In this document: positions 1 to 64,000 of the stretch, one piece after another | Layout: each line of letters begins with the position of its first letter | How positions within the stretch are numbered: the stretch's first letter is position 1 | NCBI GenBank assembly: GCA_022592445.1 | Contig: JABYQR010000213.1 | Coordinates: 16,032 to 80,031, forward strand | Origin: Cytidiella melzeri | Taxonomy: Eukaryota; Basidiomycota; Agaricomycetes; Polyporales; Irpicaceae | Length of the DNA stretch: 64,000 nt | Direction: 5' to 3' | Translations under genes and position numbers: made by a program | Notes under the pieces: model-generated | Told to the model about the DNA's origin: nothing | What the model saw: the letters and a program-made list of their open reading frames with translations, nothing else | Database searches by the model: none

Positions 1-277
1 CTCAATGTTCAGGTGTGTGTTAAGCTGCAACAAATTTCACAGTCCTCATGGGGTTTTCAGATTGGCAACATTCCAACTTCTTTGCAAATTGTGGATTACT
101 CGCACGGCCTTGTTGGTTCAGCTCACGATGCAAGCGCCTTTGAGCATACTGCAGCTGCAAAGTATCCTGACTGGTTCTTTGAGGAGGGCGAGTTTGCCTG
201 GACCGACTCAGCATATCCCTGCAATGAGAGGACAATTCTGGTTCACAAGAAACCACCATCTCTTCAACTACTCAACA

Positions 278-864
278 GGCGGGGCACGGTGGTGTAGTGG
301 GCCACCGCGCTGTGGGTGAGGAGACGCGTCAGCGTTCGAATCCCCTTGCCCCCCTTTGATTTCTCCACTGCTGATGGATTTTCGCGTTATCCTTCTCATG
401 TCTTGCACTCGTTATGTGCGCTTGAAGCTGCGTGTGTTCCCCCGGGATCACCCTCGGACATCACCGAGTGACAGCCCCGTCCCTGCATACTCGGCGTAGT
501 CCGGCCATCACGTCTGAGCGTGGAGTGGTGCCCATGCTAGCGTTGCCCCCCAGCCGGGATTGGTCCCCCCGGTTGGCCCGGCGTGGCAGATGTAACCGAG
601 ATGGGACATTATGGGGCGCTCGGGTCTGAGCCTGGTCCGCGGGAATATCTCCGTTTCGACATCCCATACAGATTAACCGTCCCTGATATCAATCCATATT
701 TCCCATCTATCACTCTTAATTAATTGGAAAAACTCTCCCCCCCCCAGTACTTAGGTACACGATGACATAGTTAGCTTTAAGACAGATGGATTACCCGCTA
801 AAAATAGCCTACGAAGTGTATATGTCTACCATAGGGCTACGCCCTCAAGGATAATAAACAAGGA

Positions 865-898
<34 letters not shown>
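278..898 (+). mobile_element. tRNA-derived SINE with poly(A) tail
   Basis: A roughly 620-bp non-coding insert inside the Harbinger transposase. It starts with a tRNA-like head (281-352): GGGGCA at the start pairs with TGCCCC at the end, with matches to both polymerase III boxes. It ends in a run of 32 A (869-900, the last two shared with the duplication). The flanking AACTACTCAACA at 266-277 and 899-910 is a 12-bp target-site duplication. Poly(A) plus a long duplication is the hallmark of LINE-mobilised retrotransposition. The body (353-868) has no coding potential and is not recognised. The strand follows the promoter and tail. Confidence 0.9.
290..342 (+). promoter_or_regulatory. Internal RNA polymerase III promoter (A and B boxes) of the SINE
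   Basis: TGGTGTAGTGG at 290-300 fits the A-box consensus TRGYNNARNNG at every fixed position, and GTTCGAATC at 334-342 fits the B-box core GWTCRANNC. The start-to-start spacing of about 44 nt is that of a tRNA gene without an intron. These boxes should recruit TFIIIC. The rest of the head does not fold into a canonical tRNA by eye, so this is a SINE head and not a functional tRNA gene. Confidence 0.85.
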
Positions 899-902
<4 letters not shown>

Positions 903-1651
903 ACTCAACAAGTTTTTTGACACCATTGTTACAGGCTTTCGTGTCCGATCTGAGCACTGTATCGGTGCTCTCAAAGGTCACTGGCAGTGCTTAAGAGGGC
1001 TTCGAGTTCCAATTCGCAATAACAATGAACACGTGCAGGCTTGTCGCTGGATCACGATTACAATCATTCTTCACAATCTTTGCATCGACATCGAAGGTAC
1101 CAAGAACATGGACGGGTTTATTCGCATGATGGCGGGAGAAGAGGGAGCAGTAGATGTAGAAGAGGGTCAAGACGTGTTGAATCTGGCAGAGGACAACAAC
1201 AAAAGGCAGCAGTTGATTGACGAACTCGTAGCTAAGTTCAACTCACAGTAAAAATATCTTGGATATATAGATTCAGCAAACAAGGTGCAGGACATGATGT
1301 GACAAATAAATTTGTTGAAACAGTGAAGTACATGATCCTGTGAGAGGTTGGGCCATAGTAACTAAGCTACTGAGATGCGAGCACAGACAGTACTGTGAGC
1401 ACGACGGCCGCGAGCAATACTGACACGCCGTGACGGATTGTGACCGCTTACATCATTTTGCCATTTTGGGCGAAAGACGCCGGCGCTGCGAACTGCGAGC
1501 TGCGCTGCTGCGCCAACTTTGAACGACCCTAATGACATGCAAAGAGAGAAAACACCCACCTGTGCCCATCTTTGCCTAGCAAGAATCACGCAGCCCTATA
1601 GCTTGGGCCTCACGTGTAGCGTAGAGAATGACACATTGCACAAGAGGGTAC

Positions 1652-1735
1652 TGTCACAGATTTTCAATGTTTCTACAAGACTTGCCTTACCAGGCAACAG
1701 TATTATTGGGAATATCTAGGCGCTTATCCAGCGCT
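1652..1735 (+). mobile_element. LTR-B 5' fragment
   Basis: 84 bp that match, with a few substitutions, the first part of the solo LTR at 20362-21055: both start TGTCACAGATTTTC and share the ACTTGCCTTACCAGGCAAC block. The fragment ends exactly where the Gypsy-I LTR begins, so Gypsy-I (or its recombined remnant) probably inserted into an older LTR-B copy. The 121 bp between the Harbinger end and this fragment (1531-1651) contain nothing I recognise. Confidence 0.75.
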
Positions 1736-2503
1736 TGCCGCAGAGTGACTGCTGCTATGCTGATAAACCCTAAACAAGGGTGGAGAGGAGGGGGAGTGGA
1801 AGTGGAAGTAGATCTCCAACGACGACAATGAGGTCAAAGTCGATGATAAGCAGGCAAGCAGGCACAGAGGCCGGATACTAGCAGTGCAAATGACAGAGTT
1901 AATAGGGATGATACTGAGTTACATGCAGTAACTCACCTAGCAGTGCAAATGACAGAGAGGTCAAGATGCAGAGCTAGGGAGGGTAAGGTCTACTATATAT
2001 ACTGTGGCTGGGTGGTCTGTGCGCAAGTTCCCACACTAGGGACTGGAGTAACTGTGGGGCTGGAGTAACAATAGAACAATAAGGGACCAGGGTAACAATA
2101 AGGGACCAGGGTATGTAGAACAATGGAACTAGAATGATAGAACTATAGAACAAATAGAACAGGAACAATAGAACAATAGAAACTGGGGGAATCCCTAACA
2201 ATAGACAGAAAACAATAGACAGAAGACAATAGGACAATAAGAACTGGGGGAATCCCTGGGGAATCCCTGACAATAGAAGGGGAACAATAGAACAATAGTC
2301 TAGGGTGATCTGGAACCGCTCCAGATTGAGTCTAGGGTTTGGGTCTGAACTATTGATTAATAAGGCAGGATGTCACGTGACCCGGGTTAGGGTTAGGTCT
2401 AGTAATAGTCTAGCTGGAAAATAAGTGCTCTAAATAGGTGCCTGATGTTGTAAACTGGTGACTGTGATAGAAAAATTTGGTCTCTGTTGGACTATCCATG
2501 TCA
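1736..2503 (-). mobile_element. LTR-A copy 1: 3' LTR of Gypsy-I
   Basis: A 768-bp LTR read on the minus strand: it starts TGACATGG (at 2503) and ends GCGGCA (at 1736), giving the TG...CA ends of LTR retroelements. It is related to the solo copies at 10660-11008 plus 27362-27780 (768 bp joined) and 32595-33347. Internal features are many ATTGTTCT-like repeats, a TATATATA box near 1993-2000 on the sense strand, and a CACGTG next to two TTAGGG units. A polypurine tract adjoins it, so it is the 3' LTR of the pol remnant at 2522-4798. Confidence 0.88.
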
Positions 2504-2516
2504 TTACCCCCCTCCT
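2504..2516 (-). other. Polypurine tract of Gypsy-I
   Basis: On the minus strand the 13 bases just upstream of the 3' LTR read AGGAGGGGGGTAA. This is the expected position and composition of the plus-strand primer left by RNase H during reverse transcription. It fixes the orientation of Gypsy-I and the LTR boundary. Confidence 0.8.
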
Positions 2517-2521
2517 AAAAT

Positions 2522-4798
2522 TCATCGTCTCGATGAACTAAGACCAGTGACTCTACCATCTGCCCACTCAAGGTCAGATGCAATAGCTTCTGTGATGTTC
2601 TCCAACAGTTTCCAAGGAATAGAGTTGAAGAGTGCTTTGGGCAGTTTCTGAGGTGCATTGGCATGTCTGGCGTGGAACTCTGCAATGCTCTCTTTCACAT
2701 TGATCAGATTTACTGCAGGTTCCCACGTTACATCACCTTCTCCATGGCCTTTCCATTTGTCTAGGTACTGCATTTGCTTCCGGTAGATCTGACTGTCTAG
2801 GATCTTCTCGACTTCGTAGACTTGTTGATCATCTACTATGATCGGTGCTGGTGGTTTTGGTATGAGGCCGTTTACTTTGTTTCCTCGGTACGGAGATAGC
2901 CGTTCAACATTGATGTTGTCGTGAATACAATATCCGGATTTGAGTTTGATCCAATATGTATGTTCATCAGACTGCTGATGTACTTTGACGTTCTTGGAAG
3001 ACAACTACACACTGGGTAACTACGGCCTAATTTCCGGTGGAAAAACATGAGAAATACGTGAGAAAAAATGGCGATTTTACGGTACCTTTTTGTAGCAGAA
3101 ATAGCACCGAAAAACACTGAATATTTCATCTTGTTTTTCTTGTGAGCGAATGGATGAAAAAGTGGCTTTTTTCTCAATGTGTTTTTCTGGCCTTTTGGTG
3201 ATGCCTAAACGGAGCGTTTCTCAATGGTATTTTCAACAGAAACCAAAAGGCCGGAAAAACGCATTGAGAAAAAAGCCACTTTTTCATCCATTCGCTCACA
3301 AGAAATACAAGATGAAATATTCAGTGTTTTTCGGCGCTATTTCTGCTACAAAAAGGTACCGTAAAATCGCCATTTTTTCTCACGTATTTCTCATGTTTTT
3401 CCACCGGAAATTGGGCCGTGGTTACCCAGTGACACGAGGTCCCCTTCCTTGAAGACTGGAGTAGTTCTACGGGTGTATCCGCAAGCTTTGGCCATCTTTT
3501 CCTTAGATAGACGCGAGGCAGCTTTGGCTTCTGCCCGAACCTATCTGAGCTTTTCTAGACATGCGTCCAGGTTCGGCATGCAACTTTGACCACCAATGGG
3601 GTTGGTAAAGTCCGGTAGATACCCGTACATGACTTCAAACGGAGAGTGCTGAGTAGATGAGTTGACCCGGGAGTTGATGGCGAATTCAGCCACTGGGATG
3701 TATTCTGCCCAATCATCTTGTTGTTGGTCAACAAAGAGTCGTAGGATCTTTTCTACCTCTTGATTGGTTCTTTCCGTTTGACCATTGGCCTGGGGGTGGT
3801 AGGTGGTAGTCATGGAGCCAGTGATGCCTAACCGTTTGTACAACGCTTGCATGACACAAGCTGCAAACTGGGGTCCTCTATTGGATATAAACTGTTGGGG
3901 AATGCCGTGGAGCCTGAACACTTCTTTGATGTGAAGGTTGGCTATACCGTCAGCTGTGACAGTAGAGTGGGTTGGGATTACATGTGTTTGCTTGCTGTAC
4001 AAGTCTGTGTACACGGCAATCATGTCAAACCCCTTACTACGTGGGAATGGTCCGACTAAGTCAACACCAACCACCTGCCAAGGTCTGTCTGGTACTTCGA
4101 TGGGCTGTATTGGGGCAACAGAGTGCTGTACTGGTTTGGTTCGCTGACACCTGTCACATCCGAGGACGTAATGTTCTACAAATGATGCCATGCAAGGCCA
4201 CCAATAGTGCCGTGTTAGTAGTTCTAGGGTTGCGTGTTTGCCAGGATGTCCTGCTGGTAACGCATTGTGGCATCAACGTAAAATCTCCCTTCGGACTTCT
4301 CGATCTTTAGGAATGTACAGCTTCCCTTTGTAGTACACCAGTCCGCTGTCTTCTTCCCACTCCAGTCCACCATCTGTCAACTTCCGGGGTCCGTCCTTCT
4401 TAAGTTTGGCTAATCCCTGAACAGCCTCTGCTTCTCGAAGGCTAATGTCTCTGATTTGAGCTTCCAAAGGGTCTGTTTCTAGAGTACTTGAGGCAGCTAT
4501 GGTTTGGAAATGTTTGGGTTTCAGCACAACTTGTTCTTTGTTGTCTGATGCGTCTAACACTTCCAAGGTTCTAACTCTGGACAGCGGGTCACCTTGAGTA
4601 AGGGTCTTTCCGGGTTGGTGTGTCAATGCAAAATCAGACTGGCTAAGGTATAAGGACCACCGAGCTTGTTGTCTAGACAGGTCCTGAGCCGTACGCCAAT
4701 ACTGCAGATTCTGATGATCTGTGATGATCTCGAAGTGCGCGGGTAATCCTTCCAGATAGTGACACCAGTCTTCAAGAGCTCTGATTGACTCGGAGATG
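2522..4798 (-). pseudogene. Gypsy-I pol remnant: RNase H, integrase, chromodomain
   Basis: The 3' part of a Ty3/Gypsy polyprotein (chromovirus type). In coding order: the end of RNase H (RALEDWCHYLEG, TDHQNLQYW, QGDPLSR) at about 4795-4580; the integrase zinc finger (HPGKH, RHYWWP, CDRCQRTK) around 4250-4130; the integrase core (VGVDLVGPFPRS, a second-Asp region now ISNRGPQF, YHPQANGQTER); then GDLV, and a C-terminal chromodomain (YEVEKILDSQ, YLDKWKGH, TWEPAVNL) near 2800-2680. TGA stops near 4273 and TAG at 3541 break the frame, the MITE at 3010-3431 splits it after GDLV, and everything 5' of RNase H is missing. The usual DNRGPQF reads SNRGPQF, so a catalytic Asp is lost. Confidence 0.88.
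3010..3431. mobile_element. Foldback MITE with 190-bp arms (CACTA-like ends)
   Basis: Two arms, 3010-3199 and 3242-3431, are reverse complements with about six mismatches in 190 bp and flank a 42-bp loop. The ends read CACTGGGTAAC, and ACA lies directly outside both ends (3007-3009, 3432-3434) as a 3-bp duplication. CACT ends with 3-bp duplications are the signature of the CACTA/EnSpm superfamily, so a non-autonomous CACTA derivative is the best fit (inference). It interrupts the Gypsy-I integrase. The open frames within it merely read through the hairpin. Confidence 0.85.
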
Positions 4799-5794
4799 GG
4801 GCTCAACGTGACAAACAGGGACACAATGTGGATAACGAGGAGGAGGTGGTGGCAGGCGTGAAGCACAATGCGTTCACCAGCTATCAAACTTATTCAGAAA
4901 TCTAGCCCAGTAAAGACCAAGAGGTTGAGATGGGGGGCTAGGAGCGTACATGCAGCTGTATATATAGACTTCAGGGACCTGCGCAAAGACCATGTTAAGG
5001 GCAGGCTTTGACAGAAGCCGTGTGAACGAAGAACAAAAGAACTACCTAAAGGAGAACAATAGCTATTGTCTAGACCTTGCCAAGAACTCTACTCATGAGA
5101 GAATCTATCTAAAAGGAGACCAACTATTGTATTCCATTCCCACACCTGTGAGAACATCCTTCCATAAAGAGAACAATAGGTAAAGAGCAAAAGGAGTCCA
5201 TGTGAACGGTATCTATGATGTCAAACCCTAGCTATGGGCTGAGCCATGTGTTTGTAGCCATGTGTTCTTACTTAAGCTAAGTCACATGCCAGTGTGACGT
5301 AGTAGCAAGTAACGTGACCGTGTAGAGCGTCTAAGCCACGTGCTACGGGTGCTTAATAGACGTGCAAGGGGTTTCTTCTCGAGTGGTGGGCAATCGTCTA
5401 ATCAACAGCTCAACACTCGTCGGGAGAAAGCCCAGCTGCTGATCGGTTGTGTCTTCATGATCAAACAGTGGTCTAAGGAGAATCACACGGACAAGATGAC
5501 AAATAGGGAATGGAGAATGTTGAAAAAGGACTTGAAGAGTTTAAGCAGGATTAGTTTTGTAGACATACATCGAAGATGGGGTTATATCCTAGAGCTACTA
5601 GAAGGACTGTTCGATATGAATGCCTTTGTATATGCGGAAATGAAATAAAATGTATGGGCTGACAAGCCTCATTTTACTCGGTGACAACTTCCTGAAAAGG
5701 ATTTAATGTGTGAAAACAACTCTGACAAGAGTTCAATGTGTGAAAAGTGGTGTTCCTCTTCTTCTTATACTAGAAATAGTATTTCGCTTATCCT
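4799..5794. other. Unresolved region between Gypsy-I and Gypsy-II
   Basis: Similarity to Gypsy-I RNase H stops near 4798. The sequence up to the Gypsy-II Gag start should hold the 5' LTR and leader of that element, but I could not find convincing LTR ends or a primer-binding site. A TATATATAG lies at about 4960. A 102-codon plus-strand ORF at 5340-5648 has no motif I recognise and is probably incidental. Confidence 0.4.
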
Positions 5795-5818
5795 TTGCTA
5801 ACTAAGATATTAGAAGCA

Positions 5819-7279
5819 ATGGCCTCTCAATCCAACGCCGGATCCAGCGCTGCTCCCGCTGCTAACCTCACCCACTCTGTTCCTTTTGGCAAAATCACGC
5901 CCATCGTCTATAATCCTTCTGTGGAGAACTTTGAGCAGCACATCTTCCACAACCTCACCATAGCCCAAAGGGCTTTTACTCGCACAGTTGAAGGAGAAGC
6001 AACAACTGATATTGTTCACAATATGATGAATCAAATGGTTCTCATCTGGAACAATCAGTTGTCATTGCTGGAGGATAACCTCCAGGAATACGTCGATAAG
6101 GTCGCTCAAGACCTATATTCACAGTCTGCTGCAGACACGCAAGTCCAGCAGATGGACACTGACCTCGACATGATCAAGACAACAATTACCAACGTTGTCA
6201 ACCAGATTAATCAGCTTCCCTTGTCTCAAGGACAAGGAGGATCCCCGCGCCAGCCTAAGATTGGCAAACCCCCAGAGTTCAATGGCACCAATGGCAAGGT
6301 CAAGTTCAACGAGTGGTTGAACAAGATCTCTCTGTGGCTTGTCCACGAGAACGTTGCTACAGATAGGCAACGTATTGCCGTTGCGATGAACCGGCTCTCA
6401 GGCGCGGCGGATCAATACATGGAGCCGTGGATCAAGAAGCTGACAAAGGGTCAGACAATTGGAACGTGGGAAGAGTTTGAGAACGAGCTCAAGGTACAAT
6501 ACGGTCAACGGGACGACAAGGAGGGCGCTCGAAAGGAGCTTAACGCCTTGTTCAACAATACGGATCTGGCGCACAAGAACTTCGTCAAGTATGCGGAACG
6601 CTTCCGTACACTTGGTAGGCTTTCTGGATACAAGGACAACGTGCTCATTCACAAGCTCAAGCACGTCATTGAGAAGGACATGAGGCTCGTCATGATTGGG
6701 AAAGATGAAAATCAAATCCCTACCACATGGCCTCAATTCCTCGACCTCTTGCTTGACATCCACAAGAAGGTCCATCCGGAGGAAGCACAGGGCCAGATCT
6801 TTGCAAAGGAAAAGGATATGTCCACTCCTATGGAGGTGGACACTGCGGACAAGAACAAGAAGAAGAACGAGAAGTGAAACAAGGGCAAAGGCAAAGAGGT
6901 GAATTCGACTGAAAAGTCGGAGAAGTTCTGTCACATTCACAAGTCCAAAGCACATAACACGGACAAATGTAACCTCAACGGCCTGAAGAAGAAGCCCGAT
7001 GCCAAGAAGAAGGATGGGAAGAAGGATGGAAAGTCTTCGGCACCGAAGAAGATTCAGACAGCAGATGCCGAGGACTCTGGGACAGACAGCGAGGCCGAAG
7101 CCCCTAAGGCTTCGTCGTGTAAAACAAAAAACGTAAATACCGCGCGCCTAGAATTGGCGGCTTATATTGAGGAGGTCCCAACGGAAGATGATGAACCTTT
7201 GACTCCTCACCCGTCCCCTGACAAGGGTAAAGGGAAAAAGCTGACCAAGGGCAAGGATTTTTTCCGAAGCATCATGTGA
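5819..7279 (+). pseudogene. Gypsy-II Gag with zinc-finger tail
   Basis: Gag structural protein of a second Ty3/Gypsy element. I take ATG at 5819 (MASQSNAGSS) over the upstream in-frame start at 5795. The capsid core is recognisable by GKPPEFNGTNGKVKFNEWLN, WEEFENELK and FVKYAERFRTLGRLSGY. A TGA at 6875-6877 interrupts the frame, which then continues unshifted into a lysine-rich tail with FCHIHKSKAHNTDKC (a Cys/His zinc-binding motif) and stops at 7277-7279. The stop could be mutational or, less likely, programmed readthrough. The element's 5' LTR was not identified. Confidence 0.82.
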
Positions 7280-7295
7280 CTCCCTGCGAACATGC

Positions 7296-7761
7296 ATGCT
7301 TAGCCCTGATACCCTTGATCTTTGTACCGTAGATACTGTCAAAAATGTAGCGCGTTCAAAGAATTCATTTTTTCTACCGGTCACAATTTGGGTATACGGA
7401 AAGAAGGTGCAGGTCAAAGCTCTGGTAGATTCAGGAGCCACAACCACGTTCATCAGTAAGTCAGTGGTTGAAAGTAACAATCTGGTCACAAATCAACTGG
7501 CATCACCGTTTAACGTCATCGATGTCGACGGTACTCCCAATAAAGATGGTCAAATCACTCACTCAGTACGTGCATACCTAGAAATAGGTTGCACAGAGCA
7601 AGACAACACATGCTTGTTACTGATCTCGGTAGTAAACAAATGATTATCGGGATGACCTTTTTATGCCGCCACAATCCGGAGATAGATTGGGCAAATGGCA
7701 AGTGGAGATTTACCAGATGTCCTGAACTCTGTGCCCCAAGAGCTGTAAAAACATCACTGTA
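7296..7761 (+). pseudogene. Gypsy-II aspartic protease, frameshifted
   Basis: A retroviral-type aspartic protease. ALVDSGATTTFIS carries the catalytic DSGA. It is in a different frame from Gag, and near 7618 it shifts again: the downstream frame reads LGSKQMIIGMTFLCRHNPEIDW, the usual end of a Gypsy protease domain, up to a stop at 7759-7761. At least two indels therefore separate Gag, protease and reverse transcriptase. Confidence 0.82.
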
Positions 7762-7806
7762 ACTCAAGAAGAGATTGATGAACTTGAGTTACCTAAGGGA
7801 CGTTCA

Positions 7807-8931
7807 GTGTCAGACAACCTGGACGGAATAGGAAATGTCAACCCGGACAACCCTTACATCCACTGGATCGACTTAGACAATCCAGAAGACCAAGAAATAG
7901 CAGAAATAATCGCTGAACTTTCTGGAAAGGAAGATGAGGGCTTTGAAGACGGCTTTGACGAACAAGAATCCGTCAATTGGAAACCATTAGTACCAAAATA
8001 TCTATGGGAATTTGGTGACGTCTTTTCAAAGAAAAAGTCAGAACGCATGCCGTTGCGCAAACTGTACGATCACGCGATCGAATTTGAGGAAGGTGCCTCC
8101 CTTCCCAAAGCGGCTAAACTATACCCGCTGTCTCCAATGGAAAAGAATTCTCTAGATCAATGGATCAAAGAGGAATTCCAAAAAGTTTACATCCCCAAAT
8201 CAAAAAGTCCAATTGCAGCACCCGTGTTCTTTGTCAAGAAGAAAGATGGCTCGTTGCGCCTTGTGCAAGACTTCCGAAAACTGAACAACATCACGGTGAA
8301 AAACCGGTACCCCATACCTCGCATCAACAATTTAATCAATTTGTTAAGCAAGGCTAAGGTCTTCTCAAAGATTGATCTTAGATGGGGATACAATAATGTT
8401 CGCATCCGAAAGGGTGAAGAATGGAAGACGGCGTTCATTACACACCGTGGCATTTTTGAAGCCAAGGTGATGTACTTCAATTTCAGCAACGCACCTGCAA
8501 CGTTCCAAGCCATGATGAATGAAATTCTGAGTGATTTGATCTTAGAAGGACATGTCATGGTGTATCTCGACGACATCCTCATCTTCACTGAAGACAAGAA
8601 GGAAAACCGTTGCATCACACAGGAAGTGCTCAAGCGTCTACGCGAGAACGATCTATTTTCCAAACCGGAAAAATGCTTTTTTGAGAAAGATCGCATTGAG
8701 TACCTAGGCATGATCATTTCTCACGGACATATCGAGATGGATCCAACCAAACTCACCAGAGTTACTGAGTGGCCGCGACCTGAAAAGGTTAAGCAAGTCC
8801 AAGCCTTCTTAGGCTTCGCCAACTTTCATCGGCGTTTCATTAAGGACTTTGCTAAACGTGCAAAACCGCTCACTATTCTGACAAAGAAGGACCAATCCTG
8901 GATCTGGAAAGATGCTCAGGAACATGTCTGA
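7807..8931 (+). pseudogene. Gypsy-II reverse transcriptase, 3' truncated
   Basis: Reverse transcriptase of Gypsy-II. Conserved blocks follow in order: DGSLRLVQDFRKLN, NRYPIPRI, FSKIDLRWGYNNVRI, KTAFITHRG, NAPATFQAMMN, VMVYLDDILIF (active-site YLDD intact), EYLGMIIS and AFLGFANFHRRFI. The frame stops at 8931 in the connection to RNase H (SWIWKDAQEHV). RNase H, integrase and the 3' LTR are absent because DUF6589-gene sequence on the other strand begins at about the same point. Compared with a full Gypsy pol of over 1000 aa only the first third is left. Confidence 0.88.
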
Positions 8932-10659
8932 TAAGGAGGTGGTGAGGAGAGAAGAATGGGTTTGCAGTCAAGGACGGTGTTGTGGAAGGAGAGACTTCCA
9001 GGGTCTTGAGAACCAGCACTTGGCAGACCCCAGTGCGTATCCAAGCATCCAGAAGCAACGTGCATCTGTCCGTGGAAGAGTCTCATAGCTTGCACTACAT
9101 TCATGTGGGTGTGGCATAGTGCATCGTGTCCAACACGGTTTTGTCCTACGCTTCCTAGCCGTGTCATTGACAACTGGTCGCCCAAGTAGATCTTGACAGT
9201 ATGTAGGTACTCTGGAGAGGTAGTATTGTAAGCAAGCGCGTTGGAGATGGCATCAATCACGTCAGCATTCCCAACTGTGGACGACTTGTCAATATCCATG
9301 GCCGGTAGAGGATAGAATTCAGTTTTGTGCAAAGGAATTTGGTTCTCTGTCACCGGAAGGCTCTTGGCAATGTCATTGTGGAACCTTGAGAAAGATGGTC
9401 CGTCGTGAGTGACTACAATCTGCAGAATTGTGTGAGTGAGCACGGCAGGATACAGGGTGTTCTCTTGCTGAGTCAGCACTACATCCCGTACGCTGAGCTC
9501 TGGTGCTTTCTGCATAGTCTCGAGGAGGTTGGCTGTCTTCATGTCATTCTTGGCTGCCTCAAAAATACGGATAGCTGTGGCGCATGTACTGTATTCGAGA
9601 GAATCTTTGCGCCCAATGACTTGCTCAGCGGCTTTGAACAGGAGATTAATGTTGTCATAGACGTGTGATAGCTGGTGAATTCTGGCGGCTTGTTGTACAG
9701 TAATACAGCAGGCTTGAGAAAGGCGGCGGATGAGTCCAGCGTAAACATTTTGATGAGTTGAGGGAAGTGTAGTGGCAGTGGTAGACGTTGCTGTGGCCAT
9801 CTGGCTTGGACATTCCTGGCGGCTAGTGTGGGCGCATGTTTGTTTGGCCTCATTCCCACCAGTGCGCTCATCTTTGCCACCTGCACGCTTGTCTTCATTG
9901 TTGTCCCATGTTGTTCTCCACAATCCCACACTCACCTTCACCTTGCAGCTCCGCGTTACCCCCTACAACTTTGCCTCCATCCATGTTGCTCTTTACAACC
10001 TGAGGATCCAGTTCAGTGTTGACGTCTGAGCCTAACTCAGGCAGATCTTGGTCCTCAGAAGACACACTTGTGTTGTCAGGAATGTCAACGGTCTCACTAC
10101 TTTGGTAAGCCTTCTCTTTGCCTTTCTTGCTCTTATTGTCGTGGCTGGATGTTGACTTGGCTTGGCTTCCAGCTACTGTTGAATAGCTGCTGCAAACTCC
10201 CCAGGTAGACAAGACTGAGATTGTCTGCCGCTGAGTTCCTGTGGCATACAGGTAAAGACCAAACAAATGCTTTGACCAGCTGTTCTGCTGACTTCGCTGT
10301 CCAAGAAGCTGGAGAATTGCAGCAAGGCAGCGCTAATATCTCAAAATCAGTAAATGTTGTTATAGTGGTATGTGAAACTGTACCGTCTGCTGTCGTATGG
10401 CTGACTGTTTCTCAATATCTCAATGATTTTCCCACTCTCGTTCCTGACACCGTGTGGTGCTGAACGCGTGAATGACTTGCGACATGGTAGAACATAGCGC
10501 AGTCAATTGTTTATACAAGTCCTGCAGGTCGAACCCAAGCACAAACGACTCATCCACGGTTTTCTTGCGGGCATGCAAGATCTGGTTATTAATAATTGTG
10601 TTTCCCTCTTGGTTGACGAGCTTGCTGACGTACTGAGTTGCCCAGCAACGGACAGTATG
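8916..10659 (-). pseudogene. DUF6589 protein gene, C-terminal half
   Basis: The downstream half of a fungal DUF6589 gene; the upstream half is at 27781-28416. Reading from 10659: VRCWATQYVSKLVNQEGN, a probable intron region near 10300-10420, VCSSYSTV, then the conserved core VYDNINLLFKAAEQ, YPLPAMDID, GNADVIDAI, VKIYLGDQLSMTRL and DTHWGLPSAGSQDPGSLSFHNTVL. The first residues rejoin the N-terminal half in frame across GTATG when the intervening LTR is removed. The 3' end is cut at the Gypsy-II junction near 8920. DUF6589 has no known biochemical role; the family is multicopy in mushroom-forming fungi and behaves like mobile DNA (inference). Confidence 0.8.
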
Positions 10660-11008
10660 TGACATGGATAGTCCAACAGAGACCGGATTTTTCCAACAAT
10701 GTCACCAGTTTACAGCCTTAGGCGCCTATCTAGAGCGCTTATTTTCCGGCTAGGAATGTTACTGGACCTAACCCTAACCCGGGTCACGTGACATCCTGCC
10801 TTATTTATCAATAGTCCAGACCCAAACCCTAGACTCAATCTGGAGCGGTTCCAGATCAACCTAGGCTATTGTTCTATTGTTCTCCTTCCATTGTTAGGGA
10901 TTCCCCAGGGATTCCCCAGGGATTTCCCCAGTTCTTATTGTCTTATTGTCTTTTGTCTATTGTCTTCTGTCTATTGTTAGGGATTCCCCAGGGACTCCCC
11001 AGTTTCTA
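10660..11008 (+). mobile_element. LTR-A copy 2, left half (solo LTR split by 16.3-kb segment)
   Basis: Starts TGACATGGATAG directly after GTATG (10655-10659). The matching right half, 27362-27780, ends GCGACA directly before a second GTATG (27781-27785). Joined, the halves total 768 bp, exactly the length of LTR-A copy 1, and the sequence runs through the ATTGTTCT repeat block without gap. It is a solo LTR (no internal domain adjoins it) with a 5-bp target duplication, inserted in the DUF6589 gene. It contains CACGTG next to CCCTAACCC at about 10768-10790. Confidence 0.88.
10999..11008 (+). repeat. 10-bp direct repeat, left flank of the 16.3-kb segment
   Basis: CCAGTTTCTA here recurs at 27352-27361. 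An intact LTR-A has it once at this place (for example within copies 1 and 3), so the second copy looks like a target-site duplication made when the segment 11009-27351 entered the LTR. Confidence 0.75.
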
Positions 11009-11038
11009 CTAGCGTTAGCAGGGCCGGCAAGCGGCAAG

Positions 11039-11053
11039 TACGATTCCTGAAGA
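11039..11053 (+). repeat. Inverted repeat, left end of 16.3-kb segment
   Basis: TACGATTCCTGAAGA, a perfect 15-bp match to the reverse complement of 27323-27337. Both lie within about 45 bp of the segment ends. A perfect match of this length in two such short windows is very unlikely by chance. Confidence 0.75.
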
Positions 11054-11385
11054 CTTTATGCATTTCTCACAATATCATCAATATCAATGAATTTGAAATC
11101 TTACACAGGTATCTTAAGCACCACAACATGTATAAATTGCTACAGTAATAGTCAAACTGTGTTTTTCTGTTGCCAAAATGTTTCAGTTTACATCACTCAT
11201 GATTCCGTCATATTCAGTATGTCTACCTGTACTTATACCCTTGTGAAACCACAGATCTCTGTTATCACTTACTATACAGGATGTATAGTGATTTTTTCCA
11301 TAGTAAATGATGCCACGCAGTTTGTAATCATATCCGCTAACGTTCATGACATGTTGAAATCTGAAAACCAGCTCTTGCTCGTATT
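11054..11385. other. AT-rich spacer, left part of the 16.3-kb segment
   Basis: AT-rich sequence between the left inverted repeat and the Harbinger element. A plus-strand ORF from 11087 runs on into the Harbinger inverted repeat and has no recognisable motif. Nothing functional is seen. Confidence 0.5.
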
Positions 11386-11431
11386 AGGGTCGTTCAAAGT
11401 TGGCGCAGCTCCGCCGCTCGCAGCTCGCAGC
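11386..11431 (+). repeat. Harbinger copy 2 left terminal inverted repeat
   Basis: 46 bp identical to the reverse complement of 14401-14446. It contains GC-rich sub-repeats CCGCTCGCAG / CTCGCAG. The same terminal sequence, with substitutions, ends copy 1 at 1530. Confidence 0.93.
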
Positions 11432-11557
11432 ACCGGCTTTGCGACCGGCCCGGTGTGCGCTAAATGTACTTGGTAGTCACGGCAATGTAACGCAGCGACA
11501 ATTGTAATCAATTTTCTTTGCTTGCACTTCCTTCACCATTCTCAACCATCCTCAGCT

Positions 11558-12855
11558 ATGCCTTACACTCCATATCGCACAGAGATCACTCGAGCATACC
11601 TCCGGAGCATGCTGCTTCGGGAAATCATTAATCCTTCTGACAATCTTGAAGACGCTCTTATGCAGCTTCAAACTGATGTTGGCATTCTTGCCGCCGTCAT
11701 GCAAGCACGCTACCTTTGTGCACGACCTCCTGTCCTAAAAGTCCCCAACTTGCATCTTGCATGGGTGTATGCCCAAAGTCCTCACACTCATAACCGGTTT
11801 CAGAGCATGCTTCGTGTGTCTCCAGAGGTGTTTCAAACACTTTTGAACTTGATTGACGACCATATTGTTTTCACCAACAATTCCAACAATTCACAGGCAC
11901 CAGTGGAGATGCAGCTAGCTGTGACACTGTACCGTTTGGGACGGTATGGCAATGGTGCTTCAGTAGAGGACATTGCGAGAACCGCTGGGGTTTCAGAGGG
12001 CACAGTGGTGCTATATACTCAACGTTGCTTTGATGCTATTGAGTCTCTTCACGATCTCTTCGTTCAAAGGTTGACACCGGAGGAGAAGGAGAAGGAAAAG
12101 GTGTGGATGGATGAGCACTTAGGATTTCGTGGAACCTGGCGAAATGGCTGGGTGATGTATGATGGTACAATTGTTGCCCTCTTCTCAAAGCCAGGCCAGA
12201 ATAGTGATGCATACTACACTCGTAAGTGCAATTACGGACTTAATGTTCAGGTATGTGTCAAACCACAATGATATCCAAAGTCTTCATTCAATTCTCTCAG
12301 ATTGGAAACATCCCATCTTCTTTGCGGATTGTGGACTACTCGCATGGACTTGTTGGTTCCGCTCACAATGCAAGTACCTTTGAGCACACTGCTGCTGCAA
12401 AGTTTTCCGATTGGTTTTTTGAAGAGGGCGAGTTTGCATGGACTGACTCAGCATATCCTTGTAATGCAAGGACAATTCCTGTTCACAAGAAACCAGCATC
12501 TCTTCACCCACACAACAAGCTTTTTGATGCTGTTGTTGCTGGCTTTCGTGTCCGGTCAGAGCACTGCATGGGTGCTTTGAAAGGTCGCTGGCAGTGCTTG
12601 AGAGGACTCTGAGTTCCAATCCGCAATAACAACGAGCATTTGCAGGCTTGTTGCTGGATTACAATTGCAATTATTCTCCACAATCTTTGCATTGATGTAG
12701 AGGGATGTGAGAACATGGACAAATTTATTGGTGAACTTGCAGGACAAGAGGGCGGACAAGATGTTGGGGAGGCACAAGAGGAATTAGATGCTGCAGAAAA
12801 CAATAGCAAACGGCAGCAGCTAGTTGATGAACTTGTAGCTTTTAAAGCATTATAG
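11558..12855 (+). pseudogene. Harbinger DDE transposase, copy 2
   Basis: Two exons: 11558-12250 and 12301-12855, separated by a 50-nt GTATGT...CTCAG intron. The start is ATG at 11558 (MPYTPYRTEI). The N-terminal part has a helix-turn-helix-like stretch (VEDIARTAGVSEGTVVLYTQR). The catalytic half has MYDGTIV (first Asp), GSAHNAS where copy 1 has GSAHDAS, TDSAYP, and RVRSEHCMGALKG (Glu). The CGA codon of copy 1 (R in GLRVP) is TGA here at 12610-12612, truncating the last 81 codons. Both changes are CpG transitions. An active relative could still mobilise the element in trans through its intact ends. Confidence 0.9.
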
Positions 12856-12940
12856 ATGATTAAAGTTCAGGTATATAGAATATCTACATCAGAATCAAGA
12901 CAATTGTTGGGTATGTTGTATTCTACGCAGAAGAGCCAAC

Positions 12941-14229
12941 CTATTCATCATCAGATGGAAGTGGTCCATTCTCAGCATCCCATTCAGGAGAACCGTCACG
13001 TTGGGAAGGACCAGCAAGCTCATCTGAAAGACGAGGACGTTTACGAGACTCACTCGTTGAACTTGCAAGAAGCTCTTTCAGCTTCTTGCGGTACTCTTCA
13101 AGAGTCCAAACTCCTGCCCTGTACTCCTCAAGTAGCTGTGTGCGCTCAAAACGAGCATCTTCACGCCGGCGATGCTCAGCAAGGGATGCAGCGTTTTCTC
13201 TGCAACTTCATCAGCATATGCATGTTCACAAAAGACTGAACACACCTTGCAAAGTCCAAGAGCATAGCATCTATCCCACGCTTCTTGCTCACCGGCTGGA
13301 TAGAAGCCTGAAGACGTTCAAGCTTCTCAGCAGACATGTTGACAGAGGCCTTTGGACCACGACTAGAGTGCGGGGGAGCTGATGAGGGCACTGGTGATGG
13401 CGGACCATTGGTTGCGTCATCTCCAAAAGTGCGGAATGTAGGAGAGTTCGGAGCTGTATCAGGGGTAGGCTCAGGACGATTGTTGAGTGGCTGAAGATGG
13501 ATAGTACGCCTTCCCAGAGGTCCAATTCCTGTTGTGATGGCAATGGGAGTGATGTTTGGCCTCTCAGACAAGAGGCGGTGAAGAGCCGGAAAGAAGGGGA
13601 ACTTCTTTGTGATCTCTTCTGCAAAGAGTTGACATAAATAAGAATAGCAGTGCCAAAATGTGTGAACATACCCCATAAGTTCTTAGCCACCTCTGGAGTC
13701 TCAGCATTTGGACCCTCTGCAGGGATATAGTGCTTCAGAAACTCAGACCCATGTTCATCTGCTGCTTCCTCATCATCGTCACGAAGGCCACCTCCAGTAA
13801 CAACCAGACGAGCCTTCTGCTTCCTGTATGTCCTGATGAGCCTGTGAATTCAATTGAGCAGGTACATGGGAGCAGAGACCATGATGTTCAACACACCCTT
13901 CAAGCTTAGCCTTAATCTTGTTTGCTAGCTTTGCACCATCAAGCTCATGCAGCTCTGGAAAGAGAGCCTTCCCAATCCGACCATACACTGTAATTTTCCT
14001 GTCTCCACTTGTATTCTAATCAGTGAAATGGATCAGTATAGCTACTTGACCAATTTCCCGTGCCTCATACCTCATCAGCCTGCTTTCCAAACAGCACCTT
14101 CCGGTTTTCCGACTTCTCTGCAAGCTCCAGCAGCTGCCAGGTCATTTGCTCTTGCCAATCCAGCTGTGGGAAAGGCTTGGCCAGCTCCTTTACAGCCTTC
14201 TTCTTCCCAGCAGACACAGCACAAGACAT
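12941..14229 (-). CDS. Harbinger accessory protein (Myb/SANT-like DNA-binding type)
   Basis: The second gene of the Harbinger element, convergent with the transposase. My splice model has five exons (14229-14071, 14015-13897, 13841-13672, 13618-13246, 13199-12941) with GT-AG introns and an open 359-aa frame ending TAG at 12943-12941. The N-terminal region (LDWQEQMTWQLLELAEKSE ... KLANKIKAKLEGLIRTYRKQKARLVVTGGGL) resembles the trihelix/Myb-like domain of Harbinger partner proteins. The middle has ELFPF-like KKFPFFPALHRLLSERP, and the C-terminus is a charged coiled coil (LAEHRRREDARFERTQLLEEY). Such partners usually help transposase enter the nucleus and bind the ends (family knowledge). No stop or frameshift is seen. 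Confidence 0.75.
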
Positions 14230-14400
14230 AGTATGAGATTTGTCAAAAGAGTGTGAGATGTAAGGACAGTGAGAGGTTGAGTCTGTGCTACTCGAAGACT
14301 ACAGTAGACACGAAGCGCACCGACTGCGACGACGGCGACTGCGCTGTGACAGAATGTGACCACTTACGTTATATTCCGCTTTGGGGCAATTGACGCCCGC

Positions 14401-14446
14401 GCTGCGAGCTGCGAGCGGCGGAGCTGCGCCAACTTTGAACGACCCT
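14401..14446 (-). repeat. Harbinger copy 2 right terminal inverted repeat
   Basis: 46 bp, perfect reverse complement of 11386-11431, followed by the ATT duplication at 14447-14449. Confidence 0.93.
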
Positions 14447-16117
14447 ATTGTTGGGTAAGTGCCTCGCCGGTGCAACTCACACTACGCAGAATTTCCCGGA
14501 CTATACAGTTGATTGGGAATTCAACCTAGAAGTACCTACATCATGTATCTAGAACTTGTCTTCTCTTCTATTAAGTGGTTTACCTTGTCTTGCACGTGCC
14601 CAATCCTCACTCCAATAGTGCTATACACATTGCAATGAACGGCAGTGCGTGGTCAAATTTTTATATGTTCTCCATTATGCTGTGACAGTCACTGCATTTT
14701 CTTAGACTTTGTTCTCAATAGAGCTGTCATCCATGCAGAAGTAGTTGGATCATTACACATTTCTGCTTGATTTGCTTTATCTCTCCACGCAGACTTTGTA
14801 CATTGCCACATTAGAGAGTTGAAAAATAAGCTGGAAGATATATCTTCCTCACATAATATGCAGTATACAGTTTTGACAATATGGCTAACATCAGGTTTGA
14901 GTAGGAATTCACATAATTCTCTAACATTATTGCCTGTTGTACTGATTGAGCACATACTTGGATCTTTCCGATAAAACTCAAGCTGTATACGGTCTTGAGC
15001 TTCATCTATATCCTCTGAGTCAGTATCTACACCTTCAAACATGTCACAAAATATTTTTCAAATATTCATTTTTGTCGTTGATGTCAATTTATGCCATTCC
15101 TCTGGTGTATACCTCATGATGCTCAATATATATAGTGGACAGACTACCAAATGCACAGCTATATGCTTGACCATTCCATGAAAATCCTGTAGGACCATTG
15201 ATTACAGGTATACAGTCATTGATATTTTTTTCTGACATTTAGCAGGCCGGGTAGAAGTTTCCAGAGGTTCAGCTACTTCATGTCTACACTTATTATGAAT
15301 ACAAACACCTTCTAGCTTACTCAGTTGACTGATCTGTACAGTACCCTGAGCAGGAATATATTGTCTGGCATCAGTATAAACTCCCAATGGTTTTTTCTTG
15401 GTAGCTTCAGGTTTAAATGTATATTGTTTTGTTGGTCACAAGAACTGATAAGATCTTGATGCTGACCATCTTTGCTATGATTAGTATGATAAAAATCAAT
15501 GTTGCTCAAGAAGACATACTGCAAGTTCATGAGCACCACGGCAATATTGGAGATCTTCCCACCACTCCAGCGTAGATTTTCCAGACAACTCTCCATCAAA
15601 TAGGAATTCAATACACCAGTAAGCTTCAAGCTGTCATTTTAGCTCTAGTGATGCATGTAGGTGATGCTACTTAGAGTGTATACTAATAGTCATGCATACC
15701 ATCTTGCAGTCTTCATGAGTGCATCTCACAATGTATAAGGTGTTAGTTGTGAATGCAAGACAATCAGGAACTCAGGGTGAGCAAGAACTTGAACTTGAAT
15801 CACCCAAACATTGACTATATCATCAATTACCAGTTCATACCAATGAATACCAATACTAACCAATGCCAATACTATTAAATACATTATTATTCAATATCCA
15901 ACATGTGACATTGGTATTCAATGGTAATCATAAATACAGCCCAGTTGGAATATTTAATGCTATTTGCTAAGCACTACTTCCAGGGTAAAAAACTCCATCC
16001 AGCCCTTGCACTGAGGGCTTGTTGTTGATTCCATGTAATCAGACCTCTCAAAATCTGTAGCATTTATAACATTTGCCAACAATTATATGCATGACATTTT
16101 TGCTGGTCTATGCCCTC
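14447..16117. other. AT-rich region with decayed minus-strand ORFs
   Basis: No intact gene. Minus-strand frames at 15629-15321 (MKLTGVLNSYLMESC, KDGQHQDLISS), around 15230-15100 (NGPTGFSWNGQAYSCAFGSL) and 15042-14689 (MFEGVDTDSEDIDEAQDRIQ) may be pieces of one degraded protein broken by stops and shifts. The run of conserved-looking aromatic and Cys residues suggests a former element-encoded protein, but I do not recognise the family. Near 15830-15960 the sequence is rich in ACCAAT/ATTGGT inverted motifs. Confidence 0.35.
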
Positions 16118-16154
16118 GGTGTTACTTACATGTTACTTACATGTAAGTAACACC
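16118..16154. repeat. Short perfect palindrome (16-bp arms, 5-nt loop)
   Basis: GGTGTTACTTACATGT at 16118-16133 is the reverse complement of 16139-16154. It lies downstream of RPP40-like (minus strand) and could form a hairpin in its 3' flank. It may also be a tiny foldback element; no duplication was seen at its ends. Confidence 0.55.
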
Positions 16155-16468
16155 ATTTACTGCCACGTGTTTGTTAATATTGACTCACTGACAGAACCCT
16201 AGGTTCGAGACTAAAAACACCAGACATTCTTGTCCTTTGCTCCCAAAACAGGAAGGCAGCGCACGTGGCAGCGTGCAGAGGGTCAGAGACCGAGACTACT
16301 ATGCTAGCTATGGACGGAGCATTGCCTAGCCTGCCCCGCAGCGGCTCGCAATCGATGGCAGCCACATCTCACACCTTCAAAAATTCTGACGTCCTTCAAC
16401 AGAGCGCTGTAGAGCCAAGGTTAGCCATATGAGACATACAGGCTGAGTACCACAAATCCACTCGTTCA

Positions 16469-17810
16469 TCAGCCAAGACAAGAGTCCCATTTACCGATAG
16501 ACTCTCCCAACACCCAGTGCGTCGTCTGCAACCCATCCGTATCATTTCTCTGCAACACCAAACTCCAGGTATCCTCAGACTTGTTACTTGGCACTCGCTG
16601 CTGCTTTGCGGTGGTCCGGCTGTACGTGACGGGAGACTGGAGGATGGCATGTCCTGTTACTGAAATTAAAGGGATCGAGGAACTGTGACGGGACAACAAG
16701 CTTTTGGGGTACGTACTCGGCTGCTGAGACTGTGTCGAGGACTCTGCGCAGGAAGGAACGCGGGATGAATCCTTTCCAACACATGTGCACGAGGTTTCCC
16801 ACTTTTGAGGTTTCAGGAGGCTCGTAGACTGCGATGTATGGATCTGGATGATCGTTGGCTTGTAGTCTGAGTTGAAAGTTGCAGTTAAGGTGCTATGAAC
16901 TGGGGTCACGCCTCGCACTTGCCTTTCTGAGCCTAGACACGCCATACCGACCCACTCAAACAATGCAGACACCTCTTCCTCCCAATCCTCTTTGTCCTGT
17001 GGATGAGATGCGAGCAGAGGTGTCGGTATGTGCGCAGTACGTGTTATCCGTGTGATGGGGCATATTTCATGTCTGTCTCCTTCCAAGTTATTTGTATTTG
17101 TCTTGGCCTCGTGATGAAAAACGACCTCCCAAAGCCCCCTACGCTGGTCCCAGCTTTCGATTGAGTGTTTCAATTTGGAAGACAGCTGTGCCAGTTGCTG
17201 CAAAGAGATTCTATAGGCTGTCGAGATCGAATTCAAACTCACTAGAAACGGGAGCAACAGGCCCAAAGCTCACTCATGTTCCTTCCAAGGTAGTCGCGTC
17301 CCATCTCCGCTGCTAAACCTCTGCCAGGTGTCTTTTCCCATGGAGATCGACAGTGTTTCACTGTCAAAGTACCACGAATCGTCGTCATGAGGTCCAGGAA
17401 GGCCCACGGCTACCACCGACCTAGTAGCCGCACCTCAAATAAGCAATCCACCAACGTCAATCGTGCTGACACCCACCTATCGACCTCCTCCCCAGCATTG
17501 GTTTCAAAGCGGTACACCAGAGCATACTGTATAAAATCTGGCAGGCTCCATTGGCATCGACGGTATGTTGTGGTCAACTGATTCAGTCTTGCTTGGAGGT
17601 CCGAGTTGGTTAGCAGCGGGAACACAATGTCTATCTTCCATTTTTAGTGAGAAGGAGTCAAAGCAAGTGGGAGTCCACAGTCGGACGTACCTGCTGTGTG
17701 AATGGACGCGTTGAGACCAGCTTGTTGATGACATTTGTCTCTGAACGCGGCGAGGCAAAAGTCCCTGTAGTGTATAAAACCCTCTTGGGAGTTGGGACAG
17801 GTACTTTCAT
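16469..17810 (-). CDS. RPP40: RNase P/MRP protein subunit p40-like (RPP40 family)
   Basis: Nuclear tRNA-processing RNase P subunit of the RPP40 family. Six exons in my model (17810-17691, 17634-17477, 17420-17274, 17210-16923, 16866-16717, 16682-16469) give an uninterrupted 358-aa protein, close to the human length. Matches to the family are ALFEWVGMACLGSER (human ELFDWLGAV), YIAVYEPPE, GFIPRSFLRRVLD, and SVTGHAILQSPVTY followed by WSLVLQR. Intron 4 starts GC, not GT (GCAAGT donor), and intron 5 is only 34 nt. The start is ATG at 17810; a MULE lies 38 bp upstream. It originally shared a divergent promoter with panC. It looks intact. Confidence 0.82.
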
Positions 17811-17848
17811 ACGGTAACAGTAGGGTTCAGTATGGCGCGTGCCCGGTG

Positions 17849-18133
17849 ACTTGACGTTAATCTCCCACCCAATTGTCAGCACTAAACAAACTCCGCTAGG
17901 CGCGGGCTGATGGCGCCAAACCGAGGACTCGGCGCGGGACTTAGATGATTTTCAGAGTGCGGCAAGCCCGTCAATAGGTGTACAACAGGTTCCGCAGAAA
18001 TACATACGATAACAAAGAGTACATTTTGAGTCTATACAACTGATGCCTTGAGATACATAGGATAATAAAGAGTACAGTTCTAACATCATAACAAAGGGTA
18101 CATTTTGAGTCTATAGAACTGATGCCTCAGACT
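17849..18133 (+). repeat. MULE left terminal inverted repeat
   Basis: Matches the reverse complement of 22899-23184 with scattered substitutions. The GC-rich outer part (GCGCGGGCTGATGGCGCC) grades into an AT-rich inner part with repeated AACAAAGAGTACATTTTGAG units (two or three tandem-like copies), possible transposase-binding sites. Confidence 0.9.
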
Positions 18134-20361
18134 TTTGTGAGCTCCTCAACAGCTAGTCACATAGTAATCTTAGGCAATTACATAGGACAATAAATATAAT
18201 TGAAGGGTAAAATTTTCAGTATATAAGAGTGTACATATTCTAGTATATAAGTCTGTTACATAGTGTACAAAACCTTACTGATGGCATTGTGAATCTTCCA
18301 ATTCCCTCTTTCTAGTAAAGCACTATTCATGCCTCTGTCAGGCTCTTTGTTTCTTCTGTTTGCACTGCTCACATACTCACACATGTTTCACAGTGTAGCA
18401 TGGTTACTTATATTGCATTTGGAACAGCTCCCTTTCCCTTTTCCGGTACAGCTCTATTCATATCTTTGCCATGCTATGCTTCTGTTTCCTTGGTTTTCTC
18501 AACTTACGCAGGTTTTGTCTTCTGTTTGTGCCGCTTGCATGCTCATACATGTTTTGCAGTGTATCATAGTTACTCAAACTGGTTTAGAACAGCCTCTCCC
18601 AGACTGTATAAATATATGGGCCTCTGCCCTTGCAAACACCTCAAATCTTCCAATCTATCTCTGAGGTGTAAGTACTCTCTCAGTGTCTTACTTTGTACTC
18701 TTACTAATACAGTCTTTTAGCTGAGACTTGTGTCTTTATAGGTGAATACATACAGTGCATATGATCTATTTTTGAGGTCTGACCAGTTGTATATCATTAT
18801 TCTTTCACACAAGCTCTCAAATTTAAACTGTTAAAGCCAGAAGTTGTTGACATCCCGTGCTACAAAATTCAGGTACAAAACTCTTCAAATGCAATCAATC
18901 TTACAAAACTCATGTTTACTCAATTGAAGTCATATAGCTATGGCAACTACGCAGCTGTGCACCCGGTGCCATGTTGACAAAGAGCTCTCAGAGTTCCGGA
19001 GCCGTACCAAGGATGGTCAAGGTGGAAGAAAAGGAGACCCCACTAGCAAGTGTAATGCATGTATGACTAGGGAGCGTGACTACCGACAAAAGCGCAAACA
19101 GCCAGAAGATCATGTTGAGATTGGCAATGAGGATGCAGATGAACTTTCCTGGCAAATTAGCTCTGATACTCCTGTGGTTTCACTGCTCGAACTTCAAGCT
19201 CATCTAAAAGAATGTGCCGACCCAAATAGGCCACATTCGTTTCGATTTGCAATGCAAGTGGACTGCGCGAGCATAGCTCCTATTTCAATGGAGTCTCTTT
19301 TAAGAGCTGAGGAGCTAGCTAAGTTGGTGGGCATGAGCACTTTGTGGCGCTGGACGTAAGTGATTGAGGGACTTATTGCATACCAAACTGATTATTGTTA
19401 TGGTTACAGCCATGAGAAAAGCCGAAAGCGTATTCGCACAGAAGACACAGTCTATGGATTCAGTTGCGTACAGTCGGATGAGCGGGAACATAAACAGAAG
19501 GTTCCCAAGGGAAAGAGCCGCGACACAACCAGAATGGACCGCTTTTCATGTCATGGATGGCTGTTTATCACTGTTGCGCCTGATAGCCCGGTGATGACAA
19601 TAAAGATCAAGCACGAGGAAAATCACCATGCCTACATCGACCTTGCTCTTCCAGATAAGTGGAGAGAATACATTGAAACTCATGCTCGGAATCAGACTCC
19701 AAATCAGGTATGGGTATCACTTGTCTAGAGCAGTCCTGTTTTACAGTATGCCCTATAGATCTGGCAGCATATTCTCCGTGAGGAGGCGGCAACCAAGAAT
19801 GTCAACAACATAGACATCTCCTTCAAGGAGAAGTCTGTATATTACTACTGGCATGTCATCTGCTGTCAAGAGTGAAAACTTGATCCTGATCCCATTGAGT
19901 CGGCTCGGTTGTTTATCTTGGGTGGTGGCAACGAGCATCAAGTAGCCTTACTCAACGTGGAGCCAGCACCAGGAGTTTGGGTTGTTGCTTTCCAGGTCAC
20001 AGATTTCATGGATACATGTGGAAAGAGTACACGAGAGCTGGCAATGGACTTCACATGTAAGTCCTTCAATAACATGCATGTCTGGCTTTTACTTACATAT
20101 GGAATGAGTTGGCACAAATGGAAACAATGGCGAGCTCTTTGCTGCTGTTGCTGGTGTACAAGGCTCTGGCATACCGTTGGCATATTGCCTCATTCAGACC
20201 TCTGATGGTGCAGGAAAAGGAGCTAAAGAGGCCACACTTCGGAGCTTTTTGTATCAGCTCCGTAAGCTTGGTGTAAGCCCAGAGTACACGCTTTCTGACA
20301 AGGATTGGTCAGAAATCAATGCAATGCGCACAGTTTGGCCCCGTGCAAAACACCAGCTTTG

Positions 20362-21055
20362 TGTCACAGATTTTCGATGTTTCTACAAGACTTGCCTTAC
20401 CAGGCAACGGTATTATTGGAATATTTAAGCGCTTGTCAAGCACTTATCCAGCGCTTATCCGGCGTTTATTTAGGCGCTTATCCAGCGCTTATCTGGTGCT
20501 TATCAGGCACCTATTCCGGCGCTTATTCTCAGTGCCTATCAATTGATGCGCTGATGTGCCTCCTGTCTCTGATGTGCTGATGCGCTCCTTTCCTTATCTG
20601 TGTATCACATGATAGAACTCTCTGGAACATTGTGGAACATGCTGGAACTATGATGTCATAGTTCTTAGAACCTTCTGGAAAAGTCTAGCCTTGTCTTAGA
20701 ACAAGCTAGAACAAGTCTAGCCTTGGGGCTGGGTCATGGGGTCAGGTCATGGGGACAATTGATATTGGTTGATTATTGAAGTGGCACCACTAGGGCATAG
20801 GGCATGCTTAGTAAGGTAGATTACTTCGCTTACTCATGTAGGTATTAGGGGTCTTAGGGTAGTACCTGGGGTCCTCCCCTTCACGTATGTATAGAGGCAC
20901 TCCTGAGGGCATATCCCCTCAGTCTTATCCACTCTGTTGATCAAGGACTACTTCGTACTCCCCAGTACTCACTCTCACCAACACTCTACTCTCTATCTCA
21001 CTATCTCCCCTTCAAGTTTAACAACTATCTGGTGAGTGTAACCTTAACTGTTACA
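20362..21055 (+). mobile_element. Solo LTR, family LTR-B
   Basis: A 694-bp LTR starting TGTCACAG and ending CTGTTACA, near-perfect terminal inversion with TG...CA ends. The duplication CTTTG lies at 20357-20361 and 21056-21060. It sits between the codons of KHQLC and FWHAL in the MULE transposase and leaves that coding sequence otherwise intact. A truncated relative is at 1652-1735. No internal domain is present, so it arose by LTR-LTR recombination. The parent element family (Gypsy or Copia) cannot be told. Confidence 0.92.
20428..20545 (+). repeat. GCGCTTATCC minisatellite in LTR-B
   Basis: Around ten degenerate tandem units of about 11-12 bp built on GCGCTTATCC (variants GTGCTTATCA, GCACCTATTC, GCGTTTATTT). 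The first units are also in the LTR-B fragment at 1715-1735. A related GGCGCCTATC/GCGCTTATT pair occurs in LTR-A at about 10713-10745. Confidence 0.7.
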
Positions 21056-22898
21056 CTTTGTTTTTGGCATGCACTCCGGGCTTTGAAGCAGCGCCTCTCT
21101 AAAGTTGGGACAACTCCTGCAAGTTATGATCCCTCTGCTGCTCAGAAAGAGTTTTCATTCATTGAGAGCACATTTGTTCCTCTTGCACAACAGGCAGCTA
21201 CACAATGTGTAAGTCATGTGTTCTAAAAGTACACATTGTGATATTAATAAATACCAGATTTCACCACCCCCGGAAAAGCCCTTTGCACGTGTCAGACTTA
21301 CTGTTCAGGGTTGACCTCTTCCCATCACTGCTGCCATTCCAAAAATCAAACTCCCAGCTCACACCTCTAAGTCCATCAGTCAAGAAGATGACAGCACAGG
21401 TGGTGAAAGTGACAATGATTCTGATGCAGGCACATTCTGGGGCAGTTCTAAATGGAAAGATGATGAGTTCCATATTTTTGCAAAAGATGATGAGGAGGTT
21501 GAGGAAGGAGAAGAGGAAGATGGATGGATCAGCAAAAATAGTGATGAAGGTGTCTTTGGTGATGAAGAAGATGTGCGCCATGAAGTCTACAGGTTTGCAC
21601 ATGGGACCAAGGATCTTGATGCCGAGGAAGATGTTGAGCTGACAGAACATGGGGAAAGGAGCAAAGACAAGTCATACATCTTCTGTCCCCTTCCTCACCG
21701 ACTTCCAATCTTGCGCTTGTTTGCTAAACATGCCTCACAGCACTCTCTTTTACCTGAACAACATGGCCAGGCACGAACAGCTGAATTGATCTACCGGGAT
21801 GCAGTGACTGAAATGTATAATCATTGCAAGATCAACCGCCTATGTGAGGTGTGGGCATACCTTTGGAACTCTTGGTACTCACCAGAGAAATGGCCACTAT
21901 GGGCACGGTCAGCTCATGGCACCAGCATTCCAGTCCACCGGACAACAATGATGGTAGAAGCTTTGTGGCGTAACCTCAAGCACCTTGTGCTGAGAATGTT
22001 CAACCGGCCTCCATTGGATCTGGCAACATACGTTATCATCACACGATCAATTCCTCCCTATCGTCTCACCCTCAGAAAACTTTGTTTCGACCGTGGAGGA
22101 GGACGCCAGAAGACTCTTACTTACATGCAAGTTGCCTTGAAGCGTGCCTGGAAGCGGCTCCTGGAAGCTCCCATCAATGGTACCTATACAACCAACACTA
22201 CTCTCTGGACATGTGACTGTGGTGCTCAGAAATATCATGCAAATTTGCTTTGCAAGCACCTGGTCCAGGCTGTGGGACCCGTAGATCCTTCCTGGTGGTC
22301 AACAATCATTCGCCGTCACCAACCACCATTCTACTTGTTACCAACAGAAGGCACTGCTGCCAGTCCACTGCCACTTGAGGCTGAACGTCCTTGGCTCAGT
22401 GACTCAGATGCAGAGGTCAATGATCTGCTCGATTCAAATCCAACTTCAATTCAGTCATCACCCAACAAGGCACCAGCAACAGGCCAAGATGGCCTTATGC
22501 GTACCAGAGCAGGTGGGGGTGCTGGCTTTGAGGTGAGCAGCACTATTCTATGCTGACTATCAAACAACATACTGAATACACTTTGCATGTTAAGCTTGAC
22601 GATGAAGAGGAAAATGAGATCAACAAAAACATTGATCTTATTGCTTATCTTGCGCAAACACTACGAGAGCAAGGAGATAACACAGAATAGCTGAAGTGCA
22701 TCATGCCGAAGCTACGCCCTGCTGTTGACCTTGCACGACAGGTACAGCAACACGAAGCTCGTCACACTATGCCTATCACCAATGGTAGTAGTCGCAATCG
22801 GCAATCTTTACCTCCAACTCTCATTGGGTACCGCTATCGAGCAAGTCCAGACATTTCACGCACTGCTTCGAGCTCCAAACAGCCCTCTACACAGCCTT

Positions 22899-23184
22899 AG
22901 TCTGAGGCATCAGTTCTATAGACTTACAATGTACTCTTTGTTATGATGTTAAGAATGTACTCTTCGTTATCCTATGTATCTCAAGGCATCAGTTGCATAG
23001 ACTCAAAATGTACTCTTTGTTATTCTATGTATTTTTGCGGAACCTGTTGTACACCTATCGACGGGCTCGCCGCGCTCTGAAAATCATCTTAAGTCCCGCG
23101 CCGAGTTCTCGGTTTGGCGCCATCAGCCCGCGCCTAGCGGAGTTTGTTTAGTGCTGACAATTGGGTGGGAGATTAACGTCAAGT
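22899..23184 (-). repeat. MULE right terminal inverted repeat
   Basis: 286 bp, the inverted counterpart of 17849-18133, followed by the 9-bp duplication TGCCCGGTG at 23185-23193. Confidence 0.9.
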
Positions 23185-23193
23185 TGCCCGGTG

Positions 23194-23556
23194 TAAGAAC
23201 CGAGCTGTAGGTGGTAGTACCTAGTACAGGGAGTGTGTCCGAGTTCGAACTGTGAGGGCACGAATTGAAAGTATGCGCGGGGGTGACTGTAGCTTTCCAA
23301 GGTGCACTGAATCTTGGCGGAGCGTGCGGAACTCGGATGTGTGTCCTTGTAGGTCCACCATCGAACCATCAACTCTCTTTCACGACCTACCATGACTCTG
23401 CTATAGGACTCGTCCCGCGCGATTTCGCCTCTCTCTCGTCGTTCTCCTTCTCGTATCTGTATCCGACTCTATATGCTGTTGTCGCGCTGCCGACACCTCT
23501 CAGCCTCAGTCAAAACAGCGTATTACCCTCGAGCCGGATCGTCGCCTGGACGCACG
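23194..23556 (+). promoter_or_regulatory. Remaining part of the RPP40/panC divergent promoter
   Basis: Before the MULE inserted, about 400 bp (this stretch plus 17811-17848) separated the two divergent start codons, so they probably shared a bidirectional promoter. Almost all of it now lies on the panC side, with a CT-rich stretch upstream of the start (CTCTCTCGTCGTTCTCCTTC) of the kind common near fungal transcription starts. RPP40 is left with 38 bp of original upstream sequence plus the MULE end. Confidence 0.6.
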
Positions 23557-24731
23557 ATGTCCACCCAAGCAGACGACATCCAGGTTCTCGAGTCCATCGC
23601 GGCTTACAGGGAGTGGAGGAAAAAGGCATACGAGGAAAAGAAGTCTGTCGGGTTCGTGGCGACGATGGGTGCTCTACATGAGGGTCACGCTTCACTCGGT
23701 ACGAAGAGCTTGATACTTCGTACCGCACACCCATCTAACTCTTCTTTTTTGCAAAAGTTCGTAAGTCGCTAGAGAGCAACGACCTCACTGTCGTCTCTAT
23801 CTTTATCAACCCCGCCCAATTCGCCCCGCACGAAGACCTTTCAACCTACCCCCGCACACTCCCGCACGACCTCGCCGTCCTACGTTCCCTCTCTGTTCCC
23901 GCACTCGCACCTCTCTCCCAGTCCGGCCTTCCCATCACCCGCACTCCCAGTGCCGTCTTCCTCCCCTCTGTCCGCGACATGTACCCCTCCGGCATCTCGC
24001 AAGACGTCTCCACCGAACAGGGCACCTTTGTCGAAGTCAAAGGGTTCAGTCACCAGATGGAGGGCACGACCCGTCCGACGTTCTTCAGAGGCGTCGCGAC
24101 GATCGTCACAAAACTATTCAACACCATCGAGCCCACCCGCACATACTTTGGACAGAAAGACATCCAACAAGCTTTACTCCTGCGCAGACTCACCCGCGAC
24201 CTGCTCATGTCGCATCCGACACCTGACAACTTGTTCATCGTGCCCACAACTCGGTACGTTCTCTTTCTGCCTTTTTGGTTTCCTTCCAACAGCCTATTCT
24301 AACAAAAATCCAGTGACACGGTAACAAACCTGGCGCTATCCTCCCGAAATGCGTACCTCACCCCGCACGAACGCACCCACGCCGCGCCCACACTGTATGC
24401 TGCGCTTCAAACCGCCCGCGCCGCCTGGTTGTCCGACTCCCGACACACCAAACGCGAGTGCGTGTCCCTCGCGCTGGAGTTGGTGGAGAAGCAAAGGGCG
24501 AAGGAGGAGGAGATCACGTTGGATTACCTGGAGATGAACGACCCGGAAACGTTCGACGTGCTCGACGACGGTCTGGATCGCGCGCGTTGGGAGGAGGAGG
24601 GGAAAGGGAAGAAGCCTGGAAGACCGGTGATATTAAGCGGGGCGATGTGGGTGGGGAAGACGAGGACGAGATTAATCGATAATTTGGTGCTGGGGGATGC
24701 TACGTCTTTGGGTATTTTGGCCAGTAAGTAG
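23557..24731 (+). CDS. panC: Pantoate--beta-alanine ligase (pantothenate synthetase)
   Basis: Makes pantothenate from pantoate, beta-alanine and ATP, for coenzyme A synthesis. Three exons (23557-23698, 23758-24253, 24314-24731) with GTACGA/GTACGT introns encode 351 aa. Family motifs: MGALHEGH (ATP-binding HxGH), [23 protein letters not shown], and LALSSRN. Near the C-terminus it has a fungal-type acidic/lysine-rich insertion ([10 protein letters not shown]). An in-frame ATG at 23473 would add 28 residues rich in Arg/Ser with no acidic residue ([20 protein letters not shown]), a plausible mitochondrial presequence; I kept the internal ATG as the core start. The gene looks intact. It is convergent with the HMG-CoA synthase remnant, 296 bp away. 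Confidence 0.93.
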
Positions 24732-25027
24732 GACCTAGCTACAGTCCATGATACCCACTATGCATCAAATGGTAAACGGGTTCATGCCAAGGTTCAGTTC
24801 ACATGCGGTTTTTCTTAACGCTCAGAGTGGACACTCAATGATGGAATCGCAACTGGACTATTGATTATTAAACCGGAAACTAAAACCTCTGAGACAAAAA
24901 GACGGAGAAGATATGCTACGAGTACAAGAAAGCGAGTTGTGTATGTGAGATGCCAGTCTGAATGCAAACGGAGAGAGAAAAACCATGATGAAGCGAAGTA
25001 CAAGCCCCTTAGATCAAGGGAGAGCCC

Positions 25028-26245
25028 TTACACGGTCGTCGTCGTCTCCTTCGGCTTGCGCAAGTACTGTCTCCTATACTTCCCATCCACATGCTCGAGA
25101 TAGTACCCACCCGGCCAAATATTCTCCACCGACCCCTCCGGAGTCCATGTCTTTGACAGATGATGGTGCTCCCTCAACTTGAGCGCGTCGACATACTCCT
25201 GGCACGGGACAACCTTCATCTTCCCCAACCTCTCCACCAAATCAAGCTCGCGCCTAATCCGAGACGTGTCGCCCTTGACTTTGATGGTGAAGAAGCTAGA
25301 GGCGAGGCCACTGCCATACGCGAACATGCTGATGCGTTTCCCGAGGAACTCCGCAGGTTCGACGCTCGACACGAGCGAGGCGAGTCCGCCGTAGAGCGAT
25401 GCGGTGTACATGTTCCCGCACCGTCTCGAGCACTTCATCCCGAGCTCGACGTGCGAATCGAATTGGGGCTTGGCGAGCCCAATGAAGGTCTTTTCAAGGG
25501 ACTTGTCGAGCAGGGATTCTTTATAATCTTGGGAGAGGACGGCGGAGGGGTTGGGGACGGAGGCGTATTTGGGGTGAGTGGGGTTTGAGATGAAGTCGTT
25601 CCAGACGAGACGGCCATGCGCCTTTTGCACCATTTTGCCGTAGGGGCTGTGGAAGACGGGGTAGTCGACGTCGTCGAGGGAAAAGACGGGAGCGTCGCTG
25701 CCGGCTTTCTTTGCCCTGAGCGCGTGCTTCTTCTTGTAGGTGGTGTAGGCGGCGTCAACGGCGGAGGTGTAGGAGGTGATGGAGAGCGGACCGTCGACTT
25801 CTGGGTACTCAGAGTCGAGCTTGGGCTTGTAAAAATCGTACGCATGGACCATATGTGTTCCGTGTACGGCTGAAGTTCATCTCTGAGGTTAATTAAGGTA
25901 TGTGCAAAAGGAAAAGACACTTACGTTCGAGAACGAGAGGTGCATTTGGGCCGATGAGCATCGCGCAGGCACCAGCACCACCAGACGGCCTCCCTGGGCC
26001 CTCAGTGTAGATGGCAATGTTACCGCAGACGACGAGCGCGTTACGGCCGTCCCAGGAGGAGGATTCGACCCAGTTAACGGCGTTGAAAAGGGCGGCAGTG
26101 GAGCCGTAGCAGGCGTTCTTCGAGTCAACACCCTCGATGTCAGTGTTGCCTGCGAGGCAAAGAGATCCATGAGGAAGGTCTTGGAAGCCTTTGAGAGGTC
26201 AACGTTCAACGTTCAACGGCGGTCTCGGTGCCTACGTCGAAGCTT
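25028..26245 (-). pseudogene. HMG-CoA synthase, 5'-truncated and frameshifted copy
   Basis: The C-terminal three quarters of hydroxymethylglutaryl-CoA synthase (mevalonate/ergosterol pathway, ERG13 type). Good matches: [16 protein letters not shown] (catalytic Cys), [28 protein letters not shown] (catalytic His), NMYTASLYGGLASL, and GSGLASSFF. One clean intron at 25870-25924 is retained. The 5' end stops at DVGTET near 26240, so the N-terminal domain with the catalytic Glu is missing. The frame is broken by a 14-bp insertion, GAACGTT twice, at about 26200-26213, and by an indel near 26150. A translation from ATG at 25852 would be open but lacks the active site. Probably a gene fragment. Confidence 0.85.
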
Positions 26246-26325
26246 CCTTGTCGGAACACCGCGATTTTGTGGTACCACAGTTCGCGGGCACTGCAATGAG
26301 CAACTCGGTGCTGACAGGCAAGAGC

Positions 26326-26385
26326 TTACGTCCTCTTTCGAACAAGACGCGCAGAAACGCGCGTCTTGTTCGAAAGAGGACGTAA
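26326..26385. repeat. Perfect palindrome with 27-bp arms, 6-nt loop
   Basis: Arms 26326-26352 and 26359-26385 are exact reverse complements, beginning TTACGTCCTCTTTCG, with loop AGAAAC. It lies about 80 bp beyond the point where HMG-CoA synthase similarity ends. It has the form of a miniature foldback element or of a palindromic repair scar. Confidence 0.8.
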
Positions 26386-27322
26386 ACGTGATTACGTGCG
26401 CTCCGAGGTCAATGGGGTGAGTGGACAACAATGATGGACACGACTTACTGTGTTTCGGTGCTCTCTGCATCACCCACCCCTCTACCAACATTATCTCGTT
26501 GTTCTACAATTGTTGTGTCAGTGGTACTGCTGACCCCACTGTTGTTGTTGGGACTTAGCTTCAACGAGTCGCTCTCTGATGCGCAATGCCAATATCTCAA
26601 CTTGGGGGACTGCTTGATGCCCCCGCCGCTCCCTCACCAGCCAACAGCACATCCGCTCACCCATCTAACAAATACCACACAGAACTTGACAGGGCTTGTC
26701 CACGCTCAAATGGAGGATATCAAGGTGCAGACGGAGCTGATGAGAAAATGGGAGGAGAGGGACAAAGCTCCAGCTTCCATGCTTGTCAGACAAGGATTCG
26801 CAACTGTCTTTGCAGGTGAGTACCCTAGTGTGTTATGCAGTGTCCCGGCCCGATGCGGCGGCAGCTGCTTGCAAACTATGTGACTGGTACAAACCGGATA
26901 GCCAACAAATCATGTGATAACCTGCAAGAAAAAGACCAGCGGGGTTTCAAACGGAGTCTGAGAAACTTTTATCAGTATATTGACTGTATATCCCCAACGT
27001 TGGGTTCATCCAAGAAGATTTTCATGTCTGTGTGTTGCTGAAGGGCAGGACTATCTGATGATGTAAAATTTGTGTCTATTCATGTACATGTGTTCAATAC
27101 AAAAAACAAAAACAGAGTGTTGATGGGAGATTCAGCTCATCACACGCATTTGTAGAGTGAATAACAGAGCAAATGAAACACCATCAAATCATTACACCAC
27201 ACTGTTACAAAATTTGTTACCGCATGTATTACCCCATCAAATTCCCACAGTTTGGGGGACAAAAAGGTCACATCTGAAAAAGCATCAATGCGCTGGCGCG
27301 AACTGGAACGATTCTTCTTCAT
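26386..27322. other. Region without recognised gene, right part of the 16.3-kb segment
   Basis: A plus-strand ORF at 26431-26883 (150 codons) begins with a hydrophobic segment (STIVVSVVLLTPLLLLGL), is rich in Pro/Leu/Thr, has two NT[QN]-type glycosylation-like sites and ends without a known domain. It could be a decayed small secreted or membrane protein, but no homology is recognised. The remainder to 27322 is AT-rich with no ORF of interest. Confidence 0.35.
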
Positions 27323-27337
27323 TCTTCAGGAATCGTA
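27323..27337 (-). repeat. Inverted repeat, right end of 16.3-kb segment
   Basis: TCTTCAGGAATCGTA, the perfect reverse complement of 11039-11053. Only 14 bp separate it from the 10-bp direct repeat at 27352. Confidence 0.75.
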
Positions 27338-27351
27338 ATTGTTCTATTGTT

Positions 27352-27361
27352 CCAGTTTCTA
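27352..27361 (+). repeat. 10-bp direct repeat, right flank of the 16.3-kb segment
   Basis: CCAGTTTCTA, identical to 10999-11008. LTR-A sequence continues from here without loss. Confidence 0.75.
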
Positions 27362-27780
27362 TTGTTCTATTGTCTTATTGTTCTAGCTCTATTGTTCTAC
27401 GTACCCTGGTCTTTGACAGCTACCCTGGTCCCTTATTGTTCTATTGTTACTCCAGCCCCACAGTTACTCCAGTCCCTAGTGTGGGAACTTGTGCACAGAC
27501 CACCCAGCCACAGTATATATAGTAGCCCTTACCCTCCCTAGCTCTGCATCTTGACCTCTCTGTCATTTGCACTGCTAGGTGAGTTACTGCATGTAACTTA
27601 GTATCATATCTTATTAACTCTGTCATTTGCACTGCTAGTATCCGGCCTTTGAGCCTGCTTGCCTGCTCATCATCGACTTTGACCTCGTTGTCGTCGTTGG
27701 AGATCCACTTCCACTTCCACTCCCTCCCCTCTCTACCCTTGTTTAGGGTTTAGTAGTATAGCAGCAGTTGCTCCGCGACA
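27362..27780 (+). mobile_element. LTR-A copy 2, right half
   Basis: Continues the LTR-A sequence from where 11008 stops: ATTGTTCT repeats, then GTATATATAG (TATA box, about 27513-27522), a tandem TCTGTCATTTGCACTGCTAG pair (about 27558 and 27617), and the terminal GCTCCGCGACA. It is followed by GTATG (27781-27785), the partner of 10655-10659. The downstream region from the TATA box is the likely start of the R region. Confidence 0.88.
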
Positions 27781-28416
27781 GTATGCCTCCCTCCGTTCCG
27801 CAAAGACACCCAGTGATTCAACACACATTCAACGCATGTCGTATCACTGAAGAACCCGTACCACCACCTGGCCCCCTGCTTCATGCTGGGGTCAGACATG
27901 TACCCTATGAACTCACCCCAGGTGACTGATTGTTCATTGAGTAGTGCGAATATATCTTCTGCAACATCTTTCATGGCAATCTCTATCCTTTGTGGTGGTG
28001 TAGCTGCGGTGGCATCAGCTAGGTTGTTATGGTCATGGTAAAGAGCATCAAGTTGTCCATTTGGTAGAGTTCTGGGAGAGCCATTGGCGGCACTTTGCTG
28101 ATAGGAAAACAGAGGCGGAAGCAGAGGTTCGTAGTATGTGTAGCTAGCACAAGCTGCCTTCTGGGCTGCCAGTGTCTCCAGTCGTTTTGCTACACCAGCA
28201 GCTCTTCTTTTGTGCGTTTAGGAGTCCAGAATAGCCCGTCGCTCAAGGGTTCACCACCATGGTGTTCTTGGTGTCGAGGAGGTGTAGTTGGGTCGACAGG
28301 CACACAACGGTGAAGACGGAGGAAGCAAAGACAGCGGAGACAAGGGCTTTGGTATATCCATGTTGTGGTGGGCTGAAGGGCTGAGCCGAGCATTCTCTGC
28401 ATGCAGTGTAGGCCAT
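27781..28416 (-). pseudogene. DUF6589 protein gene, N-terminal half
   Basis: The upstream half of the gene whose remainder is at 8916-10659. The likely start is ATG at 28416 (MAYTACREC). A frame break near 28215 (TPKRTKEELLV, then KRLETLAAQKAA in another frame) and probable stops show decay. The clear part is DVAEDIFALLNEQSVTWGEF, SMKQGARWWYGFFSD, CVLNHWVSLRNGGRHT, similar to the N-terminal region of DUF6589 proteins. At GGRHT the frame meets the solo LTR; across it VRCWATQYV follows in the same frame. It is divergent from the RecQ-like gene with 52 bp between start codons. Confidence 0.7.
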
Positions 28417-28468
28417 TGCAAATTCCTTTGTGCTTGACTCTTCTCGCTCACTTGCTCAAATTTTAGTC
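28417..28468. promoter_or_regulatory. 52-bp bidirectional start region between DUF6589 and RecQ-like genes
   Basis: The two divergent reading frames begin only about 52 bp apart, so their promoters must overlap each other and probably the coding sequences. No TATA box is evident. The tight head-to-head pairing suggests that the two genes belong to one unit. Confidence 0.45.
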
Positions 28469-30861
28469 ATGTCTTGCAAACACTCCCTTACGTCTACTGA
28501 ACCTCTAGCAAAGCGTCGTCGTTGTTGGCATGACACAGCCAAGCCCGTAATCCCGCCTCGCAATACCCATCCTCTCACTGAAGCTGAAGTAGCCGAGCTC
28601 ATGCTGCAGATGTGCACAAAGTACGGCTGGCCGGATGACCAGCTTATATGGCCATTCCAGCTCACAGGAATTCGCTCTCAGCTCGAAGGTGTAGATGCAA
28701 TTGTTCAAGCTCCCACCGGCTCCGGCAAAACCGTGGTTGCAGCCAGTGCACATTGCTCTCCTTGCAGCAAGGGAATGATAACACTCATGTTGGTGCCGTG
28801 GATTCAGCTAGCAAAAGACATGGTACGCTTTTCACAGAAGTTGGGGCCAGTAATACTTATGCTGAACAACGGCTAGGTTGCAACATTTCATGATGAGTTC
28901 AAACTCAATGCAATTGCAATCCATAGTGGCAATGGAGCGCTCTCGCCACTTGTTGTGAAAGTGAGTTTTTATGGAGTATTGATTGTCAGCTATCACTGAG
29001 ATACCGTTTGCCAGGATATTCAAAGTCTCAAGTACCAGGTTATCCTCATGTCCCCTAAAATGCTGCAGTCTCATGGCTTCATCAATAGCCTGTTATGCAA
29101 CCAACACTTCTCACAATGCATACTGTCCCTTGTTGTTGACGAAGCACACTGCATCTCACTATGGGGTGCCAACTTCTGCAAAAAATATGCAACACTTGGC
29201 ATGGTTCGGGCCTTTCTTCCTCGAGGTACCCTGGTTATTGCTATGACTGCCACATTGACAGGGCAAGTACGGCGAGATTTTAATAGCAAGCTCCATTTTG
29301 CAAAGCAGGGAACTGTGTTCCATAATGAAGGCAATGACCGGCCCAATGTTTCTATTGTTGTGCGCGCATGCCAACATCCTCTCAACTCACTTGCCGACCT
29401 GGATTTTGTTCTGCCAGATACCATTTTGCGCCACACAGATATTCCCAAGACGTACATCTACGTCGACAGTATCCCTGTTGGAAGCAATATCATTGACCAC
29501 CTCGCAAGCCTACTCAAAAAGCGCGCTCTACTGCCTGTCATCTCTCACACGAATGGCACTTTGCTGTCACCAGCCCTCGACTGCGGTCTCATCCGGCCTT
29601 TTAATGCAACACTTTCAAAGGAGTATTGTAACGTAGCTATGGCTGAGTTCCGTCAGGGCAACATCTGTATATTGTGGCATGGTAATTAACTCGTTTATTC
29701 ATGACACTTCAATTTTTTCTGACAAAATTTGGTCCGTAGGGTATAAATGTGCCAGATGTTGATCTTGTTGTCCAGTGGAAGCTGCCGGCAACATTGTCAA
29801 ATTTTATTCAGCGTGCCAGTTGTGCTGCTTGCGGACATGGTAGAAAGGGTCTCGCTGTGCTGTTGGTTGAGCGTTCAGCATACCACCAAGATTTCCTTTC
29901 ACAGCATAGCGCTGCAGTGTTGGGGAAGGAAAAACGAAGGCGACGAGGGAAGCGTGCACTGGCAGACCCACCTGGCACTAGTGCAGCTCCGCAGGCCAAG
30001 AAGATGCGAGCAGAAACAGCAAGACTGAAGAAGTATGCCATAGAGCATGGCGTTGACCGCGGCAGTCTGAAGCTTCGTGACAATCCTCCAACCGGAGTGC
30101 AGCCACATTTCGATCCAGACAGCAACGATGAAGGCCTGTTACTATTTGTGCAGAGTGTAGAGTGTAGGCGTGTTGTGTGAGCTACAGTGTATGAAACCAG
30201 CATAGATACACTCGGTAAGTTCTCTTTTGCTAGCTTCATGTTGTGTTAAACTCATTCTGATACTGTCACAGCTTCACGCCCTGCAGGTGTTGCCTGTTGT
30301 GACATCTGCACTCCAGCTCTGTTCAATCAAACACAACCTGGACTATTTGCCAGTGAGGAGAAGCAACCATCACTTAAGAAGGGGCTTCCCGACATTACAG
30401 CAAAACATTGCTTGCAGACTTGGAGGTCCACTGTTTTTGATTGCGAACATGCCGGCTCTCCTCTCAGTCCCTCTGCCATCCTTGAAAATACACTGCTATT
30501 TGACCTGGCTTCGTACGGCCCTATCGACTTGGTGGCCTTAACAAAGTTGCTGGAGTCACGCTGGATATGGTGGGAAGTGTACGGTGCGGAGTTTGTTGAG
30601 TTTATCAGCACTGTTCCACAACAATTCCTTGCTGTAGGAAAGGATGTGCAGCCACAAACAAAACAGACAGCAGCAACAACTGTGACCATGACACAAACTC
30701 AAACAAATCCCCCCCAGCCGCAGACTATCCTGACCACGGGCTGGAATGTCATCACGCACAACATCTCACACCTTGCAGTTGCCGCACCTGCCATCACGGG
30801 CATAAAACACTACCATTTTTCCGACCACAACACCTTTACTCTCGCAGATGAAGCTCAATAG
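28469..30861 (+). pseudogene. RecQ-like ATP-dependent DNA helicase, decayed
   Basis: A superfamily 2 helicase of RecQ type (3'-5' DNA unwinding). Seen in order: WPFQLTGI, APTGSGKT (motif I), an intron near 28961-29014, MSPKML, VVDEAHCISLWG (motif II, DEAH), AMTATLTG (motif III), then INVPDVDLVVQWKLP (motif V/VI region) and a Cys-rich zinc-binding tail ECRR...CCDIC. Damage: a frameshift near 28876; a small deletion removing part of motif V before the 29690 intron; motif VI QRAGRAAR reduced to QRASCAAC, two CGN->TGN changes that remove the arginine finger; and TGG->TGA near 30178. Paired head to head with DUF6589. Confidence 0.82.
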
Positions 30862-32594
30862 CGGTTTTTCATCTTACTATGTGAGCTTAGTTTTGTACAT
30901 ACGGCTACTAGTGTCATTCAAGCTGTATTTCCTCCTACTCTATCCATGTGTCTATTGATGTCTACCAGAACATTTTCCACCCTCACAAGCTGCTCAATGT
31001 GTAAAGCAGTTTTGCTGCTGTCAATGCATAACGCACAATTTTTCTAAGTTCAAATTCACACGCTCTTGAGCGCTAAATGGCACCTCAACAAATCACACCC
31101 AATTATCCCAGTCTGCTCGCAAGCTCGCGCCTCCTTTGCTTGTCTTGGTTGGCGTGTTCAGCTTGCGTCCGGACTGGCTGGCGAGTCTAGGAGAAGGCGG
31201 CTAAAAAGCGGCATGCATCACTGCTAGCATTGCCTTTGAAACTGGCAGGTTTTTCCACAACCCTTTCCTTGATCGGTTGTTGACCGGTTGCTGATTCTGA
31301 ATCAGCGCTGTGATGGCTTGTGTCAGCTGTTGCTGACCAAGAAGCAGTGCTTGCAGTAATTGTTTTGCAGAAGGAGGAGAAGACAGCTCTTGTACAGGGG
31401 CTGGGGTGGGTACCCTGGAAGCATGCTGGGAGACATTGGTGGAGTCCATCTGATACTGTTCCTGCGTGAAGGTTTGATCAAAGTCTTCTTCAGGCTCGGG
31501 CAGGGGTGGGAGAGATTCAAGAATACAATTTTCTTGCAGTGATGGATGGGTTGGTACTGGTTTGCGTAACGACCAGGATATTCTACTCTGTTATAGCGAT
31601 TGGGACACGGCTGTACTTCACAAACTTGATGTCCTTTGTCTGAGTCGTAACACTTGTCTCTGATGGTCTGGTGATTGAAGGTGTGTGGATAATTCTTGCA
31701 GGGAAGATGATCTCTAGACCAAATGCTACTCTCGGGACTTTGGGTAGCCACACTGTATTCTACCTAGAACGAGATGAAGTACTCATCTGCCCAAACACTG
31801 TCTAAAGCTCTGAACACCTGTTCATAATTCCTCCTTAGACCCGAAAAATTGATTCTCCCAATTGCCTTTAATCCCCAATCCAGCAGCTGCCACTCACGAT
31901 GAGTAATAACAGAGGCTCAGGTTGGTAACTGTTCCAGAAGCTTTTCTAACTTCTGTTTCACCTGCTTGAAATGAATCTTCGTGTCTTTGTGAAGCTGGTG
32001 GTATTTTTTGATGGTGGGGAGAATCGACAAGCGTTGGAGTGTGGCGGTGAGCTTTGGGGTGAAGATGCCTCAAAGGTCTTCTGGAGTGTGCTTACAAAAG
32101 TTGATGAGAGTCGGCTTTGCTGCTATGAGGGCCGCGCTAGGGTTGGTAGTGGGCCATGCTGTGAAGCATTCTCCTCTGCTGTTGGGAATCTGTGTGTAAG
32201 GGAAGAGCCCTTGGGTTTACAACAACCAACATAGGAGGCAATAGCCTTGAGCTCCTTCTCTGTGTACTTGTGACTCTTGCCACATGCGTGCTCTGCATTG
32301 AGTTGATCAAACCCAGCCTTAGGTAGGGCGCGATAGATCTGGACTTCTCGACGCGCTTGATTCAGATCCTTATGCAAAGGATCTGGACGAGCAGTGAAAA
32401 AGGAGTGGGATACTTTTGGCACTAAGAATCAACCACAGTAAGTGAAAAAGTTAGCAATCAAGCACATCAAGACGGACGGCAATGGCTTACTCTCAAACAT
32501 AGGGGGGAATAAACTTTTTTAAACTGTGGGGACAGGAAGGCTTGATCTAAGCTAAGGGCAGTCGTGCCGATCGCTGTGTGGTATCTTGACCTAA
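30862..32594. other. Region of unclear ORFs between RecQ-like gene and solo LTR
   Basis: Minus-strand frames at 32422-32123 (MPKVSHSFFTARPDPLHKDLNQ), 31751-31323 and 31449-31201 (LLQALLLGQQQLTQAITALIQNQ, a Gag-like Gln-rich helix) could be the start of a degraded retroelement adjoining the LTR at 32595, but they are short and shifted relative to each other. No conserved catalytic motif is visible. I make no firm call. Confidence 0.3.
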
Positions 32595-33347
32595 TGTTGC
32601 TAAGCAACTGCTGCTATGCTGATAACCCTAAAAAGGAAGTAAAGTAGAGAGGAAGGGGGTAGATTTCCAACGACAACAACAAGGTCAAAGTCGACGATGA
32701 GCAGGCAAGCAGGCACTGAGGCCGGATACTAGCAGTGCAAATGACAGAGTCAATAGAGTATGATACTAAGTTACATGCAGTAACTCACCTAGCAGTGCAA
32801 ATGACAGAGAGGTCAAGATGCAGAGCTAGGGAGGGTAAGGTCTACTATATATACTGTGTCTGGATGGTCTGTGTGCAAGTTCCCACACTAGGGACTGGAG
32901 TAACTGTGGGGCTGGAGTAACAATAGAACAATAAAGGACCAGGGTACGTAGAACAATAGAACCAGAACAATGAAACAATCGAACAATCGAACAGGAACAA
33001 TAGAACAATAGAAACTGGGGGAATCCCTGGGGAATCCTCATCAATAGACAGAGGACAATAGACGGAAGACAGTAGGACAATAAGAACTGTGGAAATCCCT
33101 GGGGAATCCCTGACAATAGAAGGGGAACAATAGAACAATAGCCTAGGTTGATCTGGAACCGCTCCAGATTGAGTCTAGGGTTTGGGTCTGGACTATTGAT
33201 AAATAAGGCAGGATGTCACGTGACCCGGGTTAGGGTTAGGTTTCATAACACTCCTAGCCAGAAAATAAGTGCTCTAGATAGACACTTAATGCTGTAAAAT
33301 TGTGACAATGTTGGAAAAATCTGGTCTCTGTTGGACTGTCCATGTCA
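32595..33347 (-). mobile_element. LTR-A copy 3 (solo LTR)
   Basis: 753 bp, minus orientation, starting TGACATGGACAG (at 33347) and ending GCAACA (at 32595). It aligns throughout with copies 1 and 2, including the TATATATA box, ATTGTTCT repeats, and CACGTG beside TTAGGGTTAGG (about 33218-33240). No polypurine tract or pol follows, so it is solo. The flanks CCTAA and CTCCT do not match, so the original duplication has been lost or the locus was rearranged. Confidence 0.85.
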
Positions 33348-33865
33348 CTCCTATCCCTCGTCGTCGCCCTCCATGCACCTGTTGCATCCCTCGTCCTCCC
33401 TTTCTCTTCTATTGCCCTCTTCTCCTGTTGTTCTCGCTGTTGCTCACCCATTCCTGTCAGCCAATCACTTTACTTGATGGATTCCGCAATACGGCCGCAG
33501 CCTTTTCTTGCCTTTGCATTTTATTGCTTTATTCTTATACCTCACAATCCTGCACATTGATGTTCGGTAGCTATGTACTAGTGTACATCAATGTATACCA
33601 TCCATTATTGGACTCTGGAAAAACTGAGACTACCAAGCCTGCTGAAGCCAACTCAAAACCGGCTTGAGCTGGCTTTGGCTGAGCCAAACTGTAATTCAGC
33701 TCCGCACCTTGCTGAGCCGTTGTCTGAGTCTAAAAAACCGACAATCTGCTATAGCAAGCTGAAGCGGAGTTTACATTTTGAAAAAACTGACTTTCCGGTA
33801 GCCGGCTGCCGGCTAGCTGAGCCACGGCAACGCTACCTATACTTCCTCAACAGCTCAGCCCATAC
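33348..33865. other. Spacer between solo LTR-A and Copia-A
   Basis: 518 bp, CT-rich at the left (CTCTTCTATTGCCCTCTTCTC). From about 33650 it contains repeated GCTGAGCC-like motifs. Short ORFs have no recognisable content. Confidence 0.45.
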
Positions 33866-34035
33866 TGTTAGAAGGCTATGCAAGTAGAGGAAAGCGTTGA
33901 GAGAGCAAGATTGAGAGGGATCACACAGTGGGAGTTGGGGATCAAAAGTGCGTATAGTTGCATTCATCGGAGTAAGTCTTATATACGGTAACTACGGCGC
34001 TCGTACGTTGAGCGTCTAATTAATATAGTTGAACA
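33866..34035 (-). repeat. Copia-A 3' LTR
   Basis: 170 bp, TGTTAGAAGG to TTGAACA on the plus strand. Its minus-strand 5' edge is preceded by the purine tract GAAGGGGAG. About 10 percent divergent from 47661-47830. Confidence 0.88.
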
Positions 34036-34042
34036 CTCCCCT

Positions 34043-35700
34043 TCAAGCACGAATATGAAGTAGTTCATTGAAGTGCTTGAGTTTTTTGAGAGGTAGTGCT
34101 TTAGTAAGTGTATCAGCACGTTGATCGTTAGAAGATATGTGATGAATAGTTATATACTTCTTGAGTACACGATTGCTGATGAAATTCTTACGAATTTCGA
34201 AGTGTTTAGTTCGTTGCGAATGTTGCTCATCAGGTGAGCTAACAATGGCAATAGTTGATGCACTGTCAGTATACATTTTGACAGGATCCATAGTAAAGTT
34301 AAGTAGTTCGTCAATGAGAGCTTTTAAATATATAGCCTCAGTTGACGCATGCGCTAAGGCATATAATTCGGCTTTGGTGACCAATAGTGTTACGAGTGAA
34401 CCGCGCTTACTTGACCAAGAGATAAGCGAGTCATTGTATGTAAAGGTGTAGCCCATTATTGGTTTATTGCCGTATGTAGTCATACCGTCAGAATCAGCGT
34501 ATCCGACAAGTGAAGTATTAGTAGTAGTTGCTTGGTTTCCTAGGACAAGCCAGTAATCGCACGTTCCCTTCAAGTATAGGTAACACTGTTTAGCTGCAGC
34601 AAAGTGTTCCTTAGAAGGGTCAGCTAAGTATCGTGCAAGTTGACCAGTGCAGTATGCAACGTCTGGTTGAGTACAGTCAGCAACATATCGTAAACCACCG
34701 ACTAAAGACATGTATTGTTTAATAGCGTCAGCGTCCTGACGAGGTTCTTTCTAGTCACGGGGGGCTAAGTTGTGCTCGTGTATCATAGGCGTACGGCGTG
34801 TATGATTGTGGTCAAAGTTGTTTCGTTTAAGTATAGTTTGGATATAATCACGTTGACGAAGCTTGATAACACCAGAGGCTTTGTCGTAATCGATCTCCAT
34901 GCCAAGCATCCAGTGGATAGTACCACCGTTTGTTACTTCAACATGTTGTCTAAGTGCTATCTCAAATTGTTCAGCGACAACAGAAGTGATAGTACAGAGA
35001 GTAATATCGTTGACATGAACAGCGAGTATAAGTATTAGTTTGTCTCCCCTGTAAAGGTAGAAGACAGCGTTATCGTAGTCTGAACGCTTGAGTCCAAGTT
35101 GGAAAAGTATATCGCATAGTACCTTGTACCAGCGACGTCCGGCTTGTTTAAGGCCATAGATAGTTTTGCGTATAAGTACCCAGCCCTTAGGCAAGTTGGG
35201 CAGTAAGTCGCCAGGCGGCGGACGAAGATAAAGATCTTCATCATCGTTAATCTTACCGTATAAGTAAGCAGACTTAACATCGAGTTGGTTAATCTCGAAG
35301 TGTAGTGAAGCCGCAAGTGTAAGTATGAGTCGCATAGAACTCATGCGTGCGACTGGAGCGAACAAGTTGTTTGCATAGTAATCAATACCATCGCGCTGAG
35401 AGTATCCTTGCGCAACAAGTCTTGACTTGAGTTTAGTAACTTTGCCATGTTTGTACTTGGTCTTGTAGACGAAGCGAGAACCAGTAATGTTGGCATTTGA
35501 CGGCGGGATACAGTATTCCCAAGTGCCAAGTTGTTCTAGTGTATCAACCTCAAGTTTCATAGACTTAAACCAATCGTCTTTAAGAGGGTGATTAAGTACA
35601 TCTTTGAAAGTGACAGGGTCACCGACGTCCTCAGCATAGTAAGCGTTAAACTCAGCTAAGTAGAAAGCAATGTTAGTGTCTACTTCGTCGTAGTTTAGAC
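34043..35700 (-). pseudogene. Copia-A reverse transcriptase and RNase H
   Basis: Copia pol 3' part. Reverse transcriptase blocks: HPLKDDWFKSMKLEVDTLEQLGTWE, VYKTKYKHG, KSRLVAQGYSQ, FAPVARMSSMRLIL, LDVKSAYLYGKI, TIYGLKQAGRRW. The active site reads VHVNDI where YVDDI is expected; the second-residue change fits GAC->AAC in a CpG. A TAG near 34753 separates it from RNase H (SYLGYADSDG-type VGYADSDG, LVTKAELYAL, MYTDSAST, HFEIRKNFI, ADTLTKAL). It begins at about 35700 next to the foldback repeat. Not functional. Confidence 0.87.
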
Positions 35701-36543
35701 CACAAGCTTCACCCTATGGCACAAGTCTGATGCATTATACCATGGCAAAACCCACACAGGTGGATGCATTAGTTTGGCTATAATCTGTTAGGTGGTGAAA
35801 AAAGCGGAATATATTTATACTTACTAACCAGCTGCTATCTATAATGGGTGGGCCCATCAATTCTGACCTAATTGGGTAGGTGAAATAAGCTCTCAAATAT
35901 TAAAAGCTGAAAAAGCGGCCACATTGATAAAATGATAGTTCCTGGCTGCCTAAAGAGGTAGTGTAGCTGTGAAACCACCATCAAATGTGCCTGGGAGGTC
36001 TTTCCGCTCACCAGGGCGCTTAGGCGCTTAATTTCCTTTTTGGGTCGTAGCCACAGAATGTACAGGGGGTGGGAATTGCTGCATTCCTCTGGTGAATAAA
36101 ACGTTACTATATACGGAAAGACTCTAAATGAGCTCATGATGATGAATCTGTAGGCAGAATCGTAAGGTGATGCTTAGAAATAGTGAAAAAGCGAAAATTG
36201 TGTTCTGGCCAATTTTCCCAGGGTATAATCAGCCTGCAGTAAATGCTACAGATGGGCTGTCCCTTAGATAACTTAGGATAGTCATCCAGTATGTGCTAGG
36301 CATGCTCAGAATTAATTTGGGGATGTTTGAAGCAGCTGAAAATGCGGCCACTTGCTATGAATGGCCACACTTTGATGGATGAATATTAAATCACTGCACA
36401 CATTTAAAATTATTCTGTGGCATGGGAATTAATGCTATACGTCATAGTAATGATATGCAAAAGGATATATGGCAATAGCCACTCTGTGTGTGTCACAATA
36501 TGCATGTTCTCCTCCTTCCCTCCCAAAACACCAAAAAGCGCCC

Positions 36544-36648
36544 TCCCTTGGCCCAACCACTTGCAGTATCACCAAGATACTATCATACACCTATAGACAT
36601 ATACATGAAGGTATATCATGCAAACCTCTAGCCATCCCCCACCATTAC
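36544..36648 (+). repeat. 105-bp direct duplication, left of Copia-B
   Basis: From TCCCTTGGCCC to CCACCATTAC, ending exactly at the first base of the 5' LTR. The same 105 bp, with one G->A change, start right after the 3' LTR (41873-41977). The uninterrupted right arm of the foldback element has the sequence only once, so it was duplicated together with the insertion. Confidence 0.9.
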
Positions 36649-36860
36649 TGTCAAACGGTGACCCGCCCGATGAGACGGAATAGGAAATAGGGCGGGGAAG
36701 CACTTGTGAGCGCGTGAGCGCTAGTGGACTCAAAGGATCGAATACTTGGTACAGCGTGCTTTAGACTCTACCACGCTGTACCAGGTATGTGTACCGTTGT
36801 ATTTGTATTCGCACTATCAATTCAGAGACTCTACCACGCTGTACCAGCACTTGAATAACA
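36649..36860 (+). repeat. Copia-B 5' LTR
   Basis: 212 bp, TGTCAAACGG to TGAATAACA. Contains a tandem pair of ACTCTACCACGCTGTACCAG (about 36767 and 36829), also present in the 3' LTR. Confidence 0.93.
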
Positions 36861-36875
36861 GGTTATGAGCCCCGG
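36861..36875 (+). promoter_or_regulatory. Copia-B primer-binding site (initiator-tRNA-Met half type)
   Basis: GGTTATGAGCCCCGG abuts the 5' LTR. Its complement, CCGGGGCTCATAACC, is the anticodon stem-loop type sequence of a CAU (Met) tRNA and not a tRNA 3' end. Copia itself is known to prime from an internally cut initiator tRNA-Met half, so the same mode is inferred. The identical 15 bases follow the 5' LTR of Copia-A. Confidence 0.7.
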
Positions 36876-36941
36876 CTCCCTGTAGTTGCACATCCATTGT
36901 ATCAAACCCATCTACTCGAATTCAACCCCTATCTTGTCAAC

Positions 36942-38663
36942 ATGTCAGACTCAGAGAATTCCAAGTCGAAGGATCATAAAGCTAAACTCGAGAAACTCCA
37001 TGATGATGGAGAAACAAACGACTACGTACAATGGGCCATGCAGTCCGAGATCATTCTCGAAGATCTTGACTTGTGGAAATACATCGACAAAGAATCTGAT
37101 GAATCTAAGCCACCCATTGTTCCGACACTCAGGAACTCGACTAGACTTCTCGCGGGGAACAGTTTGGAAGTTGAAGAAGCGGAAAGAAGAGCAAGCATGT
37201 GGATGAAGAAAAACAAATCTGTCCTATCTTTACTCGTTCGTGCGATACCGACACACAAGATTCCCATCATTTCTAGCTGTAAAACTGCCAAGGATGCATG
37301 GAACGCTCTACATGACGAATATATGCCGGTTAATAGTCTCAGGGCGGCAGCACTCCATCAGGCAATCATGGGATACAAATGTTCCAGCACTCTGATCGTA
37401 TCCAAGTGGACGGAGAAGATCCACAACATGTATATCGACCTCATCAATCAAGATAAGGATTGCATGCCCGACGTATTCTTCGCGAAGACACTCGCGAATC
37501 TCTTACCGCTGGATGATTCGTGGAGGGCATTCACTCGAACGCTCAGAGAGAAATTAGTCATTGCTGACAAAGAAGGAAAACCTCTGTCGTCTTCAGCTGT
37601 CATTCAACTCATCAAGGAAGAGGACTGGGCGCAAGGTTTACAGGGACCCGAGTACATCGCGCAAATCAGTGGCGTAAATTCTATTCAGAAGAAACGCGCT
37701 GCAAGCACCGCTCCCATCATTACCGCTACGTCGGCTCCTCCCACGAAACACGCTAAACATTCGCACAGTGAGAAGAATCAGATTCGATGCATCAACCCTG
37801 ATTGTTCGCGGCCCATTGGGCATCTCATTCAAGATTGTTTCGCTTACGGCGGAGGAAAATGTGGCCAGTATCCGTACTGGTGGAAAGGACCCTGCGATAT
37901 CCATTTACATCCTTCTCAGAGAGCTGCATCGGCACCTCCTACAGGTCAAAGACAGCTCAATCATCATGCGTTACCATCATCAGCCAATATCGCCAATGTC
38001 GCGTCGAGTGACTCACGTACGGATCATCCCTCGGCTCAGCCCGACGATACCGTTATTGCCGCCTTGTTGCACGGTCAATTCTTTTCTCTCAACACATACA
38101 CTGATCCGATCAACCACGTCACCTGTAACAGGGCTGCATTCGAAGGTCAAATCACGAACGCCGAATGTTATCACGACTCGGGTGCAAATCGCCACATCTT
38201 TGCCGACTGAACGTTCTTCACCAATTACAAACCAATCACGCCCATCCAAGTTAAAGGTTTCGGGAGTTCGCACGCGACATCAGCGATTGGGATTGGAGAT
38301 ATCTATTTCAATGCTACACACGACGGAGTCAGCACGTCATTGAGATTATCAAACGTGCTACATGTTCCATCAGCACGTCTCAATCTCGTCTCGCAAGGGT
38401 GTCTAGAGAGGCGAGGAATTGAGTGCCATTCGGGAAAAGGAACGGTGCAACTCACTCTCAATGGGAAAGGAATTGTCGATGGAAAGTTATTGCCGAACAA
38501 TCTCTACATACTCCACATGACGCCAATACGCGCGACTATGACCGAGAACAACTTTACTCAAAATCACTCGCTCAGTCTAGCGGACCGCATCTCCGATACT
38601 CGCGTCAATACGATTGCGTCCTCTTTGAATGAACAAGGACGGTATTTTTACACCGCCTTCTAG
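36942..38663 (+). pseudogene. Copia-B Gag and protease
   Basis: ATG at 36942 (MSDSENSKSKDHKAKLEKL) starts Gag, with the capsid region YVQWAMQSEIILEDLDLW, CKTAKDAWNALHDEY and a CCHC-like knuckle CINPDCSRPIGHLIQDC. Protease: CYHDSGANRHIFAD (DSGA catalytic). A TGA at 38208-38210 follows directly (GAC TGA ACG; CGA expected) and the same frame continues RLSNVLHVPSARLNLVS, KGIVDGKLLPNNLY to 38663. One C->T change accounts for the stop. A shift near 38655 leads into integrase. Confidence 0.87.
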
Positions 38664-39655
38664 GCCACATAGGCGTAAAAGGGCTTCATCGCGCAGTTGA
38701 AGGAATACCCATAGACTCCTCGGCACATCAGACGTGCCAAATCTGCGCTCGTGCAAATATTAAACGCCTTCCATTTCCTGCCAAGTCAGATCTCAGAGCC
38801 GACCGTCTTCTCTATCGAATTCATACCGACATCTGCGGCCCGTTACCAAACTGTTACGGCGGTTTCAAATTCTTCATTCTTTTTATCGACTGTTTTTCTC
38901 GATGGATCTATGTCAGCCTATTGAAACACAAATCCGAGGCCTTGGCTCGTTTCAAACAATTTCAAGCTGCTTTTGAACGTCTGCTGAATCTCAAAATTGC
39001 CATCATACGAGTCGATAACGCCCCTGAATATGTCGAGGGCGCATTTCATGCCTATTGCGAGCAACTCGGAATTATCTATGAGAAGATCGTGCCTGACGCG
39101 TCCCCACAGAACGGCGTCGCAGAACGTGCAAATCTCACTATTGCATCTATGGCTCGGGCAATGTTAGTGGACGCAAAGCTGTCAGATTGGTTCTGGCCAT
39201 TCGCCGTCCTATGCACCGTTCATCTCAAGTGCCGAGTACCACACGCTGCCCTTCCACCTTTCACCACTCCCTTCTTTTTCGTATTCAAGCATTTACCAGA
39301 TCTATCATATCTTCACATCTTTGGCACTCATGTCACGGCTTGTCGCACAAACTCGGACGACTTACCTAAATTTCAACCTCGTGGTGAACCTGGCCGTTTT
39401 CTTGGATACGCACCCGACGCTAACGGTTATCTTATCTGGTTTCCTCATGCTCATGCTGTGCGAGTACGGCGTGACGTCACATTCCACGACAACATTCCGA
39501 CAACCACGCCATTACCCATACAACGTTCACCTCTATGGACCGATCTCATCACTGATGTCGATGATCGGTTCCTTGACAACCCATTATACTCTCCTGTACC
39601 TGGCTCTTCGGAGTATACCCCTCGTGGGTCAGAAAGTCATGACACCAATCGGTGA
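38655..39655 (+). pseudogene. Copia-B integrase
   Basis: Frame after the shift: LLGHIGVKGLH and CQICARANIKR (HHCC zinc finger), HTDICGPLP and VDNAPEYVEGAF (catalytic Asps), SPQNGVAERANLTI (catalytic Glu), then LHIFGTHVTAC, and GRFLGYAPDANGYLIW. The frame ends TGA at 39653-39655. The 150 bp to the next ORF have stops in the expected frame and so hide at least one more indel. Confidence 0.85.
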
Positions 39656-39805
39656 GTGACTTGGACATGCACAAAGTGCGTGGGGACTTAATTTCTATCT
39701 CGAAATTAGGTATGCTGCTACGCAGCCGGACGCTCGTATCGAGCGGGAAAGCGACATGGTCACTATGTGAGTCGCTTGGACAATGATGTGAAACACATCT
39801 AAATC

Positions 39806-41695
39806 GTGTACACAGACACGAGGACCCGCATAATCAACCGCTCGCGCAACGACGTGAACGAAGGGTACCTGTATTACCAAACAGGTACCTGGATTTCGAT
39901 CACACCACCTCGAACGAGGGGGGGGTTGGACGCGCAGAACGCGCTGATACATGCCGTTCTCGTTTGCGGGGAGGAACTCTTTTTCGACATACACACATCA
40001 CCTGTCGAAGAGCTTGTACCGACTCTCTTGAATGCTGACGCCAAGTATGATTCCTTATGCCTTGGGGTTTCAAATCCAATTGACGACCACGGCGCCACCG
40101 ATCCAAAGTCCATCAAGGAGGTGCAGAGGAGCAACTACTGGACAGAATGGCTAGCTGCGATCTACGAGGAACTTGAAGCACTGAAGGCAAAAGGCGTATA
40201 CGAGGAAATCGACTCGATCCCTCCTGGACGCAAGGCCGTCGACTGCAAGTGGGTCCTTCACATCAAACGCAACTTGAACGGACACATCTCGCGATTCAAG
40301 GCCCGTCTAGTTGCCAAGGGATACACTCAGATTCCAGGCCAGGACTTCACGTACACATTCGCTCCCGTCGCAAGGTGGGACTCCATTCGAATCATACTCG
40401 CCTTAGCAGCGTTTCAGAATTTAGAACTGCGACATATCAACATCAAAACTGCTTTTCTCAATGGACCACTCACCGAGGAGATCTACATGCGACGTCCAGA
40501 GATTGCGGGGTCCGGCTACTGGCGTTTACACAAGGGACTATATGGACTTAAGCAGGCCGGCCGGACATGGTATCTGGAATTTAACAAGAAGTACACGTCT
40601 CTGGGATTCAAGAGGTGTCAGTCCGATTGGAGCGTACACGTACGTGTTGACAAAGACCAAAGATCCATGTCCGCTACCAGCGTGGACGATATACTACTCG
40701 CTTCCACTTCCAAGGCAGAATCCGACCTCGTCACAAAACAACTCAACTCGTGTTTCGAGATCACCGATAACGGAGACGTTGAGTGGTTACTAGGTTGCAA
40801 GGTCACACAAACACGAAACCGACACACACTAGTTCTCTCTCAAGACTCGTATATTGAGTCCATATTACGCACTTTTGGCATGGAGCACTGTAATGCTGTG
40901 CTAACTCCCTTACCTCCTCACGCTACACTTTCCTCCGAGGACTGTCCCAAAACCGAGGACGAACGCGAGAGAGCAAAGGGATTCCCTTACTGCGCGGTAG
41001 TCGGAAAGGTGATGTATCTGGCTACCACTTGTTGTCTGGACATAGCTTTTGCTGTCCGCGAACTTGCAAGGTTCATGTCGAACTACGGCGAAAAGCACTG
41101 GGCAGCCGCGAAACACCTTCTCCGGTACTTGCAGGGAACAAGATTGACGGGCATAGTCCTAGGTCATCTGGATCACCCTTACCCAATCTTCTGCGCCTTC
41201 ACAGATTTGGACTGGGGTTCAGGCGAACACAGAAAGTCAATCAGCGGTTATATCATGCTGATGGGAAACTCGCCGATCTCTTGGAGTTCAAAACAACAAG
41301 CCGTCGTTGCCCTATCTTTGTGTGAAGCAGAGTACCTCGCATGTACGCACGCAGCCTGCCAGATTATGTTTATCAGGCAGCTGCTCGATGAACTCGGATA
41401 TCCACAACAACAGGCCACTTCACTCTTCTGCGACAACAACGGCACTGTGGCCTGCACACACGATCCACACGGTCACACGCGTATGAAACACATCGATATA
41501 CGAATCCATTTCATTCGAGATTGCGTCAACAAACGGTTGGTTGATGTGCACAGGGTCCCAGGAAAGGAGAATACAGCGGATATATTTACGAAAGCACTCC
41601 CGCGCATTTTACATGGACGAGCGATGAGATTGTTAGGACTTGACGCGGGTCAAGGGGGGGTGTCAAACGGTGACCCGCCCGATGAGACGGAATAG
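39806..41695 (+). pseudogene. Copia-B reverse transcriptase and RNase H
   Basis: A long 629-codon frame. Reverse transcriptase: AVDCKWVLHIKRN, RFKARLVAKGYTQIPGQDF, FAPVARWDSIRIIL, NIKTAFLNGPL, GLYGLKQAGRTW. The active site reads SVDDILLAS where YVDD is usual; both Asps stay but the Tyr is gone. RNase H: FTDLDWGSGEHRKSISGYI, LCEAEYLACTHAACQ, CDNNGTVACT, ADIFTKALPRILH. The frame runs 35 bases into the 3' LTR before stopping. The uninterrupted length is consistent with recent insertion; the frame start at 39806 is not a natural N-terminus. Confidence 0.87.
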
Positions 41696-41872
41696 GAAAT
41701 AGGGCGGGGAAGCACTTGTGAGCGCGTGAGCGCTAGTGGACTCAAAGGATCAAATACTTGGTACAGCGTGCTTTAGACTCTACCACGCTGTACCAGGTAT
41801 GTGTACCGTTGTATTTGTATTCGCACTATCAATTCAGAGACTCTACCACGCTGTACCAGCACTTGAATAACA
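41661..41872 (+). repeat. Copia-B 3' LTR
   Basis: 212 bp, one difference from 36649-36860 (GATCGAATAC there, GATCAAATAC here). Confidence 0.93.
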
Positions 41873-41977
41873 TCCCTTGGCCCAACCACTTACAGTATCA
41901 CCAAGATACTATCATACACCTATAGACATATACATGAAGGTATATCATGCAAACCTCTAGCCATCCCCCACCATTAC
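41873..41977 (+). repeat. 105-bp direct duplication, right of Copia-B
   Basis: Second copy of 36544-36648, abutting the 3' LTR, then continuing into the foldback arm (TCATGCTGATATAGGCC). Confidence 0.9.
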
Positions 41978-43018
41978 TCATGCTGATATAGGCCTAAACC
42001 TTCTAAAAAAGCGAAATAGAAGGTCAGAGCCTTACAGTTCAGCAAGGCACTTGGTCTGACTGCAATGTATATGTTTTCGCTTTTTTGAGAGGTTTAGGCC
42101 TATATCAGCATGAGTAATGGTGGGGGATGGCTAGAGGTTTGCATGATATACCTTCATGTATATGTCTATAGGTGTATGATAGTATCTTGGTGATACTGCA
42201 AGTGGTTGGGCCAAGGGAGGGCGCTTTTTGGTGTTTTGGGAAGGAAGGAGGAGAACATGCATATTGTGACACACACAGAGTGGCTATTGCCATATATCCT
42301 TTTGCATATCATTACTATGACGTATAGCATTAATTCCCATGCCACAGAATAATTTTAAATGTGTGCAGTGATTTAATATTCATCCATCAAAGTGTGGCCA
42401 TTCATAGCAAGTGGCCGCATTTTCAGCTGCTTCAAACATCCCCAAATTAATTCTGAGCATGCCTAGCACATACTGGATGACTATCCTAAGTTATCTAAGG
42501 GACAGCCCATCTGTAGCATTTACTGCAGGCTGATTATACCCTGGGAAAATTGGCCAGAACACAATTTTCGCTTTTTCACTATTTCTAAGCATCACCTTAC
42601 GATTCTGCCTACAGATTCATCATCATGAGCTCATTTAGAGTCTTTCCGTATATAGTAACGTTTTATTCACCAGAGGAATGCAGCAATTCCCACCCCCTGT
42701 ACATTCTGTGGCTACGACCCAAAAAGGAAATTAAGCGCCTAAGCGCCCTGGTGAGCGGAAAGACCTCCCAGGCACATTTGATGGTGGTTTCACAGCTACA
42801 CTACCTCTTTAGGCAGCCAGGAACTATCATTTTATTAATGTGGCCGCTTTTTCAGCTTTTAATATTTGAGAGCTTATTTCACCTACCCAATTAGGTCAGA
42901 TTTGATCAGCCCTACCTATTATAGAAAGTAGTTGTTTGGTCAGCATAAATATATTCCGCATTTTTAGCACTTATTTGTCTACAGCCAAAGTGATGCATCG
43001 TACTCTCTGGTCATATAC

Positions 43019-45180
43019 CTAGTATGATGCATAAGACCTGTGCCTACGGCTCCGAGCTTTACGCGATAGTTGAGGAGTTCTGTTGGAACGCCTTGGACCA
43101 GTAGGGTCAGGCTCGTCGATTTCCATTGGTTCTATGTGAGGGTTGTCCTCAAGTTCAAGTTGTTTTTCAGTAGTAAGTTTTTCGACATTTGGTTCTTTCT
43201 CCCCTTCAATTTGTATCGTAGAGTCAACAAATTGCAAGTTACGTTCAACTCCGACACGTTGTCCGAAGTAAACGTAGTGACCTTTAGAGTGTTCAGCGAA
43301 GCCTATCCAGACTCCCCTTTTACCCTTAGATGCTAGTTTATTTGTGCAATATTCATCGTATACGATGCACGGCTGACCGAAGACTTGAAGTCCATCAAGG
43401 TTAGCATCTGTGCCATATCGCTTAAAGTAAGGAGTTTTGTAGTTAAGTATAGTACGAGGAGAACGATTGTACACATACATCGCGTATAATGCAGCGTACC
43501 ACCATAGTCGATTTGGTAAAGATGCAGTATGCAGGTTTACTCGAATCAAGTTCATAATAGTTTGATGTACACGCTCAGCAACACCGTTTTGCTGAGGAGT
43601 ATCATGTACAGTAAGACGTAGTATAGTTCCTTGAGTTTTCAAGTAAGCAGTCATAGCTTTACTGGTAAAGACACCGTCGTTATCGGCTTGAAGTATCATG
43701 ACACGAATACCATATTGCGTCAAAAGTTCAGTAGAGAAAATGACCCATTGAGTATAGGCGTCATCTCTAGTAACTAGTGGTGCAAGTACTAACCATCTAG
43801 TAGCATCGTCGACAATAGTCAACCAGTATTTATGTTTACCAGTAATCGACGCTGTGGGTAGAGGCCCAAAGATGTCGATATGCAAGTGATCTCCGAAAGC
43901 TTCAGCTAACGATGAAGAACGGAGTTTAGGTACGGTATTGCGATGGATATTGTTAAGTAAACAATCCTCGCACGGAGTTTCAGTATGGTCAGTTATATGA
44001 TCAGTAATAATTGACGAAGTTTGAAGTAGTTTCTTGATCATGAAGTAACTGAGATGACCGAGTTTTTTATGTAGTTCAAGTAGAGTAATGCCAGTTCTAT
44101 GCACGCTTGCTAAAGAAGTCACTCGAGTTGATGATAGCGTGTATAAATCATTTGATTTTCTAACTACAGCCACACAAGTCGAGTTTGAGTCGTATATAGT
44201 ACAAAGATTGTAATAGAAAGTAAAACAATAATCAGAGTCCAGTTTTCCAACGCTGATTAAAGTAAAAGGTAGAGTTGAGTTGAAGTAGACGTTCTTTAGC
44301 AAGAGTTCAGTAAGCTTACCACTTTCCTGTTCCACCTCGAGTACCATGTCACCAGCGAGTTTCAAAACTAGCTGTTCTGAGTTGGCAACAGTCAGTACGA
44401 TAGTTGGTACGGAGTGGACATTGAAAAGTAAGTCTCGATACGGCGTACAGTGTATAGTCGCGCCAGTATCAAGAATATGTATCGACTCGTCTGTTGATGA
44501 AGTCGCATACAGCGGAAGTAGAGTAGGAAAAGTAGTAGTAAGCGAAGTACTTACGTGCATAGTGACGTCGGACTCAGAGAGAGCCGACACCCACGCACTC
44601 TGGTTGCGACGAGGAGTAGTTGTCAACGGACCAGCAACAGCGGGAGTAGTGACGACAGCGGCGGCAGTGGCAGCTTTGCCCTTGGCACCAGCAGCGACGG
44701 ACTTCCAGGTAATTCCCTTCCTCTTCATCGCTTCCTTGGACTTCTCTGTCCAGGGCGAAGGGCAAGTAGGCGTCGTGTGGCCTGTCTCGTTACAGTTGTA
44801 ACACTTCATCTTCGAAGTGTCACGGACGGACTTCTCCTTAGAGTAAGGAGCGGCGGCCGCACGAGCGGAGGAAGTGGCTTTCGCCGGACGTTCGACACGT
44901 TTGTCGACTGCTGGCGACGCGGCGGATGAACCACCAGCGGGCCTATCGCGAGGAACGAGGGTTGACGAACCCTTAGGCCGAGAGCGGTCAAGTGGATGAG
45001 CGAGTCGCCAGCTATGGAAGTCACGGAGAAGCTCGACACTCAGTGAGATGGGGTTGTAGTCGTACTTCTCGCCCGCAGGAGTACGGGAACACACACCAGC
45101 CTTGTAGCTAGCGCGATGATACGCCCGGAAATCGGCTAGGCGCGGAGACCCAGCAGCAGCCTGCCATTTGCGTGGCCCGC
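43019..45180 (-). pseudogene. Copia-A protease and integrase (pol 5' part)
   Basis: A 691-codon open frame (45094-43019) that continues open upstream to about 45180 (KWQAAAGSPRLADFRAYHRASYKAG). Contains a zinc knuckle CYNCNETGHTTPTC, protease HILDTGATIHCTPY, the integrase zinc finger (ELHKKLGHLSYF, CEDCLLNN), HIDIFGPLPTA, ILQADNDGVFTS (second Asp), TPQQNGVAERVHQ (Glu), GQPCIVYDEY and GVWIGFAEHSKGHYVYF. The C-terminus (QLSRKARSRRHRSYASY) runs into the foldback repeat. This domain is surprisingly free of stops compared with the rest of Copia-A. Confidence 0.88.
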
Positions 45181-46554
45181 GTCATCCTGAGCGGCAAGTC
45201 CCTCCACTTTCCCAGCGTCACGGGCACTCGCTCTCGCGTTTGGGTTTAGGACATAGAAGGAAAGGTTTAGGAGAGGGTCTTTAGGGGATATAAAAAGCTG
45301 TTGCTTGTACTGCGTAGAAGAAAATCAATCCCCACCCCAGTTTCCAGAGTTCACTTTACACTTTGCGCTCGCGTCGAGGGAGTCTCTTCGCGCCCATAGC
45401 TGTAGCTTCTTCTGCATTGTCTCACTGCGACTTCTTCCACGTTTATGTCCGCTGCGTCCACCAACGACAACCCGCCTCGAGTCTGCCGTTACTGTCCCAC
45501 TGTTCTCCACCTACCCGACGGTCGCTGCCCTTACCGCCCGCGCACGCGCGAGGTTCTACGCTGTTACCCCATCATCCCCGCGCCCACGCCGCCGCCAGAA
45601 CCCTCAGCAGTGCCTACGGTCTCCTCTGAGAGATCTACTCCTAAATCACCCTCGCCAGCGTCGTCTGCCGCCTCCGTCGCGGACTCGCTTGATAACTGCT
45701 CTTACTGCGACACTCAGAGCAATCACCCAATTCCCCTACGTTCAGGACCTTTTGTCCCGCTCGACTGTGATCGCCCGCGCGCGCCGCACCCAGATTGTTG
45801 GCTGTCCCCAGACTTTGAAGGCAAGGACCACGAGTGCGAACGAGAGCAGTTCAATCTTACCAGCTCCACCAACGTCGTCGTTGGCCACGCATTCGCCTGC
45901 AATACGCATCGCCGCTCGGGAGGTGTTGTTCTACACTACCGCCCCCGCGCGCAGTCTGTCGAGTCCAATTGACTGCAATCTCACATAGCCTTCCGCTGCG
46001 ACTTGCGCGCCATTAGTTTATCTTACTCTTACGTTTCCTTTCGGCTTCGTTATACTGTGTTCACTTTTTAACTGCGTTATTTTACTGCGTTACTGCGTTG
46101 CGTTTCACCTTCACTGCGTCGAGCTTACTGCGTTCACTTTCACTGCGCCCGCGTTTTACAGCGACTACCTCATCTTCACCAGCGACCGCGTTTTGTGTTC
46201 GAGATTCATATTGCGCCTGTGTTTATCTTCTGCGTCTCTCCGCGCGCCGTTTTCCTACAAGTCGCGACATCTCCCGCGCATTCTCTTTGAGCCGCGCTAT
46301 AACTCTTTTGCTTTCACCGCGCCAACTTGCCCTTTTACCCGCGATACACGTGGTAGTTGCCCGTCTAGCTCCCTGCGCATACACTTTATCAAAAACCTTG
46401 TCGCTCTTTTAGCACAGGTAAAACTAGGACTCTTGGACCACCTCGCATTACTTTAACACTTCCGCGCTTCCACACCTTTACACTTCTATTGCCACTTCGT
46501 GGTTGGTTGTGTTGTCTTTAAGATTGTTCTTAGTTTGAAGCGTGACTCAGTGTG
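45181..46554 (+). other. Foreign 1.4-kb insertion in Copia-A, with cysteine-rich ORF
   Basis: Separates Gag from protease in Copia-A. It has TATAAAAAG at about 45288 followed by a plus-strand ORF 45445-45972 (175 codons) with spaced Cys pairs (CRYCPTVLHLPDGRC, CSYCDTQ, CDRP, CWLSPDFEGKDHEC) that could bind zinc, though no family is recognised. Around 46070-46150 ACTGCGTT-type units are repeated. It could be an LTR or non-autonomous element, but clear ends and a target duplication were not found. Confidence 0.4.
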
Positions 46555-47595
46555 TCAGCGAGTATGCGCATAGGTGGGGGGAATGATGCCGACGAGGGCG
46601 GAGTAGAAAATGTGTTGAGGGAATTCAATCCCCTTGGAAAGAATCTTTGAGTAAAGATTGTGCATGTCATCGAGTAGTTTGTCCATTTCGTGGACAGGAC
46701 GGCGGAGGGAGAAGAGTTGGAAAATTTTGTTCGCGTCTGACATAGTAGAAGTCGGCTCGAAATGTTCGGAGAGTTTCTCCATGAGTCTGTGGGGTGCGAT
46801 CTCGTTGAGATAGTTTGCCATCACAGAGTCTGCGATGTGTCCAGCCAGAACATTGAAGACGGCCCGTTGGACCTCTTGAGGGATAGCTAGACCACCCCTG
46901 TAGCTGTAGAAGTCGACAATGGTCGACATTGCAGTATCAACGCGGAATCTCCACATCGGCCAGGTATCGGGACCTGTGAGTTTGCCAACGTCTGCGAAGG
47001 CTTTGTTGACGTCGCTAAGCGACATAGTATACTCCACATCGTGCTTTGGAGGCACGGAAAGGAGGGACAACACCGCTCACACGGAGTCAGTAGGGCCAGA
47101 TGGCGAGGGGGACGGCGCACGATGGGCTCTGGGCAGTTTGCCCCTTCGCCTTTTGTGCGCCTTGTCGTCGTCCATAGGATCGTCACTATCGTCTAACAAT
47201 GGCTTAGTGGGGTGACGAAGGGCGAAGTTGTCGCGGAGTGTGTTGAATGGAGTGCGACGGCGATCTGAGGGGGGTGCTGATACTCGACGTGATGCTGTGA
47301 TTCGGGCAGTTGGATGGTCGACGACGGCAGAGGTAGTAGGGACGTTTGGGGCGTGGTCAGAAGGTGCAGCAGAAGGTGCAGGACCTGGGGTATCAGCGCG
47401 AGAAGCGGAAGACATTGTATGTTGTTGAGGAGGAGTAGGAGTAGGAGCAGGAGGAGGAGTTGGAGTAGGAGTGAAGACAGGTGTACGTCTCCTGCGTGTG
47501 GTACGAGGGATAGTGCCTCGAAGGGAGTCGGTTTGTTTTCGTTCACGCGTAGAACGACAAGGTTGAGACTGATCAGCGGGATCAGAGCTCATCAA
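46555..47595 (-). pseudogene. Copia-A Gag
   Basis: Starts at 47595 (MMSSDPADQSQPCRSTRERK) with a long Pro/Thr/Ser-rich N-terminal region, then after a TGA at 47077-47079 continues in frame into the capsid-like domain: VNKAFADVGKLTGPDTWPMWRFRVDTA, PHRLMEKLSEHFE, ANKIFQLFSLRRPVHEMDKLLDDMH, PQHIFYSALVGIIPPTYAHT, ending at 46555 at the foreign insertion. It faces the 5' LTR at 47661-47830. Confidence 0.78.
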
Positions 47596-47645
47596 CTGGT
47601 GGAAAGTGAGTGCAGAGAGTAATATGAGTAAGGTAGTGAGCTTAT

Positions 47646-47660
47646 CCGGGGCTCATAACC
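47646..47660 (-). promoter_or_regulatory. Copia-A primer-binding site
   Basis: On the minus strand GGTTATGAGCCCCGG directly follows the 5' LTR, the same 15 bases as in Copia-B. Consistent with priming by an initiator tRNA-Met half-molecule. Confidence 0.7.
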
Positions 47661-47830
47661 TGTTAGAAGGCTATGAAAGTAGAGAAGAGTATTGAGAGAG
47701 TAAGACTGAGAGGGATCACACAGTGGGAGTTGGGGATCAAAAGTGCGTGCCGTTGCATTGATCAGAGTAAGTCTTAAATACGGTAACTACGGCGCTAGTA
47801 CGTTGAGCGTCTAAGTATTATAGTCGAACA
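47661..47830 (-). repeat. Copia-A 5' LTR
   Basis: 170 bp, TGTTAGAAGG to TCGAACA on the plus strand, diverged from 33866-34035 at about 17 positions. Confidence 0.88.
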
Positions 47831-48531
47831 CTAGTAGACAGACAAGACAAAAGTACAACAACAAACCGAGAGGAAGATTTGTTGTGAGCGACGTGGCTAA
47901 CCTTCAACTGCACACACTCCGGGATTTGTTCTCCGATATACCTCTAGTAACACCTAAACAATCTCAACTAGTCGTTTTAACGGGCCCGCCTCGTAAGCTG
48001 CAGGAGTCTGACTGGACGATGTAGAGTATAAACCTATATAAATTTGATTTTACTGCTCTGAGTTAATAACCGGGTATCAAACGTATATAACTGGGTTACT
48101 TGAGTTAATAACGTGAGATATTCCCCCAATATGGTTTACCCCCGTGTTGTATTGCGTAAAATCTGCAATCCTGGATTCCGCAAGCAAATTGCCAGGCGAA
48201 CATTTCATAACACAGAAGGTAACAAATATAACTACAAGATACATGCGTGAGCTCAATAACCAAAGTATGCGAACACCTATTGCTACAAAACCGTACACAT
48301 ACGGACAAAAAGCTATAGTAGATGGAAAATGTAACGCTATTACTCCAACAAATCTCCTAGCCCTCGGGCATTGTTCCTGCAAGCAGGAATCCGCCATAGG
48401 GGAAAACGACCAAGCGTTCGAGATTTGTCGAGTGCATGTTCTAGGGTGGAATAAATAGGAACCAAGGATACACAGGAAGTTGGGAGTTGATGATACAGCG
48501 ATGGTGATGATGGACACAGGGCGACGGATGT
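47831..48531. other. Intergenic, no gene seen
   Basis: Contains a direct-repeat-like pair GAGTTAATAAC (about 48060 and 48104). ORFs on both strands over 48080-48550 have no recognisable features and the two strands mirror each other's lengths, as chance frames do. Confidence 0.5.
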
Positions 48532-49108
48532 TCAGTTGTTGAAGCTCCATGTGACGCCCTGGAGACGTCCGACGTCCAACGAGGCGAGCTGCTGGAAGGC
48601 AGCCATCGAAAAGTCAAGGTCAAACTCTGCGCAGCCAGTGCAGCGGTCAGTGACCGTGACCGTGACCGCCCTGCCTTCGTCTGCATTCGTGGTAACTGAT
48701 TAGCAACGAAATGCCAAGTATCAAAGAGATTGTGACATACAGTGGGCAGTCAGACTCTTGCCACAAATGGGGTTTGCATTGGGGTTGCCTCCCACGTAGC
48801 CACTAAAAAGTGAGCACTGTCAAATTGGCTCATCTCATTGTGATTTGCTTCATGTACACTTACGGGAAGGAGTCGTAAAGATATTGGGAAACGGCGACAA
48901 TGTATTGATCATCAGTGTTGACAACACCGCAAGCAGTCAAGCCAGTCTCGTAGAAAGTACCTGAAATACAACACCACAGATCAGCCACCGACAATTTCCC
49001 TGAATGGCACGGGGAATACTTACCGTCACCTGAGTGTGTTCCGGGAACAGCAACCGCGAGGGTAGAGGCAGCCATAGAGGCGATGACGATGGCTTTGGCA
49101 AAGAACAT
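48532..49108 (-). CDS. Small secreted double-psi beta-barrel (RlpA/barwin-like) protein
   Basis: 135 aa from four exons (49108-49024, 48960-48864, 48802-48741, 48695-48532), all GT-AG. A classic signal peptide (MFFAKAIVIASMAASTLAVAVP) leads to secretion. The mature domain, GTFYETGLTACGVVN, DQYIVAVSQYLYDSFP, NANPICGKSLTA, VTVTVTDRCTGCAEFDLDFSMAAFQQLA and GRLQGVTW, is the single DPBB fold of RlpA-like fungal proteins, with paired Cys and DRC...DLD. Such proteins are linked to cell-wall binding, or to cysteine-protease inhibition in kiwellin/Sip-like members; substrate unknown here. It lacks a C-terminal expansin module. Intact; a host gene. Confidence 0.88.
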
Positions 49109-50964
49109 TGCAAGTCAATGAATGCTCTAGGGGGGTGATAAAGACGAGTGGATGTAAAGAAGGACAGGTGGTGAAGAGAGAAGACCGTGAGTTTAGGGAG
49201 CGGCTGGGCAGAAAAGGTGCCGGGGTGTAGTAGGGTGAAAGATACAAGAACCGTAACGACCCATACAACGGTTGCATGCCGATTTTATACGACTCTGTGC
49301 GTCTACACTCACAGGTACCAAAGCTTGAGCTGTGAGGATAGCGTTTTTGCATGAAGGTATGTGCACCTATGACGATACTAGACCCTCGAGAGGGGATGAT
49401 CGGAGGCAAATGTTCGTAAAAAGGGCACTCGTCTTCGGAAAATCCAACACAAAAAGGTGCCTTGAAAATGGAGCGTACCATGACGGTAAGGAAAGCGATT
49501 TGGGAAACGTGAATGAGCCTGGCTATCATGTTATTGTGAGCTCCGCGAAGTAGACCTTGAAAAGGGAGCCTGCCGACCGAGATCTTCATGCTCCTACATC
49601 TAATCTTGCAGAGCTCTTTGGGCGTGAACGGTCGTACAATAATGCAGTTTGCCTCCGTGGAATACTAATGTGCTTACTTTGAAAGATGGTAAAACACCGA
49701 GGCACAGCCGCCCATTAAGTCGATTCCCGAGTAAAACCGGATTTCATTTTGTCGTCGAGTGGACTGTCTGAGGGAACGGTTCGATGTGAGCCATGCAGAT
49801 GCAGCTCTAGACACGCACACCGTACCTGATCAAGCTGTCGTCGTTCCACTTGTGCAAGCCTTCGGGTTTCAAAGTCTCCCGTGGGCATCAAAGCATCAAG
49901 GTACGACATCTCGGTCTTGCGGCAAGTCTATAACCACCGCTATCACTACTCTATCATGGCCAAGGAGACGGCTTACATTTACCACCTTCGACCACGACAT
50001 CGACTGCAAATCTCTGGGGTGATTTGTCAGCCACATTGTCAGAAAGGAGCACTCTCCATTCACCTTGCGCCAACGGTCCCACATGCCTATTGAAAACGTG
50101 AGTGCGATTTCATATTCGAAACGGGGGCTCTTCATTTTATGATGACCACCACGAGTCTAGACTCTAGACTTTTGAGGGTGTGAAGCTGAAGCCGATTAAA
50201 AAAAACTGAGCCTCCATGCAAAGCAAACGGAAATAAGAACATACCCCACAATCCTCAGACTCTTCTAGAGTGTTTCTATCTGAGAGGTCAGGTGTAGGAG
50301 CATCGGCGGAGAGGGGCACCGTATTTTCACGCACGGAACACAGAGAGCTAGATTACCGAGCCCGGCGTCGGGCACTTCAAGAGACGCGCATGGCCGGAGA
50401 ATCATCAACGCCAAGAGAAAACTATAGGGACCTGGTCCCTAGAAACTACATTCCTGAGTTTCATAGCCGGATGAAATACTTTTTGCTCCTAACATCGCCG
50501 CGCAGAGAAACGGCGACCCGTTTCATCCAAGAAAATAGTTTTGCCTTGTGGAAGAAACCTACCAAAAATTCTTCCGTCGAGACCAAAGCAATGTGATCTG
50601 CGTGCAAAAGCCAACGAGTTAGGAGGCGCCGTCAGTGTGTCAGACAGTATTGGGGCACTCACTTGTAGCTTGAGTCAAGCTGAAAGAACTCAATGTGGAC
50701 GAGCTCGACGATGGGGAAAGAGCAAACTGTTGTAATTGATAAAATTGGAGGATTTCCGAGTGAACGACATGGGATTGTTTCATAAATGGCAAGTCAGTAC
50801 GAATTAGAGACGCGCAGTGGCCGGCCCGTTGTTCCCGCCCCTGTATGGGCTGTCGGGAGAGCAAGTCAGCCGTCAGGTATCAAGACAGAGAGAGACAGAG
50901 ACGACGAGCTGGAGCATACCTCTCCTCCTGCTCGCCGTCTAAGACGGAATAGCATACCCAAATT
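49109..50964. other. Intergenic region, no convincing gene
   Basis: Plus-strand ORF 50270-50596 (MFLSERSGVGASAERG) and shorter frames have no domain or splice structure I can support. A purine-rich GAGAGAGACAGAGACGACGAG run lies at about 50887-50910. The stretch probably holds the upstream region of the DPBB gene (right of 49108) and the 3' flank of the cupin gene. Confidence 0.5.
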
Positions 50965-51839
50965 TTACTCCTTCACAAACGGCAGCCACTCTTGCCAGCC
51001 TTCCTCACCTCCCCAAAGCAGCTGTAGTTCTTTTTTATCGAGATACTTGTGATCTTCCCAAGAAAATCCGGGGAACACAACCTCCGAGATGAGGCATCCT
51101 ACCTGTTCACGCATCGAAGGGTCGTTCTCTATGAACGAACCGTCAATCAATAGACACAGTATGGAGACGCAAAGCGTATTGCTAACTCGAGAGTTCCAAA
51201 TCTTCGTCGAGCAACTTTGATTTCTTCCATACGTTCGTCCCAACGAGAAGCTGCAGTTTCTCACCGACCTCGATATTCGGGCCAAGAATCTATGCCACGG
51301 ATTGAGAAACACAGTGAAGAAGCAAAAACCAATGTACACGAAACGTACCAATTTCTCAACCCTAGGCGGCTTCTCTGGATAAATCAATGTGTATTCTGCG
51401 CGACCTTGGTGGTGGACGTGCATCGTCTAAGAAGTATAGCTTAACATCAGCCGTCCAATAACATGTTATGAGCAAGTTGCACGCACAGCAGACTTGTTCA
51501 TGTGGAATAAGCCGATGCCATTGTCTACGGTCAGGAAGTAATAAATCGTGGTAGCAAGAGGCCGCATCTGGCCATCTGTGTTTGTCAGCTTCGTTCGAGA
51601 AGAGCACACAGGACAGACCTTACCAGCAAAAGGCGAAGGATTCTGCTCTTTCTGTTTGTGTGTTTGCACATAGTAGCCTAGATAAACGCGGCTCAGCAAG
51701 TTTCTTATACTGAAGGATCTAACAGATTGTGACTACCTCCCTCAGGGTGCTTCTCCAAGCTCAGGAGCTTGATCACGTCCGAGGCAGCGATTGGCGACGC
51801 AAGGTGCCTTTTAGCGTCGCTGGAGTTCGCCACAGACAT
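50965..51839 (-). CDS. Cupin_5 / DUF985 family protein
   Basis: A single-domain RmlC-like cupin of the DUF985 type; the reaction is unknown, and metal and small-ligand binding is typical of the fold. Six exons (51839-51737, 51677-51624, 51575-51487, 51426-51349, 51289-51187, 51128-50965) give 196 aa with all frames consistent. Family features in order: VIKLLSLEKHPEGGYY, RPLATTIYYFLT, FHMNKSATMHVHHQGRAEYTLI (His cluster), LGPNIEVGEKLQLLVGTNVWKKSKLL, and GCLISEVVFPGFSWEDHKYL. The start at 51839 (MSVANSSDAK) is the first good ATG; an in-frame ATG exists upstream at 51953. Intact host gene. Confidence 0.87.
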
Positions 51840-52897
51840 GAATGCTGCCAGTCCGTTGATTACGCTCGTGTGTAGGCCACAGGCTTTGCTTGTTTTGGAA
51901 AGCAATGCAAAGTCAGTGTGCAGGCGTATGAAAGGAAAAGGGTATGAGCACAACGTACCCGCCTGGCACCAAATCAGAATTGATAGGGTTCGAATGCCAC
52001 CTTATCTGGGAGACATGCTGGGGGCAGAGAGGCGCGTGAAAACAGCACTTGAGTATCATTATTAGTACCCGTTGAGAGGGATAGCCACCGAGGCTGAAGA
52101 CTTGGGCTCTGTGTAGGACGTCGTCCGAATCCTCGATAGGTGGCATCTGTGAGGAGCAGACTTACTACGAGAACTGAACATCTCCTTCCACTCCATCCGC
52201 CTTGCCATGAATCGAAATCGCGCTCAACTGTTCGTCGCCACCTCAACGCACCCAAGAATGAAAGTAGGGATAGTGAGAGCACAGACGCACCAGCAGTCAA
52301 GCGGAAGAACAGCCGTCAAGCCATCGCGGCCAGTGTACACTGAACGCCATCCAACACGGATTGTACCTCCAACACGACCTCACAGCTCCCATTGCCTCCT
52401 TCAAACAGCACACGCAATACTATTTTGTCGGAATGGGGTACTGCTCTTTTTTTTTTTTTATTATTATTATTTTAAATCCGTGGGTTTAAAGTGCGTACTA
52501 CTTTGGTACATGTACACCTAATAATATTGAAGAAAGAACGAGAAAGGGAAAAGGAAAAGAAAAGGAAAGAGCGGGAGGAACGGAACAAGCGATGGGAGCC
52601 GTAGTTGCTCGATGAAATGTGGATGAGGGGGTTATCTAGCCCTCGTCATCCCCCCTGTGAGCGACACCATTATTACGAGCTGAGCCCCTAGTCTCGAACC
52701 AGACGTTAAGGGAGAGCGCGGACGTCGCCGATGCTCCTTCCTTCTTTGGAGCGCGGAGTTCGAAAAAGACACATGAACCGCGCTCCTGAACGTCTGGTGT
52801 AATCGGTCAGTGTGGGGTACCGCTCAGTCGCACGTGCTCGAAATCAAAGACTTTTCGAGATCATCAGCGGGCGCCTGATTATCTTTATTCGCGTTTC
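51840..52897. other. Intergenic, no gene seen
   Basis: ORFs on both strands lack recognised motifs. Notable sequence: T-rich and ATTATT runs at about 52448-52473 and an AG-rich run GAAAAGGAAAAGAAAAGG at about 52546-52564. Confidence 0.5.
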
Positions 52898-52983
52898 ATG
52901 TGTAGATTAGATAACGCGACCCTTAATGAAATCCATCACGACCTCGTGTTTCGTCCTTCAAGTGTATCTTTCCCTCGCCCTTC

Positions 52984-53830
52984 ATGCCGCCCGGATTTCC
53001 TTTCCCCCCTATCTACGACCTTGATCCTGACGACAACGAACAACACGACAACGAGAATCACGGATGCAGAAGCAGACAAAATTCAAGCACGAGTTCATCG
53101 ACGCGGTGGCATGGCACGCACAAACCTCGCGTTCCAGTCGCTCGCAAATCTGGACCACGCAACAATTTCCCGTCGCCTCGTTTCCGTTATCGACTACATG
53201 GCGACGCAAGGACTGGACACCGTCTCGTTCCTACACTACCTGAGCTGGAATTTGGAGATCCCGGGGCATATGGTGTCGGAGCAGTCGACTATCCGGTGAG
53301 TAACAAGTTGTATATGCTTTCTGCTTAACTAATCAACATCAGATACGCTCGCACTGCGCTCATGCACTGCGAGCAACTTCCTGGGATACTCAAGAACTGG
53401 CACAAACCACCTCGCGGACACGAACGGGGTGTCACGACGCGAGGCACCCTCAACGCCATGAACGAGTGGGCCGTCGACAACGTCAAGGGATGACTCAACC
53501 GCGAGATGCGCGAGTTCGCGCCGCAGCTCGAATCGCCCCCCGAGGACATGTCGGAGGAATACCTCCTCGGCATCCGACTCAAGGACGACATCGAGAGGAT
53601 GAAGACCATGATGCCTACATACTGGGACATCAGGGACTCTCTCTCGTGCACACCCCTGCAGAAGAAGCGCAGGAAGACGAAGGACCACGAGCCGGTAAGT
53701 GTACATATTTTCCGCATGAATTTAGAGCTCACACGTTCCATAGCGCATCTTTATAAGCGGCAACGCGACGCGACTGGCTGCGTCACGCGTTCAGTGGCAT
53801 GAGCGCCTTGGGTTTATAGTGTAAAGGAAT
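52984..53830 (+). pseudogene. DUF6589 protein gene, second locus, N-terminal fragment
   Basis: The N-terminal region of another DUF6589-family gene. MPPGFPFPPIYDLDPDD (52984) is followed after a shift by TDAEADKIQARVHRRGG, LANLDHATISRRLVSVIDYM and HMVSEQSTIR. Then come a GTGAGT...CATCAG intron (about 53296-53342) and ARTALMHCEQLPGILKNWHKPPRG, LNREMREFAPQLESPPEDMSEEYL, MPTYWDIRD. A TGA near 53491 stands where CGA would continue the frame. Similarity ends after KKRRKTKDHEP near 53695 and an intron-like GTAAGT, so the DUF6589 core is missing. No RecQ-like gene is next to it. Confidence 0.65.
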
Positions 53831-54018
53831 AACACTTCAATGAGTTTCTATGCTACTCACTCCAACTTTACACAAAACGAATGCTATAAATTCCATCTAC
53901 CTACAGAAATGCTAAAAAAATAAAATATTGAAGGGATGGAGAGCTACAATGAGTTCCGCTCCATGTCACTGTAGGTCACAGTCCGTTACATTCGGCCTCG
54001 ACGCTCGACCTGATTACG

Positions 54019-55436
54019 TCACGTGCAACTGAGCGGTACCCTCCACTGACCGAGTTCACCAGACGTTTGCATGCCGGATTTGTTTGTCTTTTTGGAACTC
54101 CGCTTCCCAAATCCGGTATCGCAAACGGCTGGTTCCGAGACTACTGAGCCCCGGCGTCGCGCGAGAACCCGCGCCTGCGTTGGCGCGAGTCCGAATTCAG
54201 TGAGTACCTGGACTTGCACATCATACTCCAGTACATCGCGATCTACTAGACACCCTAACACAGTCATCGCGTAGTCCTTATTAAAGGCGGTCACCGACCC
54301 GGACGGGTTTCGCTGCAGCCAGTAGGCGTAAGCCTTTTTCCTCATAGCCGTGTGGAGGTGGATTCTGAAGATGGCCGGTGAGTTGGGATTACCGTCCTCT
54401 AGGTCCTGGAGCCCTCGCTCCACCAGCTCTAACCACTGGAAAGTGGCCACGCATGGGTTGAGTTGCAGGAACTCGTTGATCTCCTCCAGCTTGGGTGACG
54501 TGGCGCGCCATAGTTGGTGAGCATGCACCGCCGGCTCAGGTCCAGCGCATTTTGTTGTTGGGCCCCATGTCGTTGTACGTCCGGCGGCTTATGCTTCCTG
54601 ATCCACAGGTCGCAGTCGAACCAGACATGGTCGCGGGTCTCGATTTGTGCCTTCCCGCACCAGCACGAACGCTGGCCCTCCAGATTGAACCGCTCGCGGA
54701 ACTCACCGTGAGGGAAATGGCCGCTAACAAAGCGCACCAACCGTGCAAGGTGAGTGGTACTGTTCCCTGCCACTTTAAGGAACCAGTTGGCAGAGGTGTG
54801 CTTGCACCGTTCAAAATGAGAGGCTCGGTTGATCAGGGAGTTGTGTCCACGGTATCTGGGCACTCCCATATCCTCCCTCCATGTTCGGTACGCTTGTGCT
54901 GTGATTTGCTGACGTGTGTATGCAAACGAAACTTCATTGCAAGGTTCCGCCGTTGCAAGGCCTGCCTCGCGGTCAACTACCGTGTTCCAGTATACCCCCC
55001 GATGGCCCGGGCACCACCAGAGGTGTATTTGATGTCGGTCGCTCCGTTCGAGCCAAGGTCGGACAGAGCTGCTCGCTGCCACAGACAGCATTTGGGACGG
55101 CCCACGCCCGGGAGCCAGGACAGCTGCTAGCGCCGCAGAATTGTCCGCAAAGACGTGTATATCCGTTACGTGGTCTGGTACTGTGTTTACGGCCTCGCGA
55201 AGTCCCCTCGCTAGAGCTGCCATCTCAGCGTCATATGGAGTGGCTTGGCCACACCCAAATCGACCCTGTCGCACCCGGTCCGAGTGCTTGACCAGCCAAG
55301 CCGACCCCGCTTGCACGCTCTGTGTTGGGTCATCGCTTGCCTTCTGTGATCCGTCTGTGAACACGATTGCACAGGTGCGTTCATTTTCAACCCTTCGTAT
55401 GAGTGGGCTGAGTTTTGTGTTAATCCAGGAGTCCAT
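54019..55436 (-). pseudogene. LINE-type non-LTR retrotransposon remnant, RNase H end
   Basis: C-terminal RNase H of a fungal LINE (I/Tad-like). FTDGSQKASDD (first Asp), YDAEMAALARGL (Glu), VFADNSAALAAV (Asp), and WWCPGHRGVYWNTVVDREA; then a Cys/His zinc-type motif CWCGKAQIETRDHVWFDCDLW. A frameshift near 54520 leads into INEFLQLNPCVATFQWLELV to 54019, the tail usual for these proteins. Upstream of 55436 the endonuclease and reverse transcriptase are missing or unrecognisable. No poly(A) is seen at the 3' side. One strand only; 5' truncation is normal for LINE copies. Confidence 0.8.
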
Positions 55437-56653
55437 TGCGTCTCGCTGGGCCTTGGGAGGTGCCTGGGGTACTGCTCAACGCGTACCGGGTTATCGACAT
55501 CACCAGACCTGGGCGTACCCTCGACGCGGAACATTGGCGTGTCAAACTTTGCGTCTGCAAGGAAGGCTTCATCGGTGGCGCACGGACGCAGGAGGGACCC
55601 ATCGCACGCTCATCGACATTGTACACTGCGTTGACCAGCACTGCACAGCAATACATAATCACGACCAGAAGGATGGGTACTACTCCCTTGCGATGCACAC
55701 TCGCCGAGGGTTGTTCTTTTCCGCGACAACCAGGGCGGGTGGATGGACACACTGGAGGTGGACGTGCTCACCAGTCCAGAGGTGAACGCTGAGATAGTCA
55801 GGCGAAATCATCCGAATAGTGCAGATTAGATTGACCGGAGCGTATGAGTTGGATGCTGTTCTTATTCCAGAGACAGTATGCGCAAGTCCTTGAGCTTGGG
55901 AGCTTTGGCGTCTCGCAACGACGTCGGGATGGTGGTGCGCATATGAACTGAGCTGTTGCTTTCCCCTGCAGCGAGGTTCAAGCACTCGTTTGAGAGGGTC
56001 TTGTTTGCTGTGATGGGGATGGGTATTGAGATCTCTAAGTTCCAGGACGCCTTTGCGCATAACGACGTTTCATAGCATCCTGGCCAGGTGCACGATTGTA
56101 CTCGGGGACAGTTCCATTCTGTCTGAATTAAACTCCGCTTTAATTCATCTACTCTCTCTTACAGCAACTACATTGGCAGGAAGACGACGACGGTAACTGA
56201 ACGACGGCGATGGGTGTTCTGACCTCGGTTGTTAGCAGCATCTGCGATACGTGGTGCGTGGAAAGAAAATACCGGATACTATGTTCAAACACGGTGAGTA
56301 TCATGATCTTGTAGTGTATCACCAGCTGATATCAGTACAATGGCCAACTACCCTAGGAGTCTCCTGAACAGTGAAGAACCTTGCTCAAACGCAGAGGTGC
56401 ACAACCTTGTGCATCGGGACGCTTGTGCTCTGCTGCCACAGCTACACTGAAGAAGCCGTCGACTCCTACATCCGGGACTCAGCATTGCTCCTGCGGCGTT
56501 ATCTCATGCATCTGTATCAATCATCTAGCAGATTTTGACCGTCGCAAGGCCTGCATGTGGACGCTGAGCATCTTCTCATCGCACCGGGCGCTGTTCGCGC
56601 TCTATTGCTATATATCTTGACGGTCTGTCGCTCGCCAGGCGACCGAGATTACA
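55437..56653. other. Region between LINE remnant and RGS gene
   Basis: The part up to about 55800 probably continues the degraded LINE (minus-strand frames broken by stops, such as SMSVRWVPPASVRHR). From about 56100 on it is likely the promoter and 5' untranslated region of the RGS gene. Short plus-strand ORF 56381-56620 has no recognisable content. Confidence 0.4.
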
Positions 56654-58280
56654 ATGTACCCCAAGCTCTCTGGACCGCTGGCGAAAGTGACTATTGACGA
56701 TATACTTTCCGGAGCAACATGCAACCCCATTTCAATAGCCGACTTTGAGTCTTTCCTCCTCTACAAGCAACATTCTGTTGAATGCCTTCGTTTTGTCGTG
56801 TGGTACAAGTCCTACTGCGATCGCTTTTTCTCACTGCCTCTGCATCTGCAGAAGCTCAGTCCCCCAGTTTCACAGCCAGAAACCGCTGAAAATGCCGTGG
56901 ACGGCAATAGTAGGCAAACGAACGACCTCACCTCTCATCTTCTCGGCAGCTCGCCTTGCAATGGCTCTGCCTCGACGGTCTTGTTATTGGCCGCCAGCCA
57001 AAAATCAAGAATCAATCCTACGAGCAGAAGTGGCACGATCGACCCTCAGAGGCCTTCATTCGATTCCATCTTACGCAAGACTCTCCCTTCAGACACTCCC
57101 TCACAGCCTGATACCCTATCACGACAGCCTTTCCGCTGGGAATGCGCGTCAATCGCGCACACTTTCCTCGTCCCTCCTACCGACTCCTTCCTAGAACCTC
57201 CCTCCAAGCACAACAATCACGCATCTGCAGAGCTATTGACACTCAACATATCCTCATCTCTCCTCAACTCCACGCTTTACGACCTATCACACTCGACGCA
57301 CCCATCTGTGTTTCGACCCGTCTACGACCATGTTTACGACACGTTGCGTACATGCTCTCTTCCCTATTTTCTCGCCCAAGCAGCGACAAACACAAACCGG
57401 GACAAAAACGTGTACTGGTGGATCGTTGGGTTGGTGACCTTTCTGTTTGGGTGGACAGTGGTGGTCGTGTGCATATACATCGAGTCTCGATACCCGGGGC
57501 GGAGCGTGCGCATGAGAGCCTGGAGGTTAATATCTGTACCGTGCTTCGCGTTCAGCGGGTGGTGCATGTGTTCTGCCTATCGCAGGTAAGTGTTGATACC
57601 TGGATGCTGAGAGAGAACGGTCTCTGGACTGATTATATATATTCATTTGCGACGGGGTTAGGTTTTGCTCGCAAGTTTGGGGCAGAGGAGCTGTGCAGCT
57701 TCGGCCTTGGGAGCTGGTGGTCCCGAGTCCGTCTTTACCTTCATTGGCCGGACGACACATCCGCAACACGCTCAGGAGAGTTTCTGCCGATGAAGAGGGA
57801 ATTGTGGAGGAGGAGCCAGTAGACGTGAGGATCTCCGGAAAGTCACCGTCAAGCCTCGCTGTTCGCAAATCACCTTCGAGGAGTGTCGATGTGCATGTCG
57901 AGGAGCTTCTAAGCGACTTCACATCTAGCTTTAGCAAGGTATTCCGACGGGATAACCCGGCCTACTCTAGTTTCGGAACAGTCACGCCGACCTATGCACA
58001 CAAGACGGCTGATTCCCTTGATTTCGACTCTGTCCCTCGATCCTCCCAAAACCGCGAGCAATCGATACGCCCACCACTCCCCACCACTCTGCCTCTCGAG
58101 TCCACAGGAATGTCCCTGAACGAGGTGTCAGTGAGATTGAGGATATTTGGTCCGGAGAGGGCGGTGGTGGACCCTCGGGTACGCGCAGCGCACAAGAGGG
58201 TGTTGGCAGAGATTTTGATAGCTGGCTTAGTGTGGGGTAGTATATGGACAGCAGTTGCACTGGCTTTGCCTTCATTGTAA
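56654..58280 (+). CDS. RGS-domain membrane protein (regulator of G-protein signalling)
   Basis: Two exons (56654-57585, 57662-58280; 76-nt GTAAGT...GTTAG intron) give 516 aa. The N-terminal RGS half: DILSGATCNPISIADFESFLLYKQHSVECLRFVVWY; after a long Ser/Pro-rich insert, the second half: NISSSLLNSTLYDLSHSTHPSVFRPVYDHVYDTL, then YFLAQAATNTNRDKNVYW. Two transmembrane segments follow (WIVGLVTFLFGWTVVVVCIY; LISVPCFAFSGWCMCSAY), and a third at the C-terminus (EILIAGLVWGSIWTAVALAL). This layout is that of fungal membrane RGS proteins, which speed GTP hydrolysis on G-alpha and so damp pheromone or nutrient signalling (family knowledge). No breaks; a host gene. Confidence 0.8.
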
Positions 58281-59253
58281 ATCTAGAGAGGTGAGTTTCT
58301 CTTTTTATGCTTTCACCAAAAGTCCTATCGAGCTCACTGCCTCCTTTTTTAAGGAACTTTGTTGTGCTGTTGGACAATGGACACCAGATTTTGATACTAT
58401 GCCCCGGCGGGCCCTGTGACCTGCACTGACTGTGGATAGCAATGAATTATGCTGTGTATGTTGAAAGGCTCTGAATGTCGGTGGTATCCTCATACTAGGT
58501 ATGGACGCAAAATCAAATTCACAAGTTGTTTGTATCGCAGGACAACATCGCCCCATGATGCATGATGCATGACACATCAACCTCTTGTCCGAGAGTGCCA
58601 AAGTACTCACCATTCGTCTGATCCACTCCTGAGCGATCCGTAACTCATCACGGCATCACTCTACGTAGCACTGTTCCCTCCGCAGAAATGAAGACAAAAC
58701 TCTGTCCGCTAAGTACAGGCAAACTCAAGTAATCATTGGAGCAGCACCCCATCTGGTGTGACTGTCCTGGCCATGCTATCACCATGCTCGACAACTAAGG
58801 TAACGAGATGCCGAAACCCCTGTCACATACACATCTGGTCTAGAGGAGTGTTTGCATGGATGTCTCAATGGTTGCCACAGGCTATGTACAGTCAAATATC
58901 TATCACCCATCAAGTATGTCCGTTCCCTGATGTTGTTATGAATCAATGCATCAAGATGCCCTGCAGTGTAGGACCAGTCCTCTGCCCTCTGCACAGCTGC
59001 CCATCACAGCCACAATCCTCACTGTATTCTCATAGTAATGAACAAGTAAATATGTAGTTTTGTATGTTCTGATGATGATGCAACAGCAATTGAGGTTTTT
59101 TTTTTGCCAACACTGAGTCAAGCAGAAGTGGTTGGGGTGGTTTGACGGCACAAGCAAACAATTCTGGGGATACAGCCTTGGCTCATGTGTAGCATGCTGC
59201 ATGCTGCACATAGTTTGGTAACAAAGTGGAATATGTGTGCGCGGGGTAGAGGC
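58281..59253. other. Spacer, no gene seen
   Basis: 3' flank of the RGS gene and sequence up to the Copia-C LTR. No ORF with recognisable content. A T10 run lies at about 59096-59105. Confidence 0.5.
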
Positions 59254-59765
59254 TGTTAAGCTTTGAAGATGAGTCTTATTATTCTTGCTGCTTCAGCAGC
59301 TCTGCTTATATACATGTCTGTATCTACTTATGTAAGCAACTACTATACATGTCTACTTCAGCTATTCTACTGTATTACTAAGTGCATGACTCATGCATGA
59401 CTCATGCTATGAGTGCATGACTCATTGTATGACTAGGTTCAGCACTTGTACCAGAGGCGTACATAATGAGTAAATGACTCATGCTAGTACTTGTCCTCAG
59501 ATGTATGCTTTAGGCATCCTCTGGAGTCATACGTGCTTTCCATGTCATTTCCTATGCTACTAGAACACAGGCGTACATATATGTATAGTACTACTACAAC
59601 CCATGTCTGTACGTCTCAGCTAATGTGATGGTTACTACTAGAGTTTCCATATACGGCTGCATAATTCCCATACTAAGACTGTGGGAACTCTGCTACCTAA
59701 AGCGTCCTTGTAATAAGGCGTGGGAAACTACATATCATATTATATTATATTATATAGTTTTAACA
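59254..59765 (-). repeat. Copia-C 3' LTR
   Basis: On the minus strand it starts TGTTAAAACTATATAA (at 59765) and is taken to end at the matching CTTAACA (59254), an inverted TGTTAA/TTAACA pair; length 512 bp. The left boundary is inferred from that inversion alone, since the partner LTR is outside the window. It contains four TGACTCA sites. Confidence 0.65.
59387..59481. promoter_or_regulatory. Cluster of four TGACTCA (Gcn4/AP-1 type) sites in the Copia-C LTR
   Basis: TGACTCA at 59387-59393, 59398-59404, 59418-59424 and 59475-59481, in a stretch of repeated GCATGACTCATG. TGACTCA is the consensus of the bZIP activator Gcn4/CPC1 (established), so the LTR may respond to amino-acid starvation or stress. 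Whether the LTR promoter lies downstream in the right sense is not shown. Confidence 0.55.
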
Positions 59766-59784
59766 CTCCCACTTAACCGTTACA

Positions 59785-61154
59785 TTAGTGAGTGTTTAGA
59801 TCAATTAGACCTAATCTCCCACTGAAGTATGATTGCTTCTGAAATGCCAATGACTTTGTCATGATATCAGCAATCTGTTCTTCAGTTGGAACAGCATATA
59901 GTTTGGCATTCTTATTTTCGACAAACTCTCTAACATAATGATATCGAATGTCAATATGCTTTGAGCATGACTCTATCTTTGGATTCTTGGTGAAATAAAT
60001 AGCACCATGATTATCACAGCATAGAATGGTAGGCTCTTGCTGTTTTAAATCCAATTCTTTGAGCACGGTGCGCAACCAATAACATTGCTTGGAAGTTTCG
60101 CACAAGGCCATGTATTCTGATTCCATTGATGATAGAGCAACAGTTTTCTGCTTTTTAGAAGTCCAGGAAATTGCTCCTTCAGCCAAAAGAAATACATATC
60201 CTGTTGTCAAATGTCTGTCGTCTTTATTCTCAGCCCAGTCTGCATCCGAATAACCAATAATACCAGCATTACTTGATCCATTATACTTGATCGCATAGGA
60301 CTGCATTCCAAGCAAATATCTCAGTATATATTTAGCTGATTTATAATGGTGGTCAGTTGGATTTGACATGTACTGTGAAAGACGTATGACTGCATATGAA
60401 ATGTCTGGTCTAGTACCAATCAAACATATATAAGCGTGCCAATCAACGCTTGATACTGTCTCAGTAAACCAGAATCTGCTTTGTAGTCAGAATCTGCCTT
60501 CTGTAGTACAGCACCTGAAGGTAATGGTGTCCGAGCAGGATTAGCATTTGCCATATTAAACCGTTTTAAAGCCTCTTGAATATAAGACTCTTGGTCAAGT
60601 AGAATCATTTTAGCTTTACGATCTCTCTGCACACGCATGCCTAGAATAAGCTTAGCTTCTCCTAAGTCACGCATCTCATAGCGATCCATAAGATTTTTCT
60701 TAAGTGCAGACATAGCAAGTTTACTATTTCCTATCGGAAATATATCGTCAACATATAGAATGAGAATTAAATTCCCCCCTTGTTGCTGATACACGTAAAC
60801 ACCAGCATCTGAATGAATCCGGTCAAAGCCTAATTCTATCAGAGTGTTATGAATTTTGATATTCCATGTTTGTGAAGCTTGTTTAAGTCCATAAATGGCT
60901 TTCTTAAGCAAACAAACATGGTTCTCCGTTCCCTTCTCCACGAAACCTTCTGGTTGTTCCATATAGATTTCTTCATCCAGTTCGCCGTAAAGGAAAGCTG
61001 TTTTCACATCCAATGCCTCGATTTCCCAATCTTCGAGTGCAGCTATAGCTAGTAGCATGCGTATGGATTCAAAATGTGCGACTGGTGAGAAAGTTTCTTG
61101 ACAATCAATTCCTTCAACTTGGGTGAATCCTTTTGCAACAAGACGCGCTTTATA
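59785..61154 (-). pseudogene. Copia-C reverse transcriptase and RNase H
   Basis: Reverse transcriptase: FESIRMLLAIAALEDWEIEALDVKTAFLYGEL, KKAIYGLKQASQTW, ILILYVDDIFPIG (YVDD intact), GEAKLILGMRV. A one-base indel near 60422 shifts into RNase H: IGTRPDISYAV, GYSDADWAENKDDR, SSMESEYMALCE, LCCDNHGAIYFT, KHIDIRYHYVREFV, ADIMTKSLAF, ending at 59785 twenty bases from the LTR. Confidence 0.9.
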
Positions 61155-62668
61155 TCAACCATCAGACTTTATGGTGAAGACCCATTTGCATTTCACAATT
61201 TTGCGTGATGCGTCTGGTCGTCGTACAAGCGCCCAAGTTTTATTCTTCATTTGAGAATCAATTTTGTCTTGTGCAGCAGCAAACCATTGATCCCGATCAT
61301 CTCTTTTCATTGCCTGCTTCCACGTCTGTGGATATTCATTGATTGAATAAGCAGTAATTGAATTAAGAGTCTCGTCATCAATTTCTGCAGAACCATCATC
61401 ATCAGTTAAGCCTCCTGATAGAGTTTGATGTTCTGGACCCTGTTCAACGGAAGGTGATCTCGAGGGTTGACGTGATGACGTTCCTGATCGCAAAGGTATC
61501 TGTAATCTGGATGGCCCTGCAATTGGAGATCTCGCGCGTGTTCTCAAGTTCCATTCAGCTCTCAAACGAAGCTCATTTTGTTCTTCCTTTTTGTCTTTAG
61601 CCACTTGCTTTTCCAAAGCTTTCTGCATATCCACCGGCCGCATGGAAAGTTTAGGATTTTTTCCAGCAGTTGAACGTTTGTTCTGGTTGATAGGTGGTGG
61701 CAAAGGTGGTTTAGGCTTAGGTCCTCGTTTGATTTGTGGTTGTGGTTCTTTGTCAAGAACCGGAGCTGAAGGGAATTGCTGCTGTTGTCGAGAAGGATGA
61801 GTAGGTGCTTGGTGCTCTGGATGATCATCATCTCCATCATCAGAATCTTGGTGACCTTGTTCATCATTCTCTTCAAAAGGTGAAAAATTATGTGTGGAGG
61901 AACAGTGTTATTATCACTGTTATCGCCGACTAAAGGTTGTTTGGAAGGAGTAATATCTTTACGATACGGGAAATGAGTCTCGTCAAATACTGCATCGCGA
62001 GCAATGACGATTCGCTGTTTATCCCAGAACCGGTAACCCTTTACACCCGGTTCATATCCAACAATATCATAGGAGTTGCTTTTGGTGACAACTTGTTCTG
62101 ACGACTCTTGATCGGTACATGGACTATGCACGACATCCAAATACACAAGCATTGAGATATCTGGTTTTATACCCAGAAAACTCTCTATAGGTGTCTGCCA
62201 GTTTAATCGTACATTAGGTAGACGGTTATTTAAATATACCGCTGCTTCGCAAGTAAGCTTCCAGAAACCATTTGATAACCCAGCTTGCTGACGCAATGCT
62301 TCGGCTTTATATTTTATGGTCTGTTGCCATCGCTCAGCTCTACCATTTTGTTGTGGAGTATACGGTACAGACATTTGTAGTTCTATTCCGTGTTCCTTCA
62401 GATAATCCTTGAACTCATTATTAATGAACTCTGTTCCACCATCACATCTGAACTTCTTCATCTTCTTTCCTGTTTGGTTTTCGGCCCATGACTTGTATTC
62501 TTTGAATCTTGTGAACGCTTCATCTTTGTGCTTGAGATAATAGAGCATCCCATGACTAGAAGCATCATCAAGACAAGTCATACCGTATTTGTAACCATCA
62601 ATAGAAGTTGTAGAATATTCAATGAGATCGGAATGAGTTAATTCAAGGACTTCTGTAGCTCTCGACAT
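61155..62668 (-). pseudogene. Copia-C integrase and linker
   Basis: Integrase catalytic core: LELTHSDLIEY (Asp), FRCDGGTEFINNEF (Asp), YTPQQNGRAERWQQTI (Glu), then LNWQTPIESFLGIKPD, GVKGYRFWDKQRIVIARDAVFDE. A shift near 61650 leads into the frame 61703-61155, a Pro/Ser-rich linker then YPQTWKQAMKRDDRDQWFAAAQDKIDSQMKNKTW, the start of reverse transcriptase. TGA at 61155-61157 stands where RYKARLVAKGF is expected (CGA->TGA). Confidence 0.88.
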
Positions 62669-63999
62669 AGATGGTGGAAATGGTTGTCTCTTTCCTTTTC
62701 CAACTTGACATCCGTGACAAGGAGAAATTGTGATGGAATAGGAATCTTTTCTTTTAATCCCTTTGTTCCTTTGTGAAGATTTTCGACAATCTTATTCCCT
62801 GGGTGTCCTAGTCGATTATGCCACAACGTATAATCATTACGACTAACTTTATTAATTGAGTCTATCTTCCTGACTAGACGTCCTTTAATCCAATAAAGTC
62901 CGGCATGATCAGGTTGACCATTTATAATCTCTTTTCCTTCATTATAAATTGTCCATCCTTTCGATGTAACACTGCTGGTGCATCCTTGTTGCAGTGCTCT
63001 AGAAGGAGAAAAGAATCTTGTAGTCGCATCTGGTATATAGAGGACATTGTTCAAAGTTGTGCGATGTATTTTATCTTTCACAAGGATCGTGTCAAGTACG
63101 ACCGTTCCTTTTCCCAATATTTTGACAGTCATATCTTTACCTGCTACAGAGCATGTACCTGCTACCGTTGCTGGTTGATACGAGATAAAGTCGTCAATTT
63201 CATTGGTTATGTGACTAGTAGCACCACTGTCGATGAGCCATTCAACGCTTTCAGTCTCACACGTGGAATACAGAGAAACGTTGATGATTTCATTATCGTG
63301 CTCGAAGACAGGTTTGGTATCTACTTGAAGATTATTTACAGTCGCTTTGTCTTTGCCTTTGCCTTTGGACTTCTTTCGTTGTCCTCCTTTCTTTCCTTTA
63401 TTCTCCTTGTTACCCTGCTTGTTGTTGGTAGAAGATCCTTGCTGATTATTTCCATTACCGCGAGACTTGTTCTGGTTAGGTTTCCCTTTATCCCAGTGCT
63501 GACTCGTAGTATGGTTAGAAAGCCCACACTTCTTGCATTTTTCCTTCGGTAAACGCGTGGTCTGCGTAATCCGATTCGCATTTTCACTGTTTGAACCCTT
63601 TCGACGTAACTCTTCCGCAAGTATCTTGGGGATGAGCGTGTCAAACTTAATTTCTTCGGGTTTTGCAACAGTGCCAATGTATGCAGAAATGGCGGTTTCA
63701 TATGACGTTGGTAAAGCCCACAAAAGAATATGAACTTTAATTTGATCATCAAGGTCTAACCCAGCAACTTTGGTATCTCCAATCTTAGTACGGAAGCCTT
63801 GAATTTGTACGTTCATATCCTTAGACTCATCAAAAGTTGAGCTAAGTAGGTTTCTGAACGCAACAGAGCTTGCTAAGACTGATGTCTTCTCAAAATCTGT
63901 TTTCAATTTCTTCCACACTTCGGAGGCCAAATCCTCTCCTTCAAGATAGGATTGCAAAGTAATGTCAAGGTAAATATTGAAATAAGCTAAAGCACGTTG
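62638..63999 (-). pseudogene. Copia-C Gag, protease and integrase zinc finger (open to window edge)
   Basis: The frame is open to the end of the window, so the N-terminus is outside (QRALAYFNIYLDITLQSYLEG). Gag: DLASEVWKKLKTDFEKTS, MNVQIQGFRTKI; zinc-knuckle-like CKKCGLSNHTTSQHW (the fourth ligand is His or missing, not Cys); lysine/glycine-rich tail; protease WLIDSGATSHIT; then VLYIPDATTRFFS, and the integrase zinc finger LWHNRLGHPGNKIVENLH. A shift near 62650 leads to the integrase core. Confidence 0.87.
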
Positions 64000-64000
64000 T

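Follow-up and report, generated by a model that had tools for sequence, protein, structure and literature searches.

A gene-bearing 16-kb segment inside a solo LTR of Cytidiella melzeri as a very likely copy of an abundant non-autonomous Helitron2

Results

The 16-kb segment that interrupts a solo LTR in the genome of Cytidiella melzeri is very likely one copy of an abundant non-autonomous Helitron2 rolling-circle transposon (probability about 0.93). Positions refer to the window, i.e., the whole 64,000-nt stretch of contig JABYQR010000213.1 that was analysed. The initial annotation had proposed a giant non-autonomous DNA transposon with gene cargo. This is right in outline, while the target duplications of about 10 bp and the undescribed element class are not, given that the segment has Helitron2 termini and a Rep-helicase of its family is present in the genome.

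Element borders and termini

The element and its ends comprise the following features.

11009..27337, minus strand: Helitron2 element, 16,329 bp, or 7,920 bp without its two nested insertions (placed by end alignments, empty site and lengths)
27323..27337, minus strand: 5'-terminal asymmetric inverted repeat TACGATTCCTGAAGA, inside the 5' hairpin
11039..11053, plus strand: partner of this repeat on the 3' side, set 30 nt inside the element
11009..11038, minus strand: 3' terminus, a short hairpin GCCG-CTTGC-CGGC followed by the final CTAG
26846..27337, minus strand: 5' region common to many family copies (about 96-98% identity among the best matches)

The 15-bp inverted repeat already noted at both segment ends is indeed perfect. 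Its 5' copy lies at the element end or 1 nt off (0-2 bp in Helitron2), and its 3' copy is set inside the end at the distance typical of Helitron2 (about 20-30 bp), with the short hairpin adjoining. When the first 60 nt are folded, the 5' hairpin includes the repeat, as is the case for Helitron2. Among the matches listed, 37 of 39 5' ends with two mismatches carry a paired change that keeps the stem. The empty site holds a single T, i.e., there is no target-site duplication, again as in Helitron2, with one T being ambiguous: the border T, 11008 or 27338, can be assigned to either element side.

The final CTAG after the hairpin agrees with the CTRR end of canonical Helitron1. Such an element was nevertheless rejected, since the 5' end reads (T)TACG instead of TC and the target is not A^T; the base preceding the flanking T is G in 14, A in 13 and T in 7 cases (n=34). 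A large DDE transposon with terminal inverted repeats was rejected as well, there being neither symmetric termini nor a target duplication of fixed length.

Copy number and flanks

The 5' 35-mer has 384 copies in the same genome at up to 3 mismatches, compared to 0 for the reversed control. Counting ends with identical flanks once, a host T precedes all 34 distinct 5' ends and follows 33/34 distinct 3' ends; the exception (L038) terminates in CTAT followed by A. Both ends are found at many unrelated sites, which excludes the second earlier reading, an isolated piece of chromosome captured by repair. Repair may still have been the first entry route of the cargo into the transposon.

Insertion site

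The segment is nested as follows.

10660..11008, no strand assigned: solo LTR, left part
27338..27780, no strand assigned: solo LTR, right part
8916..9962, minus strand: DUF6589 domain of the host gene split by the LTR (132.3 bits in Pfam); the upstream coding part resumes beyond 27786

The nesting of segment, LTR and DUF6589 gene described before is real, in contrast to the 10-bp duplication and the new element class attached to it. GTATG is found at 10655-10659 and 27781-27785, directly outside the LTR ends TGACATGG and GCGACA, as reported. The stated rejoining of the DUF6589 frame is borne out: 1.9 kb of joined flanks contain an open stretch of 223 aa that reads GGR/HTVRCWATQ, while the Pfam scan of the other-side piece (27786-28217) gave no match.

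At the insertion site, an uninserted LTR would read AACAATAGAAAC. The empty-site pattern has 254 genome matches; of the 100 listed, 99 show AACAA-T-AGAAAC and the remaining one contains an additional A. Joining the LTR parts such that they share one T gives 703/768 aligned positions identical to the intact LTR (23 gap columns), compared to 682/755 (26 gap columns) for the join assumed in the initial annotation. That is, positions 27338-27361 are ordinary LTR sequence and not part of a 10-bp target duplication. Because the one-T join yields halves totalling 791-792 bp, the equal length of 768 bp that had been derived from the two halves is a coincidence.

Rep-helicase remnant and nested transposons

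Within the element, a gene remnant and two further transposons are found.

14621..15432, minus strand: remnant of the family's Rep-helicase gene that codes for the C-terminal end, 86-87% identical to L080 and L081
11386..14446, plus strand: Harbinger-type transposon (DDE_Tnp_4, 59.5 bits) with ATT on both sides
17849..23184, plus strand: MULE (PF10551, 29.0 bits) with the 9-bp duplication TGCCCGGTG at 17840-17848 and 23185-23193

The remnant had been overlooked when the segment was described as free of any transposase. Rep (HUH) and a PIF1-type helicase, as expected for Helitron2, are encoded by relatives (C605, C364) and not by the window copy. Relative L081 has a PIF1 match of 83.4 bits and the family 3' end; L064, which matches L081 at 99% identity over 3.6 kb, has a PF14214 match of 126.9 bits and the motif LTLHMHMLIWL. 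Among the stretches examined, no family element combines both ends with an open Rep-helicase (L081 lacks the 5' end, L064 either end).

The Harbinger element and the MULE, both known from the initial annotation, are corroborated by their domain matches and duplications. Both are absent from C421, a clean copy, and from C5; they are later insertions into the Helitron2.

Captured cargo and native donor locus

The cargo is a contiguous block of about 4.7 kb that matches a separate native locus (RPP40-panC-HMGS, C342): 16199-17848 plus 23185-26243 equals C342:98-4849. Respective features are listed below.

16199..17848, minus strand: captured RPP40-like gene with a 23-nt deletion at 16689
23557..24731, plus strand: captured panC for pantoate-beta-alanine ligase, with an open 351-aa frame in 3 exons
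25028..26243, minus strand: captured 3' part of the HMG-CoA synthase gene (PF08540, 303.3 bits), truncated by the capture junction near 26243
15433..16198, no strand assigned: filler that separates the Rep-helicase remnant from the cargo
26244..26845, no strand assigned: filler with a palindrome of 27-bp arms at 26326-26385

Of the gene states proposed before, two hold: panC is intact (both introns are GT/AG) and the HMG-CoA synthase gene (HMGS) is truncated. The RPP40 copy had also been called intact; compared to the native gene, its deletion lies in the region coding for the C-terminus, where the Pfam match breaks off at profile position 239 and not at 285. Judged from this comparison, the window copy of RPP40 is very probably broken.

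The only N-terminal HMGS part found lies at C342. The right junction is identical in window, C421 and C5, and alignments run past it in 10/14 mobile copies. On the left, C342 reaches just 97 bp past the junction, too short to judge this side. The filler at 26244-26845 is common to C421 and partly to C5, C20 and C539. Identity between native locus and window amounts to 98% for the panC-HMGS part and 93% for the RPP40 part, which suggests gene conversion or re-capture as the source of the closer match in panC-HMGS. Since a further element contains an ICMT-like gene, capture probably recurred.

Mobile panC copies

We found 14 mobile panC copies, for 5 of which both element ends were located, for 6 one end and for 3 none with certainty. 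The 351-aa frame is open in 5/14. This and the native-window dN/dS of 0.32 would fit a mobile panC that selection preserves intact as a functional additional gene. In contrast, pairs of broken copies likewise give dN/dS values of 0.41-0.48, and the private changes of the five open copies are near expectation in a spectrum-matched test: among 36 changes we observe 10 synonymous, 26 nonsynonymous and 0 stop, with 12.0, 23.1 and 0.9 expected (P = 0.82 for so few nonsynonymous changes). That is, the pairwise values of 0.3-0.5 hinted at purifying selection, which we reject given the broken copies and the spectrum-matched test; the private mutations are compatible with neutrality. We thus consider maintenance by selection quite improbable.

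It is also improbable, in our view, that the Helitron-borne panC acts as a functional, mobile supplement to vitamin B5 synthesis, with exchange with the native locus keeping some copies open while others decay. If true, transposon and donor gene would stay coupled through recombination. Concerning the direction of panC exchange, outgroup residues at the 6 native-window differences favour each side twice and neither side in 2 cases.

Proposed history and alternative explanations

We propose that a solo LTR first interrupted the DUF6589 gene and that a non-autonomous Helitron2 later inserted at a T inside this LTR. An ancestor of the element would have lost most of its Rep-helicase gene, with the RPP40-panC-HMGS copy and short filler DNA in its place. 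The cargo-bearing element would then have spread to at least 14 places, presumably mobilised in trans by Rep-helicase that its relatives encode. For the capture itself, we lean towards break repair or template switching within the element, accompanied by filler DNA, and away from read-through beyond the 3' end, since the cargo follows the 5' region and precedes the Rep-helicase remnant.

PMC5148889 and PMC4289320 describe read-through and bypass of the ends as routes by which Helitrons capture DNA. Accordingly, the segment might be a composite of two separate Helitron copies that enclose host DNA (or result from 3'-end bypass) and move as one unit. We find, in contrast, no internal 3' end ahead of the cargo, which is bordered by filler and located 5' of the Rep-helicase remnant; the L080 cargo is found at the same position. 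A composite thus seems somewhat unlikely. For a Helentron, i.e., a Helitron2-like element with C-terminal endonuclease, one can point to the T-type target and the subterminal repeats, which are similar to those of Helentrons (PMC4067079). Yet there is no Pfam match to an AP endonuclease in the C-terminal Rep-helicase parts L081:990-1634 and L080:8034-8546, and PMC5148889 reports no endonuclease among the fungal proteins surveyed there; a Helentron is very improbable. Finally, CCAGTTTCTA is present near both sides, as an undescribed giant cargo-carrying transposon with target duplications of about 10 bp would have it. This reading is contradicted by the empty LTR, which has no room for such a duplication, by the conserved borders (11008/11009 and 27337/27338) in many copies and by the asymmetric placement of the two inverted repeats, such that we practically discount it in favour of the non-autonomous Helitron2.

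Relation to known Helitrons

Helitrons of maize and bats capture and amplify pieces of host genes, mostly fragments. Helitron2 (Bao and Jurka 2013, PMC3627910) has asymmetric inverted repeats (5' terminal, 3' about 20-30 bp inside), a 5' hairpin bearing the repeat, a 3' hairpin and a 5'-terminal T, mostly without target duplication. The present element resembles it in repeats, hairpins, 5' T and lack of target duplication, and differs by its target (a single T after G, A or T, there TTTT) and its host gene block. FoHeli of Fusarium oxysporum (PMC5148889) shares Helitron2-type termini, the lack of an endonuclease and insertion adjoining T, whereas the terminal sequences differ; its 27 putative captures were deemed of little importance by the authors.

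HELPO1 and HELPO2 of Pleurotus ostreatus (PMC4289320) are likewise basidiomycete Helitrons that terminate in CT[A/T]G at the 3' end and bear additional genes; filler-DNA capture was considered for them. Their cap genes are described there as without copies outside Helitrons, while a native donor locus exists here. Fungal Helitron1 and Helitron2 carrying TET/JBP (PMC12730594) also bear a host-type gene, which is thought to serve the transposon, whereas the housekeeping genes panC, RPP40 and HMGS bring it no evident benefit. Helentrons that carry histone fragments (PMC4067079) amplify captured host gene pieces, too, though mostly fragments, in contrast to a whole gene with introns within a block from one locus. 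Overall, the fungal studies considered here (PMC4289320, PMC5148889) report little host-gene capture with known donor. Judged mostly by titles and abstract openings, we found no report of panC or RPP40 on a Helitron; Helitron and pantoate co-occur in a mite genome paper (PMC7738191).

The kind of element is already known, and the case is unusually clear in that the donor locus is still present. One genome combines the donor locus and the capture junctions with 14 descendants that differ in age and, probably, a second cargo; therefore, the capture route, the decay of captured genes and the exchange between mobile and native copies become measurable. In such genomes, transposons inflate the gene counts of panC, HMGS and ICMT.

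Element ends, target site and nested insertions

We studied the window element, a non-autonomous Helitron2 on the minus strand, based on searches of the whole genome (49.7 Mb, 731 contigs; the window is C128:16032-80031, with C-numbers denoting contigs and L-numbers extracted loci). The features referred to in the following, in window coordinates, are:

11009-27337, minus strand: window element
10660-11008 and 27338-27780; 2166-2187; 32998-33019: positions of the LTR type hosting the element
11386-14446: Harbinger block (inverted repeats of 53 bp; flanking ATT at either end; DDE_Tnp_4)
17849-23184: MULE block (inverted repeats of ~290 bp; 9-bp duplication; MULE domain)

On its own strand, the element starts with TACGATTCCTGAAGAATGAAGAAGAATCG (5', at 27337) and terminates with TCAGGAATCGTACTTGCCGCTTGCCGGCCCTGCTAACGCTAG (3', at 11009). 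The 5'-end search yielded 547 candidates; 40 were scored (identity 97-100%), and 30 of these begin at query position 7 or 8, i.e., 27338-27339. For the 3' end (388 candidates, 40 scored), 34/40 main matches stop at query position 108 or 109, i.e., 11007-11008. With up to 3 mismatches, the 5'-end 35-mer occurs 384 times in the genome (209 forward, 175 reverse), while the reversed 35-mer used as control has 0 occurrences. Among loci L001-L078, a T closes all 34 distinct 5' flanks (GT 14, AT 13, TT 7) and opens 33/34 distinct 3' flanks, the sole exception being L038 (CTAT end, then A). By our own count, 37 of the 39 two-mismatch 5' ends among the 100 matches listed (sorted by mismatches) carry a paired change that preserves the 5' stem.

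The empty site was represented by the pattern CAATAGAACAAN{0,3}AGAAACTGGG, taken from the LTR sequence at the insertion point. It has 254 genome matches, and 99 of the 100 listed read AACAA-T-AGAAAC. The filled site is AACAAT[element]TAGAAAC, and therefore exactly one T is duplicated or terminal. The sequence CCAGTTTCTA, which the initial annotation had considered a target duplication of about 10 bp, is LTR sequence. At least three element copies lie inside this LTR type (window, C9, C5), where C9 was placed based on flank and pattern match. The LTR type itself is very common, as seen from its pattern matches.

Harbinger and MULE blocks are absent from the copies on C421 (L079, element 74-5725) and C5 (L090). 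Without them, the window element measures 7,920 bp. The C421 copy also lacks window positions 14980-17217.

Rep-helicase of the family

Rolling-circle movement of Helitrons by a Rep-helicase is established (PMC5148889), and the family studied here would move likewise. Locus L081 (C605) holds a PIF1 helicase frame (553 aa, 83.4 bits) with upstream DUF6570 matches and the family 3' end, while stops interrupt its Rep part. L064 (C364; helicase matches at C364:30414-32058) shares 99% identity with L081 along 3.6 kb. Its open frame of 1,413 aa contains PF14214 (126.9 bits), and the locus also has the HUH-like motif LTLHMHMLIWL; neither element end was seen in the stretches of C364 examined. Five PF14214 loci match L081 at the DNA level (C605, C364, C57, C86, C625); L061, L062 and L065 do not.

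Window positions 14621-15432 are the C-terminal coding end of the family Rep-helicase gene (86-87% identity). The C-terminal extension (L081:990-1634, minus strand, and the window remnant) carries NGQTYSCAFDSLFTII, which resembles a cysteine-protease motif, and has no Pfam match (L081:990-1634). Deubiquitinase domains are reported for animal Helitron proteins (PMC9741609).

The helicase protein search returned 1,627 proteins, the closest with 53% identity over 95%. The family helicase thus has many relatives, and those named among the best 120 of the 1,627 are from basidiomycetes.

Donor locus and mobile copies

At C342 (L091), RPP40 (-), panC (+) and HMGS (-) are adjacent, and only here are PF01154 positions 15-67 found (14 PF01154 matches in all). 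The 8.5 kb read contain no match to an element end with up to 8 mismatches; on the left, the contig extends just 97 bp past the junction. Native panC shares 77% protein identity with that of Irpex lacteus and 73-75% with those of Irpex rosettiformis and Trametopsis cervina (among the best 120 of 7,998 scored candidates), which probably places the host among basidiomycetes close to Irpicaceae.

C342:98-4849 corresponds to window 16199-17848 plus 23185-26243. Window, C5 and C421 share an identical right cargo junction, and window and C5 also share the left one. PF02569 places panC at 15 sites including C342 and the window, such that at least 14 copies are mobile. Among 14 mobile-copy alignments, 10 pass the right junction (window, C5, C421, C595, C222, C433, C20, C385, C108, C184), C284 ends at the contig end, and C173, C179 and C52 end earlier, at 25685. 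Both element ends were located for at least 5/14 copies (C128, C421, C108, C20, C433); among the matches listed, one end was located for 6/14 (C5, C284, C222, C385, C184, C173) and none surely for 3/14 (C52, C595, C179). The 351-aa panC frame is open in five mobile copies (window, C5, C108, C184, C284) and broken in eight, while C179 misses the first 81 nt with the rest open.

Decay and possible exchange of mobile panC

Synonymous distances between native and mobile panC range from 0.03 to 0.19 (13 copies; C433 left out). Based on four outgroup proteins, the native gene retains the outgroup residue more often than older mobile copies, e.g., 27 vs. 3 for C222 (17 undecided); for the window the count is 2 vs. 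2 (2 undecided). CpG sites hold 58/145 private changes of 13 mobile copies vs. 19% of the coding sequence, as expected for methylated, decaying repeats. Private changes fit neutrality in both the five open (36 changes, P 0.82) and seven broken copies (99 changes, P 0.80).

Across panC-HMGS, the window shares 98% identity with native and C5 and 94-95% with C108, C184, C284 and C421; across RPP40, its identity is 98% with C108 and C184 and 93% with native. The panC nucleotide tree groups native, window and C5 (support 0.99). Either a tract of gene conversion or a second capture event would explain why panC-HMGS is native-like and RPP40 is not.

Probable second cargo and proposed mode of capture

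On L080 (C539), a complete element spans 77-9127 (9,051 bp). Upstream of the helicase it carries an ICMT-like frame (PF04140, 47.7 bits) as well as a G-alpha-like fragment (34.7 bits, below the Pfam cut-off of 48.8). The ICMT-like protein has 25 genome matches, with ≥90% identity on C539, C731, C206, C494, C272 and C454. The match at C206:18097 (95%), with other ICMT-like frames on both sides, is likely the native copy. ICMT-like genes cluster at C206 ~8951-30189 and C203 ~19284-32021, from which the second cargo probably derives. The C731 match lies between family 5' end and helicase, those on C454 and C494 upstream of family helicase matches on the same strand, and that on C272 on the strand opposite to the nearest 5' end among the matches listed.

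In both elements read (window, L080), the cargo follows the shared 5' region and precedes the helicase gene, and in the window element it is bordered by filler. We thus favour internal repair-type capture over end bypass (probability about 0.6).

The filler adjoining the HMGS junction contains a palindrome with 27-bp arms (window 26326-26385), and related sequence is present in both orientations at L080 3124-3247, adjoining that element's own cargo.
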